From Aurantiochytrium sp. KH105 (Eukaryota; Sar; Bigyra; Thraustochytrida; Thraustochytriidae): DNA of 64,000 nt. Location: assembly GCA_003116975.1 (NCBI GenBank), contig BGKB01000129.1:1-64000 (forward strand), given 5' to 3'. Below are positions 1 through 64,000 of the stretch, one piece after another (position 1 is the stretch's first letter; every line of letters starts with the position of its first letter). Made by a program: the position numbers and the translations under genes. The notes beneath the pieces are model-generated. The model did not search any database, had not been told where the DNA came from, and saw nothing but the letters and a program-made list of their open reading frames with translations.

Positions 1-765
1 GCAGGGTATACTTCTTCCCCATTTTCTTGTGTATTGGGCCTAAACGAAAGTTTCATCAACGCAGCAAGCATGACGCTCCTTCCCTTCTCCTTTTGAAGGT
101 CGTCCCATGTTCCTGGCACTGCGCCTACTGGCTGGATTTTTTTTCCCCCCACGCTGGCTGCCCACCTAGAGTCTCGCCTGCAAGCAGTAAAGAAGTAAAT
201 CCGAGTCGGCCCATTTCTCTGTTAAAGACTTTGAAGCTCGTTACGCTCACGCGTGAGTTGATGCGCACAAGAAACAGATAGCTCACGCACGCACGTCCTG
301 GCTGTCTGGCCCGGGCGGCCTTGCTTGGCCCGCATCGTCAGGCGGCGAACGTGGCCGTGTGTCGATGCCACTGTGCCACAGTGAAACGTGCGGCCCAACG
401 GCTATTTGGCCCGCAGAAGGCCACAGATCAATACACGGCTGATATGTGGAAAAGCTCAGGTCTAACGCGCGCGACAAGGAGGGGCGGAGAAAGGGAGAGA
501 TAAAGGAGATAAAGAGACTCCGAGCGAGCGTGAGCCTAGACCTTCAACGGCCATGTCCCGCGCGACAGTTTCGAGATGGCCAAAGTCGTGCTTGGAGAAG
601 AAGAAACGCGAGAACACGCGGCACCGACGTCTCCCGCGCAAAGAAAATTTGAGCAAACCCATATTCAAGCAATCCGACTCCAAGACAAATCAATCCTTTG
701 CCAAGGCCCGCAGAACAGCGCAAGGCTTGCTATTGAATAAAAAGCGACCAATCAATCGATCAACG
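1..765. other. Left-edge sequence and 5' leader without a recognised gene
   Basis: Only short open frames with no recognisable protein features occur here. The last 200 bases are presumably the promoter and leader of the secreted-protein gene starting at 766; an ATG in the same frame at 553 would add 71 basic residues ahead of a clean signal peptide and is judged to be leader. A GACCAATCAATC stretch sits about 20 bases before the chosen start. I see no RNA gene or repeat. Confidence 0.4.
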
Positions 766-1674
766 ATGTCGCGCTCTCTTCTTCTCGTTGCCTGCCTCGC
801 CCTGCTCACGAAGAGCGCTTTTGGGTACGACCTTCCTGCCGAATGCGACATCGATGATATTGATAACGCAAAGTTGAGCTGCGCGTTCTACTACGAGCTT
901 CGCAACGCATTTCAGGGCGACAGCTGGTCTGCGTGCAAGAGTATTGATTACAGCAAGAGAATCTGCAACCAATGCCCTGGCAACAAGAACTGGATTACTT
1001 GCTCGAGTGGCCTCATTACTTCCTTCGCGATTACGAGCGAACAGAACTTCGTCCTCGACACGGACTACGACCTCACCAACCTGAACGCAGTCATGACGGC
1101 AATGGCGGCTGGAGGATTTGAAACCTTTACGCTTCAGAACCAGGCGTCTGCCGGTATGACCGAGTGCTTTGATGCGTGCTCTGATGTTACGTGCGACTTT
1201 TCCAGCTCAGACTGCTCTGATTCATGCACCACGAATGGCGTCTGCCCTACCTCGGCCCCCACTGACGCCGTTGCGACCCCGGCCCCCACTGATGCTGCCG
1301 CCACTCCGGCGCCTACCGACGCTGCCGCCACCCCGGCGCCTACGGATGCCGCCGCGACCCCGGCCCCCACAGAACTTGCAACTCCGGCGCCGACCGCTGC
1401 TGACGAGACGCCCGCCCCTACGGACGAGGTCGTGACTACCACTCCTGCGCCCACGGCTGCGCCCACGGCCGGCCCCACGACTGCGCCCACGGACGGCCCC
1501 ACGGCTGCGCCCACGGACCTCGATGTTGACGATCGCGAGGAGGAGGACCCGTGCTCCAACTCGACTCTCGCCAACTGCACGATGGCACCCACGCCCTCGC
1601 CGACTTCGGGCGCTGGCGTGCTCGAGGTTGGCGTGCTCTCGTTCGTGCTTGCGCTCAGCAAGACCTTCTGGTAG
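766..1674 (+). CDS. Secreted, Thr/Pro/Ala-repeat surface protein, probably GPI-anchored
   Basis: Start chosen at 766 because it opens directly into a classic signal peptide (MSRSLLLVACLALLTKSAFG, cleavage near residue 20); 302 residues. Residues about 21-160 form a cysteine-rich domain with roughly a dozen cysteines, so disulphide folding in the secretory pathway is likely. Residues about 165-265 are a low-complexity stalk built from TPAPTDAAA-like units, typical of O-glycosylated mucin-like linkers. An acidic DDREEED patch and two N-glycosylation sequons (NST, NCT) follow. The extreme C-terminus (GVLEVGVLSFVLALSKTFW) is hydrophobic and could be a GPI-attachment signal or a short membrane anchor. 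No enzymatic domain is recognised; an extracellular matrix or cell-surface role is inference. The next gene is convergent. Confidence 0.75.
   Translation: MSRSLLLVACLALLTKSAFGYDLPAECDIDDIDNAKLSCAFYYELRNAFQGDSWSACKSIDYSKRICNQCPGNKNWITCSSGLITSFAITSEQNFVLDTDYDLTNLNAVMTAMAAGGFETFTLQNQASAGMTECFDACSDVTCDFSSSDCSDSCTTNGVCPTSAPTDAVATPAPTDAAATPAPTDAAATPAPTDAAATPAPTELATPAPTAADETPAPTDEVVTTTPAPTAAPTAGPTTAPTDGPTAAPTDLDVDDREEEDPCSNSTLANCTMAPTPSPTSGAGVLEVGVLSFVLALSKTFW
1240..1530 (+). repeat. Degenerate tandem repeat coding for (T)PAPTDA units
   Basis: Repeated about 27-base units of the form GCGACCCCGGCCCCCACTGA encode TPAPTDAAA. Four near-identical copies are followed by shorter PT-rich variants (AAPTAGPTTAPTDGP). 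Such coding repeats expand and contract readily, so the stalk length of the secreted protein may vary between strains. Confidence 0.7.
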
Positions 1675-2162
1675 ATTGGAACGATAAACCACGTTATCCA
1701 AACTTTAAAACTGATGTTGATGCATGCCCCCCTCCCCATCTCTTTCGTTTACAAAATGGCAATCAAAACGGCAATCGTGCTGTCCTTTCAAGTTGCTTGC
1801 TGCACAGCACAAGCAAGCCCCAAGCAGAAATTATTCGGATGAGCCCGGTGGGAGGAAATATCGCTCGACGAACAACTAGAAGCATCGAACTGTGAAAGCG
1901 CTTTGCTCTTGTTTCGTGAAACAATGTCGAGCAAATCTTATAGAACACAGTCGTCTGCGATTGTGATAGTATACCTGACGCAGTGAAAGAGATCGATCAT
2001 AAAGTATCCGTCATCCATCAAAAATCTATAAAAGTTGATGCCTCACATGATTGAAATTCTACTTGCTTGCACTGTGGCTGGCTGTTCAACAGCAAGCAGT
2101 TTCTCCGCAACGGCGATAACGACAACGGTACCCCTGCGGTCGCGTCGCAGTCGTCCTGCTAA
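1675..2162. other. Convergent intergenic region (3' ends of two genes)
   Basis: Lies between the 3' end of the secreted-protein gene and the 3' end of CNOT10. It is lower in GC than the flanking genes and has no credible coding potential. It presumably carries both 3' untranslated regions; I see no repeat or hairpin worth naming. Confidence 0.4.
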
Positions 2163-4799
2163 TTACCTCGACGTCTTGAGAAGCCTACGCGCCCTGTCCT
2201 GCTCGCCGCGGCATAGACAGAGATACACGAGCAAGCGCATGGCGTGCGCAAAATCTGGGACCATGTCGAGCGCCCGCAGGAGGAGTCGCTCGGCCTCTGC
2301 GAGGTCGCTCTTGAGAATGCGTACGAGTGCAAGGTTAGTGCAGAGTGCAGCGCGCGCGCGTTCGGCGGCAGGGCCGAGCAGAGGGCTGCTGCCCGAAAGA
2401 TCTTGCTCGCCTCGCGCATTAGCAAGTTCGACTTCCATCGCTTTGGCAACGTGATCAAGAGCAGGCTTAAAACTGTCGCCCTCCATTGCGCCACTCCGGA
2501 GACTCGCCTCCGCGCAGTACGCATGTGCGGCTGCGAGGCCTGTGGCGTCCAGGGTCTGTTTGGCATCAGGAGAAGAACCTGCAAGATCCACAACCTCGCG
2601 GCTCGAACGATATGCCAGCGCCCAATCGCCGACTTGGAGAGCAAGATACGACTGGCATAGAAGCGCGGTCTGTCGCATGGCAAGGACCTGGAAACGAGAA
2701 ACGTCTCCACTCGAGTCGAGGCCTGCAACGGACTGCTTGCTGTTGCTAGCGTTACCGCCGTTCTTTACGCCGTTTACATCGGAGGCGCCAGCCGAGGACG
2801 ACGCTGCAGCGGCCGCAGCGGCCGCAGCAGCAGCAGCAGCGGCTGCAGCAGCCGCAGCAGCAGAAGAGGCGTCGCCCTCGGAAGCGCCGCCGGCCGCCGA
2901 CTTTCTCGCCTGCGCCGCAGAGGAAGAGGGTCCGCTCGGTGGAGAGCCGTCTTCGAGGATGTTGAGCAGGTAAAGTACATGGCACGTTGCGCGAATGCCG
3001 CTCTCCAGGCTGACCCCAGAGGCAAGCAGGCTGTGCGCCCCGGCGACTGTTGCGGGCTCGGCCGGGGCCGGCGCACCGCTGACACGCGCATGCTTGCCGC
3101 CCGACTTGGCTGACTTGGACTTGGTCTTTTTCGTAGAGGCTGAGCTTTTGCCTTCCGGCGCCGGAGACTGAGACGCAGGGCCTTCGCTCGAGGCCTCGTC
3201 TGCGCCGAGTCCAGCACCTGAAGTGAGCAAGATGCGCCGCTCCGCGCCCTCGCCAATAACGCTATGCAAGAGCCCAGCCCGGCCGTCTCGCTCCGAGGTC
3301 TGCGCGTGTGCCATGACCACGCACTCTGCCACGTGAAGCCACAGACGCGGACGGTGGTAGGCAGCAGGCGCGGCGCGCATGAAACTCTCGTATGCAAGCG
3401 TGGGTTTACCGCAGTGCAAAAGCTGCACCGCCAAATTGAAGGCGATTTCGGGGCTGCACTGTTCGGCATCCTGTTTCGCAGCTTCGAGAGCCTTGGCAAA
3501 GATGACAGCCGCGCAATGATGGCGACCACGCTGGTGCTGAATGCACCCCATATTGTTGAGCGCCACACTTTTGCTCAAGCCTTTTGCGGAGGCCTCCTCG
3601 AGGTGCTTGGAGCATGTCTCGTAGTCTTCAGCCAGATAGGCGACGTTGGCACGCAGGCATTCAGCAATGGCAGCCTGGCCAAGCGCGTCCCCATCGGCGC
3701 GAGGCTGGACGCCGCTATGGTCTGTCGAAGAAAGCTTGAGACCCTCCCAAGCTTGAGACTCTGGCGAAGAGACAGCCTTGCCAGTATCCATGCTTCCTTG
3801 CGGTAAGAGGGCATCCAAGTTACGCGCCGAAGCCTTTGTCATTCCTGCGGCACCCGCCTGAATGAGCGTAATCTTTGCCTTGTAGTTGGCAAGTCTGCTC
3901 AGCACATCATTAATCTGAGGTTCATCCCACGACCGGTGCGCCCCCTCTCCAGAGCGTGATTGCTGCTGCTGCTGCTGCTGCTGGTCCTGCTTGTCAGCGT
4001 TCGCGTCACTCTTGGTATCGGCGCCAGAAGTGTTTGTCTCGGCGCCGCCGCTCGATCCGGCTACAACACCTGTTGAAAGGTTTTTATGGCCATTAAAAGC
4101 GTGGGGCTTCTCCAAATAATCAATCACACTTTGCGCTTGCTCGGCGACATGGCCAACCAGTAAGCCACCTTCGCTTGGGCCTGCGCCGCGTGCAATGAGG
4201 GTGTACACATCGAGAAGAAGAAAGCAAATGCAGAGTGCCAAGCCCTCATCCAGAGCATCAATGTAGCGAAAGAGGTTTTCGAGCAGATCCAACGCCGATC
4301 GCCACTGGCGCTTGTTTGCTTGCACCACCGCACGGTTGTACATTGCGTACGCTGCGTCAGGCTGGAAGCGCGTCTTGGATGCGATGCCGTCGCCAGTGCT
4401 GCTTGCGTTTTCTCCTTGCCGTTGTTCGCCGCCGGGACCGCTCTCCTTGGACGCGCCCGCGCTGGATTTGGCGTTTTCCTCGTTGAGCAGCCCCGACACC
4501 TTGTTGATCTTTTCGAGCAGCTGGCTCGAGTCTGGATTCTTGGCCGAGGCGAATGCCGCGAGCGCGGCATTGTGCATGACCTTGGCGGTCGCTGACCGCG
4601 TGTCGCCATCTCCCGCCGCCTGTTTCTCCACCTGCTTGCCAAGATTTTCCAGCGTCGAGGAGCACTCCGCAAAGCTCCTCTTGCTCCACTGCTCGCCGGC
4701 CTTTTGTGCTAGCTCTGCATGCTGCTGCTGCTGCTGCTGCTGCTGCGACTGCGGCTGCGGCTGCTGCGGCTGCTGCGGCTGCTGCGGCTTGCCCGCCAT
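2163..4799 (-). CDS. CNOT10: CCR4-NOT transcription complex subunit 10 (CNOT10), TPR protein
   Basis: 878 residues from the ATG at 4799. CNOT10 is a TPR scaffold subunit of the CCR4-NOT deadenylase, which shortens mRNA poly(A) tails. Signature segments match the family in order: an N-terminal YNRAVVQANKRQW repeat followed by ALCICFLLLDVYTL, a central NNMGCIQHQRGRHHCA repeat, then FNLAVQLLHCGKPTLAYESF and RLWLHVAECVV, and a C-terminal TPR. The protein starts with a PQ/poly-Q stretch (residues about 4-30) and has a poly-Ala run near residues 645-668, both low-complexity insertions absent from animal CNOT10. The frame is open for another 161 codons upstream, but that stretch is GC-rich leader with an ambiguous base and no ATG giving a conserved start. 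It faces the DOT1-like gene head-to-head. Confidence 0.9.
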   Translation of the reverse strand: MAGKPQQPQQPQQPQPQSQQQQQQQQHAELAQKAGEQWSKRSFAECSSTLENLGKQVEKQAAGDGDTRSATAKVMHNAALAAFASAKNPDSSQLLEKINKVSGLLNEENAKSSAGASKESGPGGEQRQGENASSTGDGIASKTRFQPDAAYAMYNRAVVQANKRQWRSALDLLENLFRYIDALDEGLALCICFLLLDVYTLIARGAGPSEGGLLVGHVAEQAQSVIDYLEKPHAFNGHKNLSTGVVAGSSGGAETNTSGADTKSDANADKQDQQQQQQQQSRSGEGAHRSWDEPQINDVLSRLANYKAKITLIQAGAAGMTKASARNLDALLPQGSMDTGKAVSSPESQAWEGLKLSSTDHSGVQPRADGDALGQAAIAECLRANVAYLAEDYETCSKHLEEASAKGLSKSVALNNMGCIQHQRGRHHCAAVIFAKALEAAKQDAEQCSPEIAFNLAVQLLHCGKPTLAYESFMRAAPAAYHRPRLWLHVAECVVMAHAQTSERDGRAGLLHSVIGEGAERRILLTSGAGLGADEASSEGPASQSPAPEGKSSASTKKTKSKSAKSGGKHARVSGAPAPAEPATVAGAHSLLASGVSLESGIRATCHVLYLLNILEDGSPPSGPSSSAAQARKSAAGGASEGDASSAAAAAAAAAAAAAAAAAAAASSSAGASDVNGVKNGGNASNSKQSVAGLDSSGDVSRFQVLAMRQTALLCQSYLALQVGDWALAYRSSREVVDLAGSSPDAKQTLDATGLAAAHAYCAEASLRSGAMEGDSFKPALDHVAKAMEVELANARGEQDLSGSSPLLGPAAERARAALCTNLALVRILKSDLAEAERLLLRALDMVPDFAHAMRLLVYLCLCRGEQDRARRLLKTSR
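2800..2865. repeat. Poly-alanine coding GCAGC/CTGC tract inside CNOT10
   Basis: Runs of GCAGCAGCAGC-type sequence encode over 20 consecutive alanines on the minus strand. Similar CTG runs at 3960-3983 and 4719-4744 encode poly-Q in the same gene, so CNOT10 carries three trinucleotide tracts. Confidence 0.75.
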
Positions 4800-6202
4800 C
4801 TCGCCTGCCTCGGCCCGCGGCTCCCGCGCCGCGCCGCGAGGGCTCGCAAGATGGATGAATGAATGGGCCAGATCAGATCTTCCGCGGCCGACTGCGCCGC
4901 CTGTCGCGAGAGCGCGCCCAGCAGCCGCGGGGCCCCGGGCCTGCTGCCGCCGCCTCTGCCGCCGCCCGCGCNACGCGGCCCCGCCCTCGCGCCGCGCCGC
5001 CCGCGCGGCTTCGGTCTCGGTCTCGATCTCTCTCTGCGTCGCTCTCCTGCTTCGCGCCGGGCCCGCCGCCCGCCACTGCGCCAAACCGCCCCGCAAGTCG
5101 CCTATCCGCGCATAGCCCACTTGCCGCGCCGCCAAAGCCCACTTGCCGGCCTGCCCGCCTGCCTCGCCGCGCAAACCCGCCGCAAGTCGCCTTTGCGCCC
5201 GCGCAAGTGGGTTATAGCCGCTGCCCACTGTAGCGCGGCGCTGCGCCACACCACAAACCGCCTCGCTTCCTCCCTCCCTCACATGTCAATCCGCTGGCCA
5301 TAGGCCTCGATGATGTATTTATTTCATAGTGGGCCGAGCCGGGCCCCGCTCTCGAGCCGCGCTCTGCGATGGACGCTGGCAGCAGTTTGGAGGCAGAGAC
5401 GGGAGGAGGGAGGAAGGGAGGGCCGAGGTGCGGCCCGCGTGTCTTCGAGCAACCTGCCTGAAGATATACCCGTCAAAGTTCTCCTCTTTTCGCCGCCGTC
5501 CACACACCAAGAGGACCTCGAGGCCAAACGACCGGGCCCCCCCTCCTGAGGTCTGCCCTGCCCCCCAACTGTCCCTTTGACACCATTTTAACATTTTTGA
5601 ATTTCCCCCCAAAACCGCCCAGGGGGCCCCGTAAGCAGCGCTGGGTGGAGAAATAAATTTCCAAATGACACTTATGTACATGCACCCTGCGGCGAGGTGG
5701 GGAGAGGTACGGACTCGCAGAGTGCCCTTAAAGTCTAACCGTGGCGCACGGTGGCCTGCTCGGTGAGCAAGAAGAGGGGGTGAGCAAGTAAGTGCGCTTC
5801 CGCGAGCGTGCGGCGCTGCGCATCAGAAGGCGAAGAAGATAGATCGATCAATTCGATGCAGCAAAGCGATATCCCTCCCTTCCTCCCTCTTTTTCATTCG
5901 GACGCTTGACGGTCCTCGGCAGAACACGGCCTTGGCCTTTGCGCACGCCAGGAAGACCTTCGCGCGGCGCAGTTTGTTCGGGAGCGGACGGGAAGAAGAC
6001 AAAAGAAGAAGTCGAAGCCTGTTGCTCACGCACGCACGCACGCGCGTACGCACGCATCCGAATTCTTTCGTTCAAGTCCGAAGGCCTGGGACTCGAGAAT
6101 CTAACCACAATATACACATACACACGAACCATTGTGCGTGAGCAGTGATTGCGTGGCAACTTTCAACTGAGATTGATTCCTTTGGCGCGTCAGCATTCCG
6201 TC
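4800..6202. promoter_or_regulatory. Head-to-head promoter region of CNOT10 and the DOT1-like gene
   Basis: A 1.4-kb non-coding stretch between two divergent starts. The CNOT10-proximal half (4800-5300) is extremely GC-rich, holds the only ambiguous base of the window (n at 4972), and contains the 9-mer CCCACTTGC twice (5116, 5138) and its complement GCAAGTGGG once (5203). The DOT1-proximal half is less GC-biased and carries a CACGCACG run near 6028-6055. Promoter function is inferred from position only. Confidence 0.5.
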
Positions 6203-8134
6203 ATGCCACGTACACGGCGCACAGCGCGCCGCGAGGCTCTCGCCGCATCATCACCATCCACAACGAAAGGTGGCCTTCAGACAAGCAGCTCTGTCCGCAC
6301 CTCTAAGCAAGTGACCATTGTTGAGACCAAGACTTCGGGTACCACGACGACGGTGGCGGCGGCCAAGACGCGATCAACATTGACGAATTCTTCGAAAAGC
6401 ACCACCAAGGCCCCCGCGCGGAGCACGTTGAGAAAGTCTCGCGTGGCAAGTGTTGCCAGCGGCGTTGCCACAGCCTTCAAGAGTCCGCGTAAGACCAAGC
6501 CTTCGCGTCGTCAGGCCAAGCCTGAAGCCGCATCGAAAGCAACAGTGACCGAAAGTGGCCCGTCTTCTCCTCGAAAGAATGCCCAGACAAGAACTGTCGC
6601 TGCACCGGCCACACCAGAACGCAAGCCGGCAAGCACTTCCTCATCTTCCGCTTCGAAAACGTTTTCATCCCCTGAACAATACCGTGTTCGAAAGAGTCTC
6701 ACAGGCGCAGGGACGCCCCTCCACGCTTCGCCCATCACGCCCGGCCGCAAGAAGAACCTCACGGCCTCGCTTCGCAAGAGCACGTTGCCGCAATCGTCTG
6801 CGAAAAATTCGGCAGTGAAAACGCGCCTCGCAGCGCCTGGACCTCAACCGACCGCAAGTTCAAGCACTGACGAGTACCAGGAACTGGACCGCAAGATCCA
6901 CCTCAAGATGCTTTACTCTTTGATTCGACGAAAGACGGGCGCTCTTGGAGGCGGTGGCGCAGGTGGGGCCATTTACGGTGAGGTCACCCAGGAGAGCTTC
7001 CAGCGAGTCGTGGACGTGCTCGTAGCACAGTGCGGGCTCAACACGGAGTCCGTCTTCCTTGACATTGGAGCAGGTCTCGGCAAGCCCAACTTTCACGTGG
7101 CCATCTCCCCTGGCGTCAAGCAATCGCTCGGTGTCGAGCTGATCGGTGGTCGCTGGTGGCAGTCCGTGTATCTTCTGGATCAATGTCTGAGCGAACGCAC
7201 GTTGAGGCCGTACGCGAGCAAGGTCTTCTTTGCGCATGCCAACGTGACAGACATGAAGGAGTTCGAGCCGACTACGCATGTATACAGCTTCAATCGCGGC
7301 TTCCCACCCGAGGCCATGGAGGCCGTGGCACGCGCTTTTCATGCTAGTTCCACCGCGGAATTTTTCATCTGCTTTGACAAGCCCAAGGTCCTCGAGGGCT
7401 ATGGCTTTCGCATTGAGCTTGTCGACTTCGTTCCGACCAAAATGGCGGGCTCCGGGGAACAGCATCGCTGCTACGTATACCGCCGTACGGACCGTCGCCA
7501 CCTTCGTGGCAAACAAGAAACGTCAACGTCTGCATCGACGGCGGCAGACTCGTCTGCTGCGGCGACATCGTCGTCACCAGCAAGCCATCTGCAGGCGCTT
7601 GCAAATGCGCCAGCCTTGGTAAACAAGGGCACCAAGCCGCGTGGCAAGGCACCTCGCTCACCCGCGCTGTTTGCTTTGGCCCGCACACCGATTCGTACGC
7701 GCGCGTACAACAAGCTGAAAAAGACCCCGAGGAGAGCTTCCTCTGAAAGTAGCGGGAGCAGTAGCAGCGGGGGCAGTGTGAGCGCCAGCAGCGACGAGGA
7801 CGAGGAGGAAGCGGGCGCTGGATTGACCGCAAAGGCTCTCAACTTTGACAGCGTTGACGACGATCAAGGAAGCGAGGACGTAGACACCCTCGGGAACAAG
7901 GTCGAGTCGAAGATGACACTGAATGCAGGCAGATCGGACGTCTTCACTCTCGTGCCGCCGCCCAAGGACATTGATTATGCACCGCACGTGCCACATTCTG
8001 ACTCGTACATGCAGGGTTTGGAACTCATGTCGTCAAGCGTTCTTTTGTACCAAAGCTGGGTCCGTGATCAGATCGGGCTCCATCGTAGCGATCGCGCATC
8101 GCGGAGCTCCTCGCGGAGACTGGGCCAAAGGTGA
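6203..8134 (+). CDS. DOT1: DOT1-like histone H3 lysine-79 methyltransferase
   Basis: 643 residues from the first in-frame ATG (6203); the frame is open a little further upstream but only from a TTG. Residues 1-230 are basic, Ser/Thr/Pro-rich and disordered, suited to DNA or nucleosome contact. Residues about 235-435 are the catalytic DOT1 fold: a YGE-containing loop (AIYGEVTQESF), the SAM-binding motif DIGAGLGKPNFH with its Asp at residue 287, an acidic GVELIGGRW second motif, and a FNRGFPPEAM segment at the position of the active-site motif of the family. DOT1 enzymes methylate H3K79 in chromatin without a SET domain. The C-terminal third is again disordered and includes acidic stretches. 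The DIGSGLGKPNFH-like motif resembles protist DOT1 proteins more than animal DOT1L; substrate is inferred from the family. Confidence 0.83.
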   Translation: MPRTRRTARREALAASSPSTTKGGLQTSSSVRTSKQVTIVETKTSGTTTTVAAAKTRSTLTNSSKSTTKAPARSTLRKSRVASVASGVATAFKSPRKTKPSRRQAKPEAASKATVTESGPSSPRKNAQTRTVAAPATPERKPASTSSSSASKTFSSPEQYRVRKSLTGAGTPLHASPITPGRKKNLTASLRKSTLPQSSAKNSAVKTRLAAPGPQPTASSSTDEYQELDRKIHLKMLYSLIRRKTGALGGGGAGGAIYGEVTQESFQRVVDVLVAQCGLNTESVFLDIGAGLGKPNFHVAISPGVKQSLGVELIGGRWWQSVYLLDQCLSERTLRPYASKVFFAHANVTDMKEFEPTTHVYSFNRGFPPEAMEAVARAFHASSTAEFFICFDKPKVLEGYGFRIELVDFVPTKMAGSGEQHRCYVYRRTDRRHLRGKQETSTSASTAADSSAAATSSSPASHLQALANAPALVNKGTKPRGKAPRSPALFALARTPIRTRAYNKLKKTPRRASSESSGSSSSGGSVSASSDEDEEEAGAGLTAKALNFDSVDDDQGSEDVDTLGNKVESKMTLNAGRSDVFTLVPPPKDIDYAPHVPHSDSYMQGLELMSSSVLLYQSWVRDQIGLHRSDRASRSSSRRLGQR

Positions 8135-8491
8135 CAGAGCCTGCACAAATACACAAATCGTCTCCTCCTTGTCTATTATATTCCGCCGAAGCGAGTGATC
8201 CATCCTTCTTTTCTTTCCAGACATGCCTTTTTGTCTCGTATTCTCTTGTCCTGTCTCATTTTGCGACGATCCGTTCTGATGAATACATCTTCTTTCTTTT
8301 GATAAATGGCGCACGGTGTGAAAAATCTCGTTTCTCTCAAGAAAAATGAAGATGACCACGGTCTGAAATCAAAATAATGAAAGAAATGACTACGATAGGT
8401 TTTCGCGAGGCAACGTTTGATTTAGACCGTGTACGCTCTGTGTTGGGTCCTTTTTGGTATTGAGAAACGCACGACAGCCCGTCTGATGAAT
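8135..8491. other. Convergent intergenic region
   Basis: AT-richer sequence between the 3' ends of the DOT1-like and NUDT19-like genes, with T-rich runs and an AATAAT/AAAATAATG stretch near 8370 that could serve polyadenylation. No gene or repeat is seen. Confidence 0.4.
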
Positions 8492-9592
8492 TTACAGGGC
8501 GCTAGCCTTGGGATGTGCCGCAAGCCAAGATTCATGCGTAGGCTCCTCCTCGAGGTTACACTCCCACTTGTAGCCTCCGCTGCCAAAGGGAATGCTGCAG
8601 TGAATGCGACGCACATCGCTGGCATCGCCCGGGTAGTCAGGATGCTTGGCATCGCCCGGGTAAACAAGCGTAAGGCGATCGTCGACTTTCGAAGGAATGG
8701 CATGTGGCTGGATAGGAAGGCGCGGCTTGCGCTTGGCTGCAGACTCAATGAGGTCGTTCACTCGGGCAAACTCGCTCAATGCGGAGAGAACGTAGAATTG
8801 TGGAGGCAGCAAGGCCATCTTGCCTGCAGCGTGCCGGTCAAGCGCCTCACGCGGTGAGGCCCAAGTGTACCGCACGGTTTCGCCACCGTCGAGAGAGATT
8901 TCTGCATTATCGACCACGGCGACAAAGAAATTTGCATGAAAGCGATGCTTTTCGATGACTGGCGTGATGAAGGTGATCCAATAGTGCAGAGCGGAAAGCG
9001 CGGGCGCCTGGCGGTATTTTTCCAGCATCGGTTTGAATTGGGCTGCATCGTCATGAACGCGTTTTTGCCATTCCTTGGTCTCCTCCTTTGAAATGACAAC
9101 AGCTTGCGCGTGGCCAGGCTTGTTGTCTTGCGCTGTGAGTAGAACGCCAGCTTCTTCAAAAAGCTCACGAATCCCGGTGAGCTTGGCGGCGTCCACTTTG
9201 TCTTGGCCTCCATAGGCGGAGGCGACGCCTGCATCGCCATCCTCCGCGACACCGCCCGGAAACACGTACATGGACGAGAAGGCTTTCATCTTGGAGGATC
9301 TTTGCGCGAGCAGGACCTCAAAGTCATTCTCTGCAGCTGCCTTGGCGCCCTTGGTGACCCCCGCGCGCTCCGCAGAGCTCTTGACGCCTGCCGACGGCGC
9401 CTGCTTTCTGCGCAGGAGTACCACGGACGCCGAAAGTCTCGGCGCCGCTTGCGTCGTTGCCTTGCTCGTCATCTTGATCCCGCGTCTCGCACTGGCGTCG
9501 CGCTGCGTGTTTGCTGCGCTGCCGCTGCCGCTGCCGCGAGCGCGGATCGTCCTGTCCGCCGCCCGCGCCATGGATCGGCATGACCCCATCAT
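8492..9592 (-). CDS. NUDT19: Nudix hydrolase of the NUDT19 type
   Basis: 366 residues from an ATG doublet at 9592/9589. NUDT19 enzymes hydrolyse CoA and acyl-CoA thioesters at the diphosphate bond. The sequence shows ASVVLLRR at the start of the fold, the FPGGV that opens the Nudix box, and after a long insertion the catalytic helix RELFEEAGVLL. That split Nudix box is the hallmark of the NUDT19 subgroup, as is the downstream LHYWITFITP segment and the FFVAVV strand. The first 40 residues are Arg/Ser-rich without acidic bias, compatible with a mitochondrial presequence; alternatively translation starts at the internal ATG at 9472 (MTSKATTQ). The C-terminus is SAL, which is not a convincing peroxisomal signal. 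Function as a CoA diphosphatase is inferred from family membership. Confidence 0.83.
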   Translation of the reverse strand: MMGSCRSMARAADRTIRARGSGSGSAANTQRDASARRGIKMTSKATTQAAPRLSASVVLLRRKQAPSAGVKSSAERAGVTKGAKAAAENDFEVLLAQRSSKMKAFSSMYVFPGGVAEDGDAGVASAYGGQDKVDAAKLTGIRELFEEAGVLLTAQDNKPGHAQAVVISKEETKEWQKRVHDDAAQFKPMLEKYRQAPALSALHYWITFITPVIEKHRFHANFFVAVVDNAEISLDGGETVRYTWASPREALDRHAAGKMALLPPQFYVLSALSEFARVNDLIESAAKRKPRLPIQPHAIPSKVDDRLTLVYPGDAKHPDYPGDASDVRRIHCSIPFGSGGYKWECNLEEEPTHESWLAAHPKASAL

Positions 9593-10025
9593 CGTCCCAT
9601 CGTGGTGGCGATCTGATCTTCAATGAATGGGGTTTTGTATGAGGACCGGGAGGACCGTATGGGTATAGTAGGCCCTGGCCTTTACCTTTGAGCCGTTCTG
9701 TAGTGGCCGGGATTACTCGCAGGCAGCAACAGACGCAAGAATTGAGAAGAAGAAATGAAGGAACGAATGTATGGATGAACGAATGAATAGTCAAATGCGG
9801 TTGATCGTAATCCGAAAAGCGGGTCTTCTTTGTTGGTATAGGCCTACTACAGAAAATCTTTCCGAAGCGATAGGGGGATAATAAGGGAACACGGGGAACC
9901 CCGTTCGCGCAGTGCCTCAGCAGCAGCAGCAGCATCGCATGCAAGACCAGACACTTTGCAGTCCGCAGCCTTGATGCCGCCTACGTCGCTATCGCTGCAG
10001 CTGCTCTTCTTGCGAACGTTCGAGG
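9593..10025. other. Region between NUDT19-like gene and decayed transposon
   Basis: Contains the upstream region of the NUDT19-like gene, GAATGAATG-like short repeats (9745-9790), one TAGGCCTA palindrome (9839-9846), a 14-base palindrome ACGGGGAACCCCGT (9891-9904) and a CAG run (9917-9934). The left boundary of the transposon must lie in this stretch, but I could not define a terminal repeat. Confidence 0.4.
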
Positions 10026-12250
10026 ATGAGGGCCGAAGAATACGGTATTAGTAGTAGCAGCTGCAGCTGCAAAGGCTACTGCAGCTCCACGCACGGTGTC
10101 AACGAGCAGCTGCAGGAGCAGAACCAGCAGAACCTGCAGCAGGGTGAGCAAAATCATGAAAAGCAACATCGTGCGGCGAGGATACCGTCACAGTCGTCGT
10201 CTCTGAGAAGTTCCGCTGCTGCAGCTCCTGTTGCAGATGCTGCTGCTGCTGCTGCTGCTGCTGGTACTGGGTCTGAAAATGGCAACGACAAGGCCTTTCA
10301 GAATTCACAATACGATAACCTTTATATGCAGTTCTCGAACGCGTTTATAAAGCAAGATCTTGTCGCGTTTCGAGGCCTCCTCGAAGATACTATACGCGAG
10401 CTCACGGATGCCCATCGTGAAAAAGCAGCTGCAGCTGCAGCTACAGGTACAGATGCAGATGCAGATGGTAGAAGTCACTCTGAAGCCACTGCCGAGCAAA
10501 AGCAGCAGCTGCAGCAGGCTCAGAAGATCTCGACACTCAAAAAAGAGCTTTCTAACGCCAAGCAAACAGTTGAAAGTCTTCGCGGACGCAAGCAGCAGCT
10601 GCAGCAGCAGCTGCAGCAGCGGGACCAGCAGCTCCAGCAGCGGGACCAGCAGCTCCAGCAGCTGCGGCAACAACTGCAGCAGCAGCAGCACGAGCTGCAG
10701 CAGCACGATTCACCTACTTTGGACGGACAGCAGCTGCAGAGTGTGGAAGCTACAAGTAGCAGCTGCAGCGGAATGGAGCACAACACGGTTTCAACAGCTT
10801 CGACCACCATGTCTTCGAGACCGAGCACGGCCGAGAGCGAGGGCCGGTCCAAAAAGCGCAAGACGTACAGCGAGAGCGACAAGACATACATCATCCGTGC
10901 CGACGAGAACGATGGCCGACAGGCGGCCATGGTCTTAGCTGACCAAATTGGTATGCCGAGGAAAACTGCGAGAAATCTCCTGGTGCGCTACAAGAATAAG
11001 GGAGACTCTGTCGTTCATGACAAGCGGTTTGATACCGGTGTTCCCGCGCGCAACACAAAGCGAGAACCGTGACATGCCGAAGTCATATGCGATTGGCTTC
11101 GTTGGGATGCGACAATAACATTGAAAGCACTTTTGGAAATGCTCAACGTTGAAACTGGACGCCGTATTCTATGCGAAGAGCACGATAAGAAGTGTGCGAC
11201 TTGCTTGCATCTTTTAGCAGAAGAAGAGCGCATGCCTGGCCACCCACTGAATGTACATGATCGCATGAGGGATGCTTGCGATGAAGCGGAAAAAACCTTT
11301 GCTAAAAAGTTCATCCACGACGAACGAACAATCCGCAGTTGGCTATATGATAAGCCCGTCTGTTATTCGCGGAAGGTTGTCGTGGAACAGAAGTCTTCCG
11401 CAAACACTGCGGAAACATGCGCAAGCGCCTCGAATACGCAAAAGTACTTGATGGATTTATCCGATCCGCCAATGACTACTTTCTCCTCTTTATGGATGAA
11501 ATGCCTTTCTACTCGACCATGTCATGTACTAAGGGGCGTTCGCGGAAGGGAGAGCGGGCCGTCGTTCTTATACCTCCTGAAAGCAGCATGACAAATCGAT
11601 TGCAGGCTGCCATGACAGTGAACCCTGAACATGGTCTTATTTACGGACAGACGTTTGCTCCTGTCAGGCGCTCGCGGAAATTGTCGGCGCAGTACGGCAG
11701 AGATGAATTCAAAAAGTACCTCTATGGCCTTTTCGAAACTCTAATGTATGAGGAAAATCGCAGAATCAACGTCAAGTACGCGGAGGCAATCAGGAACAAG
11801 CACATCAAGTTGATTCGGGACAACGCACCAGATCATGGGTCTCGGATCAAGGCGGCGGACACGGAACATGGTATTCCCGAAAGCGTCAAGCCTGAAAACT
11901 TTGATGAATTTGTGTCCTTCGCGCAAGAGCGCGGGGCGACCGTGCAGATTGTTTTTGCCGCGCCAATCTCACCCCATTTGAACTTGTGCGAGTTCTATAC
12001 TCGCGCGCTCCGAATTTATGCAAACGCAGAACGAACTGAATCTGAAGCGCGAACGGCACTTCTGCAAGCGCGGCCCCGCGGTCAAGTTATCGAAAACAGA
12101 GTTTCAATGCTCGAAGAAATCGTCCGGGGGGGTATGGAAAAGCTGAAGTACGAACGCGGACCTTTGAATGGGTCGATATACACGTTGAAAAACATTATGC
12201 AAAAAGTCATGGAGAATGATGGGTATTTAGACTGGCATTGGATCAGTTAA
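10026..12250 (+). pseudogene. DDE transposase, interrupted by a TGA stop and a -1 frameshift
   Basis: One reading frame runs from 10026, meets TGA at 11070-11072, continues in the same frame (HAEVICDWLRWDATITLKAL...), then shifts by one base near 11385-11417 into the frame ending at 12250. The N-terminal 280 codons are Q/S/A-rich with a coiled-coil-like (RDQQLQQ) region. A basic SKKRKTY patch and a helix-turn-helix (AADQIG-like, MPRKTARNLLVRYK) precede the stop. The catalytic domain has the three expected blocks: LLFMDEMPF, LIRDNAPDHGS and APISPHLNLCE, matching the D, D and E positions of the Tc1/mariner/IS630 superfamily. The two lesions indicate a dead copy unless recoded. The second D and the E are separated by 56 residues, longer than the usual 34. 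Confidence 0.8.
10590..10735 (+). repeat. CAGCAG/CTGCAG tandem tract in the transposase N-terminus
   Basis: An 18-21-base unit of the type CAGCGGGACCAGCAGCTC repeats in tandem and encodes QQRDQQL heptad-like units. It would form a glutamine-rich coiled coil if translated. Confidence 0.7.
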
Positions 12251-12296
12251 TTTTCAATAAAAAAGCAAAGAGAGGTTTTATTGGTGTTGGAAAACC

Positions 12297-12336
12297 CTGC
12301 GGGGTGAATTATGGATTCAATTACTACGCCCCGCAG
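12297..12336. repeat. Inverted repeat (CTGCGGGG / CCCCGCAG) just after the transposase
   Basis: Perfect 8-base arms at 12297-12304 and 12329-12336 enclose a 24-base loop that contains its own small palindrome (TGAAT/ATTCA). Outside the arms AACCC and GGGTT also pair after a small bulge. It lies 46 bases past the transposase stop and may be part of the transposon end or a transcription-termination hairpin. Confidence 0.55.
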
Positions 12337-13330
12337 AATTGGGTTCTGCAGAAGACCTTAAAAAATAATGTAGTGTCCCTCACGAAAACCACCCGAAATT
12401 TCGGCACATCCTCTATTTTACGACCCCTGTTGTTGCAGCAGCAGCTGCAGCTCATGCTGTGCGAGCTCCACGTCTTACGAGCGCAGCCGCGGATGCCGTC
12501 TTGTGGCAGCCAGGCCTGGGACTCCCGGCACCACATTCCTGACAGTGAGTATAGGTGCTAGGGAGGGACGGCTTGGTTCTCGTCTTGTGCGTAGTACCTT
12601 CTTATGAAGGTATTTCGCACACAGGCGGCAGCAAATGTTTGTTTGAGTGGTCATGCCAATCATGATGATGATGATGAGCGAATCTGGTTCAGATTGATGA
12701 TGATGATGTTGATGGTTTCGACCATCTCTCCGTCGGCAGTGCACTCTTTATTACCGTCATCTGGATTTGCGGACAGCTGAGCGACGTTATGTGGAAGTGT
12801 CATGCCCCGTGTGCGAGATCGACACAGCCTGCTATAAGAGAACAAGCTAGCTGCTGCCTACAGCTGCGAGTGGGCAGTGTCCACCCGCCCCAAAACGCTG
12901 CACTTGACATGTCACGAGCTGCGTTGCGTTTTCCCCCCTTCCTCCTCTTCGCACCCTTCGCACGTCGCAGCAGCCCGCTTCGAGCAGGCTGCGCTGCGAC
13001 CACGACGACGAAGCGCACGCGTGCTGCGTTTTGCAGAAAGCGCAGCGCGACAGCGACTGCGACTGGCAGGTGCCCTGCTCTCTGGTCATGTCGGCGGCGT
13101 ATACACTACAGCCGCATCATAAACAACGCGACGGCAGAGGGGGTGTGCGCCGCCGTGCGCGGATACCGGACCCCGCGCTTTGCACGCGCCGCGCACTCAC
13201 TCGCTCGCTCACTCACTCACTCCCCCTCCGCCTGCTGCGCACGCCGCCCCGATCGGAGGCGCGCGCCGCAACCGCAGCGACCGGCCGCAGCCGCTGCACT
13301 GACAGGCCGCCGCTCGGGGAGGCCCGGCCC

Positions 13331-13361
<31 letters not shown>
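13331..13361. repeat. CGG trinucleotide microsatellite
   Basis: About ten uninterrupted GCG/CGG units in a GC-rich non-coding region upstream of the acidic-protein gene. Confidence 0.8.
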
Positions 13362-13779
13362 GGACGGCGAGCCTCGAGGTCCGCTCCGCCGTGCTCCATT
13401 TTCCCTTTCTTTCTTTTCTTTCTTTTTCACTTTCTTTTATTTTCCCTTTCTGCCCTTTGCCGCTCTCCTGGAGGCCTTTTCCCACTTTGCTGCCCGCGAT
13501 AGTCTACTTTGCCGGGGCGGTTTCCGCTGTTGCGAGTCCTTTTTCCTCGCGAGCAAGTCGCGGTGCGCGCGCGGCGCGTGCAGCGAGGAGGAGAAAGTGG
13601 AGCAGAGGCAGCGCAAGTTGTGCACGCGAAAATGCAGCGGCAGGACGCGGCGGCAGACCGTGAACAAGGCGCGCGAGAGGAGCAGCGGCAGCGGCGAGCG
13701 GAGCGGCAGCGGCGGAGAGCGAGGAGCGGAGCGGGGCGGAGAGGAGAGGAGAGGAGCAGCAGGCGCGGCGGAGGAGAGG

Positions 13780-15333
13780 ATGTCGTCCGTGCGCGATCGC
13801 ATCGCGCGGCTGGAGGCGACGGCGACGCCGCTGACGCCGGAGGCGCAAGAGCGCAAGCTCCGGGAGGAGCGCGATAAGCAGCGGCAGGCGGTGAAGATCG
13901 CCAAGGCGCGCGCGGCGAGGTACAACATGACGCTGCGCGCGCTGTCGATCAAGTCCGTGCGCGAGCAGACGGAGGCGCAGCGCAAGGACCGCGCCGCCGT
14001 GCGCGAGGCCCAAGAGCGCGCCAAGAAGTACAACATGACGAGCCGCGCGCTGGCGCTCGTGGCCACCAAGAACCAGCGCAACGTCGCCCGCGCCTTTGAC
14101 TCCTCCGTGAGCCCCGAGACGGCCAAGCAGATCATCCGGGCGGTCGCTACTCACCAGGCCAGCACCGCGGCCGCCGTCAACGACCCCAACGCCACGGAGA
14201 AGCAACAGCTCGCGGCGGCCGCCAAGGCCCTCAAGGTCTCCGAGCTCGTCGAGCAGGTCATCGAGGAGGAGGAGGAGGAGGAAGAAGAAGTCCAAGAGGC
14301 CGAAGAAGATGAAGAAGAAGAAGAAGAGGCTGCCGTCGAGGAGGACGAGCAGACCGCCGAGGCGGAAGCCCACGAAGAAGAGGTAGAAGTTGTGGAGGAG
14401 GAGGAAGAGGAGGAGGACACCGAAGATGAAGAAGAAGAAGAAGACGAAGTTGAGGAGGAGGAGGAAGAGGCGGGCGTGACCGAGGTCGAGGAAGAGGACG
14501 ACGACGAGGAGGACGGCTTCGTGGACGAGGATCTGGCCGATGCCGTCATGAGCAAAGATGACGATGCCGTCAACCGGGCCATCCTCAAGCAGTTCCTCGA
14601 GACGCACGCCCCGCACCGAGTTGACGAAGTGGATGCGCTGATGGCGGAGTACGCAGGAAGGGATATTTCAGAGCTCTTTGATGAGCTCAATGAAACATAT
14701 CCAGACCCGGCTGAGGCCCAGGTCGAAGGTGAGCAAAGGGCGCTTCAGGAAGCAATGAATGGCAAAATTGACGCGGATGACGCAGATGAAGATAACGAGG
14801 CCGAACAAGACGATGAGGAGGAACTCAGCACCGTCGAACAGGCGCGTCGCGACGCCGAGGCCGCCGAGCGCCGTGAAAAGGCCAAGATCGCCGCCATGAC
14901 TGAGGCCGAGCGCGAAGCCTATTTTGAAGAGAAGGAGCTCGAGCGCGAGCACTCCGAGCACAAGGACGCCATGCTCCGTCGCCAGCTCGATCTCTACTCC
15001 AAGGGCGGCTCCAAGGAGAACCCCGTGCTTGCACGGATGCGTGGCGCCACCACGACCAAGCGCGCCATCAGCAAGCGCATCAGCAAGCGCCTCAGCGTTG
15101 CTGAAGACGCCGAAGACGAGGCTGCCGTCGACTCGGACGGATTCATCCTTGGCGCATCTTCCGCCTCGTCTCACCCGCGTTCCAGCGCCCGTCTCAACCG
15201 TGGATCTGTTGGCGGTGGTGCAAAGTGGGCCGTCAATGTGCAGCCTCAGCTCTTGCGCGAGCGCATGAAGCGCGCTGGCGTCGCCGATGAGGACATTGAC
15301 AACCTCATGTCTGAGGAGTCCGACATGCTGTAG
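13780..15333 (+). CDS. Highly acidic coiled-coil protein of unknown function
   Basis: 517 residues from the ATG at 13780; the open frame extends upstream only through a GTG and GC-rich leader. I do not recognise a family. Residues 1-110 are helical and basic and contain two copies of a motif YNMTxRAL (near residues 48 and 84), each preceded by an AQE/AKAR helix. Residues about 160-245 are an almost pure Glu/Asp segment from GAG/GAA runs. A short segment VDALMAEYAGR (near residue 285) resembles the 'VDxLLxKYxGREEELF' unit found in other protist proteins. The C-terminal third is a charged coiled coil followed by a basic KRISKRISKRLS patch and a disordered end. Nuclear or cytoskeletal scaffold roles are possible guesses only. 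It converges with DHPS. Confidence 0.7.
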   Translation: MSSVRDRIARLEATATPLTPEAQERKLREERDKQRQAVKIAKARAARYNMTLRALSIKSVREQTEAQRKDRAAVREAQERAKKYNMTSRALALVATKNQRNVARAFDSSVSPETAKQIIRAVATHQASTAAAVNDPNATEKQQLAAAAKALKVSELVEQVIEEEEEEEEEVQEAEEDEEEEEEAAVEEDEQTAEAEAHEEEVEVVEEEEEEEDTEDEEEEEDEVEEEEEEAGVTEVEEEDDDEEDGFVDEDLADAVMSKDDDAVNRAILKQFLETHAPHRVDEVDALMAEYAGRDISELFDELNETYPDPAEAQVEGEQRALQEAMNGKIDADDADEDNEAEQDDEEELSTVEQARRDAEAAERREKAKIAAMTEAEREAYFEEKELEREHSEHKDAMLRRQLDLYSKGGSKENPVLARMRGATTTKRAISKRISKRLSVAEDAEDEAAVDSDGFILGASSASSHPRSSARLNRGSVGGGAKWAVNVQPQLLRERMKRAGVADEDIDNLMSEESDML

Positions 15334-15375
15334 ATTGCCCATCCAACCGACGACTTTTCTTTCTCTCGTTCGTCC

Positions 15376-15390
15376 GATCGATCGATCGAT

Positions 15391-15429
<39 letters not shown>
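15376..15429. repeat. Compound GATC/GATT tetranucleotide microsatellite
   Basis: Four GATC units (15376-15391) followed by nine to ten GATT units. It starts about 40 bases after the stop of the acidic-protein gene, so it is probably in its 3' untranslated region. Confidence 0.85.
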
Positions 15430-15430
<1 letters not shown>

Positions 15431-15855
15431 CAGAAAAGAGAGAAGAGAGTAAGAGAGAGAGTAAGAGAGGGACAAAGAGAGGGTTCATTTCCATTTCTCC
15501 TCATTTGTTTCATCGCTCGCTCGCTCGCTCGCCGGAGCCCCCCCCCTTCCCCACCCTTCTGCTGTTTGGTGTGGGCCCAGGGCTTGGCTTTTAACTTAAA
15601 CTACATCCCAATACCTTCCCCACCTACCCACCGTGTCCCAGTCCAATTCCACTCAATCCGATCTGCCCTCGCACCATTTTTTCTTTTAGAGTCCTTCTTT
15701 TGCGACTCTGACGCCAGGCCAAAACCGACAATACCCAACTGGCCAATGGACGCCAGCGCATCCCAACTTACCAAGCCGATCGATGCCCGTACGACGATGA
15801 GCCCTTACAGGCGAACGTCTTTTTCTCTTTTATAGAAAGGAAAACAAGAAGGAAC

Positions 15856-16061
15856 AATTTGTTTGCCACGTGTTATTCATTTCGCTCTTCTCTTCTGCTC
15901 GTGGGAAACTAAGCTTGCTTTGTCTTCACTGTCAGCTCACAGCTTTGCTCACACGTCGCTTCTTAACGCAGCTCATCGCCCCTCTTTCTCAAAAATTGAG
16001 CCCTAGCAAGCGAATACAAAAAAGAAGAATTTGTTTGCCACGTGTTATTCATTTCGCTCTT
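15856..16061. repeat. Perfect 34-base direct repeat bracketing the DHPS 3' end
   Basis: The sequence beginning AATTTGTTTGCCACGTG occurs identically at 15856-15889 and 16028-16061, 172 bases apart start to start. The right copy ends six bases before the DHPS stop codon complement at 16068. It contains a CACGTG palindrome. Confidence 0.85.
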
Positions 16062-16067
16062 TGCTGA

Positions 16068-17174
16068 CTACTTCTGGCTCTCCTCATCCTGCTTCGCCTT
16101 GAGGGCCTTCTGCTCATGGTAGTACTTGGCAAAAGTCTGGGCCACAATGAGAGGAAAGACAAGCGTAACCTCGCAGTAAAGCTTGACAGGAGTGGCCTCG
16201 CGACGAATCTTACCCCACGAGATCGCTTCGTCAGGGCGCGCACCGGAGTCGCTTCCGTCAAACTCGCTCGCCGTATTGATGAAAACGGAAAAGTCAGCGC
16301 CGTTGCGCATCAAATTGGCGTTGCACACGTGGTGCTTGACCAGGCCGCCGCCAAGAATAACCATGCCCGTCTTGGGCGCCTTGCAGGCCAGATCATTGAC
16401 GGCACGAATGTCGCCTACAATATCAAGTACAAAGTCCTCGTTCTTGTATGAACGAAAGTACAACATGTCGCCAATGCTACCGTCAGTAATAGCCGGGCAA
16501 AAGACAGGAATGTCGTTCTTGTACGCCCAGTAGTACACAGACTCCGGGTTGTCGATCTCCTTGCCGAGGCGGTGGATCATCTTGCTCGGAGTCCAGGTAA
16601 TCCCATCCTCCTTTTGCTCCTTGTACATGACATCCAGGATCGGAGTCAGCCAGTCGTCGAACTTGCGGTAGTTGTCATTGGGCACAAGCAGGTTTCCGAT
16701 GCGGTTCAGGCCCTTTTCGCGAAGCTGCTTGCCCGGCAAGTCGAATGCGCCGAGATAGGTGGGCGCCAGGCACTTGATAAAGTCCTCCTCGATACCACCC
16801 GCCGTGGTCACAATGCAGTCCACAAGCTTGTGCTCCACCAGGAATCGAAGCACTTCACGGATTCCGGACGAGATCAGGTTCGAGGTGTACGAGAGGAAGA
16901 TCGTGCACTTGGTGTTGGCGCGCTCCTCCGGGTCTGTGATGTTGTCATCCTCCTTGACCGGTTCGTCGCTCAGACGCCACTTGAGCATCTTATTGATCTC
17001 TTCCACGGCGAGGCCCAGGTTCGTGCTCTGGAAACCGACGCGCTTGTACGCGTTGAGAACCTCCTCCAGGTTCACTCCATCGTTAAAGTCGTACCCCTTG
17101 ACGGTCTCCGTGTCCGGGGTCTCCTCGGACACCACGAGGACGGCCTCTTGGGCGACCTTGGGCACCTCCGACAT
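16068..17174 (-). CDS. DHPS: Deoxyhypusine synthase
   Basis: 368 residues, the usual length of the eukaryotic enzyme. It transfers the aminobutyl group of spermidine to one lysine of eIF5A, the first step of hypusine formation, using NAD; the enzyme is a cytosolic homotetramer. Family hallmarks are all visible: GYDFNDGVN near residue 27, [15 protein letters not shown] and [10 protein letters not shown] in the NAD-binding part, [28 protein letters not shown], and the active-site block [16 protein letters not shown] in which the catalytic lysine is residue 322. ATG at 17174 is the natural start and gives a standard N-terminus. It is head-to-head with the bL28m gene across 727 bases. No missing residue was noticed. 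Confidence 0.96.
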
Positions 17175-17901
17175 GGTCTCGACCGCGCAAAATCAAGCAG
17201 TCCCTTTTCCTTATCCGTGCGAGGCCTGCTCGAGCCCCTTCTCCTGCTCTCGCCCCAACTCTTAACCCTGCTTTCCCACTCTCGCGCGCTCGATCCCGTT
17301 CTGCATACGAATTCTGCGCGCGTGCTTCTTCCTCTCTGTCTCTCTCTCTCTCAGTCAGCCTGGCAGCTCTCGCTCGCAGCCACTCGAGCTGCAGCTTGCC
17401 GGTTCTCCGCACACCCGGGTCCCCGCGCGCTCCGAGGACCCCTCCACTGTGGCTCACTGCGGGGCTAAAAGCTAGTCTATACGCGGCTCCGCAAGTCAGC
17501 CAAGCAGCGCTGCGGGGGAGCGAATACAGTCGGGCAAACGCACTTTGGCTTGCGGGCGGCCGGGGCCGAGAAAGGTTGACTTGCAGGACGGCGTGGAACG
17601 GCATGAAAGAGGCAGGGCAAGTGGAGAATGGGCGCGGGCAAGTGGAGAATGGCCGCCTGCAAGAGCGGCCTCTTTTGCGTGGCTTAGAAGGCGAGACAGG
17701 CAGAAGGCAGGAAAGGCAGGAAATGCAGACAGACAGAGAGACAGACAGACTCCTTGCGCAGCGACGACCCGACCCGGAGCGAGGGCGCGCGGCGCGCGGC
17801 GACGGGCCAGAGCAAAGGCCGCACAAGGACCGCGCAGCGCAGAGGCCGTTCTCGCGGCGTTCACGCCAGCGACCCGGTCTTGCGCGGGGCGAAAAAGGAG
17901 G
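17175..17901. promoter_or_regulatory. Head-to-head promoter region of DHPS and bL28m
   Basis: GC-rich divergent intergenic stretch. It contains a CTCTCTCT run (17335-17352) near DHPS, and a perfect 17-base tandem pair GGGCAAGTGGAGAATGG at 17615-17631 and 17636-17652. An ACAGACAG run lies near 17729-17750. Open frames crossing this region continue upstream of both genes but look like composition artefacts. Confidence 0.5.
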
Positions 17902-18336
17902 ATGGCGTCTCGCGCGGGCCAGCTCGCCAACCTCGTGGCGCGGGGCAACAAGTCCGGCGCGCGGCCCGGACGTGCGCAGCGCGGAATTTATGCGGGCAGG
18001 ACGATTCAGTTTGGCAACAAGGTTAGCCATGCCAAGAACCGCTCCCGGCGTCGGTGGGACCCTAATGTCCAAAATCACACGTACAAGAGCGAGATCCTCG
18101 ACGAGACCTTTAAGCTGCGCGTGACTACGCACGCCATGCGTTGCATTAAACAGGCCGGTGGGTTTGATGAATTCCTTCTCAACAAGCCGCACCTCATGCA
18201 GGACTCAAGGCTTGCCCTAGATCTTCGCGATCGCGTCCTTGAGGCCGTAAAGAACGGTGCCTCCGCCAAAGCCCCGGCTGCAGCAGATGCTGCTGCTGCT
18301 GCGGCATCATCGAGCAGTACCAAGACTGAAGCATGA
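17902..18336 (+). CDS. MRPL28: Mitochondrial large-subunit ribosomal protein bL28m
   Basis: 144 residues from the ATG at 17902, which follows a purine-rich leader (AAAAAGGAGG). Bacterial-type L28 signatures are clear: GIYAGRTIQFGNKVSHAKNR, then RRRWDPNVQ and the LRVTTHAMRCIKQAGGFDEF segment ending LLNKP. The N-terminal 30 residues are short, basic and Ser/Ala-rich, compatible with organellar import. The C-terminus adds an Ala/Ser-rich tail (residues about 122-144) not needed for the fold. Mitochondrial rather than plastid location is inferred, since the organism type suggested here lacks a plastid. The open frame extends upstream as far as 17545 but only as GC-rich leader without L28-like sequence. 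Confidence 0.9.
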   Translation: MASRAGQLANLVARGNKSGARPGRAQRGIYAGRTIQFGNKVSHAKNRSRRRWDPNVQNHTYKSEILDETFKLRVTTHAMRCIKQAGGFDEFLLNKPHLMQDSRLALDLRDRVLEAVKNGASAKAPAAADAAAAAASSSSTKTEA

Positions 18337-18866
18337 GGAAGGAGGGCGCTTTGCTTTCTCCGCGTGCAGCTTCTCTTCACGGCGGAGAATGTGAAAGAGC
18401 GACAGGGGATCTCTTGTGCGCGCAAGGGATCTGCTCTGAAATTGGCCTGCCTAACCCTACCCTACCATGAGCTCGAGGGCGCAGCTGCTTGGTAAGGAGC
18501 CGGGCCATCCTGCATAGTTTATCTACTCACCAACCCATTCACCAATTCACCTACCCCCCCATCAACCCCCTCACTCACCTGCTCCCTTATCCCTATCAAC
18601 AGAAAAAAGCATCACCTCCAACAAATCATAAATTTTGCTTTTTTTGTCCTGACAGTCAGTCCAAAGGTTCGCGACTCTAGTTTTTTTTTCAACTCAAAAG
18701 GCTAAACTCACTCAGAGTGGAAAGAGAAATAACGAGAGATTGGGCGAACTTTTCAATTCACTTGAAGCATCTTTGACACCTGCGTGTGAAGCTCGGCGCA
18801 CGTTTCCATGAGCGCTCGACGCTCATCTGAGGTCATGCGTGAGCAAAAAAATGCGGACAAACTTTT
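18337..18866. other. Convergent 3' region of bL28m and BBS4
   Basis: Includes CACCTACCCCCC-type pyrimidine-rich sequence (18525-18600), T-runs, and one copy of a 101-base duplication of the BBS4 3' end (18747-18847). No additional gene is supported. Confidence 0.5.
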
Positions 18867-18961
18867 TCAATTCACTTGAAGCATCTTTGACACCTGCGTG
18901 TGAAGCTCGGCGCACGTTTCCATGAGCGCTCGACGCTCATCCGAGGTCATGCGTGAGCAAA
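18747..18961. repeat. Tandem duplication of the last ~100 bases of the BBS4 gene
   Basis: Copies at 18747-18847 and 18860-18961 differ by one T in a T-run and one C/T substitution (CATCTGA against CATCCGA). The right-hand copy contains the last codons and stop of BBS4; the left-hand copy is the same sequence placed in its 3' flank. Twelve unrelated bases separate them. Confidence 0.9.
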
Positions 18962-20492
18962 GAATTGTGTACGATTGGAACTGTGCCCGCGCGCGCTCGC
19001 GCTCACCAATATTGTGCAATGTAGACGCAAAATTCAAATGACACACTGGATCATCAGGATCGAGCTGCAGAGCCTTTTCATATGCAGCCACAGCACTTTC
19101 TGCGTCCTCCAGACGAGAGAGCACAATCGCCAAATACATGTACGAGGCCGCAAATGAGGGCTTAAGATTGATCGATGTGCTCAAATAGTGAAAGGCTGAG
19201 GCATACTGTGTGGTGTGCATGAAGACGAGTCCGAGATTATGCGCTGTAATCCATTGAAACGGGTCCAGGTACAACGAGCGCTTGAGACATGCAATCGCTG
19301 CGACGTGACGCTCCTTGCCGAAAAAGCACATGCCAATATTGTTCCATAGCTGCGCAGAGTTGGGCGTCTTCACAGCCGCTACACGGTACTTGACCAGAGC
19401 CACGTCCATATCACTATGATCCTGAATTACCGAACCGGCAGCCAGAATTGTCTTGGGATTACGCGGATCGCGCGTCAATGAATTGCCAAGGTACTCGAAT
19501 GCCTTAAAATTTTCTCCGTCTCGCAAATACAAGAGACCGACGGTGGTGAGAAGCTCCGGGTTGTCTGGTGAGAACTCCAGCGCCTCCAAGTACACCTCGA
19601 TGGCCCGTTTCAGGTCTCCGGTCGCGGTGTAAATCTTGCCCATTTCTACAAAGGTTGAATCATGGCGTTGAATACTGTTGGCAGTTTGAAAAGCCTCCAA
19701 GGCTTTTTCGTATTCTTTGAGGAACATGAAACACAGCCCCTTATTGTGCTGGATCTCCCAGTCTTCGCGCCGTGCGCACAACATGGCCTCGTCTAAGACG
19801 TCGACCGACGCGCTATGCTTTCCCAAGAGAAAGAGGCACTTTCCCACCTGCTTTAAGTTTGCGTGATTGCTCGGGTTGAGCAGCGTCGCGGCTTGGAAAA
19901 GCTCTAATGCTTCTTGGACCTTGCCCTGCCCGCGTAAAATCAGCCCCTTGACATAGAGAGGGTATTCGCACATACCATCGCAGGACTTTAATTGCGTTTC
20001 AATTAGCCGAAGACACTCCTTGTAATCGCCTCGGGCATGGAGCAAGTGTATCAACCAGTTCACGCGCTCGCGCCCTTGACTTCGTCCGCTTTGACAGGGT
20101 TTTACTGACCGACTACTTTTCGAACTGATGGACGAACGCCCTGTTCTCCCATTTTCTTCCACCATTGTATTCTCGCGTTCATCACAGACACCTTCATTCT
20201 TTCCTTCGTGTTGATTGGAATCACAAGCATCCATGGAGTTTGCTGACGCCTCGGGCTCGATCGTCGATGCCGATGCACGAGCTTCGCCATTCGGCAATGT
20301 CGATGAAGACGACGACGACGAAGAAGAAGAAGAAGAGGTAGATCGAGCTGCACGTTTGCTCGTACGTGATGACTTACGACGTAACATGGAGGTCAGCTTG
20401 CCCACGCCGCCGCTGGTACTGGTGCCGTCATCCATTCGACTCGAGCTTTTCGACTCAGCTGGCGCTGCTGCTGTCTCAACCTTTGCCTCCAT
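18867..20492 (-). CDS. BBS4: Bardet-Biedl syndrome 4 protein (BBSome TPR subunit)
   Basis: 541 residues from the only ATG of the open frame (20492). BBS4 is a TPR subunit of the BBSome, the coat that moves membrane proteins in and out of cilia and flagella. The match to animal BBS4 is strong and collinear: NWLIHLLHARGDY (residue 145), CEYPLYVKGLILR, LFLLGKHSASVDVL, IEVYLEALEFSPDNPELLTT, WNNIGMCFFGKERHVAAI and QYASAFHYLSTSINLKP. TPRs span about residues 145-500. The N-terminal 140 residues are disordered and Ser-rich (one run of 14 Ser), an extension compared with human BBS4. The start lies eight bases from a long AAGC microsatellite. Presence of BBS4 indicates a flagellated cell stage. Confidence 0.95.
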   Translation of the reverse strand: MEAKVETAAAPAESKSSSRMDDGTSTSGGVGKLTSMLRRKSSRTSKRAARSTSSSSSSSSSSSSTLPNGEARASASTIEPEASANSMDACDSNQHEGKNEGVCDERENTMVEENGRTGRSSISSKSSRSVKPCQSGRSQGRERVNWLIHLLHARGDYKECLRLIETQLKSCDGMCEYPLYVKGLILRGQGKVQEALELFQAATLLNPSNHANLKQVGKCLFLLGKHSASVDVLDEAMLCARREDWEIQHNKGLCFMFLKEYEKALEAFQTANSIQRHDSTFVEMGKIYTATGDLKRAIEVYLEALEFSPDNPELLTTVGLLYLRDGENFKAFEYLGNSLTRDPRNPKTILAAGSVIQDHSDMDVALVKYRVAAVKTPNSAQLWNNIGMCFFGKERHVAAIACLKRSLYLDPFQWITAHNLGLVFMHTTQYASAFHYLSTSINLKPSFAASYMYLAIVLSRLEDAESAVAAYEKALQLDPDDPVCHLNFASTLHNIGERERARAQFQSYTILCSRMTSDERRALMETCAELHTQVSKMLQVN

Positions 20493-20500
20493 GATTCCTG

Positions 20501-20593
<93 letters not shown>

Positions 20594-21279
20594 ACGAGAA
20601 AGCAAGCAAGCGAGCGACTGACCTTGCACGTATCCAAGCAAGCGCGCGTCTGATCGCCAGCTCGCCCGCCTGCTCCCTTGCACGCAAACGCCCAGTAGCT
20701 TCACGCCTCTGCACCAGCTGACGTGCTTAATTGAAGCAGACTCTTCTTGCTTCTTTGCAATTATCGCACGGCGTGCTCGAATTTCCAGGCTCACAACGTC
20801 GCTTGCCGGTCAATTCGCATTGTATCATCAAAAACATAGTATACATTGTTGTCTTATTTTGAAGAAGTTCTTGTCATTCGTAACGGCAACATCTCTCTCT
20901 CTCTCTGAGTTTTCCAGGCACCAACTCCAGACGAATAACTAGAGTGGCGCGCAAAGATTGACAGTGACATACCACGCACGCTCTTGCAGGGCATGGGGGG
21001 AGGAACATGGATTGGCTTGGTTGGTCCCATGCGGTGAACTGCGTACAGCCGCCATGTGCTAAAAAGGATGGCCTGCGAGACCAAACACCACGAATGTAGA
21101 GATCGCGGCGAGGCTCCACAAAAGTCGTAGGAGCAGCGCGGCCGCTAAAGCGCTGCAGCGCGCGGACGCCGCGAGCGAGCGCACCAAACGGAGACCGAGA
21201 CCACGAACGTCCTCCTACCCTGCGAGCGCTAACCCCAGGAAGGCGGTGCGCGGAAGACACCACCAAGGCCAAACAGAGA
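20493..21279. promoter_or_regulatory. Head-to-head promoter region of BBS4 and MRRF
   Basis: Contains the AAGC microsatellite against the BBS4 start, a CTCTCTCT run (20891-20907), and ordinary sequence up to the RRF start at 21280. The left open frame through the repeat starts only at GTG and is treated as leader. Confidence 0.5.
20501..20593. repeat. (AAGC)n microsatellite, about 23 copies
   Basis: Uninterrupted AGCA/AAGC units for 93 bases, with a further degenerate stretch to about 20616. It lies in the presumed 5' leader of BBS4, ending eight bases before the ATG on the minus strand, where the complementary repeat is (GCTT)n. Confidence 0.95.
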
Positions 21280-22155
21280 ATGCTTGCCGGAGCAGCGCGA
21301 ACGCGCGCGGCGGGACGCCTGAGATGCGTCGTGATGGCGCCCTCGAGGAGCCTGAGCGTGGCGGCAGCGTCGACGACGCTGAGGACGAGGCCACGCTGCG
21401 CCACGCTGGGTCTTGTCGAGCCCGCGTGGACCGTGGCCACTGAGGCTGCCATGCGGCCTCTGTGCCAGGCAGACTGGGCCCGCGGTCTGGCCAAGAAGAA
21501 GGGCAACAAAAAGAAGAAGAACGTCACCGCCCCAGAAAGCTCCCCCGAAGCCATGGACGGCGTCGAGGCAGAGCATGGCATCTCGGCGGACCCCGAGGCC
21601 ACAGAATTCGAGCTCGAGCCGTACCGTGAGCATATGGAGCGTGTGACCTCTGGATTCCAGCACGAGCTGGCCAAGCTTCGCACGGGAAGACCCGACGCAG
21701 GTATGCTGGATCATTTGATGGTCGAGGCATATGGCGCGTCGAGTCCGCTCAATTCCGTGGCACAGGGCTCAATTCGCTCCTCCAAGCTGCTCGTTGTCAA
21801 CGTCTTTGATCAGTCGCTAGTTGGAGCTGTGGCCAAGGCTATTGAGACGGCCAACATGAACTTGAACCCTTCGGTTGAGGGCGCTCAGGTGAACGTGCCG
21901 CTGCCCAAGCTGACCAAGGAGAGTCGCGAGGCCACGGCGCGCCTTGCCCACGACCTCTATGAGAAGACCAAGGGTGCTGTCAATGGTGTGCGCCACGATG
22001 CCATGAAAAAGCTTACCAACATGAAGAAGAACAAGGATCTCAGCGAGGACCAGCATTTCGCCGAGACACAGGCGGTCGAGGAGCTCACCGACGAGTTCAA
22101 GAAGCGTATCGCCGAGATGTTTGAAACGCGCCAAAAGGAAATCATGGAGAACTGA
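21280..22155 (+). CDS. MRRF: Mitochondrial ribosome recycling factor
   Basis: 291 residues. RRF splits the post-termination ribosome together with EF-G. The N-terminal ~75 residues are Arg/Ala/Ser/Thr-rich without acidic residues early on, a typical mitochondrial presequence. A Lys-rich KKKGNKKKKN patch follows. The RRF fold occupies about residues 105-291: FQHELAKLRTGRPDAGMLDHL, VEAYGASSPLNSVAQ, the IETANMNLNPSVEG block, VPLPKLTKESREA and a long final helix with DLYEKTKGAVNGVRHDAM. The conserved Arg of LRTGR is present. ATG at 21280 gives the full presequence; an internal ATG at 21334 would also work. Shares a promoter region with BBS4. Confidence 0.93.
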   Translation: MLAGAARTRAAGRLRCVVMAPSRSLSVAAASTTLRTRPRCATLGLVEPAWTVATEAAMRPLCQADWARGLAKKKGNKKKKNVTAPESSPEAMDGVEAEHGISADPEATEFELEPYREHMERVTSGFQHELAKLRTGRPDAGMLDHLMVEAYGASSPLNSVAQGSIRSSKLLVVNVFDQSLVGAVAKAIETANMNLNPSVEGAQVNVPLPKLTKESREATARLAHDLYEKTKGAVNGVRHDAMKKLTNMKKNKDLSEDQHFAETQAVEELTDEFKKRIAEMFETRQKEIMEN

Positions 22156-22683
22156 AGCAAAGGGCGTCGAGAACATCAATTCTCCACTTTGCCCTAGCGC
22201 AGGTGGTGGGGTGGGTGGGTGGGGAGGGGGGTTGGCCAGCAGCGCTGCATATTATTCTTTCTTTCTTTATTCGACAGTCATTTTATATGATGTTTGCCTT
22301 CTACCTTGACAAAGCACTGATGTTGATGCGCATGATAGCTGTGACGTATTACATAACGAACACTATGCATCTCAGGGCGACTCTATTCCGCAACAAAACA
22401 ACATGACAAGAATTCAGCTTTCAAGTCACCGACCAGTTCTGATGACTCAATACTCATTCCATGGAGCGAGCGAGACAAATCATTGGCAATTCTGACCCAT
22501 TACATACTTTGTGCGTCACATACCTAAAGTCTACCCAGCGAGGAGGAGTGTATTTCTGACTTACTCGTCTTTCTCTATATAAGAAAAGGAACGAACCAGA
22601 CTCCCCGCCCGCCACACATGCAGCAGCACATCATCTCATCATTCACGAACGTAGCAATGTTTCAGCAGCAGCAAAAAGCAAGC
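22156..22683. other. Convergent 3' region of MRRF and the TPR-formin gene
   Basis: AT-richer non-coding stretch with a GGTGGGGTGGGTGGGTGGGG run (22201-22222) directly after MRRF, which could form a G-quadruplex. No gene supported. Confidence 0.5.
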
Positions 22684-25600
22684 CTAGCCTGAGCGCGAAC
22701 CCTGTTGACGATTGTTGCGCCGCTCCTTGCGCGCCGCCGCATCACGCACCTTCTTCACCGTTGACCCGAATTCGGAGGTAAAGGCCAAAAGCTGCTGAAA
22801 GAGGTCCTCCGGGGGCATCGCCTTGGCGCTCTCACCCACATACTGACACAGCTTCTCGTAGGCCTCCTCCATGTCCTTGAAATCACGCGAAACCTCGTCA
22901 GACTTGGGCCGCGACTGCCGCAAAAAGGGCTCCGCAGCACGCAAAAAGTCATCGTCATCTCCAGCCTTGGTCGCAGCATTGCACCCATGCTCAACGGCAG
23001 CAAGTCCCGAGCCAAGGCGCGCGACGTCCCCTGACAAGGTCTGCATGTTGCATCGGGTGGCTTCGGCAAGATCAGGAAAGTCATCCGCAATTTCAAGAAC
23101 GTGCGGGTCTTTCGCGATCAAATGCTCCACAATATACTGCAGCAGAGTTGTGTTTTGCGCAGATTTGGTCTGGCTCAGTTTCACGAGCGAGGCGAGGCGA
23201 ACACCCTGGGCCTCGCCCTTCTCCGTTCCCTTGTTGAGCTCGTTGCCGACCTTGAGGATAATACTCAGCAGGCGAGCAAAGCGCGTGGACTCACGCACTC
23301 GATTGCTCGTCGTCCGTACAAGCTCGATGCGCCGCACAGCGTCGCGAGCCATCTCGTCGAACTCTGACATGACTGTCAGCGCGCGAATGCGCTGCGAAAG
23401 GCGGGGAACACTGCCGATCGCATCGACAAAGCGCTCCGCAGGCCCAAGGAGAGAACGATCCCCGCCTCCGTCCACAAAGCTTTGCACAGCCTCGGTCTCA
23501 TCGCCCTGGGGAAGGAACTCTTGCAACGACGCCAAAGCATTTGGTCCAAATTTGCTCAGGTCCATTGCTCGCAGCGCGGCACCCACCTCGTACAGCTCTC
23601 GCCCGCCCTTCATGAGCGTTTTGGCAAAAATGCTCATGTTTTGTCGTCGTTTGGGGTCTGCGAGAAGCACCATCTCCTTGGGTTTCTTTGCCTTGTCGGC
23701 GCTCTCGTTGTCAGCTCCAAGCTTTTTCGGAGCGGCCTTGTTGGAAAACTCCGACTTGAGGTCGCCAAAGACTTCTGCAATCTCGATGTCACTGCTGTCG
23801 ACGCCACTGTCCCAAATGGTGCCTTCCGTGTCTTCCAGTACGTCCCAATGCACGCGTTTCGTGTCTGACTTGGGACCCGTGACTTTCTTCTTTTTCACTG
23901 TGGCGGCCACTTTCGTCGTCACCTTGGTGGTAGTGGTGGTTTTGCTCGAATTTTGGTCGCCTGCGGAAGCTGCAGCGTCCTTGCGCGCCTTTTCTGCAGC
24001 GCGTTTCTTTTCGGCCTCGCGCTTGTCCAAAAGCATGGGGAGAAGACCAAAGGCACAAAAGGTTTCGACATCATGAGCCTGCCAAAGTTCTTCACCAGTC
24101 AATTCGACCACTTTGGCGCGTCGGTCACCCGCAACGCCACCTCGCAGTGTTGACACACCTGCGCTTTGCTGCGCGCCTGAAGAGCCGGCCGTGGATACAG
24201 TTGCTGGGAGAGCTCCCGAACCATAGCTTCCAGCTCCGGGAAGGGTACCGACCGGTCCATAACTGGCCATTTCTTCGCCACTTCTGTACTCGTGGCCAAA
24301 GCCTTGACTTCCTTGAGCTCTGGAGCGATGATCGGGACCTCCTGCTCCATATGTGCCGCCACGTTGGCTTTCCTGGGCGCTAGACGTCCCGAAGCCAGAT
24401 CCGGTACCATTACCCATGCCGTCGCCGAAACTATTGCCCGTGTTGAAGCCAGAACCACTGCCAAAGTCAGAACTCGAACCATTGCCAGAACCAGGACCAT
24501 TACCAGAACCAGAACCAGTACCGGTACCAGCACCAGTACCAGCACCGGCACCAGCACCAGCACCAGCACCAGCACCACCAACGCCACGACCCATGCCTGA
24601 ACCGTCTTTGGAACCAGCACCAGGAAGATCTGACGGATACCCAGCGGAATCATTTCCATTGCCGTGTTGAAATCTGTAATTGTCAAAAAAGGAGAAGATG
24701 CTGCTTCCCGAGGCTGGGACCTGTGGACGGTCGTCAAAGTCCGACAAGCCTGTGTGTGCTGGCTTTATCAAGGAGCTTGAGGAGGAAGAAGACTCTGTCA
24801 GAGTTGACTGTGGCTGAGCGCTAGCATTCGCATCTGCGTCACGTGTCCGTCGGGTCGTCGTGAAATCAAAACGATTAACCACCGCGGGCGACGTGTCTTG
24901 TCCATTGCCACTTCCTTCTCCTCCTTTTCCTCCCTTGTGTTGCCCATACGTGTATGCTCCGTGACCCGAGGAGCGTTGTTCTTTAAGCTCCTTTTGTTTC
25001 GATTGCATTGTGGACATCCAGGTCGGCCGGGGTTCCCTTGCTCCGGTCTCAATACCTTTGGCATGGGTGGTGTCATCAGGATGCGGAGGAGGTAATGGCG
25101 AGGTGGCTTTGACCTCGATGAGATCGTGATCGCCTGCTTCCTCACTCTCCTCCGCACCCAAGTCGAAGCCACCCTGTGAACCTTCGAAATTATTGCTGCT
25201 GTGTTTGTTAGCAAATTCAATGGGAGACCTTGGCAGCATGTTGCGTTCGTCTTGCAGAGTCGAACGAGGAGAATGGCCTCTTCGGCGAAAGATGCTACGC
25301 GAAGCGCCAGGAAAGGCATCGCGACGCGCCCTCGAAGCGTCCCTTGATTCATGCACATCCGCATTACGCAAAAGCAAGTCCTGCTCCTCGAGACTTTCCA
25401 GCAAATGGTGTACCTCGCGAGGAAAGCGTGGCGCAAAACGTGACTGCAATTCCTTGGCCGAAATGCTGCCATGCGAATTAACCGTTTGCATGACGCGCGA
25501 TTGAAAGCTCATTGATGGCGCATCATGTACCTGATGCATGCGATCAAGAGTGCGCTGCACCAGGAAGCGGTCGTATCGCCGCGATTCATCGGCGAAGGAA

Positions 25601-26402
25601 GAACCACCTGAAGTACTGGAGACCAATGCTGGCTGGTCAAAAGTGCGGGCATACGTCGACGGCAGAGCCTCTGCATGGGAAGAGGAGAGCCCGTCTTCGG
25701 TGGTGCCGGCCTCACTGTCGGCAAGTTCGCCCCTCGCGCGTGCAGTGCGCACCGTGTCGAGGAGATTGAGCGCCTCAGCGGTGTCAGGATGATTTTTGCC
25801 CACGGTCGCGCGGCGTGCAGCGTATGAGCGTTCGCACAACTCATGGGCGGCGCCCAGGTTCCCAAGCTGATATTCAGTGAAGCCGAGACTCAATTCGACC
25901 TCGGCAACTTCGAGAGATTGCGGACCAAAAATGAGCTCTCGCACCTGCCTGGCAAGAGCGAATTCCCGACGCGCTTCGGTTGGTTTACCGTGCAAGCGCA
26001 ATAAAAGACCAAGATTGTACCGACTGTCGGCTGTGAATCGATGATTCGTGCCCAATTGCTCGATGCGAATGGAGAGGGCTCGTTGGCAAAAATCGATGGC
26101 CTCCGCGTATTGACCGCGGTGCGTGTAGAACGCGGAAATGACGTTGTAGCAGTCACTTGTAGCAATGTGATTCGGCCCAAAGAGGTTTTCGGTCTTTCGC
26201 ATGTATTCTGCGTAGCGGACTCTCGCCTCTTCATACTCCTTTGCGATCATGTATAATTCCGCAAGCATCGAGTACAAGGCCACGTTTGTCGTTTCGTCCT
26301 CGTAAGGTTCTGACCTGACGAGTTTTTCACACTGTCGAAGGTAGAATCGCGCTTCTGCAAAGTCGTCCAACTTAAAGTACGCCCTTGTCAGCACCATGCA
26401 TT
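22684..26402 (-). CDS. Formin (FH2) with N-terminal kinesin-light-chain-like TPRs, main exon
   Basis: Formins nucleate and elongate unbranched actin filaments. This exon has an ATG at 26397 and would encode 1237 residues alone, but it opens in mid-TPR (VLTRAYFKLDDFAEARFYL), so an upstream exon at 27259-27583 is proposed; joined length 1347. In exon-2 numbering, residues 1-220 are TPRs of the kinesin-light-chain type (e.g. YAEAIDFCQRALSIR). Residues 220-840 are disordered, with a Gly/Ala/Thr-rich GAGAGAGAGTGTG stretch in the middle and no proline-rich FH1 that I can see. Residues about 845-1210 are FH2: KRVHWDVLED, NMSIFAKTLMKGG, GNELNKGT and LLQYIVEHLIAKDP match the lasso-to-post architecture. 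The C-terminus is a short basic tail (RKERRNNRQQGSRSG). The TPR+FH2 pairing differs from GTPase-binding FH3/DAD formins. Confidence 0.87.
24480..24600. repeat. ACCAGCACCAGTACC-type short tandem repeat in formin coding sequence
   Basis: Hexanucleotide ACCAGC/ACCGGT/ACCAGT units repeat for over 100 bases and encode alternating Gly with Ala, Thr or Ser on the minus strand. This occupies the linker position where other formins carry FH1. Confidence 0.8.
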
Positions 26403-27258
26403 CTGTGTTTGTGCAGCGATGTAGAATAAAATGAAAAGGAAGAGGAAGCCCTTGGTCAGTAATCGAGTGCGTTACGCCTGTTGTCGTGCCTGTCTGCTCG
26501 TTGCGGGGAATTCAGAGAATAAATATACAAGAGGAAGAAAAAAAACAAAGCAAGCGGTTGTGTGTGTGCTCAGATCGTCTGTCTGCCCAGTGATCTGGGC
26601 ACTGGAATGTCGCTACATCAGGGCTCACAAGGACGCAAGTGACGTTTGCTTCCAAATCTCATGCAGCCAAGCGATCGTTTCCAACCAGCCATAAGCGCAA
26701 GATCTTGAATGGATGGCACACGCATTTGCATGGTTGTCCCTGTGTTGCTCTCAGGACACCGAAACAATGTGAGATCCGATGCAAGCACCTCCAATTAGTC
26801 CCCTCTTCGTAGATTGAGCATGAGTCGCCAACTCCCCTTGACCTAAACCGGTGCCCCCCGCTACACTTTTCATGCTTTAAGATCACCTCGCATGGGAAGG
26901 AATCCCGAGGGGTCTAGTCCGAGAAATGTGACGCAAAGAAGGGATTTGAGCAACCGTTGGGAGCGCGTGCGCAGCCTCGGTGTATTAGGTTAGGGGGACA
27001 CAGAGAAATTCTCTGCGCCGGATTGCGTTGAGGCTGGACTAGGCCATGGAATGAGCGCTCATGTATGAGGGCAAATGGAAGGGAGAAGAGGGGAAGGTAG
27101 GGCTTGCGATAAGATCCACGGACGTCTCGGCGACGGTCAACATCATTGCACGATTTCTGGATGAACGTGGCTTCCCTACGCAACGAGCGACTCCAAGCAG
27201 GACCCCGAGAGGGTTCAAGGGTTGACATGACAAGCTATGTGTTCAAATGCAAACGTAC
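26403..27258 (-). other. Proposed 856-base intron of the TPR-formin gene
   Basis: On the minus strand the proposed donor is CTG|GTACGT (intron begins 27258) and the acceptor is ACACAG|AATGC (intron ends 26403), preceded by a pyrimidine-leaning CCTTTTCATTTTATTCTAC stretch. The splice keeps phase 1 (CCT G / AA TGC ATG) and joins EALP to ECMVLTRAY, completing a TPR. Inside I see no other gene; short open frames are unconvincing. Confidence 0.5.
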
Positions 27259-27583
27259 CAGGAAGAGCTTCGCTCGTGGACCCAAGTCCTTGTGTCTTCA
27301 TGATCCGGACGCTTTCGAGCGCCTTGGTGATCGCTGAGCGCGCATTGCCTTGCGCAAGGCATTTTACGCTTTCGGCGCGAAGCGAGTCGCGCTTCTCGAG
27401 AGGGGTGGTCAGGTCGCCAGACAGCCAAAGCTTGCCCTGCGAGATTCCTGCGTGGCTACGGCGGCCTTTGCGCTCGGACGCTGCCGTGGTCGCGTACAGA
27501 AACTGGCTTGGCAACCTCGTGGCCTCGGCGCTGCTGGCGGCGTGCGCAGCCGCCAGCTCACGGCCTCGGCCTCCCTGGCGCAT
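27259..27583 (-). CDS. Proposed first exon of the TPR-formin
   Basis: Starts at the ATG at 27583 (an A at -3), encodes 108 complete codons plus one base, and ends at a GTACGT donor. The protein opens with a basic, Ala-rich segment and ends LAQGNARSAITKALESV, a TPR-like helix pair, followed by GLGSTSEALP. Read on into the next exon this gives a continuous TPR. The exon is inferred from frame, phase and domain continuity, not from any transcript; the alternative is an unspliced start at 26397. Confidence 0.5.
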
Positions 27584-28481
27584 GCTCTTCGCTTTCTCCG
27601 CAGCCTGCACCTGCGTGTGCCTGCAGCCCGGCCTCCAGTCGCCCGTTTCCCGCGGCGCTGTTTACGCCCGCTCGCCCGCTTGCTTGCACGCGCCCGCGCA
27701 CGCGCACGTGCAGGCCGTGCGTGCTTGGTCAATCTGTATCCTCGCCGCCGATGCGCGATGGCGCCGCCGCTCGCGCCGCGCGTCCGCCTGCCTGCGCGCG
27801 CGCGCCCGTCCTCCGCGCGGCCGGTCCCGGCTCGCCGCCTGCGCGCGCTCGCGCCGCCTCCGCCGGGCGCGCCGCCTGCGCTGGCTGGCGTCTGCGTGCT
27901 CGAGGTCTGCGGCGCCTCTCCTTGTTCTCCTTCTTCTCCTCTCTCTGCGCTGGAGCGCTTATTACGCGCAGAAAGACAGTCGCAGACAGACAGACAGACA
28001 GACACAGAGACAGACACAGAGACACTCACTGCGGAAGCACTCACAAGGGAAGGGAAGGGAAGGGAAGGGAAAAAGGAAAGGGCAGAAAGAGAAAAAATGC
28101 TTTAGATCCGTTGACTGACTGGCGCTGGGCGCCGCGAGCCGTGCGGACGGACTCCTGGCGGCCGAGCGGGACTGGCAGCGAGGAGGAAAGGATGAGCGCG
28201 CCTCGCCGAGAAGAGATGAGATGAGATGAAGTGAGGTTGTGCTTGGGCGGGTCGAGCGAGCGAGAGCCGGTCGCGGGAGTCGTGGGCCATTGTTCTTCTT
28301 TCTTTTGGGTTTCCGAGCCAAAGTGTTATTTGGTTCTTGTCAAAGTGCAAATCGTTCGTGGCGGGGGCCAGCGGGAAGGGATGCACCACATGGACAAAGT
28401 TACGTACAGGCGACGCGATGTGTTAGATAGTATTCACGGCTTTTCGCGATGGAATTGTCGCATACGATGACAGTGCGTATT
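27584..28481. other. GC-rich non-coding stretch upstream of the TPR-formin, downstream of the OGFOD3-like gene
   Basis: 27640-27960 is extremely CG-rich; open frames on both strands are composition artefacts. It is followed by an ACAG microsatellite (27984-28028) and an AAGGG microsatellite (28045-28070). It presumably includes the formin promoter and the 3' region of the OGFOD3-like gene. Confidence 0.45.
27984..28070. repeat. ACAG microsatellite followed by AAGGG microsatellite
   Basis: ACAG units interrupted by ACAGAG (27984-28028) and five AAGGG units (28045-28070). Confidence 0.8.
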
Positions 28482-29456
28482 CTAAAGTTCGTCGCGATGG
28501 AAAGCGCGGTGCACCTTGCCATCCAGAAAGGTCTTGAACTGATGGGCTTTGTCGCAAGAAAACCACATGGAAAAGGCATAGCGCGTCCCCCGGGTGACGG
28601 GCGTGAAGCGGTGAGGGTTTTCTTGACCTGAAGAAAAGGTGATGAAGCGACCACGTCGAGGCCGAACGACCGTGGGATTGCCCTCATCGAGGAAAACGAA
28701 CTCGCCACCATCAAAATCCTCGCCATGCGTTGTGAGATAGACGAGTCCGCTCATGTCATAATGCGGCGTGTTGTCCTTGTCGACGTGTGGATGCCAGTAC
28801 TCGTCGTGGAGCTCAAGTGGCGTCCACGACTCGTTACCAACGATGCGTGCTACAAAGGTGGGAGCGGTGAAGTAGAGCGTTTCGAGATGATTGACCTCCA
28901 TGATCCGTTCTCTAATGCGATCAAACATTCGTGCGTACACCTTGTACTCTTCGCTCGTGAACGAGACAGGGGAATCGCCGCCGTAAATGGTTTGCACGCC
29001 CATACCGTCCTTCATGAAGCCGCCATTCACGTCAAGAATGGTTGGACCGCCCGTGTCTCCTCGGCTGCTGGCCATACCCTTTTCGACCATGCGCAGGAGG
29101 ATATCGATTTCTTCGTCCGAGATGAAGGCGTCCTCAACATGGCGCCAGGTTTCGGGAACGTGACAGCCCTCGACGAGGCGCTCTCCGTTCGGCAGGGGTG
29201 CTCGCTGCACGGCTTCACGCCATGGCGTCTCGAGCACGTCCGCCGTCACAAGGCGGCCTCCGGCGTTGCTGCTCCCCGTCGCAAGGCTCGAGAGCGTGAC
29301 GGCAAGGGCCACGACGGCGAGGGCCGCCATGCTCGCGATGGAGGTCTTGCTCCGGGGCGACTGCAGGAGCTTTTTGCCACGCGCACTGCGCGACGACCGC
29401 GCCCGCGCCATCTCTTTAGCGCGGGCCTGTGCCCTCTGGATTTCCGCCGACGCCAT
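28482..29456 (-). CDS. OGFOD3: OGFOD3-type prolyl-hydroxylase-like 2-oxoglutarate/Fe(II) oxygenase, ER type II membrane protein
   Basis: 324 residues from the ATG at 29456 (further upstream the frame has only a TTG). Residues 1-38 are basic and cytosolic, residues about 39-60 form one membrane segment, and the rest would be lumenal. The C-terminal half is a double-stranded beta-helix oxygenase: HDEYWHPHVD supplies the iron ligands H224 and D226, ENPHRF the distal H282, and TRGTRYAFSMWF the 2-oxoglutarate-binding Arg. The order and spacing of GDTGGPTILDV, HDEYWH and EDFDGGEF match human OGFOD3 closely. The last four residues are RDEL, a KDEL-type ER retrieval signal, which fits a lumenal C-terminus. 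The substrate of the OGFOD3 family is not established; protein hydroxylation is the family expectation. Confidence 0.88.
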   Translation of the reverse strand: MASAEIQRAQARAKEMARARSSRSARGKKLLQSPRSKTSIASMAALAVVALAVTLSSLATGSSNAGGRLVTADVLETPWREAVQRAPLPNGERLVEGCHVPETWRHVEDAFISDEEIDILLRMVEKGMASSRGDTGGPTILDVNGGFMKDGMGVQTIYGGDSPVSFTSEEYKVYARMFDRIRERIMEVNHLETLYFTAPTFVARIVGNESWTPLELHDEYWHPHVDKDNTPHYDMSGLVYLTTHGEDFDGGEFVFLDEGNPTVVRPRRGRFITFSSGQENPHRFTPVTRGTRYAFSMWFSCDKAHQFKTFLDGKVHRAFHRDEL

Positions 29457-30163
29457 CGCCGTTCGTGGCGTGTGGTTGCCCGCCAATGGCGATCTGGGAT
29501 TGGGCGGTTGGTCGCGTGCGTAATTGATCAACCAATCATCGAACGAAGATTTTTTGACAGGGGCGGGTACGAGACCGCGGCGAGGCTCAGTGTCAGTGCG
29601 TTGCGTTCATGCATCCGCCTGCCGCTGTTTCTGCACGCGTCATGCGATAGCCTCTGTCGACGGCAGCTGCAGCTTGAGCCCCAGCGGTGAAACTTGCTGC
29701 AGCTGGCATCAGCAGCAGTGCTGCTGATGCCAGCAGTGCAGCGAGCGACGCCAGTGGGGACTCGCAGCGAGGCGGAGACGTGAAATGGAGACCTGCATCT
29801 CCTGTGCGGTAGTACAACGGCGGCTTTGTCAGGCTGATCGATACTGTTACGAGAAAATCGGAGCATGCTGTGCTGCAGCTGCTGGTGATGACTGCGACTG
29901 CGGGCATCTTCCATTCTGACAGTGAATCCGAATCCGATCTCGAATTGGAACGTGTAAATACGAATCAAGCGAACCACACCATTGGTCAATTCTAGAAGCC
30001 ATAGGCTCACCCTGGCCCAGGTCTAGTTTGATGATGATAGATAGATAGACGATGGATGATAGTGAGAATAATAGATTTCGTTGATCTTAGGCCTAGGTTA
30101 CATGTCTAGGAGTGACACACGAGGATTTCGGCTGTAGCGAGTGGTCTTGACCAAATCGAAGCA
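29457..30163. promoter_or_regulatory. Region upstream of the OGFOD3-like gene with a large palindrome
   Basis: Between the OGFOD3-like start and the Pth stop (same strand). It contains the 31-base perfect palindrome at 29703-29733, several PstI-like CTGCAG/CAGCTG clusters, a GATAGATA run (30030-30048) and a TAGGCCTA palindrome (30088-30095). No protein gene is supported. Confidence 0.5.
29696..29742. repeat. Long inverted repeat / hairpin
   Basis: CTGGCATCAGCAGCA (29703-29717), a single G, then its exact complement TGCTGCTGATGCCAG (29719-29733). Outside, GCTGCAG pairs with C..TGCAGC after a two-base bulge, extending the arms to about 22 bases. RNA from either strand would fold into a nearly uninterrupted stem with a minimal loop. 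Confidence 0.9.
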
Positions 30164-30901
30164 TCATGCGCTCGCGGCACGCTCGATTTCATCGCATACG
30201 CGCGAGAGGAATCCGTCACGGTCTTTGATGGCCTCAATCTCGTCACGTGAAAAGTTGCCGAGCACATGAGCGGACACCGCCGCTCCTCGTGCAGATGGGC
30301 GCCCGATGCCGACTTGCACGCGACGAAAGTCATCAGAGCCGAGGTGCTCGATCACGGAGCGCACGCCGTTGTGGCCGGATGCGCTACCGCGTTGTTTCCA
30401 GCGAAAGTTGGCAAAGGGGCGATCGAGATCGTCGTGGACGACGACCAGGTTTGCACTGGCGTCCCGAGGCTTTTTGGCACGCAGAAATTGTCGCAAGACC
30501 GCCGCCGCGGCCTTGCCGTTCTCGTTCATGAAGAGACGCGGCTCCACCAGGATGAGGTCCTCGTCGCTGGCCACATTGGCTGCGCAGTCGCGGCGCGCGG
30601 CCCAGGCGACGCCCCTGCGCTCCGCGAGCCTCCGCACGACCTGCGTGCCAACCGAGTGCCGCGTCCACTCGCTGCCAAAGTTGCCGAGGCCGACGACCAC
30701 GAGCCGCTTCTTCATCGTCCCCGCCGCTCCGAGCGCCGCGTCCGCGTCCGCTTGCTCTCCCGCGCCGACGTCTCGGCCGTCTCGCACGGCGCCGCGCGCC
30801 GTGGTCGCGAGCGGCAGCGGCAGCAGCTCTGCCGCCCACCTGCGCAGCGCCGCGCGCAGCCCCAGCGCCAGCGCCTTGGCCGCGACCCACGTCCCGCTCA
30901 T
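30164..30901 (-). CDS. PTRH1: Peptidyl-tRNA hydrolase (bacterial Pth type), probably mitochondrial
   Basis: 245 residues from the ATG at 30901; the first 62 residues are an Ala/Arg-rich extension suited to mitochondrial import, and a second ATG at 30715 starts the core enzyme (MKKRLVVVGLGNFG). Pth releases peptides from prematurely dropped tRNA. The catalytic set is complete: N74 in GLGNFG, H82 in TRHSVG, N126 in FMNENG, D157 in HDDLD, and the SGHNGVRS loop. The VQVGIGRP and VLGNFSRDE segments also fit. Possibly both starts are used to supply cytosol and mitochondrion, but nothing here proves it. Transcribed divergently from dihydroxyacetone kinase. Confidence 0.92.
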   Translation of the reverse strand: MSGTWVAAKALALGLRAALRRWAAELLPLPLATTARGAVRDGRDVGAGEQADADAALGAAGTMKKRLVVVGLGNFGSEWTRHSVGTQVVRRLAERRGVAWAARRDCAANVASDEDLILVEPRLFMNENGKAAAAVLRQFLRAKKPRDASANLVVVHDDLDRPFANFRWKQRGSASGHNGVRSVIEHLGSDDFRRVQVGIGRPSARGAAVSAHVLGNFSRDEIEAIKDRDGFLSRVCDEIERAASA

Positions 30902-32466
30902 CGCGGCCTGCCGCTCCCTGCGCCGGCCGCTGCGACGCCCGCCTTCTTCCCCGCGACCTCGGCGTCCTCCTCGGCGTCCCCCTCCGCCTGCGGCATCCGG
31001 CTGCAGCCGCTGGCACGTCGCTCATCGCGGTTTCCGTGCTCCATGATTTTGCTGCCGCGGGCGTCGCAAGATATGATTGGCGCCCGGCCCGGGGTCCCGA
31101 CTCGCGCGGGCGCAGAGGAGCCCGTCTCGGGGTCGGTCGGGTCCAGGTCGCCGATCCTCGCTGCGGCCGTCGTCGCCCTCGAGCTCAGCCGCGGCTCGTC
31201 ACTCGTCGACGGCGGCCCCGCTTTGTGCCATGCCGTGGCTCCCGCCAGGATACGGAGCACGAAAATGCAGCGCAGCTGGCCGTGCACGCGCTGCGCTATC
31301 GCTATCGTTCTATGCACGCAGACGCTCTCGCTCGCTCGCACGACGCACGCACGCACGCACGCTTCCCGGAACCGCCGCGGAGAAGCCCCGCCTCCCGCCC
31401 TGCCGCGCCCTCGCTCGCGGTCTCCGCGCGCGGACTCGGCGAACCGGCGCTGGCGGTGGCGTACGCGGCGCGGCGCGGTCGTCATCGTGGTTGTCGTCGT
31501 GGCCATGGCTCATCACCAATCACCAGTCAGGGCCGCGCAGGCGTCCGAGGACGGCGCGCGACGCCGCAGCAGCCTGCTGCTGAGGGCAGCCGCCTGCGAC
31601 TGACTGACTGGCTGCCTGACTGCCTGACTGCGCCCGCGAGCAGGCTCGGGGTCAGCGGCGGCGGCTTCTGCAGCAGCGGCAGCTAGGGCCGGGGCTTGCG
31701 GGTCCGCGGGGGGCCGAGGAATCCCGGTCTTCCTCTCTCACACTCACTGTTTCCTCGCACGCTGCAGCAGCTGACGCTCGTCTCGCACTGACAGTGAGTC
31801 ATCACGCTCCCTCCCTGGACCACTGCGCATGCTGCTGCTTCTGCACCTGCTGCTTCCTCGAATTCCGGAAGCCGCGCCTCGTCGGCGAGGCACTCGCCCT
31901 CCATCGCTCGCAGCGCTGCAGCGGCCTTGCCGCGGCTTCTTCGTCTCCTCGGCTCCTCCATCATGCCCGCCACCGTTTCCTGCTCCATCTTCAGCAGCAG
32001 AGCAGCAGCAGCTGCAGCTCGAGCTCCTCCTCGCCGTTCTCATCGCCTTCCTCGCTGCTCTTCTTCCCGCCTCCTTGCTGCTGCGCTCCGCCTCGCTCCT
32101 CCTCGCCTCGCTCGCGGCCCTTCCTGCTCGCCGCGCTTCTTCCTGCGCAGGCTCTGCGTCGCCGCCCGCGGAAGAGGGCAGGACTGACGGGGGCAAGATC
32201 CGCGCCGAGGAGCCGCCAGAAAGAAACCTGCCCCTGCTCCGCCACTGGCCGCGCAGCCTGCGCTCTTGCGCTGCTCCGCGTTCATTTCACTGACGGTCAC
32301 GAGCTGCTGCAGCTCTTGCGGTGCCCGGGCCGGCAGAACCAGAACGAGGCGGCGATTGGGATCGACCTCAGATCAGCTGCAGCTCTCGCACCTGTGAAGA
32401 GAGAGACAAGGCGGACCGCGAGACAGCAAGCAAGCAGAGCAGGCTTAGGCGGGCCGGCCGGAGAGG
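30902..32466. promoter_or_regulatory. Head-to-head region between Pth and dihydroxyacetone kinase
   Basis: 1.56 kb of GC-rich, low-complexity sequence with CACGCACG (31341-31360), CTGACTGACTG (31599-31628) and CTGCTGCTGC/GCAGCAGCAGC tracts (31826-31856, 31990-32015). Open frames exist on both strands but none has recognisable protein features. It must hold both promoters. Confidence 0.45.
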
Positions 32467-34233
32467 ATGGGCGGGAACGCGAGCAAGAGCAGCGGCGGCC
32501 AGGTGACGGCCAAGAAGTTCCTCAACGATAATGGGGCCAACTGCGTGGAGGAGATGCTCGAGGGCATGGCCAAGATGCACCCCAAGGAGCTGCTCAAGAT
32601 CGACGGCATGAACGTCATGGTGCGCGCCGACTACGAAAAGGTCAAGCAGGAGCACGTCGTGCTCATCTCCGGAGGCGGATCCGGACATGAACCCTCGCAC
32701 GCGGGATACTGCGGACCGGGCATGCTCACCGCCGCCGTGTGCGGAAACGTCTTCGCCAGCCCCGGCACGGACGCCGTGCTCAACACGATTCGCTCCGTCA
32801 CTGGCCCCAAGGGCTGCCTCCTCGTCGTCAAAAACTACACGGGCGACCGCCTCAACTTTGGTCTCGCCGCCGAGCAGGCCAAGAGCGAGGGCTTCAAGGT
32901 GGAGATGGTCATCGTCGGCGACGACGCCGCCCTCAGCGGCAAGGGCGTCACCGGCCGTCGCGGTCTCGCCGGCACCGTCCTCGTGCACAAGGTCGCTGGC
33001 GCAGTCGCTGCCGCCGGCGGCGATCTCGACGCCGTCCTCGCCGCTGCCGAGTCCGTCTCCTCGGCCGTGCGCACCGTCGGCGTCGCGCTGTCCACCTGCA
33101 ACGTCCCGGGCAAGGCCATCTCCGACCGCCTCGTGCCCACCGACGGAAAGATGGAGCTTGGCCTCGGCATCCACGGCGAGCCCGGTCGCGAGACCCTCGA
33201 CCTCCTCAGCACCGACGAGCTCGTGCGCCGCCTCTCCGACATCATCATGGCTGACTTCCAAAAGATCGACGGCAAGAAGCCCAAGCGCGTCGCCCTCGTC
33301 ATCAACAACACCGGCGGCACCACCCCCATTGAGATCTACGGCATTTGCAACAGCGCTCTCAAGCAGCTCGCCGACAAGCCCTTTGACCTCACCGTGGAGC
33401 GCATCTACGCGGGTCCCATCATGACCTCTCTCGAGATGCAGGGCTTTTCGCTCTCTCTCCTGGCTCTCGACCTCGACGACAAGCTCGACGCCTCCAAGAT
33501 GCTCGCGCACCTCGACGCCGAAACCACGACGCTCGGCTGGCCGGGCCCCGTGTCCTCCTTCACCTCGGAGGCCAAGGTCTCGCAGCCCAAACCGGTCTCC
33601 AAGCCCCCCAGCAACGCTTCCGAGACCCAGCAGTCTTACCCGACCGTCTCGTCGGACCTCGCGTCCACCTTTGAAAAGAAGATCCGCGCCGCTGCCAAGG
33701 AGCTCATTGACAAGGAGCCCAAGCTCACGGAGTGGGACAAGATCTGCGGAGATGGTGATGCTGGACACACCTTCCAGAGCGGCGCCAAGATGGTCCTCGA
33801 GGCTCTCGATGCCAAGCAGGTCAACCTTACCGTTCCCGCGCTCACGGCAGCAGCCATGGCCGAGCAGGCGCGCAAGATGGGCGGCACCTCGGGCGCCGTC
33901 TCCTCCATCTTCTTCCACGCTGTGGGCACCAGCCTTCAGCACTCCTTGGACTATGGCGCGGCCATCAAGGCAGGCTGCGACGCCATCACGCGCTATGGCG
34001 GTGCCGAGCCTGGCATGCGTACCATGCTCGACGCGCTCCATGCCATGACCGAGGGCTACGTTGCGGATCTCTCCAAGCTGGCCGATAAGTCGATGGCTGC
34101 CGCAAAGTCCACTGCCGAGATGAACGCATCTGCCGGTCGCAGCAACTACATTCCAGATGAGAAGATGCGTGGCGTCCCGGACCCCGGCGCCATGGCTGTT
34201 GCATATGCGATGCGTGCCCTGGCGGACGCCTGA
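32467..34233 (+). CDS. DAK1: Dihydroxyacetone kinase (DhaK-DhaL fusion, ATP-dependent)
   Basis: 588 residues from ATG 32467, the standard length of the single-chain eukaryotic/ATP-type enzyme. It phosphorylates dihydroxyacetone (and glyceraldehyde) to feed glycerol breakdown into glycolysis. The DhaK half (residues about 10-340) shows GGGSGHEPSHAGY, NYTGDRLNFG and the substrate-binding histidine H236 in LGIHGEPG, which forms a hemiaminal with the substrate. A linker of about 50 Ser/Pro-rich residues follows. The DhaL half (about 395-588) has CGDGDAGHTF for Mg-ATP binding and MGGTSGAVSSIFF. The first residues MGGNASKSS fit the N-myristoylation consensus (Gly2, Ser6, Lys7), unusual for a soluble metabolic kinase. 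Confidence 0.95.
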   Translation: MGGNASKSSGGQVTAKKFLNDNGANCVEEMLEGMAKMHPKELLKIDGMNVMVRADYEKVKQEHVVLISGGGSGHEPSHAGYCGPGMLTAAVCGNVFASPGTDAVLNTIRSVTGPKGCLLVVKNYTGDRLNFGLAAEQAKSEGFKVEMVIVGDDAALSGKGVTGRRGLAGTVLVHKVAGAVAAAGGDLDAVLAAAESVSSAVRTVGVALSTCNVPGKAISDRLVPTDGKMELGLGIHGEPGRETLDLLSTDELVRRLSDIIMADFQKIDGKKPKRVALVINNTGGTTPIEIYGICNSALKQLADKPFDLTVERIYAGPIMTSLEMQGFSLSLLALDLDDKLDASKMLAHLDAETTTLGWPGPVSSFTSEAKVSQPKPVSKPPSNASETQQSYPTVSSDLASTFEKKIRAAAKELIDKEPKLTEWDKICGDGDAGHTFQSGAKMVLEALDAKQVNLTVPALTAAAMAEQARKMGGTSGAVSSIFFHAVGTSLQHSLDYGAAIKAGCDAITRYGGAEPGMRTMLDALHAMTEGYVADLSKLADKSMAAAKSTAEMNASAGRSNYIPDEKMRGVPDPGAMAVAYAMRALADA

Positions 34234-34512
34234 GTTATTTTCCTTTGTCCCAACACAGCACAGACGAAGCTTTACTTTTTATTTTTCTTTATAAAGGCTT
34301 CCTACGTAGAATCCTATATATCTCTATCACTCTCTCGGCCTTGGCCCGTCATAGGGCCTGCCTTTCTTTCTTCTTCTTCATCATCATCTCTGTCTTCCCT
34401 TTCGTTCTGTCCTTGCTTTGTTCGTTTGAAGGTCCCCGTCTGTCAGGCTTTTCTCAACCACCACGTTCTCCACCAAGAAAGAGATATTCTTCCCGCAAGA
34501 TTTCTTCGTTCG
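34234..34512. other. Convergent 3' region of DAK and the polycystin-like gene
   Basis: 279 bases, T-rich (TTTATTTTTCTTTATA near 34280) and CTTCTTCATCATCATC-type sequence. No gene. Confidence 0.4.
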
Positions 34513-37500
34513 TTATCGGGCTTTCTTCTTGGACCTTTTCGCTTCGTCCGACGCAAAAGTATCCATCGTAGCTTCCCCAGATTCGATGGCATGGTCCAGC
34601 GAGGACGATTCATTCGTCTTTTTCAGGTCTTCTTGGCGCTTTCGCTCTAAAATGTCAAATTCTTCCGCAGTTGTGGCCCTCTTCCACACGCGAATGACCT
34701 GTTTGCGCGTCCCGTGATCCGTCCACACTTCGTCTGGACGCTGAATAATCCCAAGCTCGCGCCGTAACGACTTTGCAAGTTGCCACGGAATCTCTGGCTT
34801 GTGTGCCTTGCACGCGTTTGCAACCATTTTCATTGGACATTTTCCCGTGTCTGCGAGAAGATCGTCCATGAGCTGCTCAAAGGCAGCCTCCAAGGCCTCC
34901 TGCTCCGAACCATCTTCGCTTCCAAGATAGCCTTCGGTCCTCGTCTGGACCTGGATCTCGGCACGCCGCTCGTTGTGCTCATCGACCCCTTCGCTGGACA
35001 CTGCCAAACGTTCTGTTCCCTCATGTTCCTGCGTCGACCGTGCTGATGGTTTCGCATGTTCATTCTCGTCGGCGTCCTCTTCAGCGTGTGCCTCTACTTC
35101 TGATTTTGCCCCGTATCCCGCGGTCTCATCTGCTTTGCGAGGTGTATGCGCGATAACTGTCGGCATGACAATCCCTTGACCAGGATGCTGACCTGCACTG
35201 GGGGCGGAACCTTGACTTCTACTCGAACCCTTTGGTTGATGTGGACTCGTGCCAAGGCCATGAGGAGAACCATTTGGCAAACTTTTGAAAGCTCCCGCAT
35301 TGTGACGTAAATTACTACTGCTACGGCTACCGCCGCCGCTGCTGCTGGTGCTACTGCTGGTGCTACTGACTTCGCTACTGCTCACGTCACTGCTCGTCTC
35401 ACTCATGTCGCCATTTTGCAATGCGGCATGGGTTTTCCGACCAGCGATCGGCTCGGCAAGCTTGGCCTCCGCAAGACGAGGACTCACAGCATGATCATTA
35501 CGCTGCAAAGACAAAGAAAGCTGAGGAGGCATTGTCAGATTTGGCATTGTCTTGCTCATCGCACCAGGCCTTGGTGATGTCAGCGCGACATGCGTTGCGT
35601 TTTGCGGCGACGCTTTAGAGGTCCCGAGAAGCTTTGGCGCTGACTTGGTCATCTCGGCATCAATACCAGTCGCAGGGGCAGCATCATCAGCGAGCGCAGC
35701 CAGAACAAGATTGAGCTTTGCGTGAAGGTCTGCAATTTGCGACTCAAGACGCCGCTGGTTCACCGTCACTTGCTCAATTCGCGCTCTTTCGAGCGCTGCC
35801 GCGTCTTCCTTTGACGTGTCACGAGGCTTTACATCAGGCTCTCCCAACGGAGCTCCTGGGCCATAGAGCGCCCATAGGTACATGGCCACCGGGTCAGTAA
35901 AGAGCTGTGAAAGATCAGCATAATTGAAGGTCGCTACAAGGGGAGCGACCTCAAGCTTGCGAAAGGGGACCACATTGCCTTCTCGCGGAAGACTCAGCAC
36001 CTCGTGCACCGTGATGAGCTCGTTGTATGTTGCTTCAAGCGAGGGTCTCACCCGCTCCGCGTCATCAGGCGTGAGAAAGGCGCACATCGGATCGACTTTC
36101 GAAGAATGTGGCTTCCCCTTGACACAGCCCAGCGCCTTCTTCATTTGAAACCACGTCGCATGCATGTCTGCACTAATCGTATCGTCCAGCATCTTGTCAT
36201 CAGCACCTCGCTGGACCTCCTCGTAAGCTCCAAGGACGATACCAAGGAGCACGTTGAGGAGGAGAATTGCAGCGATAAACATGAACCCAAAGTAATACAT
36301 GGAAATTGGCAAAAAGGCCCACCATGTGAGTTGGTCTGTGTTCACCAAATCAAGAAACTCGCTGTAGTCCACGCCCACGGTCATGAGAACCACGACAGAG
36401 CCAAATGCCGAAATTGGCGTGCGGAAATATTCACTCTTGTTTGCAAACATGATCCAACCGACCACGACATAGCCGCAGACGACGAGGAAAAGAATCGTTC
36501 CAAAGTGATAAAGTGTGGTCCACGCGCGACTGATTGTCCGCGAAACAATTCCCAGGCGACCATGAAAGGATATACAACGGAAAAGGCGGAAAAAGGCCAC
36601 GAGTAAGCACATGGTGTTGCAAATGTCAAAGAGCGAATCGAGGTTTGCCACCTTGAGCAGGTACGCGGCAAGTAGGACCTGGTCAGGAAGCTCACCGCTC
36701 GCGGCGTCGAGGCTGGCAATGTAGGTGACAACCTCGTTTCGCAGCACGTACACACGAACTTGCAGCATAATCACCAGAACTGCCAAGGTAAGTCCGAAGA
36801 CATCCACCAGGTTCCAGAAGCTTGTCGCGTAGTCCGTCATGCCCTCCCACACGCTAGTCAATAAGTGGCCCCCGCCGCCATGTTGACCTCGTTTCGCGAT
36901 TTTGCGACGATAGAGCGCTGCTTTGACGCAAAGGAAGACTTCAATGGCCTCACGCATCACCTTGACGGTGACAGCAAGTACAAAGAGAATTTCGAGAGTC
37001 ACTCGAAATTGCCACGGCATGCCCCCTGCAAGGCGCACGGACTCGCTCAGTGTATCAAAGACACCTGCCCATACAATAACGTCATGCTGCATCCCTCCGG
37101 TCTGCTGTAGCAGGAAGCGGATTTGAATACTCGAATACAAATGCGTGTTGGGATTGTACAGACTCAACAGAACTATGGTCTCTGCCGTGCTCGCATTCAA
37201 CCAGTCTCCCGCGCGCAGATCGCTTGTGCGCTGCAGAATACGCGAGCGATTCACGTACTGACGTGCTCCGGAGGTTGTCATCTGGACAACCGGCAAGGGC
37301 TCAAAGATAAAGTTCGTGCGCGAACCCTGCACTAGAGGCGTTGGTCCTTGCAGCATTGACGACATTTCTGTATCGACGTCGCTGCTCAAGAAGGCGTTCA
37401 TCTGTGGCCATCGTGGACAATCCGCGAAGAATTTGGCCTCTGTCGCTTCACAGTCCACCGTAAAGTTTTTGCGACGTTGCGCCAAAGTCACCCCTGACAC

Positions 37501-38022
37501 GATCTTGTTAAAGGCCAAAACAGTGCCCTCACCGTTCCAGAACCTTGCGACAATGACCTCATCGAACCATGCCCAAAAGTCTGCTGCAGAGGAGATATCC
37601 TCAATGCTGTGGCCCTCGCCCCATTGCTGACGTTCAATCCACTCACGGGATTCTGCTACGAGCTCTCCACGATTCGTGCGGGGGTAGCAAAGATTGATGC
37701 CGACATAAATCATCAAAAAGCAGATATAGGCCATCAAGGCACAGCACTTGTTTTTGTGACGGATTCGTCGTTCGAGTTTTTGAAGCTCCTCGTCCAAGGG
37801 AACACGCGCTTCGCCTTCAAAGCGTGGACCGTCATACATGCCGCCTCGAGAGGCTTCGAGGGCTCGCCATTCATCAAAGGAAAGTTTTTGATCGTGGTCC
37901 TTGTCCATGGCCTGGAACTTGGCCAAAGCCTGTTGTTCTGCAAGTGATGCGGCATCTCGGGCTGGCGACCCTAACATTGGTAGCGCAGGTATTTGCGGCT
38001 GAGGAAATGCTGCTGATGACAT
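34513..38022 (-). CDS. PKD2: Polycystin-2-like cation channel with N-terminal EF-hand
   Basis: 1169 residues. PKD2/TRPP channels are six-helix Ca-permeable cation channels, often in the ciliary membrane. A canonical EF-hand loop DKDHDQKLSFDE spans residues 40-51. TM1 is CCALMAYICFLMIYVGINLCY (residues about 93-113), followed by a large extracellular polycystin domain with several N-glycosylation sites and cysteines. Five more membrane segments lie between residues about 340 and 620: FWNLVDVFGLTLAVLVIML (voltage-sensor-like part), FLVVCGYVVVGWIMFA, the pore loop FGSVVVLMTVGVDY, and FIAAILLLNVLLGIVLG as the last helix. The C-terminal half is cytosolic: a coiled coil (QVTVNQRRLESQIADLHAKL) and a long disordered tail ending in a basic cluster. 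In animals the EF-hand is C-terminal. Shares a promoter region with CFAP184. Confidence 0.87.
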   Translation of the reverse strand: MSSAAFPQPQIPALPMLGSPARDAASLAEQQALAKFQAMDKDHDQKLSFDEWRALEASRGGMYDGPRFEGEARVPLDEELQKLERRIRHKNKCCALMAYICFLMIYVGINLCYPRTNRGELVAESREWIERQQWGEGHSIEDISSAADFWAWFDEVIVARFWNGEGTVLAFNKIVSGVTLAQRRKNFTVDCEATEAKFFADCPRWPQMNAFLSSDVDTEMSSMLQGPTPLVQGSRTNFIFEPLPVVQMTTSGARQYVNRSRILQRTSDLRAGDWLNASTAETIVLLSLYNPNTHLYSSIQIRFLLQQTGGMQHDVIVWAGVFDTLSESVRLAGGMPWQFRVTLEILFVLAVTVKVMREAIEVFLCVKAALYRRKIAKRGQHGGGGHLLTSVWEGMTDYATSFWNLVDVFGLTLAVLVIMLQVRVYVLRNEVVTYIASLDAASGELPDQVLLAAYLLKVANLDSLFDICNTMCLLVAFFRLFRCISFHGRLGIVSRTISRAWTTLYHFGTILFLVVCGYVVVGWIMFANKSEYFRTPISAFGSVVVLMTVGVDYSEFLDLVNTDQLTWWAFLPISMYYFGFMFIAAILLLNVLLGIVLGAYEEVQRGADDKMLDDTISADMHATWFQMKKALGCVKGKPHSSKVDPMCAFLTPDDAERVRPSLEATYNELITVHEVLSLPREGNVVPFRKLEVAPLVATFNYADLSQLFTDPVAMYLWALYGPGAPLGEPDVKPRDTSKEDAAALERARIEQVTVNQRRLESQIADLHAKLNLVLAALADDAAPATGIDAEMTKSAPKLLGTSKASPQNATHVALTSPRPGAMSKTMPNLTMPPQLSLSLQRNDHAVSPRLAEAKLAEPIAGRKTHAALQNGDMSETSSDVSSSEVSSTSSSTSSSGGGSRSSSNLRHNAGAFKSLPNGSPHGLGTSPHQPKGSSRSQGSAPSAGQHPGQGIVMPTVIAHTPRKADETAGYGAKSEVEAHAEEDADENEHAKPSARSTQEHEGTERLAVSSEGVDEHNERRAEIQVQTRTEGYLGSEDGSEQEALEAAFEQLMDDLLADTGKCPMKMVANACKAHKPEIPWQLAKSLRRELGIIQRPDEVWTDHGTRKQVIRVWKRATTAEEFDILERKRQEDLKKTNESSSLDHAIESGEATMDTFASDEAKRSKKKAR

Positions 38023-38733
38023 GGTGAAGTTCTGGCTTCAGACTTGCTTCATGTACCTGTCAGCAAGTTGCTTTTGTTGCTCGCGTGTGGATCGAAGCGA
38101 AGCAAAGCAGCGCCTCGTCCGTCCGCGAGCCAAACGCTATGCCAGTCAGGAACGTCGAGACGCTCGTCCTCCCTCGAACTTTCGTGCACTCCCTGACCTG
38201 ACAGGGTCTTGCTTTCCGAAAGTGCATAAAGTTGAGTGGGACGCAGCTCGTACGATGGTCCTGATGATGCCGTTACGGTCGCATATCGTGCACGAAAGTC
38301 AAAGTTCTGAAAGTTCATCTCCAGAAAACAGACATAAAAACTTTTTGTTCCGTCAACGGATACATTCCAAAGTCGTGGCGAAAGGGGCAGCCTCTCCAAC
38401 TAAGAATGCATGCTTCATCGCCGCTGAGCACGCACGCATAGCGTCGTTTAATAGCCAGCCAGGAAGGGCCTTCTCTCACACCCGTTTGCCTTTGGCATCT
38501 ATCTACTTCGCTTGTTTCTTGGCTACTTTCTCTAAAGGGAGCGCAAGGAAAGCAAGGCTTGAAGTCTCGTCCAGGGCCAAGGCGAGGCGCGGCGCGGCGC
38601 GGCGCGGCTGCGACGTGGCACGGCGGAGGGTTGAAGCTTGTACAGTGGCGCTAAAGGCAGACGCGCCATCCATCCAGAAGCCGTTCAGCCATTTAGGCAG
38701 CCAAGCAATCGCAAATACCTTGCATTGCCCAGA
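38023..38733. promoter_or_regulatory. Head-to-head promoter region of polycystin-like and CFAP184 genes
   Basis: Divergent region between two flagellum-associated genes. It includes a GGCGCGGCGCGGCGC run (38585-38608) near CFAP184. I looked for an RFX X-box (GTTGCC-AT-GGCAAC type) and did not see a good one. Confidence 0.5.
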
Positions 38734-40584
38734 ATGGTGTTGCAGGATGTGCGCGTTCTGACTGCGGACGATGAGGAGGCAGCGAACAAGGCGCGCGACG
38801 ATGGCTTCGATATCGTTCAAGCTGCCACAAAGGAGATGCCGGGTCTCGCCGTCAAACGACGAGCTGACGATGAAGAAGGTCAAGCCGTGGTTGAGTTTGC
38901 TGTCGCCTTCGGTCCCGACGATATCCCTCCTGGCTTTCGTGCAGCAGGGCCTAATCTTCAAGAATTCGTCAAAGTTCTTCATGCTCAATTGCAGCAGCAG
39001 CAAAAGCAACAAGAGGGAGAGGGATCGGAAACCAAAGACGGCGAGAACATTGAAGAAAAGACCCAAGAGAATGCTGCCATTGAAGATGAAATTCTGCTCT
39101 GCGTCCGAGAGAGTAATGACCCTTTAGAGCTTAGCAAGTGCGCCATCACTGAAGTGGAATTCTTGCCTGCTGGGATCTTTTCCAAAACTGGCTTTGAAGT
39201 GGTTACAATCGCGAGTGATGTCTTGGCGCTCGGGTTTCGCAACGTTGCAGCAGCTCCATTGCCCGAGGCCAATAACGAGGAAAAGATGGCAACGGACGAG
39301 GGGGAGAGCAAAAGCGAAGGTATGGAGGCCAACATCGACGAATCAAAGGAAGAATCCAAGGATGATGCTCCGATGAATGAAGCATCCAAAAAGGAAGAGC
39401 TCGATGATCAAGGAGAAGCGGAAGATGATGACGACGAAGATGACGACGAAGAAGAAGAGGATGGGGACGAGTGGCAGACGCGGCCAGACGCCGCCGGGTT
39501 TGAGCAAGCCGAAAAGCTTGAGGCTGGTGCTCTTGATGGCGAGCTTGGCGAGTGCATCTTGCCAAGCGCCGAGAGCAAATCCAATGAGCTTGAAGAAGCG
39601 GAGCGTCGTGCGCAGGCGGCCCGTATCGCTGAATTGATTGACAAAGCACGTGCAGAGAGAGAATCACTCACGCAGGCAAACGGGTGGCTCCAGCGAGACT
39701 TGGTGTCGCTTCTTCAAGCGAAGCAGGCCCAACACGCGACGGACACCGGAAGCACATCGGATCTGCATGGGACTGACACCGCCGGAGATTCTTTCGACCA
39801 AGAGGCAGAGCAAAAGTACAAGAACGCTCTGTCTGCATATCGAGATGCACGCGACACCCTGCACCGCACGCAAGAGTCGTATGATGGTGTGGCAATGCAG
39901 CTGCAATCCAAGCTAGATGCCAAAGAGAAAAAGTGCGACGAGATTCAATCATCCTTTGCGCACTTCAAGCGTGAAATTGCCAAACAGGCAGAAAACTCGC
40001 GGTCTGGTAAGCCGATCCCCATTCACATTATTGACCAGTTCGAGACCGCAGAGCGAGCCAAGGCCGGCGAGCTTGAGAAGATCCGTCTTCGGAATCTGCA
40101 TTTGAGGGCCGAACTGAACAAGCTGGAAAAAGCATTGCAGAATAAGGAACGTCTCGCCGACGGCCTACACTTGATCGACTTTGAGCAACTCAAGATTGAG
40201 AACCAGGCGCTGAGTGAGAAGATCGAAGAGCGCAACGAGGATCTTGCCAAGCTCAATAAAAAGACCACGACCACAGTGCAGGTGCTTACACATCTCAAAG
40301 AAAAGCTCGTGTTCGTGCAGTCCGAGGCTGTTCAGCTCGGCGACGAGCTCAAGGTCCTCGACAAGGAGCTTCAGCTCAGTCGTGATCAGCTTAACCAGAG
40401 CAAGAGGCAGAGAGACCAGCTCCGATCCGGCAACACCAAGAAACGCGAAAGCCAAGGATTCTTCAAGTCAACGCTCCTCGTGGAGGACTTTAAGAAGCGA
40501 GCGCAAGAAATCAAGGCGCTCAAGCGATCCATTCAGGATCTCCAACAAAAGCATGCAAATCTAACAGGAAGCAGAGATGAGTAA
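38734..40584 (+). CDS. CFAP184: Cilia- and flagella-associated protein 184 (CCDC96)
   Basis: 616 residues from the ATG at 38734 (the frame extends upstream only from a TTG). The C-terminal coiled coil, residues about 300-612, contains the CCDC113/CCDC96 domain with near-identity to animal CCDC96: LIDFEQLKIENQ (residue ~479), EKIEERNEDLAKL, TTVQVLTHLKEKL and the closing TLLVEDF segment. CCDC96 pairs with CCDC113 and links axonemal complexes near radial spoke 3 and the nexin-dynein regulatory complex, supporting flagellar beating. Residues 1-160 form a separate, mostly non-coiled region (VVEFAVAFGPDDIPPGF, ITEVEFLPAGIFSKTGFEV) that I do not recognise, and residues 175-260 are a Glu/Asp/Lys-rich disordered linker. 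Only 84 bases separate it from the INCENP stop. Confidence 0.92.
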   Translation: MVLQDVRVLTADDEEAANKARDDGFDIVQAATKEMPGLAVKRRADDEEGQAVVEFAVAFGPDDIPPGFRAAGPNLQEFVKVLHAQLQQQQKQQEGEGSETKDGENIEEKTQENAAIEDEILLCVRESNDPLELSKCAITEVEFLPAGIFSKTGFEVVTIASDVLALGFRNVAAAPLPEANNEEKMATDEGESKSEGMEANIDESKEESKDDAPMNEASKKEELDDQGEAEDDDDEDDDEEEEDGDEWQTRPDAAGFEQAEKLEAGALDGELGECILPSAESKSNELEEAERRAQAARIAELIDKARAERESLTQANGWLQRDLVSLLQAKQAQHATDTGSTSDLHGTDTAGDSFDQEAEQKYKNALSAYRDARDTLHRTQESYDGVAMQLQSKLDAKEKKCDEIQSSFAHFKREIAKQAENSRSGKPIPIHIIDQFETAERAKAGELEKIRLRNLHLRAELNKLEKALQNKERLADGLHLIDFEQLKIENQALSEKIEERNEDLAKLNKKTTTTVQVLTHLKEKLVFVQSEAVQLGDELKVLDKELQLSRDQLNQSKRQRDQLRSGNTKKRESQGFFKSTLLVEDFKKRAQEIKALKRSIQDLQQKHANLTGSRDE

Positions 40585-40668
40585 TCTAAAAAAGTGAATA
40601 TGCAGAAGCTGTCCATTCCAAGGCTCGAAATACTCGGAATGAGCGTGCATGTGAATGAGTTTACATGT

Positions 40669-43600
40669 TTACTCGAGGCCAAGATCCTTGCGATACTGTT
40701 TGGTCTCCTTGAGTGTAAGACCATCCTTGAGCCAGATACCGGAGCTCCCGCGCGACTTGTAACGCTTTTTGGAGCTTTTAAAGATGACCTCGAGATCGCA
40801 CGGGGGAATCTTGCCAAAGATCTTATCGGGATCCCGACGCTCATCAAAGTATTGACGATGCAGCGCACGCTGCAGGTTCGCCTTTTGCGCCCATTCTGGC
40901 ACGGGCTTTTGGGGAGTTTCGCTCTCTGAGGGACTCGAAAGCGAGTCGTCATCATCGTCGCTTGCGTCGGTGAGGGCGTAGTTGTCTGCTTCTCGCCGCT
41001 CGTCCAGCTGGTCATCTCGCTCAATGTCGCTCTCTGCCACCGCCGAGCTCTCTTCGCGCTCCTTTTCGACCCGGTTCATGGAGGGCGCAATATCGACGAG
41101 CGAATGCTTTTGGGGCTTGCTTGAGAGATCCGCGGAACTCGAGCTTTCCACGAAATGTGCGACTTCTTTCTGCTGTGGCGATGGCGGCGACGGAGGCGGC
41201 GGCAAACCGGGACTGCTTATCTCTTTTGTGATGTTCGTGACAACAACATTCGGCTTTGCTATTGCAAATCCTGTCGCGCCTGATGATACGGCAGCACCAC
41301 CACCGCCACTTGTAGACTGTGCGGAAGAGTTTCCACTTGTCGACACTGCGACAGGAGGGGCGATCTTCTTCTTCAAGAAGCGGAACGAGCTCGACGACGA
41401 AGTTGTCGACGATGCAGGCTGTGCAGTCTCCTCTGTTGATTCATTGTCGGCCTGCGCTTGGCGGGACTTCATTCGCATCTCCTGCATGAGACGGAGTTTC
41501 TCGCGACGCTCGTGTTCCAGACGCTCCATCTTCTCTTTGGCAATCTGAGCCTTCTTCAGCGCTGGTACCACACCCTTTACTCGGGGCGGTTTGCCCGAGG
41601 TTGTTTTATCGACAGGGATCTTCTTCACGAACGAGGTCAGACCGCGGATGATGTTACTTGGTACCGTCCCACGCGGCGGCACCCCGACTTCCTTCTTGGC
41701 CGATGAAGGTCCAGGGGTCTTTGTGGTGTCATCCATGGAGCCCGACGAGACTTCGTGGGTTAGCTGGGATGAGGGGCGAGTCACTGTTGCCATCGGGATC
41801 TTCTCGTCGCTGGATTTGTTCGAAATCGCAGAAGTGGACACAGATCGGGTGATAGAGACGGTAGGGCTTTCCTCCTTAGCTGCAGCGATTTTCGCGGATG
41901 GGGCGTTGCGCATACGGTCAATGGCTCGTTTCCGGGCCTCTTCGCGCATTTGCTCTGCTTCTTGGAGAACGTCTTGCGATGTAGGTGCCGTGCTCGACAT
42001 ACGGCGAATACGATTCTCCATCTCCTCGAGTAGTTGCTGTTTACGACCCCCTTCGCTGGAGTCCGCCCGAGCATCCTCGGCCCCTTGTCCTGGTGTGTTG
42101 GATGACGACGATGACGAGGTGAAGCTCGAGCGCGCGACACCCATGCGAGACCCACGTTGCGAGTTGCCAGGCTGCGACGCGATGCTTGGCGAGCTCTCGA
42201 GCCCAGCAGAAGAAACTGAAGCAGACCGAATCTTGCCCTCACGAACACGCAGTGACTTGACCATCGCTGGCGAAGGCGGCTCGAGATCAGCTTCTGCCGG
42301 CTCCACGGACTGCCGCTGCGTCGCATCGAGCGAATTCTGAGCCGATTGTGATAATGAAGACTGACGACTTGCCAGACTTCGCACAGTAGTGGTGCCGGAT
42401 GGCTGTGGTGTGAGCGTTTTCGATCCGCTTGCAAGAATGGACTTGGCAACACTCGACACAGACGCAGATTTTGGCGGCGGCGGCGGTGTCATTGCCCGCT
42501 CGTGCTCATCCGAAAGTTTTCGCCGTTTCGTTTCCTCTCCGTCTCGGCCAGAAGGTGCCGATTCCAAAGAGTTTTTGCGTGTCGAATCGGGAGTTTGCGG
42601 TCCATTGGCAGAACCACTGGCCTCGAGGCTAGTTGCAAGATTCGAGGGCCGAACCGATGGCGATGCAGACGTCATTGCCTCGATGTCTTCATCTTTCGAT
42701 TCTGGAGAGGGCGGTGTACTTGCTCTGGAAAGCGCATAAGGTCGCGCAGGTAAGGCAGGTGGATGGTCTTCTTCTTGGGCGTCCTGCTTGGAAATATCCT
42801 TCTTGCCGGGCGGTGTTTTGAAAGCAGGGGATTTGTTCTTTTCGTCCGCAGTCTTTTGCTCCTCCTCATCGACTTGCACGCTGCTCTTGGCTGCATCTTC
42901 TTTCGGCGTGGAAGAATTTTTAACAATCGCGGCGACTGTGCCTTCGGCATCGTCATCAGTTGCTGTTGTCAGAGACTGGCTCTGGAGTCTATGTGCCTCA
43001 TCGATTTCCCCTTGATCGTTGCCTTCGGCCTTGGACGCAGCGTCGGCGGACTGACTATTTTCATGATCATCTTTCTCTGAAGAAGCAGGGCCGGCAGTTT
43101 CCGCTAGAGCTGCAGGGCCAGTGTTATCAGAGGGTTCGGTACCAGTAACGTCGATGTCAGCGTCGCTGTCGTCATGTTTTTCATCGTTCTGGTCATCCTC
43201 GTCATCGCCAGCATCGCCCGCAAGCTCTTGCTCACGTTCCCATGCCTCTTTTGCCTCACGGTTAGCCTCGGTGGCCATATCCGAGGCTAAAAGCTCGGCA
43301 ACATCCGCCTTTAAACGATAACCCTTGAAAGAGATGCCGCGCTTTTTAAGTGCAGCCTTAATTTTGGCGACGGTGAGCTGCGTGCATTCATCGATGAAGT
43401 CGGCAGAGGTTTTCGGTTGAGGAGGTGGACCAGCCCCAGCGACGCGCAGCTTTTTGCCGGCGTCGCTCTGGTTGCTGATTCGCTTGAGCTCGGCCACCCC
43501 CTCGTCCGACTTACGCTTGCGGTTTGAGGACGGAACGGGCGCAAAGGAGCCTATGGCAATGTTGGCGACGGCCATGGATGACTCGCGGCGCTTGATGTTT

Positions 43601-43941
43601 CGCTTGACGTCCTCGGCGGTCTCTGCGCTGACGCGCCGATTAGGGGCGTCCGCGGCCCCATTTTCCTTGTCCTCCTGCTTGAGCACCTTGTGCATGACGT
43701 CTTGGTCATAGGTGTTAAACTTTGTTCGGTTTGTCGACTTGTCGCGCAACACCTTGGGGTCGCAGTCCTTGATGTTGGACAAGATGAGTCCTCCACGCTC
43801 TGCAAACTGTCCACGAGCCCATTGCAGGTGCTTCTCGAGCTCTCTGTCGAGCTCCCGCTTCTTGCTCTCCCCCAGCCGAGACAAGTTGTCCAGGATTTGG
43901 TTCACGATATTGCCCTCGCCCGTCTGCTGCTGGGTCATCAT
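40669..43941 (-). CDS. INCENP: INCENP-like inner centromere protein (chromosomal passenger complex)
   Basis: 1090 residues from the ATG at 43941 (MMTQQQ); the open frame goes on to a GTG upstream. INCENP is the scaffold that binds and activates Aurora kinase in the chromosomal passenger complex, acting at centromeres and the spindle midzone. The call rests on the C-terminal IN-box, residues about 1010-1075: KPVPEWAQKANLQRALHRQYF, FGKIPPCDLEVIF, KRYKSRGSSGIW, including the Ser-Ser pair that Aurora phosphorylates in the TSS motif. The N-terminus (residues 5-90) is helical and could be the survivin/borealin-binding part. Near residue 190, KIKAALKKRGISFKGYRL resembles a SAP-type DNA-binding unit. 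The middle is disordered with a Lys/Arg/Glu single-helix-like stretch (residues about 780-840). Tail-to-tail with CFAP184. Confidence 0.86.
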   Translation of the reverse strand: MMTQQQTGEGNIVNQILDNLSRLGESKKRELDRELEKHLQWARGQFAERGGLILSNIKDCDPKVLRDKSTNRTKFNTYDQDVMHKVLKQEDKENGAADAPNRRVSAETAEDVKRNIKRRESSMAVANIAIGSFAPVPSSNRKRKSDEGVAELKRISNQSDAGKKLRVAGAGPPPQPKTSADFIDECTQLTVAKIKAALKKRGISFKGYRLKADVAELLASDMATEANREAKEAWEREQELAGDAGDDEDDQNDEKHDDSDADIDVTGTEPSDNTGPAALAETAGPASSEKDDHENSQSADAASKAEGNDQGEIDEAHRLQSQSLTTATDDDAEGTVAAIVKNSSTPKEDAAKSSVQVDEEEQKTADEKNKSPAFKTPPGKKDISKQDAQEEDHPPALPARPYALSRASTPPSPESKDEDIEAMTSASPSVRPSNLATSLEASGSANGPQTPDSTRKNSLESAPSGRDGEETKRRKLSDEHERAMTPPPPPKSASVSSVAKSILASGSKTLTPQPSGTTTVRSLASRQSSLSQSAQNSLDATQRQSVEPAEADLEPPSPAMVKSLRVREGKIRSASVSSAGLESSPSIASQPGNSQRGSRMGVARSSFTSSSSSSNTPGQGAEDARADSSEGGRKQQLLEEMENRIRRMSSTAPTSQDVLQEAEQMREEARKRAIDRMRNAPSAKIAAAKEESPTVSITRSVSTSAISNKSSDEKIPMATVTRPSSQLTHEVSSGSMDDTTKTPGPSSAKKEVGVPPRGTVPSNIIRGLTSFVKKIPVDKTTSGKPPRVKGVVPALKKAQIAKEKMERLEHERREKLRLMQEMRMKSRQAQADNESTEETAQPASSTTSSSSSFRFLKKKIAPPVAVSTSGNSSAQSTSGGGGAAVSSGATGFAIAKPNVVVTNITKEISSPGLPPPPSPPSPQQKEVAHFVESSSSADLSSKPQKHSLVDIAPSMNRVEKEREESSAVAESDIERDDQLDERREADNYALTDASDDDDDSLSSPSESETPQKPVPEWAQKANLQRALHRQYFDERRDPDKIFGKIPPCDLEVIFKSSKKRYKSRGSSGIWLKDGLTLKETKQYRKDLGLE

Positions 43942-44561
43942 CGTCCCAGTCCGCGCCCGCGCTTCTTGCCCGCGCGACGCCAGGAGATAGATCTCGCCGC
44001 GCCGCCAGGGAGCCGAGCTCGCGACACGCGGGTCCTGCCGCACTGCGCCGCGCCGCGCCGCGTCGCACCGCGCCTCCGCGCCCTCGGGCCGCGCTCTCGC
44101 TCGCTCGGCGTCCGCTCACCTCGCTTTCGGGTCTGCGCCGCGACTGTTTCGACCCGGCGGTTTTACAATTCCTTAGGCCCGTTCATCGCGGTTAGGCCTC
44201 TTTGCCTCGCCTAGCGCGCTGCTACGGCCGCCTACCTGGCTCGCCACGTTGACCCGGCAAGGCGAGAGGGGCGTGTTCTCGGAGGCCGCGAGGGCGCGAG
44301 ATGCAGGGGCCAGATGTGCAGATCTATCTGGCAGCCTAGCAGAGGGCGTGCGTCGTTGCTTGGTGCGCTCGCCTATGCTCTGGTGGCGAAGGAATGGCGA
44401 GTGTCGTCGATTATCGTCACCGATCGATCCCGTATCGGGACAAGAAAAACGGAGAGAGAGGCCAGCCAAGTCGAGTGAAGAACCAGAGATTGATGAACAA
44501 GGCAGAAGCAGGCAAGCGATAACAGCGAGCAAGGGTAGTTTATACTTCTTTATGAGGAGGC
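43942..44561. other. Region between INCENP start and ferlin stop
   Basis: GC-rich next to the INCENP start (CGCCGCGCCGCGCCGCG, 44046-44066), then ordinary sequence with TAGGCC motifs at 44174 and 44192. Presumed INCENP promoter and ferlin 3' flank; no gene seen. Confidence 0.45.
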
Positions 44562-47500
44562 TTACAGGTTGAGCATCTCGAGCTCGGCAGCGTCTACGCT
44601 GGCGGTACGGCTCGTCCCTGACGCAGAACTTCGTTTCTCCCGCTTGGATTGTTTTGGGGTGCTGCGAGATCGGCAGCAGCCACCACAGCAGTTTCGGACG
44701 GGCTCATCGTCACCCCTGCCTTCAGTGCCGAGATACTGCTTTTCCTTTTCACGATCAAAAGCTTGTGCCTCGAGATCGTAGGCGCGCGCAAGCTCTTCTT
44801 CCTCCTTGTTACGACGGCGACGATCAGCAATGCCGCACCAGCAACAGGCGCCAACAATGACGAGTGCCACAAGGGCAATGAGAAGGTAGCCAACACCATG
44901 CGGGATGGTATTGAGAAAGGAAAAGAGACTCGTGACCTGGGGAAAGAGAACCACGGTGAGCACAATCGCCACGAGAATGATAAAGACGCAGCAAAACTTG
45001 ACGCAGAGATCGGGACCCAGACACTCACGTAACACGTAAAAGGGGTTCCAGAAAAGCTTCCAATTGAGACGGCCAACTGGCTTTGGCAATTTTGGAAAGC
45101 GGTTCGGCTCAGAACGTCCACCGCCGTTGCTTAGAGAGGTTGTGGCAAGATCCTGACGAACAAGCTCCACAGAGACCCAGAGCTTTCCCATGTCGCGTTT
45201 GACCCCATTCTCCATTGAGTACAGTTTGAGTGCCTTTGAGTTGGGCGGGTCTCGATGAGACAAGACGCTTCCAGCCCAGGGTGCGTACGTGTTGATGAGC
45301 TCGTTTGCCTCTCCACGTTTTTCTTCTTCTTCTGGATCTCCGGATTCTCCGCCCGCAGAGACTTTGACGCGCTGCTTGCGTTTCTCCTCTTGCTTTTTCC
45401 GCTTGCGTTCCATACGCGTAGCGTGGCGTTTCTCTTTGCGTGCCTCTCGACCTCGCGTGCTATAATGCGAATCGAGATCGTCTGGGTCTGCATTTGTGGC
45501 TGCTACTCCGGTGTCTGGATCAACTCGGATACTAATGCTCGAGTCTTGCCGGCCCACGCGCCCCTCGTCGTCGTTGTCGTCGTCGCCGCCATTCTTCTGC
45601 TCTTCGTCGGCGTTGTTGAAATTCCCATTGGCAGGCATTTGGACGAATTCCTCTCGCGTAGAAACCACCGGTGTGGGCGCAGAGGGCTCGCGTGCAGGCT
45701 TGGGCGGAGGGCGCGGCGCGCGCCTATAGCCAGAGTCAAAGACCTCGTAACGCTCTTCGTTGCGCAAGTAGGCTGCTCGCAAGTGGCTGGAAAGGTCAAG
45801 AACGGTCTCGGCAATCAGATCGTTCCACTTTGTGACGTCGCGGTCCCAAATCTGGATAGTGAGGCGGCTCTTGAGCTTGGACAAAGGCAGTTGAATATTG
45901 GGCATTTTGATACGATAGTTCCAGGATCCCTTGCCCTTTTTGGCGCGCCAGTGCGTGTCCGTCTCCTTCCAGGACTTTTCACTAAAACCGTTAAAATTGC
46001 AACGCACGTAGAGATCGTTCTGCTTGGTAAGAAAGTCGAAACTCGGCACGTCTTCACACTTCCATATGATGACGCGCATCTCATAGACCGTGTCTGCAGG
46101 TGGCGAGACGTCAATCATGGGGTACTTGATGGCTGTCGGTTGGTCCATAATGTCACACCACAACTCGACCTTACCTTGCTCGAGCTGAGAGGTCGGAGTC
46201 CAAATCGACCGAAGCTCGACAGGCTTGCGGAGATAAGTCTCCACCTCGGAGGTGTCTGCATCGCGAGACTCCTCGACGACAACTTTGGCTGCTTCTTCTT
46301 CGTCAAGCTCGTCCTGCGTGCGTTCCTCGAGACTCTCCTCGGCAGCAATTTCCTTCCAGCGCTTGGAGAACCAGCGGTCCTCAATATCGATCGTAGTTTC
46401 GCCAATCAGATCGTCGCTCGAAAAGAGGTCATAGTCCATGGCTCGAATTCGCAGCTGTGAGGGCCCTGGGAGCTCCGTGTGAAGTATAAAGGAGCGGTAA
46501 AAGTTCGGGTTGATCGAGTTGGGAATGTAGTTCTTTTGGTCGTTCACTTTGATGCGCCCAAGCTTTAGCGACAAGTACGGGTCACTCTTGCCGCCACCCA
46601 CATCCATGGGGATAAAGTTGAATCCCTTGAGCACATTCAGACGCACCTCGACGGGCCGAGGAACGAGCATCTTGTCGAGCATCGACGTCGCAAACACGCC
46701 ATCTTCTTCGTTAGGCTCACGAAGCGAGGATGGGGATTCTGCGTCGAGTAAGACTCGCATAGCTGCCTTCAGTGTGCCGACATTGCGCAGATTTGGCTTG
46801 AGTTTTTTACCAATGAGAGACTTGCGAATGCGCTGGCCGCGGAAAAGAGGAAAACTCTCGAATGGAGTGGGACCCAAGACAGCCTCGAGCTCATGCTCGT
46901 ACGTTTTGCGACCCTTCATGAACTGAGGCAAGGGAAGCGGGTCATGATTGGCCCACTCTTCGAATTCGAGAATGGTGTTGCCCCTCATCGAGTCCGAAAC
47001 GTCACTCTCCGTGTCCGAAGGAAGAGAATCATTCACATCGCTCGAGGCATCGGATGCACCGCTTGTAAAGGCGTCGTCATCCGTGATAAAGCCATCATCA
47101 TCATCTTCTTCGAAAATTGTGGGCGGATCTTCCGCAGCCTCGTCGAGAGCATCAGCTGCCTCGCCAGGGCGCCCTGCGGCGCCGCCGCGTCCGCCCGCGC
47201 TTCCAAGAGCGGGATCCTGACCTGCGGGACTTGTAAGCGCCAAGAAACGCTCCAGCTCGTGCTCTTGCCCATGATCGTCCTGGTTCTCGATATTTGGGTT
47301 ATTTCTCGTATCCGGTGGTGCCCCGCCGTGCGGGACGTAGTCCGGTGAGGTCGGCACAAATCGCATGAGATCAACAGCGCTCGTCGCTACGACTTCTTTC
47401 TTGAGACCACCGACACGAGCATCCTGAACGGTGACTTGCAGTCGTGGTAGAAAAATGAGATCCTCGGGAAGCTTGAACTTTAGCTCGATGAGTTCACCAA

Positions 47501-50500
47501 AGTTGGGATCGCTGCCCGTGGGACGTTTGCTGCGTTTCGTCCGATGTACATTCCGCTGTCGAGACGCGTCACCAAGGTGGAATTCGACGAGAGAATTTTG
47601 GACGGGGATGCCGCGAAAGGCGGCCAGATTCCGTAGTCCAAGCACCGCGATTTGCAAAGTGGCCTTGTGGTGAGTAGTGGGCCGAATGTTGGGTACCGGT
47701 GGTAAGGTCGCAGGATTTCCCTCACGCAGCGGAAAGATCTCCGTCGACACGAGGATTGCAGCATCGGCACAGTCGCCAGGTGCTACTTGGAAGAGAAGGC
47801 GCCATTCTGGTTTGGTCGTGGCGTATGCCGTGGCGCCCGGTTGAGCCAAAAGAATGCGACTGGATCCGAGGTAATCGTCGGGATCAAATCGGTCATAGTC
47901 GTAGACATCAATGACTGCCTGCGGCGCAAAGCGAGCCGGCGGGAGGAGAACCCGCGAAAAAGTGACCGTCTCGTACCAAAGTGGATTGTTCGTCCGCGTT
48001 CTGCGTGAAACTTTCCCTGCCTTTTCGCCAAGTACCCTTACGCGCGCGTATGGGTCGCTCATGCCATCGCTATCGGCAGCTGGAAGATCTTTTCCCTGGT
48101 ATACGTGCACGCGAAGCGCAAAGGGTTCTTTCTGCATAAATGGGTCGAGCTGTTCTTGGGTCCACTCTTGTTGAGTTGCAGAGGCAAGGTCCTGTGGTCC
48201 AAGACCGATTCGTACAAGAACGGATCCAGGAAAGTCGTCGTCATCGAGACGATTGTTGGCCTTATCTTCAGCAAGAGTGACCCAGCGCGGCTCACCGCGA
48301 AAGCGCTCGAGAAGAATCTCTTCGGGTCTGAAGCGCGCAAAAGAGATGGCGCGGCCGCTACTGTCTTCCAAGTAAAGAAAAAGATCGGGGACTTGGGCTT
48401 CTTGAAGCTGCGCGAGTAGGTACTTGCGCATGAGCATTTGTTGACGCTCGAGATAGTCAAGCTGCGAAAGCTTGTCCTTGGTGCCGCCAGGAGTGTTCTC
48501 GCCAGCAAGAGCGGGCGGTGGCGGATTGCCATGCGACTTCGTTCTTGACGGATCACTGCGCAGACGCAAGGCGTCGTCGGGAATGCTCTTGCGGTGTCGG
48601 GCAATTGTGGCCTCAAGATTGTCGAGACGATCGACGACGGCCTGTACCTGTGGCGATTCCCATAGCAAAAGCAATTCCGCCGGGAATTCCAGCGTCGCCT
48701 CATGCGCTTCCACCCAGTCCACGGTCGCACCTTCGCCAGGTGTGACTGCGCGCGTCGAAAGCTTGTAGGGGCCCATAGAGAGCGCACTTGCCACAGAAGC
48801 ACGAGACTTGAACCCGATGGCGCCCTGAGTCCTCGGAATCGACGAACCAGCGATGGCCCAGAAACGAAGTACATACGGTCGTGTAGGCGGAACGAGGCTC
48901 CGTTTGATGGAACGTATGTGCTTTTTATGAATGGTTTCAGGCTCCTCGGAGTCTTCGCGGTCAACATAATTGCGAAAACTGAGCAAGATGCGACCTCGGT
49001 ACGCCGAAGCCTTGGCTGGATTGCGATTCATTTCTTCGGCGTCTTCATTTCCAAAGAGACCTGATTTGCGAGGGGCGCCATAGAGAATGTACCAGCGCGG
49101 CACGATGCCTCCTTTTCGCGGAAAGCGGGGAGTCGAGCGGATAACGTCCTGGTAATTGACGAGCAGTGTGCTGACGAGATCATTGCTGGAAGCCTTATCG
49201 TAGTCGTAGACGCTAATATTGACGTTACGAGCAAGGCGTGGATTGAATGTGGGCATCCAGAGCTCCTCGTTGAAGACAACTCGAAGCGACTCGGAGCGAC
49301 GATGCGCGGCATCATCGATCATCTGGCGCGCCGTCGTTCGCGGACGCGACACGGACACCACGCTCGTCTTGCAAGGTGGATTTCCGCTAAACTTCATCTT
49401 GACAAAGGCATCGAGACCCTCGGTGCCGGTGAGTTTGGAGCGATCGAGCGCCGGAAGGTCTTCTGCAATGTAGACTTGAGCACGTAGAAAACGGAGCTCC
49501 TGCTGCACATTGGGAGGCAAAAGAACCTCTGCGATCTCCTCGTCGTGCACCCCATCGTCATTCTTTGCATCATCATCTTCATCAAGATTGACGGTGTCCC
49601 CGGGTCCAACGACCGTGACGCTGACCTTTGCGTATCCCTGAACGCCCGTGTCTTTGGGGTTCTTTTCGTCAATGAGACCAATCCACTGATTCTTGTGCGC
49701 GTGGTCGACACGGTAGTACACGTCGATGAGATTGAAAGTGAAAGAACCAATGAGGTCGTTCCGACTGATGAGATCGGCGTCAAAAACGGAGAACTTGATC
49801 GTAGCAGCCTCAACAGTGTTCTCATCCATGTCATTGAGGTCAAGAAAGAGTTGTTCGTCAAAAACGCATGAGCGAACTGCCTTTTTGATGCTCGTGCTTC
49901 GCGTAACAGTCTTGCGCGCCGGCACATCGATGGTGACGGTACACACAGGGTCGCTGGTGCCGCTCAGGTCTTCGGGGTGGAGCTCGCGCACCTCAATGAC
50001 GTGAAAGATGACACGGTAGGCGCCCGCTTTGATATCGAGCTGCATTGCGTTCTCAAGGGCATCCTGCTCCTCGCGCTGCCTTCGCTCCATGGCGTCTTTT
50101 TCTTCCTCCTTGTCCTCTTCGGTCATGGCGCCTTCAATACCGCTGACTTCGTCGTCGTCGCCGTCTTCATTCTCGTCAACTGCCGCGCCCATTTCGCTCG
50201 CGACGTTTGCCGCTTCGGGACTGACGGCAAGATCGTCCTCGTTGTCGGTGTCCTCGTCGAGGTCATCATCGAAGAAGGAAAGCGCGGCGTCCTCGTCGTC
50301 TTGGAGCTCTGCGTCGTCTAGAACGCCGATATGTGCACCTTTGGCTGTTCGCTTAATGCCAATACGAGAGTACACTGCAAGGCGCGTCTTGCCCGCGAGA
50401 CGACGTCGGTACAGCCATCCAACGACAACGCGAAGTTCGCCAAAGTCGCCTTGGGTCCCGTACGCATCTGTGAGCTTGAGCCACAGACCACGATTGACCT

Positions 50501-51002
50501 CGCGTTGTTTTTCTGCGAACTCGCGCTTAAGCTCGCGCACGGTGTTGACGCTGACCTCTGCCTTGCCAAGGAAGATCTTGCCAAGGGTTCGTTTATCGTA
50601 GACCTTGAACTCGACCTTGGTCATCTTGCTGCCTCGGGCGCCGATAAAGTCGACACGTTCATCCCAGTGAACCCGCCCTTGGCTTTTGCGTTCTGTGCGG
50701 CTCGTGAACTCCTGGCCGGAGAAGCGCACCTTGACGTACGGGTTGATGCTCTTGGCTGCGGCGGCCTTGGCCCCGCGGGAGGGCGTCCCGGCCTGCTCAT
50801 CGCCCGTCACGAGTCCGCGCGCCTCGAGCACGCAGGCGAAGAGCACGTTGGGGCTCACGGCCCCGCTCGTCGCGGCGAGCCGCTCCATCGTGGCCGCCGT
50901 CTCCGCCTTCCCCGCGCTCCTCCTGGACCGCCCCGCTGCGCAGCCCGGAGCCGATGGATCTTGTTTGTCGAGATCGTCGATCGATCGACCAGTGCTTGTC
51001 AT
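44562..51002 (-). CDS. Ferlin-like multi-C2-domain membrane protein
   Basis: 2146 residues from the ATG at 51002 (an alternative ATG at 50888 removes 38 residues). Ferlins are large tail-anchored C2 proteins that drive Ca-dependent membrane fusion and repair. At least seven C2 units can be read, near residues 52-175, 331-440, 500-630, 961-1075, 1112-1215, 1447-1550 and 1639-1750; examples are VYQGKDLPAADSDGMSDPYARV and LNVLKGFNFIPMDVGGGKSDPY with their Asp-rich Ca-binding loops. A PRWYILYGAPR segment after the third C2 matches ferlins. Acidic D/E-rich linkers occur near residues 240-310 and 1330-1370. The NPFYVLRECLGPDLCVKF segment leads into a membrane helix (about 2000-2022), typical of ferlin C-termini, but a second helix follows (about 2036-2058), then a charged tail with CCGGCCRSR cysteines. 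No introns are evident. Confidence 0.88.
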   Translation of the reverse strand: MTSTGRSIDDLDKQDPSAPGCAAGRSRRSAGKAETAATMERLAATSGAVSPNVLFACVLEARGLVTGDEQAGTPSRGAKAAAAKSINPYVKVRFSGQEFTSRTERKSQGRVHWDERVDFIGARGSKMTKVEFKVYDKRTLGKIFLGKAEVSVNTVRELKREFAEKQREVNRGLWLKLTDAYGTQGDFGELRVVVGWLYRRRLAGKTRLAVYSRIGIKRTAKGAHIGVLDDAELQDDEDAALSFFDDDLDEDTDNEDDLAVSPEAANVASEMGAAVDENEDGDDDEVSGIEGAMTEEDKEEEKDAMERRQREEQDALENAMQLDIKAGAYRVIFHVIEVRELHPEDLSGTSDPVCTVTIDVPARKTVTRSTSIKKAVRSCVFDEQLFLDLNDMDENTVEAATIKFSVFDADLISRNDLIGSFTFNLIDVYYRVDHAHKNQWIGLIDEKNPKDTGVQGYAKVSVTVVGPGDTVNLDEDDDAKNDDGVHDEEIAEVLLPPNVQQELRFLRAQVYIAEDLPALDRSKLTGTEGLDAFVKMKFSGNPPCKTSVVSVSRPRTTARQMIDDAAHRRSESLRVVFNEELWMPTFNPRLARNVNISVYDYDKASSNDLVSTLLVNYQDVIRSTPRFPRKGGIVPRWYILYGAPRKSGLFGNEDAEEMNRNPAKASAYRGRILLSFRNYVDREDSEEPETIHKKHIRSIKRSLVPPTRPYVLRFWAIAGSSIPRTQGAIGFKSRASVASALSMGPYKLSTRAVTPGEGATVDWVEAHEATLEFPAELLLLWESPQVQAVVDRLDNLEATIARHRKSIPDDALRLRSDPSRTKSHGNPPPPALAGENTPGGTKDKLSQLDYLERQQMLMRKYLLAQLQEAQVPDLFLYLEDSSGRAISFARFRPEEILLERFRGEPRWVTLAEDKANNRLDDDDFPGSVLVRIGLGPQDLASATQQEWTQEQLDPFMQKEPFALRVHVYQGKDLPAADSDGMSDPYARVRVLGEKAGKVSRRTRTNNPLWYETVTFSRVLLPPARFAPQAVIDVYDYDRFDPDDYLGSSRILLAQPGATAYATTKPEWRLLFQVAPGDCADAAILVSTEIFPLREGNPATLPPVPNIRPTTHHKATLQIAVLGLRNLAAFRGIPVQNSLVEFHLGDASRQRNVHRTKRSKRPTGSDPNFGELIELKFKLPEDLIFLPRLQVTVQDARVGGLKKEVVATSAVDLMRFVPTSPDYVPHGGAPPDTRNNPNIENQDDHGQEHELERFLALTSPAGQDPALGSAGGRGGAAGRPGEAADALDEAAEDPPTIFEEDDDDGFITDDDAFTSGASDASSDVNDSLPSDTESDVSDSMRGNTILEFEEWANHDPLPLPQFMKGRKTYEHELEAVLGPTPFESFPLFRGQRIRKSLIGKKLKPNLRNVGTLKAAMRVLLDAESPSSLREPNEEDGVFATSMLDKMLVPRPVEVRLNVLKGFNFIPMDVGGGKSDPYLSLKLGRIKVNDQKNYIPNSINPNFYRSFILHTELPGPSQLRIRAMDYDLFSSDDLIGETTIDIEDRWFSKRWKEIAAEESLEERTQDELDEEEAAKVVVEESRDADTSEVETYLRKPVELRSIWTPTSQLEQGKVELWCDIMDQPTAIKYPMIDVSPPADTVYEMRVIIWKCEDVPSFDFLTKQNDLYVRCNFNGFSEKSWKETDTHWRAKKGKGSWNYRIKMPNIQLPLSKLKSRLTIQIWDRDVTKWNDLIAETVLDLSSHLRAAYLRNEERYEVFDSGYRRAPRPPPKPAREPSAPTPVVSTREEFVQMPANGNFNNADEEQKNGGDDDNDDEGRVGRQDSSISIRVDPDTGVAATNADPDDLDSHYSTRGREARKEKRHATRMERKRKKQEEKRKQRVKVSAGGESGDPEEEEKRGEANELINTYAPWAGSVLSHRDPPNSKALKLYSMENGVKRDMGKLWVSVELVRQDLATTSLSNGGGRSEPNRFPKLPKPVGRLNWKLFWNPFYVLRECLGPDLCVKFCCVFIILVAIVLTVVLFPQVTSLFSFLNTIPHGVGYLLIALVALVIVGACCWCGIADRRRRNKEEEELARAYDLEAQAFDREKEKQYLGTEGRGDDEPVRNCCGGCCRSRSTPKQSKREKRSSASGTSRTASVDAAELEMLNL

Positions 51003-51543
51003 GCGGGTCAATCACTCCAATACCCAGCCCCCTTACAGTCAAAAACAGCTTTTATCTCCGAGCGAGACGCCGCCGGGGGCTAGACAGCGCAGGCCTCTCC
51101 TCTCGTCTTTGCCGTCAGTGCTGCGAGTCCTGCAGCGCAGCCGATGGCGCTCGCAAACAATGGCTCCAAGAGGTTTTGGGGCGGTTTAGGGTCAAGTGGG
51201 AGCGCGAGCACAGCGAGGCTATACAGTGTTCGGTCCGTGCCGAGACCTTTGGTGGGGGAAAACGAGCCAATCGAGAGTTTTCGTACAGCGCGAGTGCCGA
51301 TAGAACACCGTGCGAAAGTACGCTCGTTGACTTGACTGTGAGCCAAGATATGGCAAGACCTGCCGGGGGGGGGGGGAGAGTCGTGACAGTAACTTAGGCG
51401 TACACCTTGACGTGGTGTTAAGCATCAGGTATCACAATAACCTAAAACCACCCGTAGGCCAAAAGCAAGATGGAGTCAAGGCTGATAGGAGATAGAACGT
51501 AGAAACTGTAGCAGAGCAACATTAACATGGCATTGTACAGATC
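51003..51543. other. Region between ferlin start and transporter stop
   Basis: Ferlin promoter side plus 3' flank of the transporter gene. It has a run of 12 G at 51365-51376, which is prone to sequencing error. Nothing else recognised. Confidence 0.4.
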
Positions 51544-52956
51544 TTAGTTGTAGCTGTCAAGATAGCTCGAGCGAGTGCAGGTGAAAGGCTGGGTATCAGA
51601 GTCACTAAAGTCGTCGCGGAGGGTGATGATGTTAGCAGCAGTACCGGCTGTGAGAAGAACTGTTGCGTAGATGAAGATGATGGCGCAAATGGTCTTTTCG
51701 AGCCAAGAGATGGGGCGGCCCTCCTTCCTTCGTGCAAGAAAGAAGAAGATGATCGGGGCGTGAAAGCCGAGGATGGGGCCAAAGAGAGAGCCGAGGAGCG
51801 ACACGAGACTGTCAAAGAAGGTAACACCGTTGGAAATGACGTAGGCAAATATGAGGGTGAGAAAGGAAATGCAGAACCAGATGAGACGGCTCTTCAAGTT
51901 TGTCTTGCCGTAGGTGCTCGGTGAGACGTACTGGTGCACTTGCTTGTGCCAGGTGAGCGAGATGATAAAGTAAGAAACCATGAGATGCAGACACAAGCAG
52001 GCAGCAGCGGCGGAGAGCAGGCCGCCGTAGGTCTCGGGGTCCACGAGCTTGATGATTGAGTCGCTGGCGTTTTCTCCACTATACGTGTACGAGATGATGC
52101 CGACAATAATGTAGAGACCAATCTGCACAGGGGCGCTGATCCGAAAGGACTTGGGAAAGTCACTGGGAGTCTTCATTTCGGCAATGATCTCCAAGAAGAC
52201 AAAGCATCCCAGGTAGGCAAAGGTGATCTTGGAGAGGGCGCCGAAAAAGGTGAGCCAGGAAATGCTCGGAGGGGTACCCGCATAGACGGAATCGCGTCCG
52301 TCAGAGTCCTTCATATTGATGAACATGTAGATGAGCACAAGGAGGATGGCGACGACGATGAGACCGAAGTTGATCCAGAAGACGATCTGGGCACCGCTAA
52401 AGCTCTGCACCTGGATGGGGCCAATGAGAGCGCAAAAAGCGATGATGGACCAAAGAGGCTGGCAGAGCTCGACACCCCAGAACGCGATTTCGAGTGTCTG
52501 TGAAAGGGCGAGAAAGTAACTCGATGCGACAAAGACAAAGTAAATGTAGGTCACAAACTTGAGTACGTACCCAGCCCAGGGCCACATGCAGAGGTCCGCA
52601 AGGGTGGCGTAGGAAACAGACGAGGGGAAGACTTGGTACGATCGAGACAGGAGGATGCCCATGTAAATGTTGACAGGGCCGAGGATTCCGATGAGCACAA
52701 TGGCCAGAACGTATCCGAGCTCCTCAAAGGCAAGACCCATTGTGAGCACACCGACACCGACGATTTCGCCAATTTCAATCATGCCCACGGTCTTCCAGGA
52801 GAGGTGGCCGACGATGCCGACATCGCTAGAGCTGCCGTCGGACGAGGACGAGAAGTCCTCTGCCGGCCCGCTGTTGCTGCCCTTGCTATCACTGCCCTTG
52901 GAGGGTCCGACATTGACGCCGGAATTCCTCGTGCCAGACTCGAGCGACTCGAGCAT
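51544..52956 (-). CDS. Amino acid/auxin permease-family transporter
   Basis: 470 residues, about 11 membrane helices. The AAAP (Aa_trans, PF01490) family moves amino acids with H+ or Na+. After a Ser/Gly-rich cytosolic N-terminus (residues 1-50), the first helix carries the family's GxGxL motif (EIVGVGVLTMGLAFEELG). Helices such as YVLAIVLIGILGPVNIYMG, YVLKFVTYIYFVFVASSYF, IVFWINFGLIVVAILLVLIY, LGLYIIVGIISYTYSGENA-type and LIWFCISFLTLIFAYVISNG follow with the usual spacing. A soluble loop near residues 215-235 (MKDSDGRDSVYAGTPP) and the GSLFGPILGFHAPIIFFFLARRKEG segment are also typical. Substrate and membrane cannot be told from sequence. Same strand as ferlin, 541 bases apart; the ATG at 52956 is the natural start. 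Confidence 0.88.
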   Translation of the reverse strand: MLESLESGTRNSGVNVGPSKGSDSKGSNSGPAEDFSSSSDGSSSDVGIVGHLSWKTVGMIEIGEIVGVGVLTMGLAFEELGYVLAIVLIGILGPVNIYMGILLSRSYQVFPSSVSYATLADLCMWPWAGYVLKFVTYIYFVFVASSYFLALSQTLEIAFWGVELCQPLWSIIAFCALIGPIQVQSFSGAQIVFWINFGLIVVAILLVLIYMFINMKDSDGRDSVYAGTPPSISWLTFFGALSKITFAYLGCFVFLEIIAEMKTPSDFPKSFRISAPVQIGLYIIVGIISYTYSGENASDSIIKLVDPETYGGLLSAAAACLCLHLMVSYFIISLTWHKQVHQYVSPSTYGKTNLKSRLIWFCISFLTLIFAYVISNGVTFFDSLVSLLGSLFGPILGFHAPIIFFFLARRKEGRPISWLEKTICAIIFIYATVLLTAGTAANIITLRDDFSDSDTQPFTCTRSSYLDSYN

Positions 52957-54195
52957 TATGCTTTATCTCTTGTTGACGTCTTGACTCTGTGTTTGCTTGC
53001 TTGCTTGCTTATTTTGTCCAATTCTTTCTATGGAGGCAGACCTCGAGCTTTGCGAGTTGTCAGGGTTGCTCGATGTCGTGTTTTGGTTTTGCTCGTCTGG
53101 TTGGTTGGGGTGTAGTTTTTTCTGCTCGCGGGCAGCGGCTCGGGGGCTGCTCGGAGTCGTCTCGCGAGCGTGCTGCTTGCTCGCTGTCGCTCGTCGTCAG
53201 GCCAAATCCTATTGAATTCTGAATTCCATGGCGAGCTTCGCACGCCTTTCTGTCCTTTTCCCCTCAATCTGCCTCCCTCCCCCCTCCCCCCTTTATTCCT
53301 ATTCATTCCAATTCTTTTGGCTAACATAAGGCTTCCTCGTCCGCATTCGCTGGATTTTCAGTTGTTCAGGGCCGGCAACCCGTGCTTCTGAATCGCGCCC
53401 TCGCCTTCTTCCGTTGGCGGTCGTGCACCAACGCCGCCCCTTCCTCGATTGAGGACGCGGGAGGAGCGCCGAAGCCGCCCGCTGCACCTGCAGGCCGCGC
53501 TCGCGGGCGTCCCCCGTCCCGCGGCTCGCGCAAAAGGTCTCCGCCCGTCGTGCAAGCGCCGCAAGCGCGCGACTGCGACCTGCGCCCGCGCTGCGACGAG
53601 ATTGACGCGGTGCAGAGCCTACTCCCCACAGCCCGAGCTAGCTCCCCACAGCCACTGAACCTGCACCTCGCCCTGTGTTTTTTTCTGCGTCGCTGTCGCG
53701 CGCATCGGCATGCACGGTCTCCATCTCCATCTCCGTCTCCTGCTTTCATCTCCTTCTCCATCTCCGTCTCGATCGCAACCAACCTCATACCGCAAGAAGC
53801 CCTCCGCGCGCCTTTGCCGGCAGCGCCGGCGCCAGCAGGGGCCTGCACCGACCTCCGGCTCCGAGGGATGGGGAGGGAAAAGGCCTGGCGGGCGGCCCTT
53901 GGTCGGCGCCCGTGTGAGCCGGGACACAAGCGCGTCCCAAAGGTTCCGGAGAGAGGCCCAAGATGCCCGGCATGCCAGTCACCTGCATGCTGCAGCTGCT
54001 GCTGCTAGCCAGGGCAGGTGCAAAGAGACAGAAGGCGGCGGTGCCGGGACCCTGCCGAGAGTCCGTGTCGAACCGCGGCAACGCTAACCAGGACAGACGG
54101 GCATGACGGGCATCAATCAGCAACGTCTGGAGGCAGGACGAGGAAGGAGAAGATGCTGGTTGGGGCCGCAGCCGGGTGCGAATGGATGGACGGTT

Positions 54196-54231
<36 letters not shown>

Positions 54232-57200
54232 TGTGCAGATGGCGAGGATAAATGAATGGATGGCTCGGGAGCAGTGCGTTCTTTGCGGAGGTGGGTGACT
54301 CCGATCAATTGCCTTCGGGCAGCTCGACCAGCTAGCTAACGTAAATGCTATGATGACAGCATGAGTAGTTCGACTAAAATGTTTCGGACAACTCGAGTCC
54401 ACTCGATCGATGCAGAAGCAAGATGCGTAAGCGAAGCAAAAGAGCTGGCGTTGTGGTCGACTCAGCGAGTAGAGCAGCTGCAGCTGATAGCGAGCAGCAA
54501 ATGTGCTCGCAACTCTCATGAGCCACGAGCGAAACTATTGGTACGCCGTCGTTTTTCGCCACACCGAGCGGTGCGGCGACCACTTCACGGCGACAACGAT
54601 CTCTTGCGCTGTGCTGGCGGTCGAGGCGACCCGACCCAGAGGCGAATGCGAATGTAAATGCAGCTGCAGCGGTGAGCCATTCGCGATTGACGCCCGCAGC
54701 CGCGCAGGCGTGGCGACGAAAACAATGCAATAGGTAGAAAGCAAGGAAAAAGGGCCGGGATCCTTTCATACCGGGAGCCAAACCGTGGCGTGTGCCTGGA
54801 AGCAAGAAACTCGCATGCTTGCATCGCGCAAGAGCAGCCACTGCAAAGCAAAGGCCCACGATGAGCTGATCAAGACGAAAAGAGAGAGAGAGAGAGCGGG
54901 GCGGAGCGGAGTGAGAGAGACAGAGAGTAAAGATGATCTTTGCTGTTGGCTGCGGCAGCGGCTGGGCCATGTTTTACAGCTGCAGATGCAAGTTAAAAAT
55001 TCACGGCACGATTTCGAGCGCCGAGCTAACGCATGTCCTGTCGTTCGATAGAGTGCAAGAATTGAATCGAGGATGCCGTGCCCCATTTATTGACTCGTTC
55101 TATCCGTCCGTCCGTCTGTCCATTCGGATGGGGTTAAAAACCAGGATGTGAACGGCCATCCTGCTGTACGAAATGCCCAAAGGAAGCTCGTAAAAAACAA
55201 AACAGAGCAAACCAAAACTAATCAAAAGGAAGCGTAGAAAGATAAATCAAGGCAAAACACACGGACCTTTTGCCAATGAAGTTGCAGGGAGACGTGAGGC
55301 GCGTCCGACCCAAACTCAAGATGGCTCGAGTTGTATGTAGTCGGCGAGAACAACCCGAACCGAAACAGTCGAGTCAAATCCAGACCGATTCACGTAAACG
55401 ACAAAGGTTGCTGCCGCAGCAAGCCGTGCCGGATTCCCGGCAGGCTCGAAATTCTGATCCTTGGATTTTCAGTCACTGCAGAGTGATCGTCGTGATTGTA
55501 TCCCGGACGACTTTCCCTTGCATGCACGTCCTCGCTGGCAAAAAATTGTGGACGAGAGACATGCAACTGCAAGGACGCGAGTGCACCAAGGACTGTGGTT
55601 CACGGGGCCAAGAGCTCCATCCATGCGTCCATTCATCTAATCATTTATTTTCATTTATCTGGCTATCCGTCAATCGATGACTCATCTCACAATCACTCGG
55701 TTACTCGACCACTCCACCACTCGATCACTCCGTCATCTCCGCAGGATTCGGCAATCGTTTCCGACACAAGCCGGAAGCAAGTCGCCCGCAGCGACGTGTA
55801 CCAGGAAGTGGCGCTCGTTGGAGTTTCTGGCACCAAGCGTTCTAGCGGCGTTGCTTTTGTGCGATGAATTCGTCTGTCGCTCTCGACGCGCGGGCCACCC
55901 GCCACACCACCCGCACGGTGTTTTTCGCGCGCTTCGCATCCCATCCCATCTCATCGCCTCGCGTGCCGCATTTGGTCGGCGGCCTTCGCTCTGCTCGCCG
56001 CTTGCGCCACCTGCTCGCGCGCGCGGGATTCAGACTCCGGCTCGGCGGCGAAGGAGACGCCCTGTTGCCCGCTGTCGCGCGGCACGTCGCGCGGCACGGC
56101 GCGCTCGATTGGACAGCCTCAACCAGGCTCGCGCGAGGGGCGGAGAGGCCTCGGAGAGGAGCGGAAAGGAGCGATCGTCGAGTTGACCGAAGAATGCGAA
56201 CCGAATTGAGGAGAGGACGCGTGGGTGCCCACGTGTCGACGTCGACTCGCGAGATTTGGTCCGCCAAGTGCGACCCTGAACCGGGCGGGCGGGCGGTCGA
56301 GCGCCTCTTTTTTCCTTTCTTTCCTTCTTTTGATCTTTCTTTTCGGTGTTTTCGTCGTCACCGGCCACGGCATCGTCATCGTCGTTGCGCTCATCGTCGA
56401 ATCGCGTGCTTTTCCTTGTGCCTGGGGCATCGGCCGGCAGGCAGCAGCAGCTAGCATCTTAGGCGTTGGCGTTGGGGCGGCTGTTGCTTGGGAGGAAGCG
56501 AGTGCGAGCGAGTGCGAGCGAATGCGAGCGTGCGGCCGCTTGCCGAATTTGCTCGACGCCGAATGCTCTGCTCGAACGCCAAGCCAAGACCGCTCGCGCA
56601 TCAAATTTGCCAGCGCGAGCACGAGCAAGGGTCGCGCCCGGGCGGCGCCTGGGTTGAACGTGAAGCGAGCGCTGCAGCAGCAGCTGCTGCTGACTGCACG
56701 ATGGAATCTGAAAAACTTCGATGGAAAAAGAAGATGTTAAGTAACGCGTGACGTGCTTGTGCATGCATGATGCACCGCACCACAAAGGCATCGCTGGAAT
56801 CACCATATTATCTTGGGATTTCTAGCCTGTGGCGCAGGACCTGCGGGTCGGATTGTCGAGAACAGCGTCAAGCAACAACCTGGGTTCTCATCGCGACAAC
56901 ACAAGCTAATTCACACCAGATGAGGTGAACGCCAAAAACATGGACAGTTGACGTAGCAGAGCTATCGTTCGATCGTCCGCATAACCGATCGGATCAAGCG
57001 AGCGGCGAGCGAGAATGCGTTCTCATCCAGTCAGTGAAGAAAAAGGGGAAATGCCAGGGAAACTTCTTTGACGCAAAAGATTCAGGTGCAGTGAGGAAAA
57101 GGCTGTTATGCCCACCTTGCGCGTTCCGCATGGCGGAACCGAAATTTTTTGAAGCCACCAGCGAGGCCATCGAAAACAAAGGAAAAGAAAAGACTAAAGG

Positions 57201-57370
57201 CGCACGCATTTGATCCATCCCACCTTCATTCCGGTGGCGGTTAAGAAATTGTCAACGAATGTACAAAACGGCGAAAATACTTGAAACCTCGAAGAAAACT
57301 AAAACAATCGAGCCGAAAGGAGGCGAGTAACGACAACGGAACAAAGCTTGCGAAATGAGAAAAGAGAAGC
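52957..57370. other. 4.4-kb stretch without a supportable protein gene
   Basis: The first part is the transporter promoter (TTGCTTGCTTGC at 52994-53008). The rest contains a CAG microsatellite (54196-54231), AGAGAGAG runs (54884-54930), CATCTCCATCTCCGTCTCC triplet-like sequence (53720-53770), ACTCGATCACTC repeats (55690-55735) and GCGAGTGCGAGC repeats (56500-56530). Open frames up to about 240 codons occur on both strands but are mutually overlapping, composition-driven and resemble no family. A spliced gene or non-coding RNA cannot be excluded. Confidence 0.4.
54196..54231. repeat. (AGC)12 microsatellite
   Basis: Twelve uninterrupted AGC units in a non-coding stretch. Confidence 0.9.
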
Positions 57371-58093
57371 TTACGCGCGGCGCGGTGCAAACGTCCGACC
57401 GGGAAGGCCATCGCGATAAATGATGTCGTCAACGGAAGCCCTTTCATCAATGACGACGCGTGCGCGGGACCAAATTTGCTCATCAATCTCATTCTGACAA
57501 TCCAGAATGCGGACTTCATCAGTACTAATGAAGTTGACGATTTCCGGGCGGAAACCCGCGTATGTCTGGATGGCGCGCTCGTTCGCCACCAGGCCTGGCT
57601 CAATGTCAGCCTCCATTTCATCTGCTTCACGCAGCTTTGGCGAGAGCGTGGCGATAGCAAGGAGGCGCGAGCGCGGCTGGAGGTGGAAACCGTGCACGAG
57701 AGACACGCTAATTTGCGCCGGGTAGCGCAAGAGGACGGCAGCATCAAGAACGTCGCAGTAAACACCAATAACGAGCGGCTCAACTTGGACCACGTACGCT
57801 GGCAACGACTGGCCAGCTGAGAGAATGTTGCGGATTTCGGCAGTTTGCGGATCCTCGACGGCCAACCCGGTGTCGCTGGTTGGTGCGCAACAAAGGAAAG
57901 CGCACCACTGGAAGACGCCTGCGGACGCGAGCTTTTCGGCCGGCGTCGTCATGCCGAGGTCTGGCCGCAGGAGAACGAGGTGTTCATGCGAGAGCCGTAT
58001 GCCGCTCCCGTGTGCCGACGATCGCCTCCTCGCGCTCGAGTGTGGCGTCGCGTGTGCCGCCACGGGCTCAACCTTGGTCCCGAGCTCCGCCAT
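57371..58093 (-). CDS. Conserved-looking protein of unknown function, 240 residues
   Basis: 240 residues from the first in-frame ATG (58093). I do not recognise a family. The sequence is balanced in composition, unlike the surrounding noise: a hydrophobic VFQWCAFLCCAP segment near residue 65, then PAYVVQVEPLVIGVYCDVLDAAVLL and AQISVSLVHGFHLQPRSRLLAIATLS that read as beta strands, an acidic READEMEADIEPG stretch, and a C-terminal VRILDCQNEIDEQIWSRARVV with GRTFAPRRA at the end. No signal peptide, membrane helix or known motif is evident. The codon bias and internal lack of repeats support a real gene; upstream lies a TAGGCCTA-rich palindromic region. Function cannot be assigned. Confidence 0.6.
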   Translation of the reverse strand: MAELGTKVEPVAAHATPHSSARRRSSAHGSGIRLSHEHLVLLRPDLGMTTPAEKLASAGVFQWCAFLCCAPTSDTGLAVEDPQTAEIRNILSAGQSLPAYVVQVEPLVIGVYCDVLDAAVLLRYPAQISVSLVHGFHLQPRSRLLAIATLSPKLREADEMEADIEPGLVANERAIQTYAGFRPEIVNFISTDEVRILDCQNEIDEQIWSRARVVIDERASVDDIIYRDGLPGRTFAPRRA

Positions 58094-58832
58094 TCTGCTT
58101 GAGCTTGCAAGCACAAGCTAGCAAGCAAACGCAAGCAACCGCAGGCAACCGCAAGTCTCCAAGGACGGCCGGCCAGTCTCCGCGCGGTCCGTGGTATTCT
58201 GTCTGTCGTCAGGGGTTTGCCGCCTCTTCGCGGTTCGAAGGATTGCTCGTCTCACGGCCGGTGGCACCCGGCCGGCCCGGACTTGACTTGCCCAAGATGC
58301 AAAGCGAGCGCGTGCACACCACAACCGAGCAATAATTATAATAATACGGTATAGCCTAGATAGGCCTATGCCTAGCCTATCCTAGGCTAGGCCTACGGCA
58401 ACTCTTGAAGGCGGAGAAGAGTACACACACCCCTTCCTTGGCTGGGCTTGCTTGCTTGCTTGCTGTTAGTCCGGCCGACTTGTCTCCATCTTCATCAGCC
58501 AAGTATCCATCGCGACGGGACGGGCAGCTCCCGCCACGCGCAAGGCGGCAGCGACAACTGCCTGCTTGGTCTCTTTTCAGTAGCGAAAGCCTCTGCTTGC
58601 GTGATGCGTCGTCAGATCGTGGCGAGGTGGCGGCACTGGGCCGGCGTCCGTCCCGAGCTGCTGCGTGTGGAGCTTGCTGCTCTTTTGGGGGGAGCAAGCT
58701 CGGGGACGTCCAGACAAAGCCAAAATCTCATCATGCCATGATGCGAGAGACTAACACAACACTCACACACACGCCGTGTTTCACGTCAAACAAGAAGCCA
58801 CAGGCCGAATAATGAAAGCAGCCAGCCAGGCC
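58094..58832. promoter_or_regulatory. Region upstream of the unknown gene, downstream of the kinase-FYVE gene
   Basis: Contains CAAGCAAGC/CAACCGCAGG repeats next to the start at 58093, a complex palindromic cluster (58350-58396) with two TAGGCCTA sites, and a GCTTGCTTGCTTGC run (58448-58462). No other gene supported. Confidence 0.45.
58350..58396. repeat. Palindromic TAGGCCTA / GCCTAGCC cluster
   Basis: GCCTAGCC (58370-58377) and GGCTAGGC (58385-58392) are exact complements; outside them TAGGCCTA occurs at 58361-58368 and 58388-58395. The whole 45-base block can fold into an imperfect stem. Confidence 0.75.
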
Positions 58833-61424
58833 TTATCTGTGGTTGGGGAGATGCGCTGCGCAAAGCTTGCACACGCGAACGGCCTCCTTGACCTCGAGAA
58901 TCTTGAGGCGGCGACGGTGCGAGCTGCACGAGTCGCACATTAGGTTGGAGCAGTTGCGACAATGGTGTTTGCGCACAAAGAGAGTGAATTCTGCGTCGCA
59001 AATGCGGCAGCTCACCGCCTCGCTGTCGTCAATCCAGTCCATGACCTCCTCTGGCTGGACGTCAAAGGACTTTTCTCGCACAAGGCGCTTCGACCGCGGC
59101 GGTGGAGCGGCCTGCGTGGCCTTGGGAGGCTTGGTCGCACTGGAAGACTTGCGTCGCGGCCGGGGGCGGCTCATACCTTCTGCGGCCGAGACGATCGACT
59201 CACGCCGCTTAAACTTGGCTTGGACCAAGAGGTCCTTTTCAGTCAACGGACTCTCTGAGCTTTCCGTACCGTCATCCTCGTCGTCCTCATCATTCTCGTC
59301 GCCGGCGTCTTGCTCGTTGTTATTCAAATCGCCGGATGCAGGGACATTGGATGACGATTCTGGCGAAGGACGCGCCAGCGTGCTTGCTGCTCCTGCAAAA
59401 ACGTCGTCATCGCTCGCCGCCGTGCTGTCACTCGAGGGTGGGTGCGGCGGAGTGGAGCTAGAGCTGCTTGTTTCGCGAAAGAGCGTCGAGTCGATCCGGC
59501 GCGAAAGCCATGACGAGGTTGAGGCGAGTTGTGAAGACGCTATTGATGACACAGACGAAGACGGGATACCCATACTGACTGATTCTTGAGAGGAAGAAGA
59601 AGGGGATGGGGAGCAGCTCCGTACAATGCTTGTGGCAATGTCATCCACACCATCGAGTAGATTTCTGTACATTTCCCCGCCGGGTATTGAGTCAAAGCCT
59701 CGTTTTTCAAGCTCGCGGAAGTGATGCATCCGTCGGAGAAAGCCCGTAACGCGCACGGGAAGCGGAACGCTCGTGGTGTCAAGTTCGTCGAGAAGTTTTG
59801 TTGGAACCGTCCTCACCTCGGCTGTGGCGGCAACGTTTGTATTGGGTCCAAAGGGTCCCACTTGTCCTCCCTGTCCTTGGCCTTCTCCATGACCTCCGAG
59901 AGGAGCAGAGGCAGCTGAGGAGAAAATTTGCCTTTGTTTCTTCTCCTCCTCGTCGGCGTCCTCCTCCTTGTCGTCATCAGCGTCGTTGGCGGCATTATTG
60001 ACGTCGTCGTTGACGTCGTCGACGTTTTGCTTGTCAATTGCTGAATTTTTTGTTGAGTTGAAGTGACCCCCATCAGTTGATGTTGTGTGCGATGCTGACG
60101 TTGAAGACGCAGTGCTTGGCTGCTCTGCGCGACTGGGCATGGTCGAAAGCGCCTGAATCCACGGGTGTGCCAAAACCTGGTCCGCGGTAAAGCGCTGCGC
60201 CACATCGAGCACGAGCAGACGCGAGACGAGGTCGCGCGCCATGACCGAGACTTGGGTCCAATCGCGTTCGGGGAAGACGTAGCGCGCATGTAGAATACGT
60301 TTCTTGAGTTCGGTCTCCTTGAAAGGAGGGTAGCCGCAGAGCAAAATATACAGGACGACGCCGAGGCTCCACATGTCGGCAGCCGTGTCGCAGAGACCGA
60401 GCGTGTGAACCTCGGGTGGTGCAAAAAGCGGGGCAGCAACGTGGCGATGGATCGGGGCATTGGGATGGTGCATTTGTTCCGCGACGCCAAAGTCGCAGAG
60501 CTTGGCGACATTGCCCGCGGTGCAGAGAATATTGTCGAGTTTGACGTCCATGTGAACGACGCCCCGAGCGTGGCACTTTTGCAAGGCGAGGGCAATGTCC
60601 CGGATGTATTTCGCGGCGGTGCGCTCGCAATAGAGTTCGTTCTCGTTGCTGTCGACGATCTTTTGCAAGAGCGTTCGGTCAACGTACTCGAGAACGAAGA
60701 TGGCAAACTTTTGCCCAACTTCAAAGTCGAGCAGGTTAACAACGTTTTCGTGCGCACAAAGACGCTGCAGACGAGCTTCTTCTTTGCAGTCTTTGCGTCG
60801 CGCCTCGTCGCTGATGCCCTTGACCTGAATGCGGACGAACTTGAGCGCGACGATCTGCCCTGTCTTGAGGGACTTGCCACGGAAGACAACGGCTGTGACG
60901 CCAGCTGCCTCGGCACGTACAATCTCGTAGAGCCTGTGCAGCCTGGGCGCCTCTGTCTGGAAGAGATCGGCAACACCTTCTTCGCCCTGGGACTTGCCCC
61001 ACTCCTGCGCGTACTCTGCTTGCGCAATGTGAAAGTCGCTAAAGAGCTTGCGTCCCTTGGCTGCGATCATCGTTCGCTGCGAGGGTGATACTGTGGACGA
61101 CATGATTCTATCGCTGGCTCCGGATTTCTCGCGCGCAAGACGCTCTTTGCGCGCGCGTGCTGCCTCTGCAGCAGGCCGCACCTGGTCGCCTCGAACGCTT
61201 TGCATGGTGTTCGGGTGCTGGCGTTTGTCTTGCTCACTTTGGTGCTGCTCCCCAAGCTGCTGCTGCTGCCCAAGCTGCTGCTGCCCAAGCTGCCCAAGCT
61301 GTTCACTGTGCTCGTGCTGCTGCTGCTGCCCGTGCTGCTGCCCGTGCTGCTGTCTGTGCGGCCCATGTTGCTCGGCGCCTCCCGCGGGCCCCATGTACAT
61401 CTCGCGTGTAATCTCATTGCCCAT
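58833..61424 (-). CDS. Serine/threonine protein kinase with C-terminal FYVE zinc finger
   Basis: 863 residues from the ATG at 61424. The kinase domain (residues about 164-425) is CAMK-like: IVALKFVRI supplies the ATP lysine, KEEARLQRL the partner Glu, HMDVKLDN the catalytic loop (HRD replaced by HMD), DFGVAEQ the Mg site and APPEV the APE motif. The glycine loop is degenerate (AEAAGVTAVVF). After a long disordered, acidic linker, residues about 790-860 are a FYVE finger with WIDD, RKHHCRNCSNLMCDSCS and a final CKLC, which binds phosphatidylinositol 3-phosphate on endosomes. Residues 1-100 are Gln/His-rich. The start MGNEITRE fits an N-myristoylation motif. Together this predicts an endosome-associated kinase. 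Such kinase-FYVE proteins are known from stramenopiles; the substrate is unknown. Confidence 0.9.
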   Translation of the reverse strand: MGNEITREMYMGPAGGAEQHGPHRQQHGQQHGQQQQHEHSEQLGQLGQQQLGQQQQLGEQHQSEQDKRQHPNTMQSVRGDQVRPAAEAARARKERLAREKSGASDRIMSSTVSPSQRTMIAAKGRKLFSDFHIAQAEYAQEWGKSQGEEGVADLFQTEAPRLHRLYEIVRAEAAGVTAVVFRGKSLKTGQIVALKFVRIQVKGISDEARRKDCKEEARLQRLCAHENVVNLLDFEVGQKFAIFVLEYVDRTLLQKIVDSNENELYCERTAAKYIRDIALALQKCHARGVVHMDVKLDNILCTAGNVAKLCDFGVAEQMHHPNAPIHRHVAAPLFAPPEVHTLGLCDTAADMWSLGVVLYILLCGYPPFKETELKKRILHARYVFPERDWTQVSVMARDLVSRLLVLDVAQRFTADQVLAHPWIQALSTMPSRAEQPSTASSTSASHTTSTDGGHFNSTKNSAIDKQNVDDVNDDVNNAANDADDDKEEDADEEEKKQRQIFSSAASAPLGGHGEGQGQGGQVGPFGPNTNVAATAEVRTVPTKLLDELDTTSVPLPVRVTGFLRRMHHFRELEKRGFDSIPGGEMYRNLLDGVDDIATSIVRSCSPSPSSSSQESVSMGIPSSSVSSIASSQLASTSSWLSRRIDSTLFRETSSSSSTPPHPPSSDSTAASDDDVFAGAASTLARPSPESSSNVPASGDLNNNEQDAGDENDEDDEDDGTESSESPLTEKDLLVQAKFKRRESIVSAAEGMSRPRPRRKSSSATKPPKATQAAPPPRSKRLVREKSFDVQPEEVMDWIDDSEAVSCRICDAEFTLFVRKHHCRNCSNLMCDSCSSHRRRLKILEVKEAVRVCKLCAAHLPNHR

Positions 61425-62457
61425 GGCTGCAGGCGCTGCTGCCTCCAGCGCCTGCTTCTCGCGCGGCAGGCGCCGACTGGAGACGGTCGACGCTCGCACG
61501 CCGCCCGCCCGCCCGCCCGCCCGCCCGCCCGCTCAACCGCCCGCTCTCGCGCTCAGGCTTGCGCTCGCGCGTTTCGTTCTGCGGAGGGCGCGTGTCGATG
61601 GATCGATCGATCGATCATCGCGATGGCCCTGCTTTTTAGGGCCGGAAGGCGATTGTCGACTTTGGCGGCTTTTGTTTCACTGTAGCGCACTCTTCCTTTC
61701 ACTCGCCGCCGCGCGTTCGCCCTTCTTGCCTTGTTTGTTAGCTTCCGTGTTTCGTCTCTCGTGGACCCCGACCGCCGTGAACCGGGCGGACCTGGCGTCT
61801 TCGAAGTTCGAGGGCGGGGAACGACGACGACGAGGGAGGGATGGAGGAGGAAGGAGGCCGACGAGCGGAGGAGGACGAGGACGCGAGGTGCGGTGATCGT
61901 TAACGGACAGCGAATGAGCTGGTGCTCTGGAGGAGAACTCTCTGGCGGTTTTGGTGGGTGCACTCGTTCCTTGAACACGCTTTTCTTTTTTCTTTTTGTT
62001 TCTTTTTATACTTGTTTGGTATGTCTTTTGGTCAGGAGTAGGATTGAATGGCACAGCGCAGGGCGGAAGGTGGGGAGGTGGTCTTGACGTCGGTTGATTC
62101 GATGGTTGATGTCGGACCGCAGAAGAGACAATCATCATTTGCAGCTGGCTGCAACAGAGAGTCCTTCATTTTGCTTATCTTTGGGAGGACGACAAACAGC
62201 AACCAACCAACCAACCAACCAAATCTACCAACCCATTTTTACGTCGAGCAAGAGCAAAAACGCTAACCAGATAAAGACAACCCGGACTTGCATTTATTGC
62301 ATGCTTGATGAAAGTTGTCATGGATGAAAGAAAAAGCCCAACCAAGCATTCAGACCTCTGTCTCCCAAGGTAAAGAAGGAAAGGAAGCAAAGGACAAAGA
62401 CGAAACTATAAAAATGATTGTCGAGTGGACTTGTTTGATTGCAGAGTACCTGTATAC
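61425..62457. promoter_or_regulatory. Kinase-FYVE promoter and fumarate-reductase 3' flank
   Basis: Contains a CCCG microsatellite (61501-61532), a GATC run (61609-61623) and an AACC run (62202-62221). The right part is AT-richer 3' flank of the fumarate reductase gene. No gene supported. Confidence 0.45.
61501..61532. repeat. (CCCG)n tetranucleotide microsatellite
   Basis: About eight CCCG units in the kinase 5' leader region. Confidence 0.85.
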
Positions 62458-64000
62458 TTAGAGCTTGGAGTTTGGTGCGACGGTACCGATCTCGTACTCG
62501 GCAGCGTACTTGGGGATGATCTCGGGCTTGTGAAGCATGTCAAAAGCCTCGGTGGCGTCCTTGCCGCCGTAGAGAAGAATAGCCTTGGCGCCACCGGGGT
62601 GGTTCTCGAGGAACTCAGTGACATCGTAGACCTTGTCGTTGAGGATGACCCAGCAGTCGTCCTTGGTGGTGTGCTTGGCGATCTCGTCCATGGTGTAGGC
62701 CTGCGTCTTGGGCGCAGCGCTGGCGGAGCTGCTGCCAGAGTCGCCGCCCTGCTCGTAGAAAGCAGAGTTGGGGTCGAGCTCCTTGGGGCCATCGTCCTCG
62801 GGGATCTCAGAGTTCGACGAGGCGCCGCCCTTCTTGCCACCCCAGGAAACGGTGACGCTGTTCGAGGACGGGTCGACATGGAGGTCAAAGGCGCCGGCCT
62901 TGCCGCCAGCACCACCAGAGGTCACGAGCTTGTCAAGGAGGAAGCGGCTGGCAGTCTGGCCGGCCTTGCGGCCGTAGACGACGCAGTCAAGAAGACTGGA
63001 GCCACCGAGACGGTTGGTGCCGTGGATGCCGCCAATGATCTCACCGCCAGCAAAGAGACCCTTGATGGGGGCATCGTTGCCAGTGATGACCTCAGCCTCG
63101 GCCGAGGTGGCGATACCGCCCATGCAGTAGTGAACAAGAGGGGTGATGATGGCCACATGCCAGGTGTCGTCCTCGACGTTGAGGGGCAGGGCCTCAAAGT
63201 ACTTCTTGTCCCACTCGTCGTTGCCAGACTCGGCACCCTTGTTGTACTTATCAAAGGTCTTTTGGAGCTTCTCCGGAGCGACGCCAATCTCCTTGGCGAG
63301 CTCCTTGCCGGTCATCTTCTTCATGAGACCGCGCTGCACGTAGTGGTCGCAGTGCCACTGGATGAGGGCGCTGGCCTTGCCGTTAAGGCACAGGCGGTAG
63401 GGGGCCTTGCCGTGGACAAACATGCGGCCGCTGACGTAATCGCGCTTGCCGAGCTCATCGCAGAAGCGCTCTCCGTTCTGGTCGAGGATGACACCACCCG
63501 AGCCGCGGAGGGCCTCGGCGGCGAGGAACTTGACCTTGGCGTCCGGCTCGTTGGGGTCCACGATGCCGGTGGGGTGGATCTGCACGCAGTGGAGATCACG
63601 AGTGGCGCCGCCGGCAGCCAAACTCATCTTGATGCCATCACCAGTGCAATGGGGGCCGTTGGTGGTGGGGAGGGTGAGCAGAGGGGGCATGGGGATCTTC
63701 TTGCCGTTGCTCTGCTTGGCGGCGCGCGAGGTCGTGCTCCATGCCTCCATCTCGGCGAACTGGTCGGAGACCTGGGCGAGGAGCGAGTCCTCGGAGAAGT
63801 CAGCGCCAAAGCCACCAGTGCAGAGAATGACAGGGCCATACTCCTTGTAGGTCTTGCCACCCTTCTCGAAGACGACGCCAACGACCTCGTCACCGTCCTT
63901 GATCAGCTCGGTCACGGTAGCCTTGTTGAGAAGACGGGCGCGGCCATCCTTCTTGTCGCAAATGGCCTCGTAGGCCTCCATGAGGCCGTAGGTGATGGCC
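62458..64000 (-). CDS. Fumarate reductase (flavoprotein) with C-terminal cytochrome b5 domain, 5' end outside window
   Basis: The last 514 codons are visible; the frame stays open to base 64000 (AITYGLMEAYEAI precedes the ATG at 63981), so the N-terminus lies beyond the right edge. Soluble fumarate reductases of the Osm1/FRD family use FAD to reduce fumarate to succinate and regenerate oxidised cofactors without oxygen. Visible motifs are ILCTGGFGADF, DGIKMSLAAGGATRDLHCVQIHPTG, the active-site region SGGVILDQNGERFCDELGKRDYVS with its catalytic Arg, HYCMGGIATSAEAEVI, and the FAD end block GLFAGGEIIGGIHGTNRLGGSSLLDCVVYGRKAG. After a Ser/Gly-rich linker, the last ~80 residues are cytochrome b5 with heme ligands in HPGG and FDMLHKP. 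Electrons could thus pass from a reductase partner through heme to FAD. Confidence 0.92.
   Translation of the reverse strand, partial: AITYGLMEAYEAICDKKDGRARLLNKATVTELIKDGDEVVGVVFEKGGKTYKEYGPVILCTGGFGADFSEDSLLAQVSDQFAEMEAWSTTSRAAKQSNGKKIPMPPLLTLPTTNGPHCTGDGIKMSLAAGGATRDLHCVQIHPTGIVDPNEPDAKVKFLAAEALRGSGGVILDQNGERFCDELGKRDYVSGRMFVHGKAPYRLCLNGKASALIQWHCDHYVQRGLMKKMTGKELAKEIGVAPEKLQKTFDKYNKGAESGNDEWDKKYFEALPLNVEDDTWHVAIITPLVHYCMGGIATSAEAEVITGNDAPIKGLFAGGEIIGGIHGTNRLGGSSLLDCVVYGRKAGQTASRFLLDKLVTSGGAGGKAGAFDLHVDPSSNSVTVSWGGKKGGASSNSEIPEDDGPKELDPNSAFYEQGGDSGSSSASAAPKTQAYTMDEIAKHTTKDDCWVILNDKVYDVTEFLENHPGGAKAILLYGGKDATEAFDMLHKPEIIPKYAAEYEIGTVAPNSKL

What the first reader, a model, noticed from the sequence alone, without database searches (positions are those of the whole stretch)
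22684..27583. Kinesin-light-chain-type TPRs fused to a formin FH2 domain, with a hidden first exon
The FH2 end and the TPR start are read directly. The exon 2 frame begins in mid-TPR, and a GTACGT donor and CAG acceptor 856 bases apart join in phase to complete the repeat. This replaces the usual GTPase-binding regulatory domain by a cargo/scaffold repeat and lacks an obvious FH1. If confirmed, it suggests actin nucleation recruited by TPR partners.
Basis: partly seen in the sequence, partly recalled or inferred. Interest (0 to 1): 0.7.

Follow-up and report, generated by a model that had tools for sequence, protein, structure and literature searches.

The report
A TPR-formin like the Toxoplasma invasion formin
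This gene, apparently of a labyrinthulean (slime-net) protist, encodes a predicted actin-building protein with the same two-part plan, an anchoring repeat domain and an actin-assembling domain, as the protein that starts actin growth for gliding in Toxoplasma, which hints that this design may be older than those parasites.

Summary
On the minus strand, 22684-26397 is one ORF with kinesin-light-chain-type TPRs and a complete C-terminal FH2 domain. The proposed 5' exon (27583-27259; GTACGT donor, CAG acceptor) joins in phase. It has coding-type codon use, no indel and identical splice sites in the second haplotype, and extends an alignment to the TPR protein ZMYND12 across the junction (29 bits joined, 13.6 without). 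Profile scores gain almost nothing, its repeat is very degenerate, and there is no cDNA.

In reverse searches of the host genome this gene and its twin rank first for the FRM1 TPRs (81 and 78.7 bits, next 48.9) and FH2 (128.1, next 107.3). Like FRM1 it has N-terminal TPRs, a C-terminal FH2, no FH1 and no GBD/FH3. FRM1 TPRs anchor it in the preconoidal P2 ring. The likely mechanism is the same: TPRs dock the formin on a scaffold and the tethered FH2 grows actin. New member of a known kind, apparently outside alveolates.

The parts
22684..27583 (-). TPR-formin gene, coding span from first ATG to stop (1347 aa when spliced)
   Evidence: the aligned twin at G000:C216 gives 1342 aa with the same exon limits
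27259..27583 (-). proposed exon 1 (108 codons plus one base)
   Evidence: open frame, coding score highest in this frame of six, no indel against twin, extends ZMYND12 alignment (vs 66)
26403..27258 (-). proposed 856-bp intron, GTACGT...CACAAACACAG, pyrimidine-rich tract upstream of the acceptor
   Evidence: donor and acceptor identical in twin; stops in all six frames, best coding score -0.149 bits/codon
22684..26402 (-). exon 2
27266..27391 (-). degenerate TPR 1 (joined residues 65-106), in exon 1
   Evidence: 42-residue register (by eye); weak in the register test; ZMYND12 alignment
25780..26402 (-). TPRs 2-6, kinesin-light-chain-type, 42-residue period; part of it homologous to FRM1 821-1003
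25345..25581 (-). 79-residue folded domain of unassigned family, perhaps winged-helix-like, between TPRs and linker
   Evidence: AlphaFold2 mean pLDDT 89.5; 79 of 79 residues identical in twin; sub-threshold winged-helix Pfam hits
24468..24577 (-). Gly/Ala/Ser/Thr-rich repetitive linker
   Evidence: TRF arrays
22768..23889 (-). FH2 domain
   Evidence: PF02181 251.3 bits on the genome, 3.1e-73 on the protein
23629..23631 (-). Ile at the position of Bni1 I1431 / TgFRM1 I4713 (joined residue 1033)
   Evidence: alignment read by eye; residue numbers from PMC2951370 passages
23164..23166 (-). Lys at the position of Bni1 K1601 / TgFRM1 R4867 (joined residue 1188)
   Evidence: alignment read by eye; residue numbers from PMC2951370 passages

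Best explanation
A two-exon gene for an FRM1-type formin. TPRs at the N-terminus (six by register) dock the protein on a fixed scaffold; a flexible glycine/serine-rich linker tethers a C-terminal FH2 dimer, which nucleates and elongates unbranched actin there. It needs no Rho-GTPase release because it lacks GBD/FH3, and it feeds actin without a classical FH1. Shown: the domains, their order, the missing GBD/FH3 and FH1, purifying selection on TPR and FH2, retained actin-contact residues, reciprocal best match to Toxoplasma FRM1 on both domains among the sequences held. Inferred: the splice, common descent of the fusion with FRM1, docking by the TPRs, actin activity. The docking site is unknown; the base of the ectoplasmic net (bothrosome) or the flagellar base are the natural candidates in a labyrinthulean.
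For: phmmer of exon 2 against the PDB: chain 9ya0_BA 'Formin 1' E=3.2e-53, TPR segment 68.6 bits to residues 821-1003 and FH2 118.1 bits to 4645-5035; next DAAM1 108.1 bits for FH2, kinesin light chains at most 47.4 bits. Reverse searches of the whole host genome: FRM1 TPRs hit this gene and its twin first (81 and 78.7 bits, third 48.9, of 177 matches); FRM1 FH2 hits them first (128.1 bits, third 107.3, of 11). Three other formins of the genome have DAAM1 or mDia1 as best PDB hit and do not list FRM1 (two further loci, L013 and L014, not tested so). Between haplotypes the FH2 has 21 synonymous and 0 nonsynonymous codon changes, the exon-2 TPR part 14 and 2. FRM1: TPR domain embeds in the P2 ring, FH2 unresolved and perhaps flexible, nucleates actin (PMC12819142 passages and section 15; PMC10412601 passages); four TPRs, no canonical FH1, no DID/DAD, FH2 at the extreme C-terminus (PMC2951370 passages).
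Against: The FH2 link to FRM1 alone is modest: tree support 88/90 with a long-branch warning, and without either partner the other's place is open. Only one FRM1 and two animal FH2s were used as tree references, so a nearer TPR-formin in another lineage could exist. TPRs are repeats and prone to convergence. Parts of two of four CLU-domain gene pairs of the genome were compared with the PDB and neither listed a chain of the P2-ring entry, so no partner of the ring is shown. No transcript, no protein, no localisation.
Confidence: 0.72

Rival explanations
1. Independent fusion: a labyrinthulean kinesin-light-chain-like TPR gene was joined to an FH2 gene, so the likeness to FRM1 is convergent in architecture, and only the mode of action (TPR docking) is shared.
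For: The genome is rich in such TPR stretches (230 matching stretches) and in odd formins (FYVE-FH2, Ank-WW-FH2), so domain shuffling is common here; the FH2 tree is weak once either partner is removed.
Against: Both domains pick FRM1 independently, and the TPR margin over the next TPR gene of the genome is about 30 bits.
Confidence: 0.2
2. The gene starts at the exon-2 ATG (26397), or has another first exon; the proposed exon 1 is 5' UTR or another transcript.
For: Profile score of the TPR block is hardly improved by exon 1; its repeat scores below a non-TPR block; exon 1 has no Pfam hit of its own at E<0.1; FRM1 similarity begins only at exon-2 residue 40.
Against: An out-of-frame ATG lies four bases upstream of the exon-2 ATG (AATGCATGG) and the exon-1 ATG has A at -3; exon 1 has coding codon use and continues the ZMYND12 alignment.
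Confidence: 0.15
3. The two domains belong to separate genes merged by an assembly or reading error.
For: None found.
Against: One uninterrupted ORF, and a second contig (the other haplotype) has the same ORF; the region is 94.5% identical.
Confidence: 0.01

Closest known systems
Toxoplasma gondii formin 1 (FRM1, TGME49_206430; PDB 9YA0) and apicomplexan FRM1 orthologues
   Same: N-terminal TPR block, C-terminal FH2, no GBD/FH3, no DAD reported, no canonical FH1; best match of both domains (PMC2951370 passages)
   Different: 1347 aa against 5051 aa, so a far shorter linker; an extra 79-residue folded domain after the TPRs (presence in FRM1 not tested); host has no conoid (recalled)
Diaphanous-related formins (mDia1, DAAM1)
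   Same: FH2 domain, actin-contact Ile and Lys
   Different: no GBD/FH3 or FH1; lower FH2 score than FRM1 in phmmer (DAAM1 108.1 vs 118.1 bits)
Kinesin light chain TPR domain
   Same: 42-residue TPR type (TPR_10, TPR_12)
   Different: lower score than FRM1 (at most 52.5 vs 73.1 bits); followed by FH2 here
ZMYND12 (axonemal TPR protein; 'axonemal' recalled)
   Same: aligns to TPRs 1-3 across the exon junction, E=1.3e-5
   Different: likeness confined to about 100 residues; no FH2 (recalled)
Ank-WW and PTEN formins of other stramenopiles
   Same: formins with lineage-specific N-terminal domains (PMC2386819, section 7)
   Different: different N-terminal domains; TPR is named there only in the legend of a supplementary table among domains found in a single species, species not seen

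Membership tests
Formin (FH2 protein) | complete FH2 domain | tested here: met
   PF02181 model 2-371 of 372, E=3.1e-73
Formin (FH2 protein) | actin-contact residues of Bni1 I1431 and K1601 | tested here: met
   Ile 1033 and Lys 1188 in the alignment, mapped through FRM1 I4713/R4867 (PMC2951370)
FRM1-type TPR-formin | TPR block homologous to that of FRM1, N-terminal to FH2 | tested here: met
   68.6 bits to FRM1 821-1003; reciprocal best in the genome
FRM1-type TPR-formin | FH2 groups with the FRM1 FH2 | tested here: inconclusive
   reciprocal best, tree 88/90 with long-branch warning; open without partner
FRM1-type TPR-formin | no canonical FH1, no GBD/FH3; FH2 at the C-terminus | tested here: met
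   the FH2 match ends 27 residues before the stop
FRM1-type TPR-formin | TPR-mediated anchoring in an apical ring | not testable with these tools
   needs localisation; parts of two of four CLU gene pairs listed no chain of 9ya0
Diaphanous-related formin | GBD/FH3 domain | tested here: not met
   no Pfam match at E<=1, while two other formins of the genome match
Diaphanous-related formin | DAD motif | tested here: inconclusive
   a regular expression found none, but it found none in the two GBD-FH3 formins either, so it is insensitive
Kinesin light chain | TPR block closest to KLC | tested here: not met
   FRM1 73.1 bits, best KLC 52.5 bits

The most novel reading that the evidence does not exclude
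The TPR-FH2 fusion of the apicomplexan invasion formin is older than alveolates: a stramenopile-alveolate ancestor already anchored a formin by its TPRs at one cell pole or at the flagellar apparatus. Apicomplexans then placed it in the preconoidal ring, while labyrinthuleans may use it where the actin-filled ectoplasmic net leaves the cell.
Probability: 0.35. Interest if true: 0.75.

Novelty: new member of a known kind. Interest (0 to 1): 0.52.

Why it matters
[quoted passage not shown] A relative with the same plan, one locus per haplotype, apparently in a labyrinthulean and with a short linker, would allow the ancestral job of the TPR anchor to be tested outside an apicomplexan parasite. 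It also offers a candidate for the actin of the ectoplasmic net.

Tried and rejected

Pfam as proof of the splice: rejected, since trimmed exon 2 scores as well as the joined block. In the 99-residue junction test only the proposed join gave a TPR_12 match across the junction (14.7 bits, E 0.035, below cut-off); 0 of 7 control joins did, these 7 chosen by me from 35 other donors with at least 40 open codons. P2-ring partners: tried through CLU-domain genes (8 matches, by their scores four pairs); parts of two pairs (C228: 1968 aa of an open frame of 3488; C18: 1825 of 1958) listed no chain of 9ya0 at E<=0.001.

phmmer did not list FRM1 for three other formins at E<=1e-8, yet plain BLAST gives C67 against FRM1 114-115 bits, against 134-146 for the window gene; so the phmmer contrast overstates the FH2 difference. 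Twin copies of the other formins were not scanned with Pfam separately.

Host identity: not proven. A PfaA-type polyunsaturated fatty acid synthase is encoded in pieces (best 930.4 bits over model 6-1035 of 2582, below the 1010.1-bit cut-off, perhaps because it is split; 11 of 14 control genomes also ring, none over cut-off), which fits a thraustochytrid; Ank-WW formins fit stramenopiles (PMC2386819, section 7). That thraustochytrids use a PUFA synthase was seen in the abstract start of PMC11951076 (search listing).

Prior art: the listings (16 of 16 papers; 25 of 42; 25 of 127; 10 of 57; none found; 1 of 1), titles and abstract starts, showed no paper on a TPR-formin in a stramenopile; unlisted papers were not seen. 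[quoted passage not shown] this anticipates part of the claim.

Full report
What is there. The window lies on contig C129 of a 76-Mb genome, eukaryotic by its genes, that is held in two haplotypes or homeologues: five of the six formin loci are found twice. On the minus strand one ORF, 22684-26397, encodes TPRs and a complete FH2 domain. A second copy on contig C216 has the same ORF and domains; the region is 94.5% identical. Between the two, the FH2 has 21 synonymous and no nonsynonymous codon differences and the exon-2 TPR part 14 and 2, whereas about three quarters of random changes would be nonsynonymous: both domains are under strong purifying selection. Of the 41 nonsynonymous codon differences in exon 2, 39 lie outside those two parts.

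The hidden exon. The proposed exon 27583-27259 joins in phase with 26402. Points in favour: a codon score in the proposed frame (+0.076) like that of exon 2 (+0.067) and above the other five frames (-0.300 to +0.018), with 0 of 2000 base shuffles as high; no indel and 6 substitutions in 325 bases against 29 substitutions and 28 gap columns in the roughly 400 bases upstream; ATG, donor and acceptor identical in both copies; a repeat register of 42 residues that continues across the junction (by eye), the proposed donor ranking 2nd of 79 GT sites, the first being interrupted by stops; and ZMYND12 aligning colinearly across the junction with 29 bits, against 13.6 bits when exon 1 is left out. A start at the exon-2 ATG is made less likely by an out-of-frame ATG four bases before it. 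Points not in favour: the exon-1 repeat scores -39.4 in absolute terms, below the -29.6 of a non-TPR block and just below another offset (-37.0), so it is a very degenerate repeat at best; no gain in Pfam score; three of six exon-1 codon changes nonsynonymous; divergence not significantly below the intron (P=0.14); no transcript data. I hold the junction likely, about 0.8.

What it is. The best PDB match of the protein is Toxoplasma formin 1, in two colinear stretches, TPR to TPR and FH2 to FH2. The reverse test was run over the whole host genome. Among 177 matches to the FRM1 TPRs the window gene and its twin lead by about 30 bits; among 11 matches to the FRM1 FH2 they lead by about 21 bits. 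Three other formins of the genome prefer DAAM1 or mDia1. In an FH2 tree of 12 rows the gene joins FRM1 with support 88/90, but both branches are long and the placement is open when either is removed. So the two-domain agreement, more than the FH2 tree, carries the claim. The architecture agrees too: TPRs first, FH2 at the C-terminus, no canonical FH1, no GBD/FH3, as described for TgFRM1 (PMC2951370, passages).

How it most likely works. In Toxoplasma the TPR domain embeds FRM1 in the preconoidal P2 ring, while the FH2, which nucleates actin, is unresolved and may be flexible (PMC12819142, passages and section 15; PMC10412601, passages). The same division of labour is the best reading here: TPR anchor, a linker of about 600 residues rich in glycine and serine, FH2 with both actin-contact residues kept (with PMC2951370). 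What the anchor binds is unknown. Labyrinthuleans build an actin-supported ectoplasmic net from a bothrosome (PMC12221091 and PMC6326421, passages), which is a natural place to look, but nothing here shows it. A test for one ring partner through CLU-domain genes was negative in the two of four gene pairs examined, each in part.

Novelty. TPR-formins are known from Apicomplexa, and one earlier paper states without detail that FRM1 homologues occur in all 26 alveolate, stramenopile and green algal species studied (PMC4501334, section 53). What is new is a TPR-FH2 relative, supported on both domains, in what appears to be a labyrinthulean stramenopile. I call it a new member of a known kind. Its interest is evolutionary: it makes the age of the invasion formin testable.

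Noticed in passing
25345-25581 (-): Unassigned 79-residue domain of the formin, confidently folded (pLDDT 89.5), identical in both copies, no other match in the genome below E 0.7; perhaps winged-helix-like.
   Followed up: partly
L012, L013, L014 (contigs C28, C54, C7): Other formins of the genome: FYVE-FH2, a 1999-aa open frame with FH2 and otherwise only CCDC53 and PgaA_barrel Pfam matches (probably low complexity), and Ank-WW-FH2; two further ones (L010, L011) are GBD-FH3-FH2.
   Followed up: partly
18867-20714 (-): 615-aa ORF of canonical TPRs near the formin; not compared further.
   Followed up: no
21280-22155 (+): Ribosome recycling factor (PF01765, E=1.2e-49) with an N-terminal extension, probably organellar; tail to tail with the formin.
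   Followed up: no
28482-29531 (-): 2OG-Fe(II) oxygenase (PF13640), upstream neighbour; leaves about 900 bases for the formin promoter and 5' UTR.
   Followed up: no
34513-38022 (-): Polycystin-type cation channel (PF08016, PF20519).
   Followed up: no
40669-44043 (-): INCENP-like protein: Aurora-binding region near the C-terminus (PF03941, E=1.3e-17).
   Followed up: no
44562-51011 (-): 2149-aa ferlin-like ORF with five C2 stretches and a FerI match just under its cut-off.
   Followed up: no
58833-61499 (-): Protein kinase fused to a C-terminal FYVE finger.
   Followed up: no
27259-27364 and 26209-26402 (-), joined residues 74-173: First TPRs resemble ZMYND12 (E=1.3e-5), recalled as an axonemal protein; a possible hint of a flagellar origin of the anchor.
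   Followed up: partly
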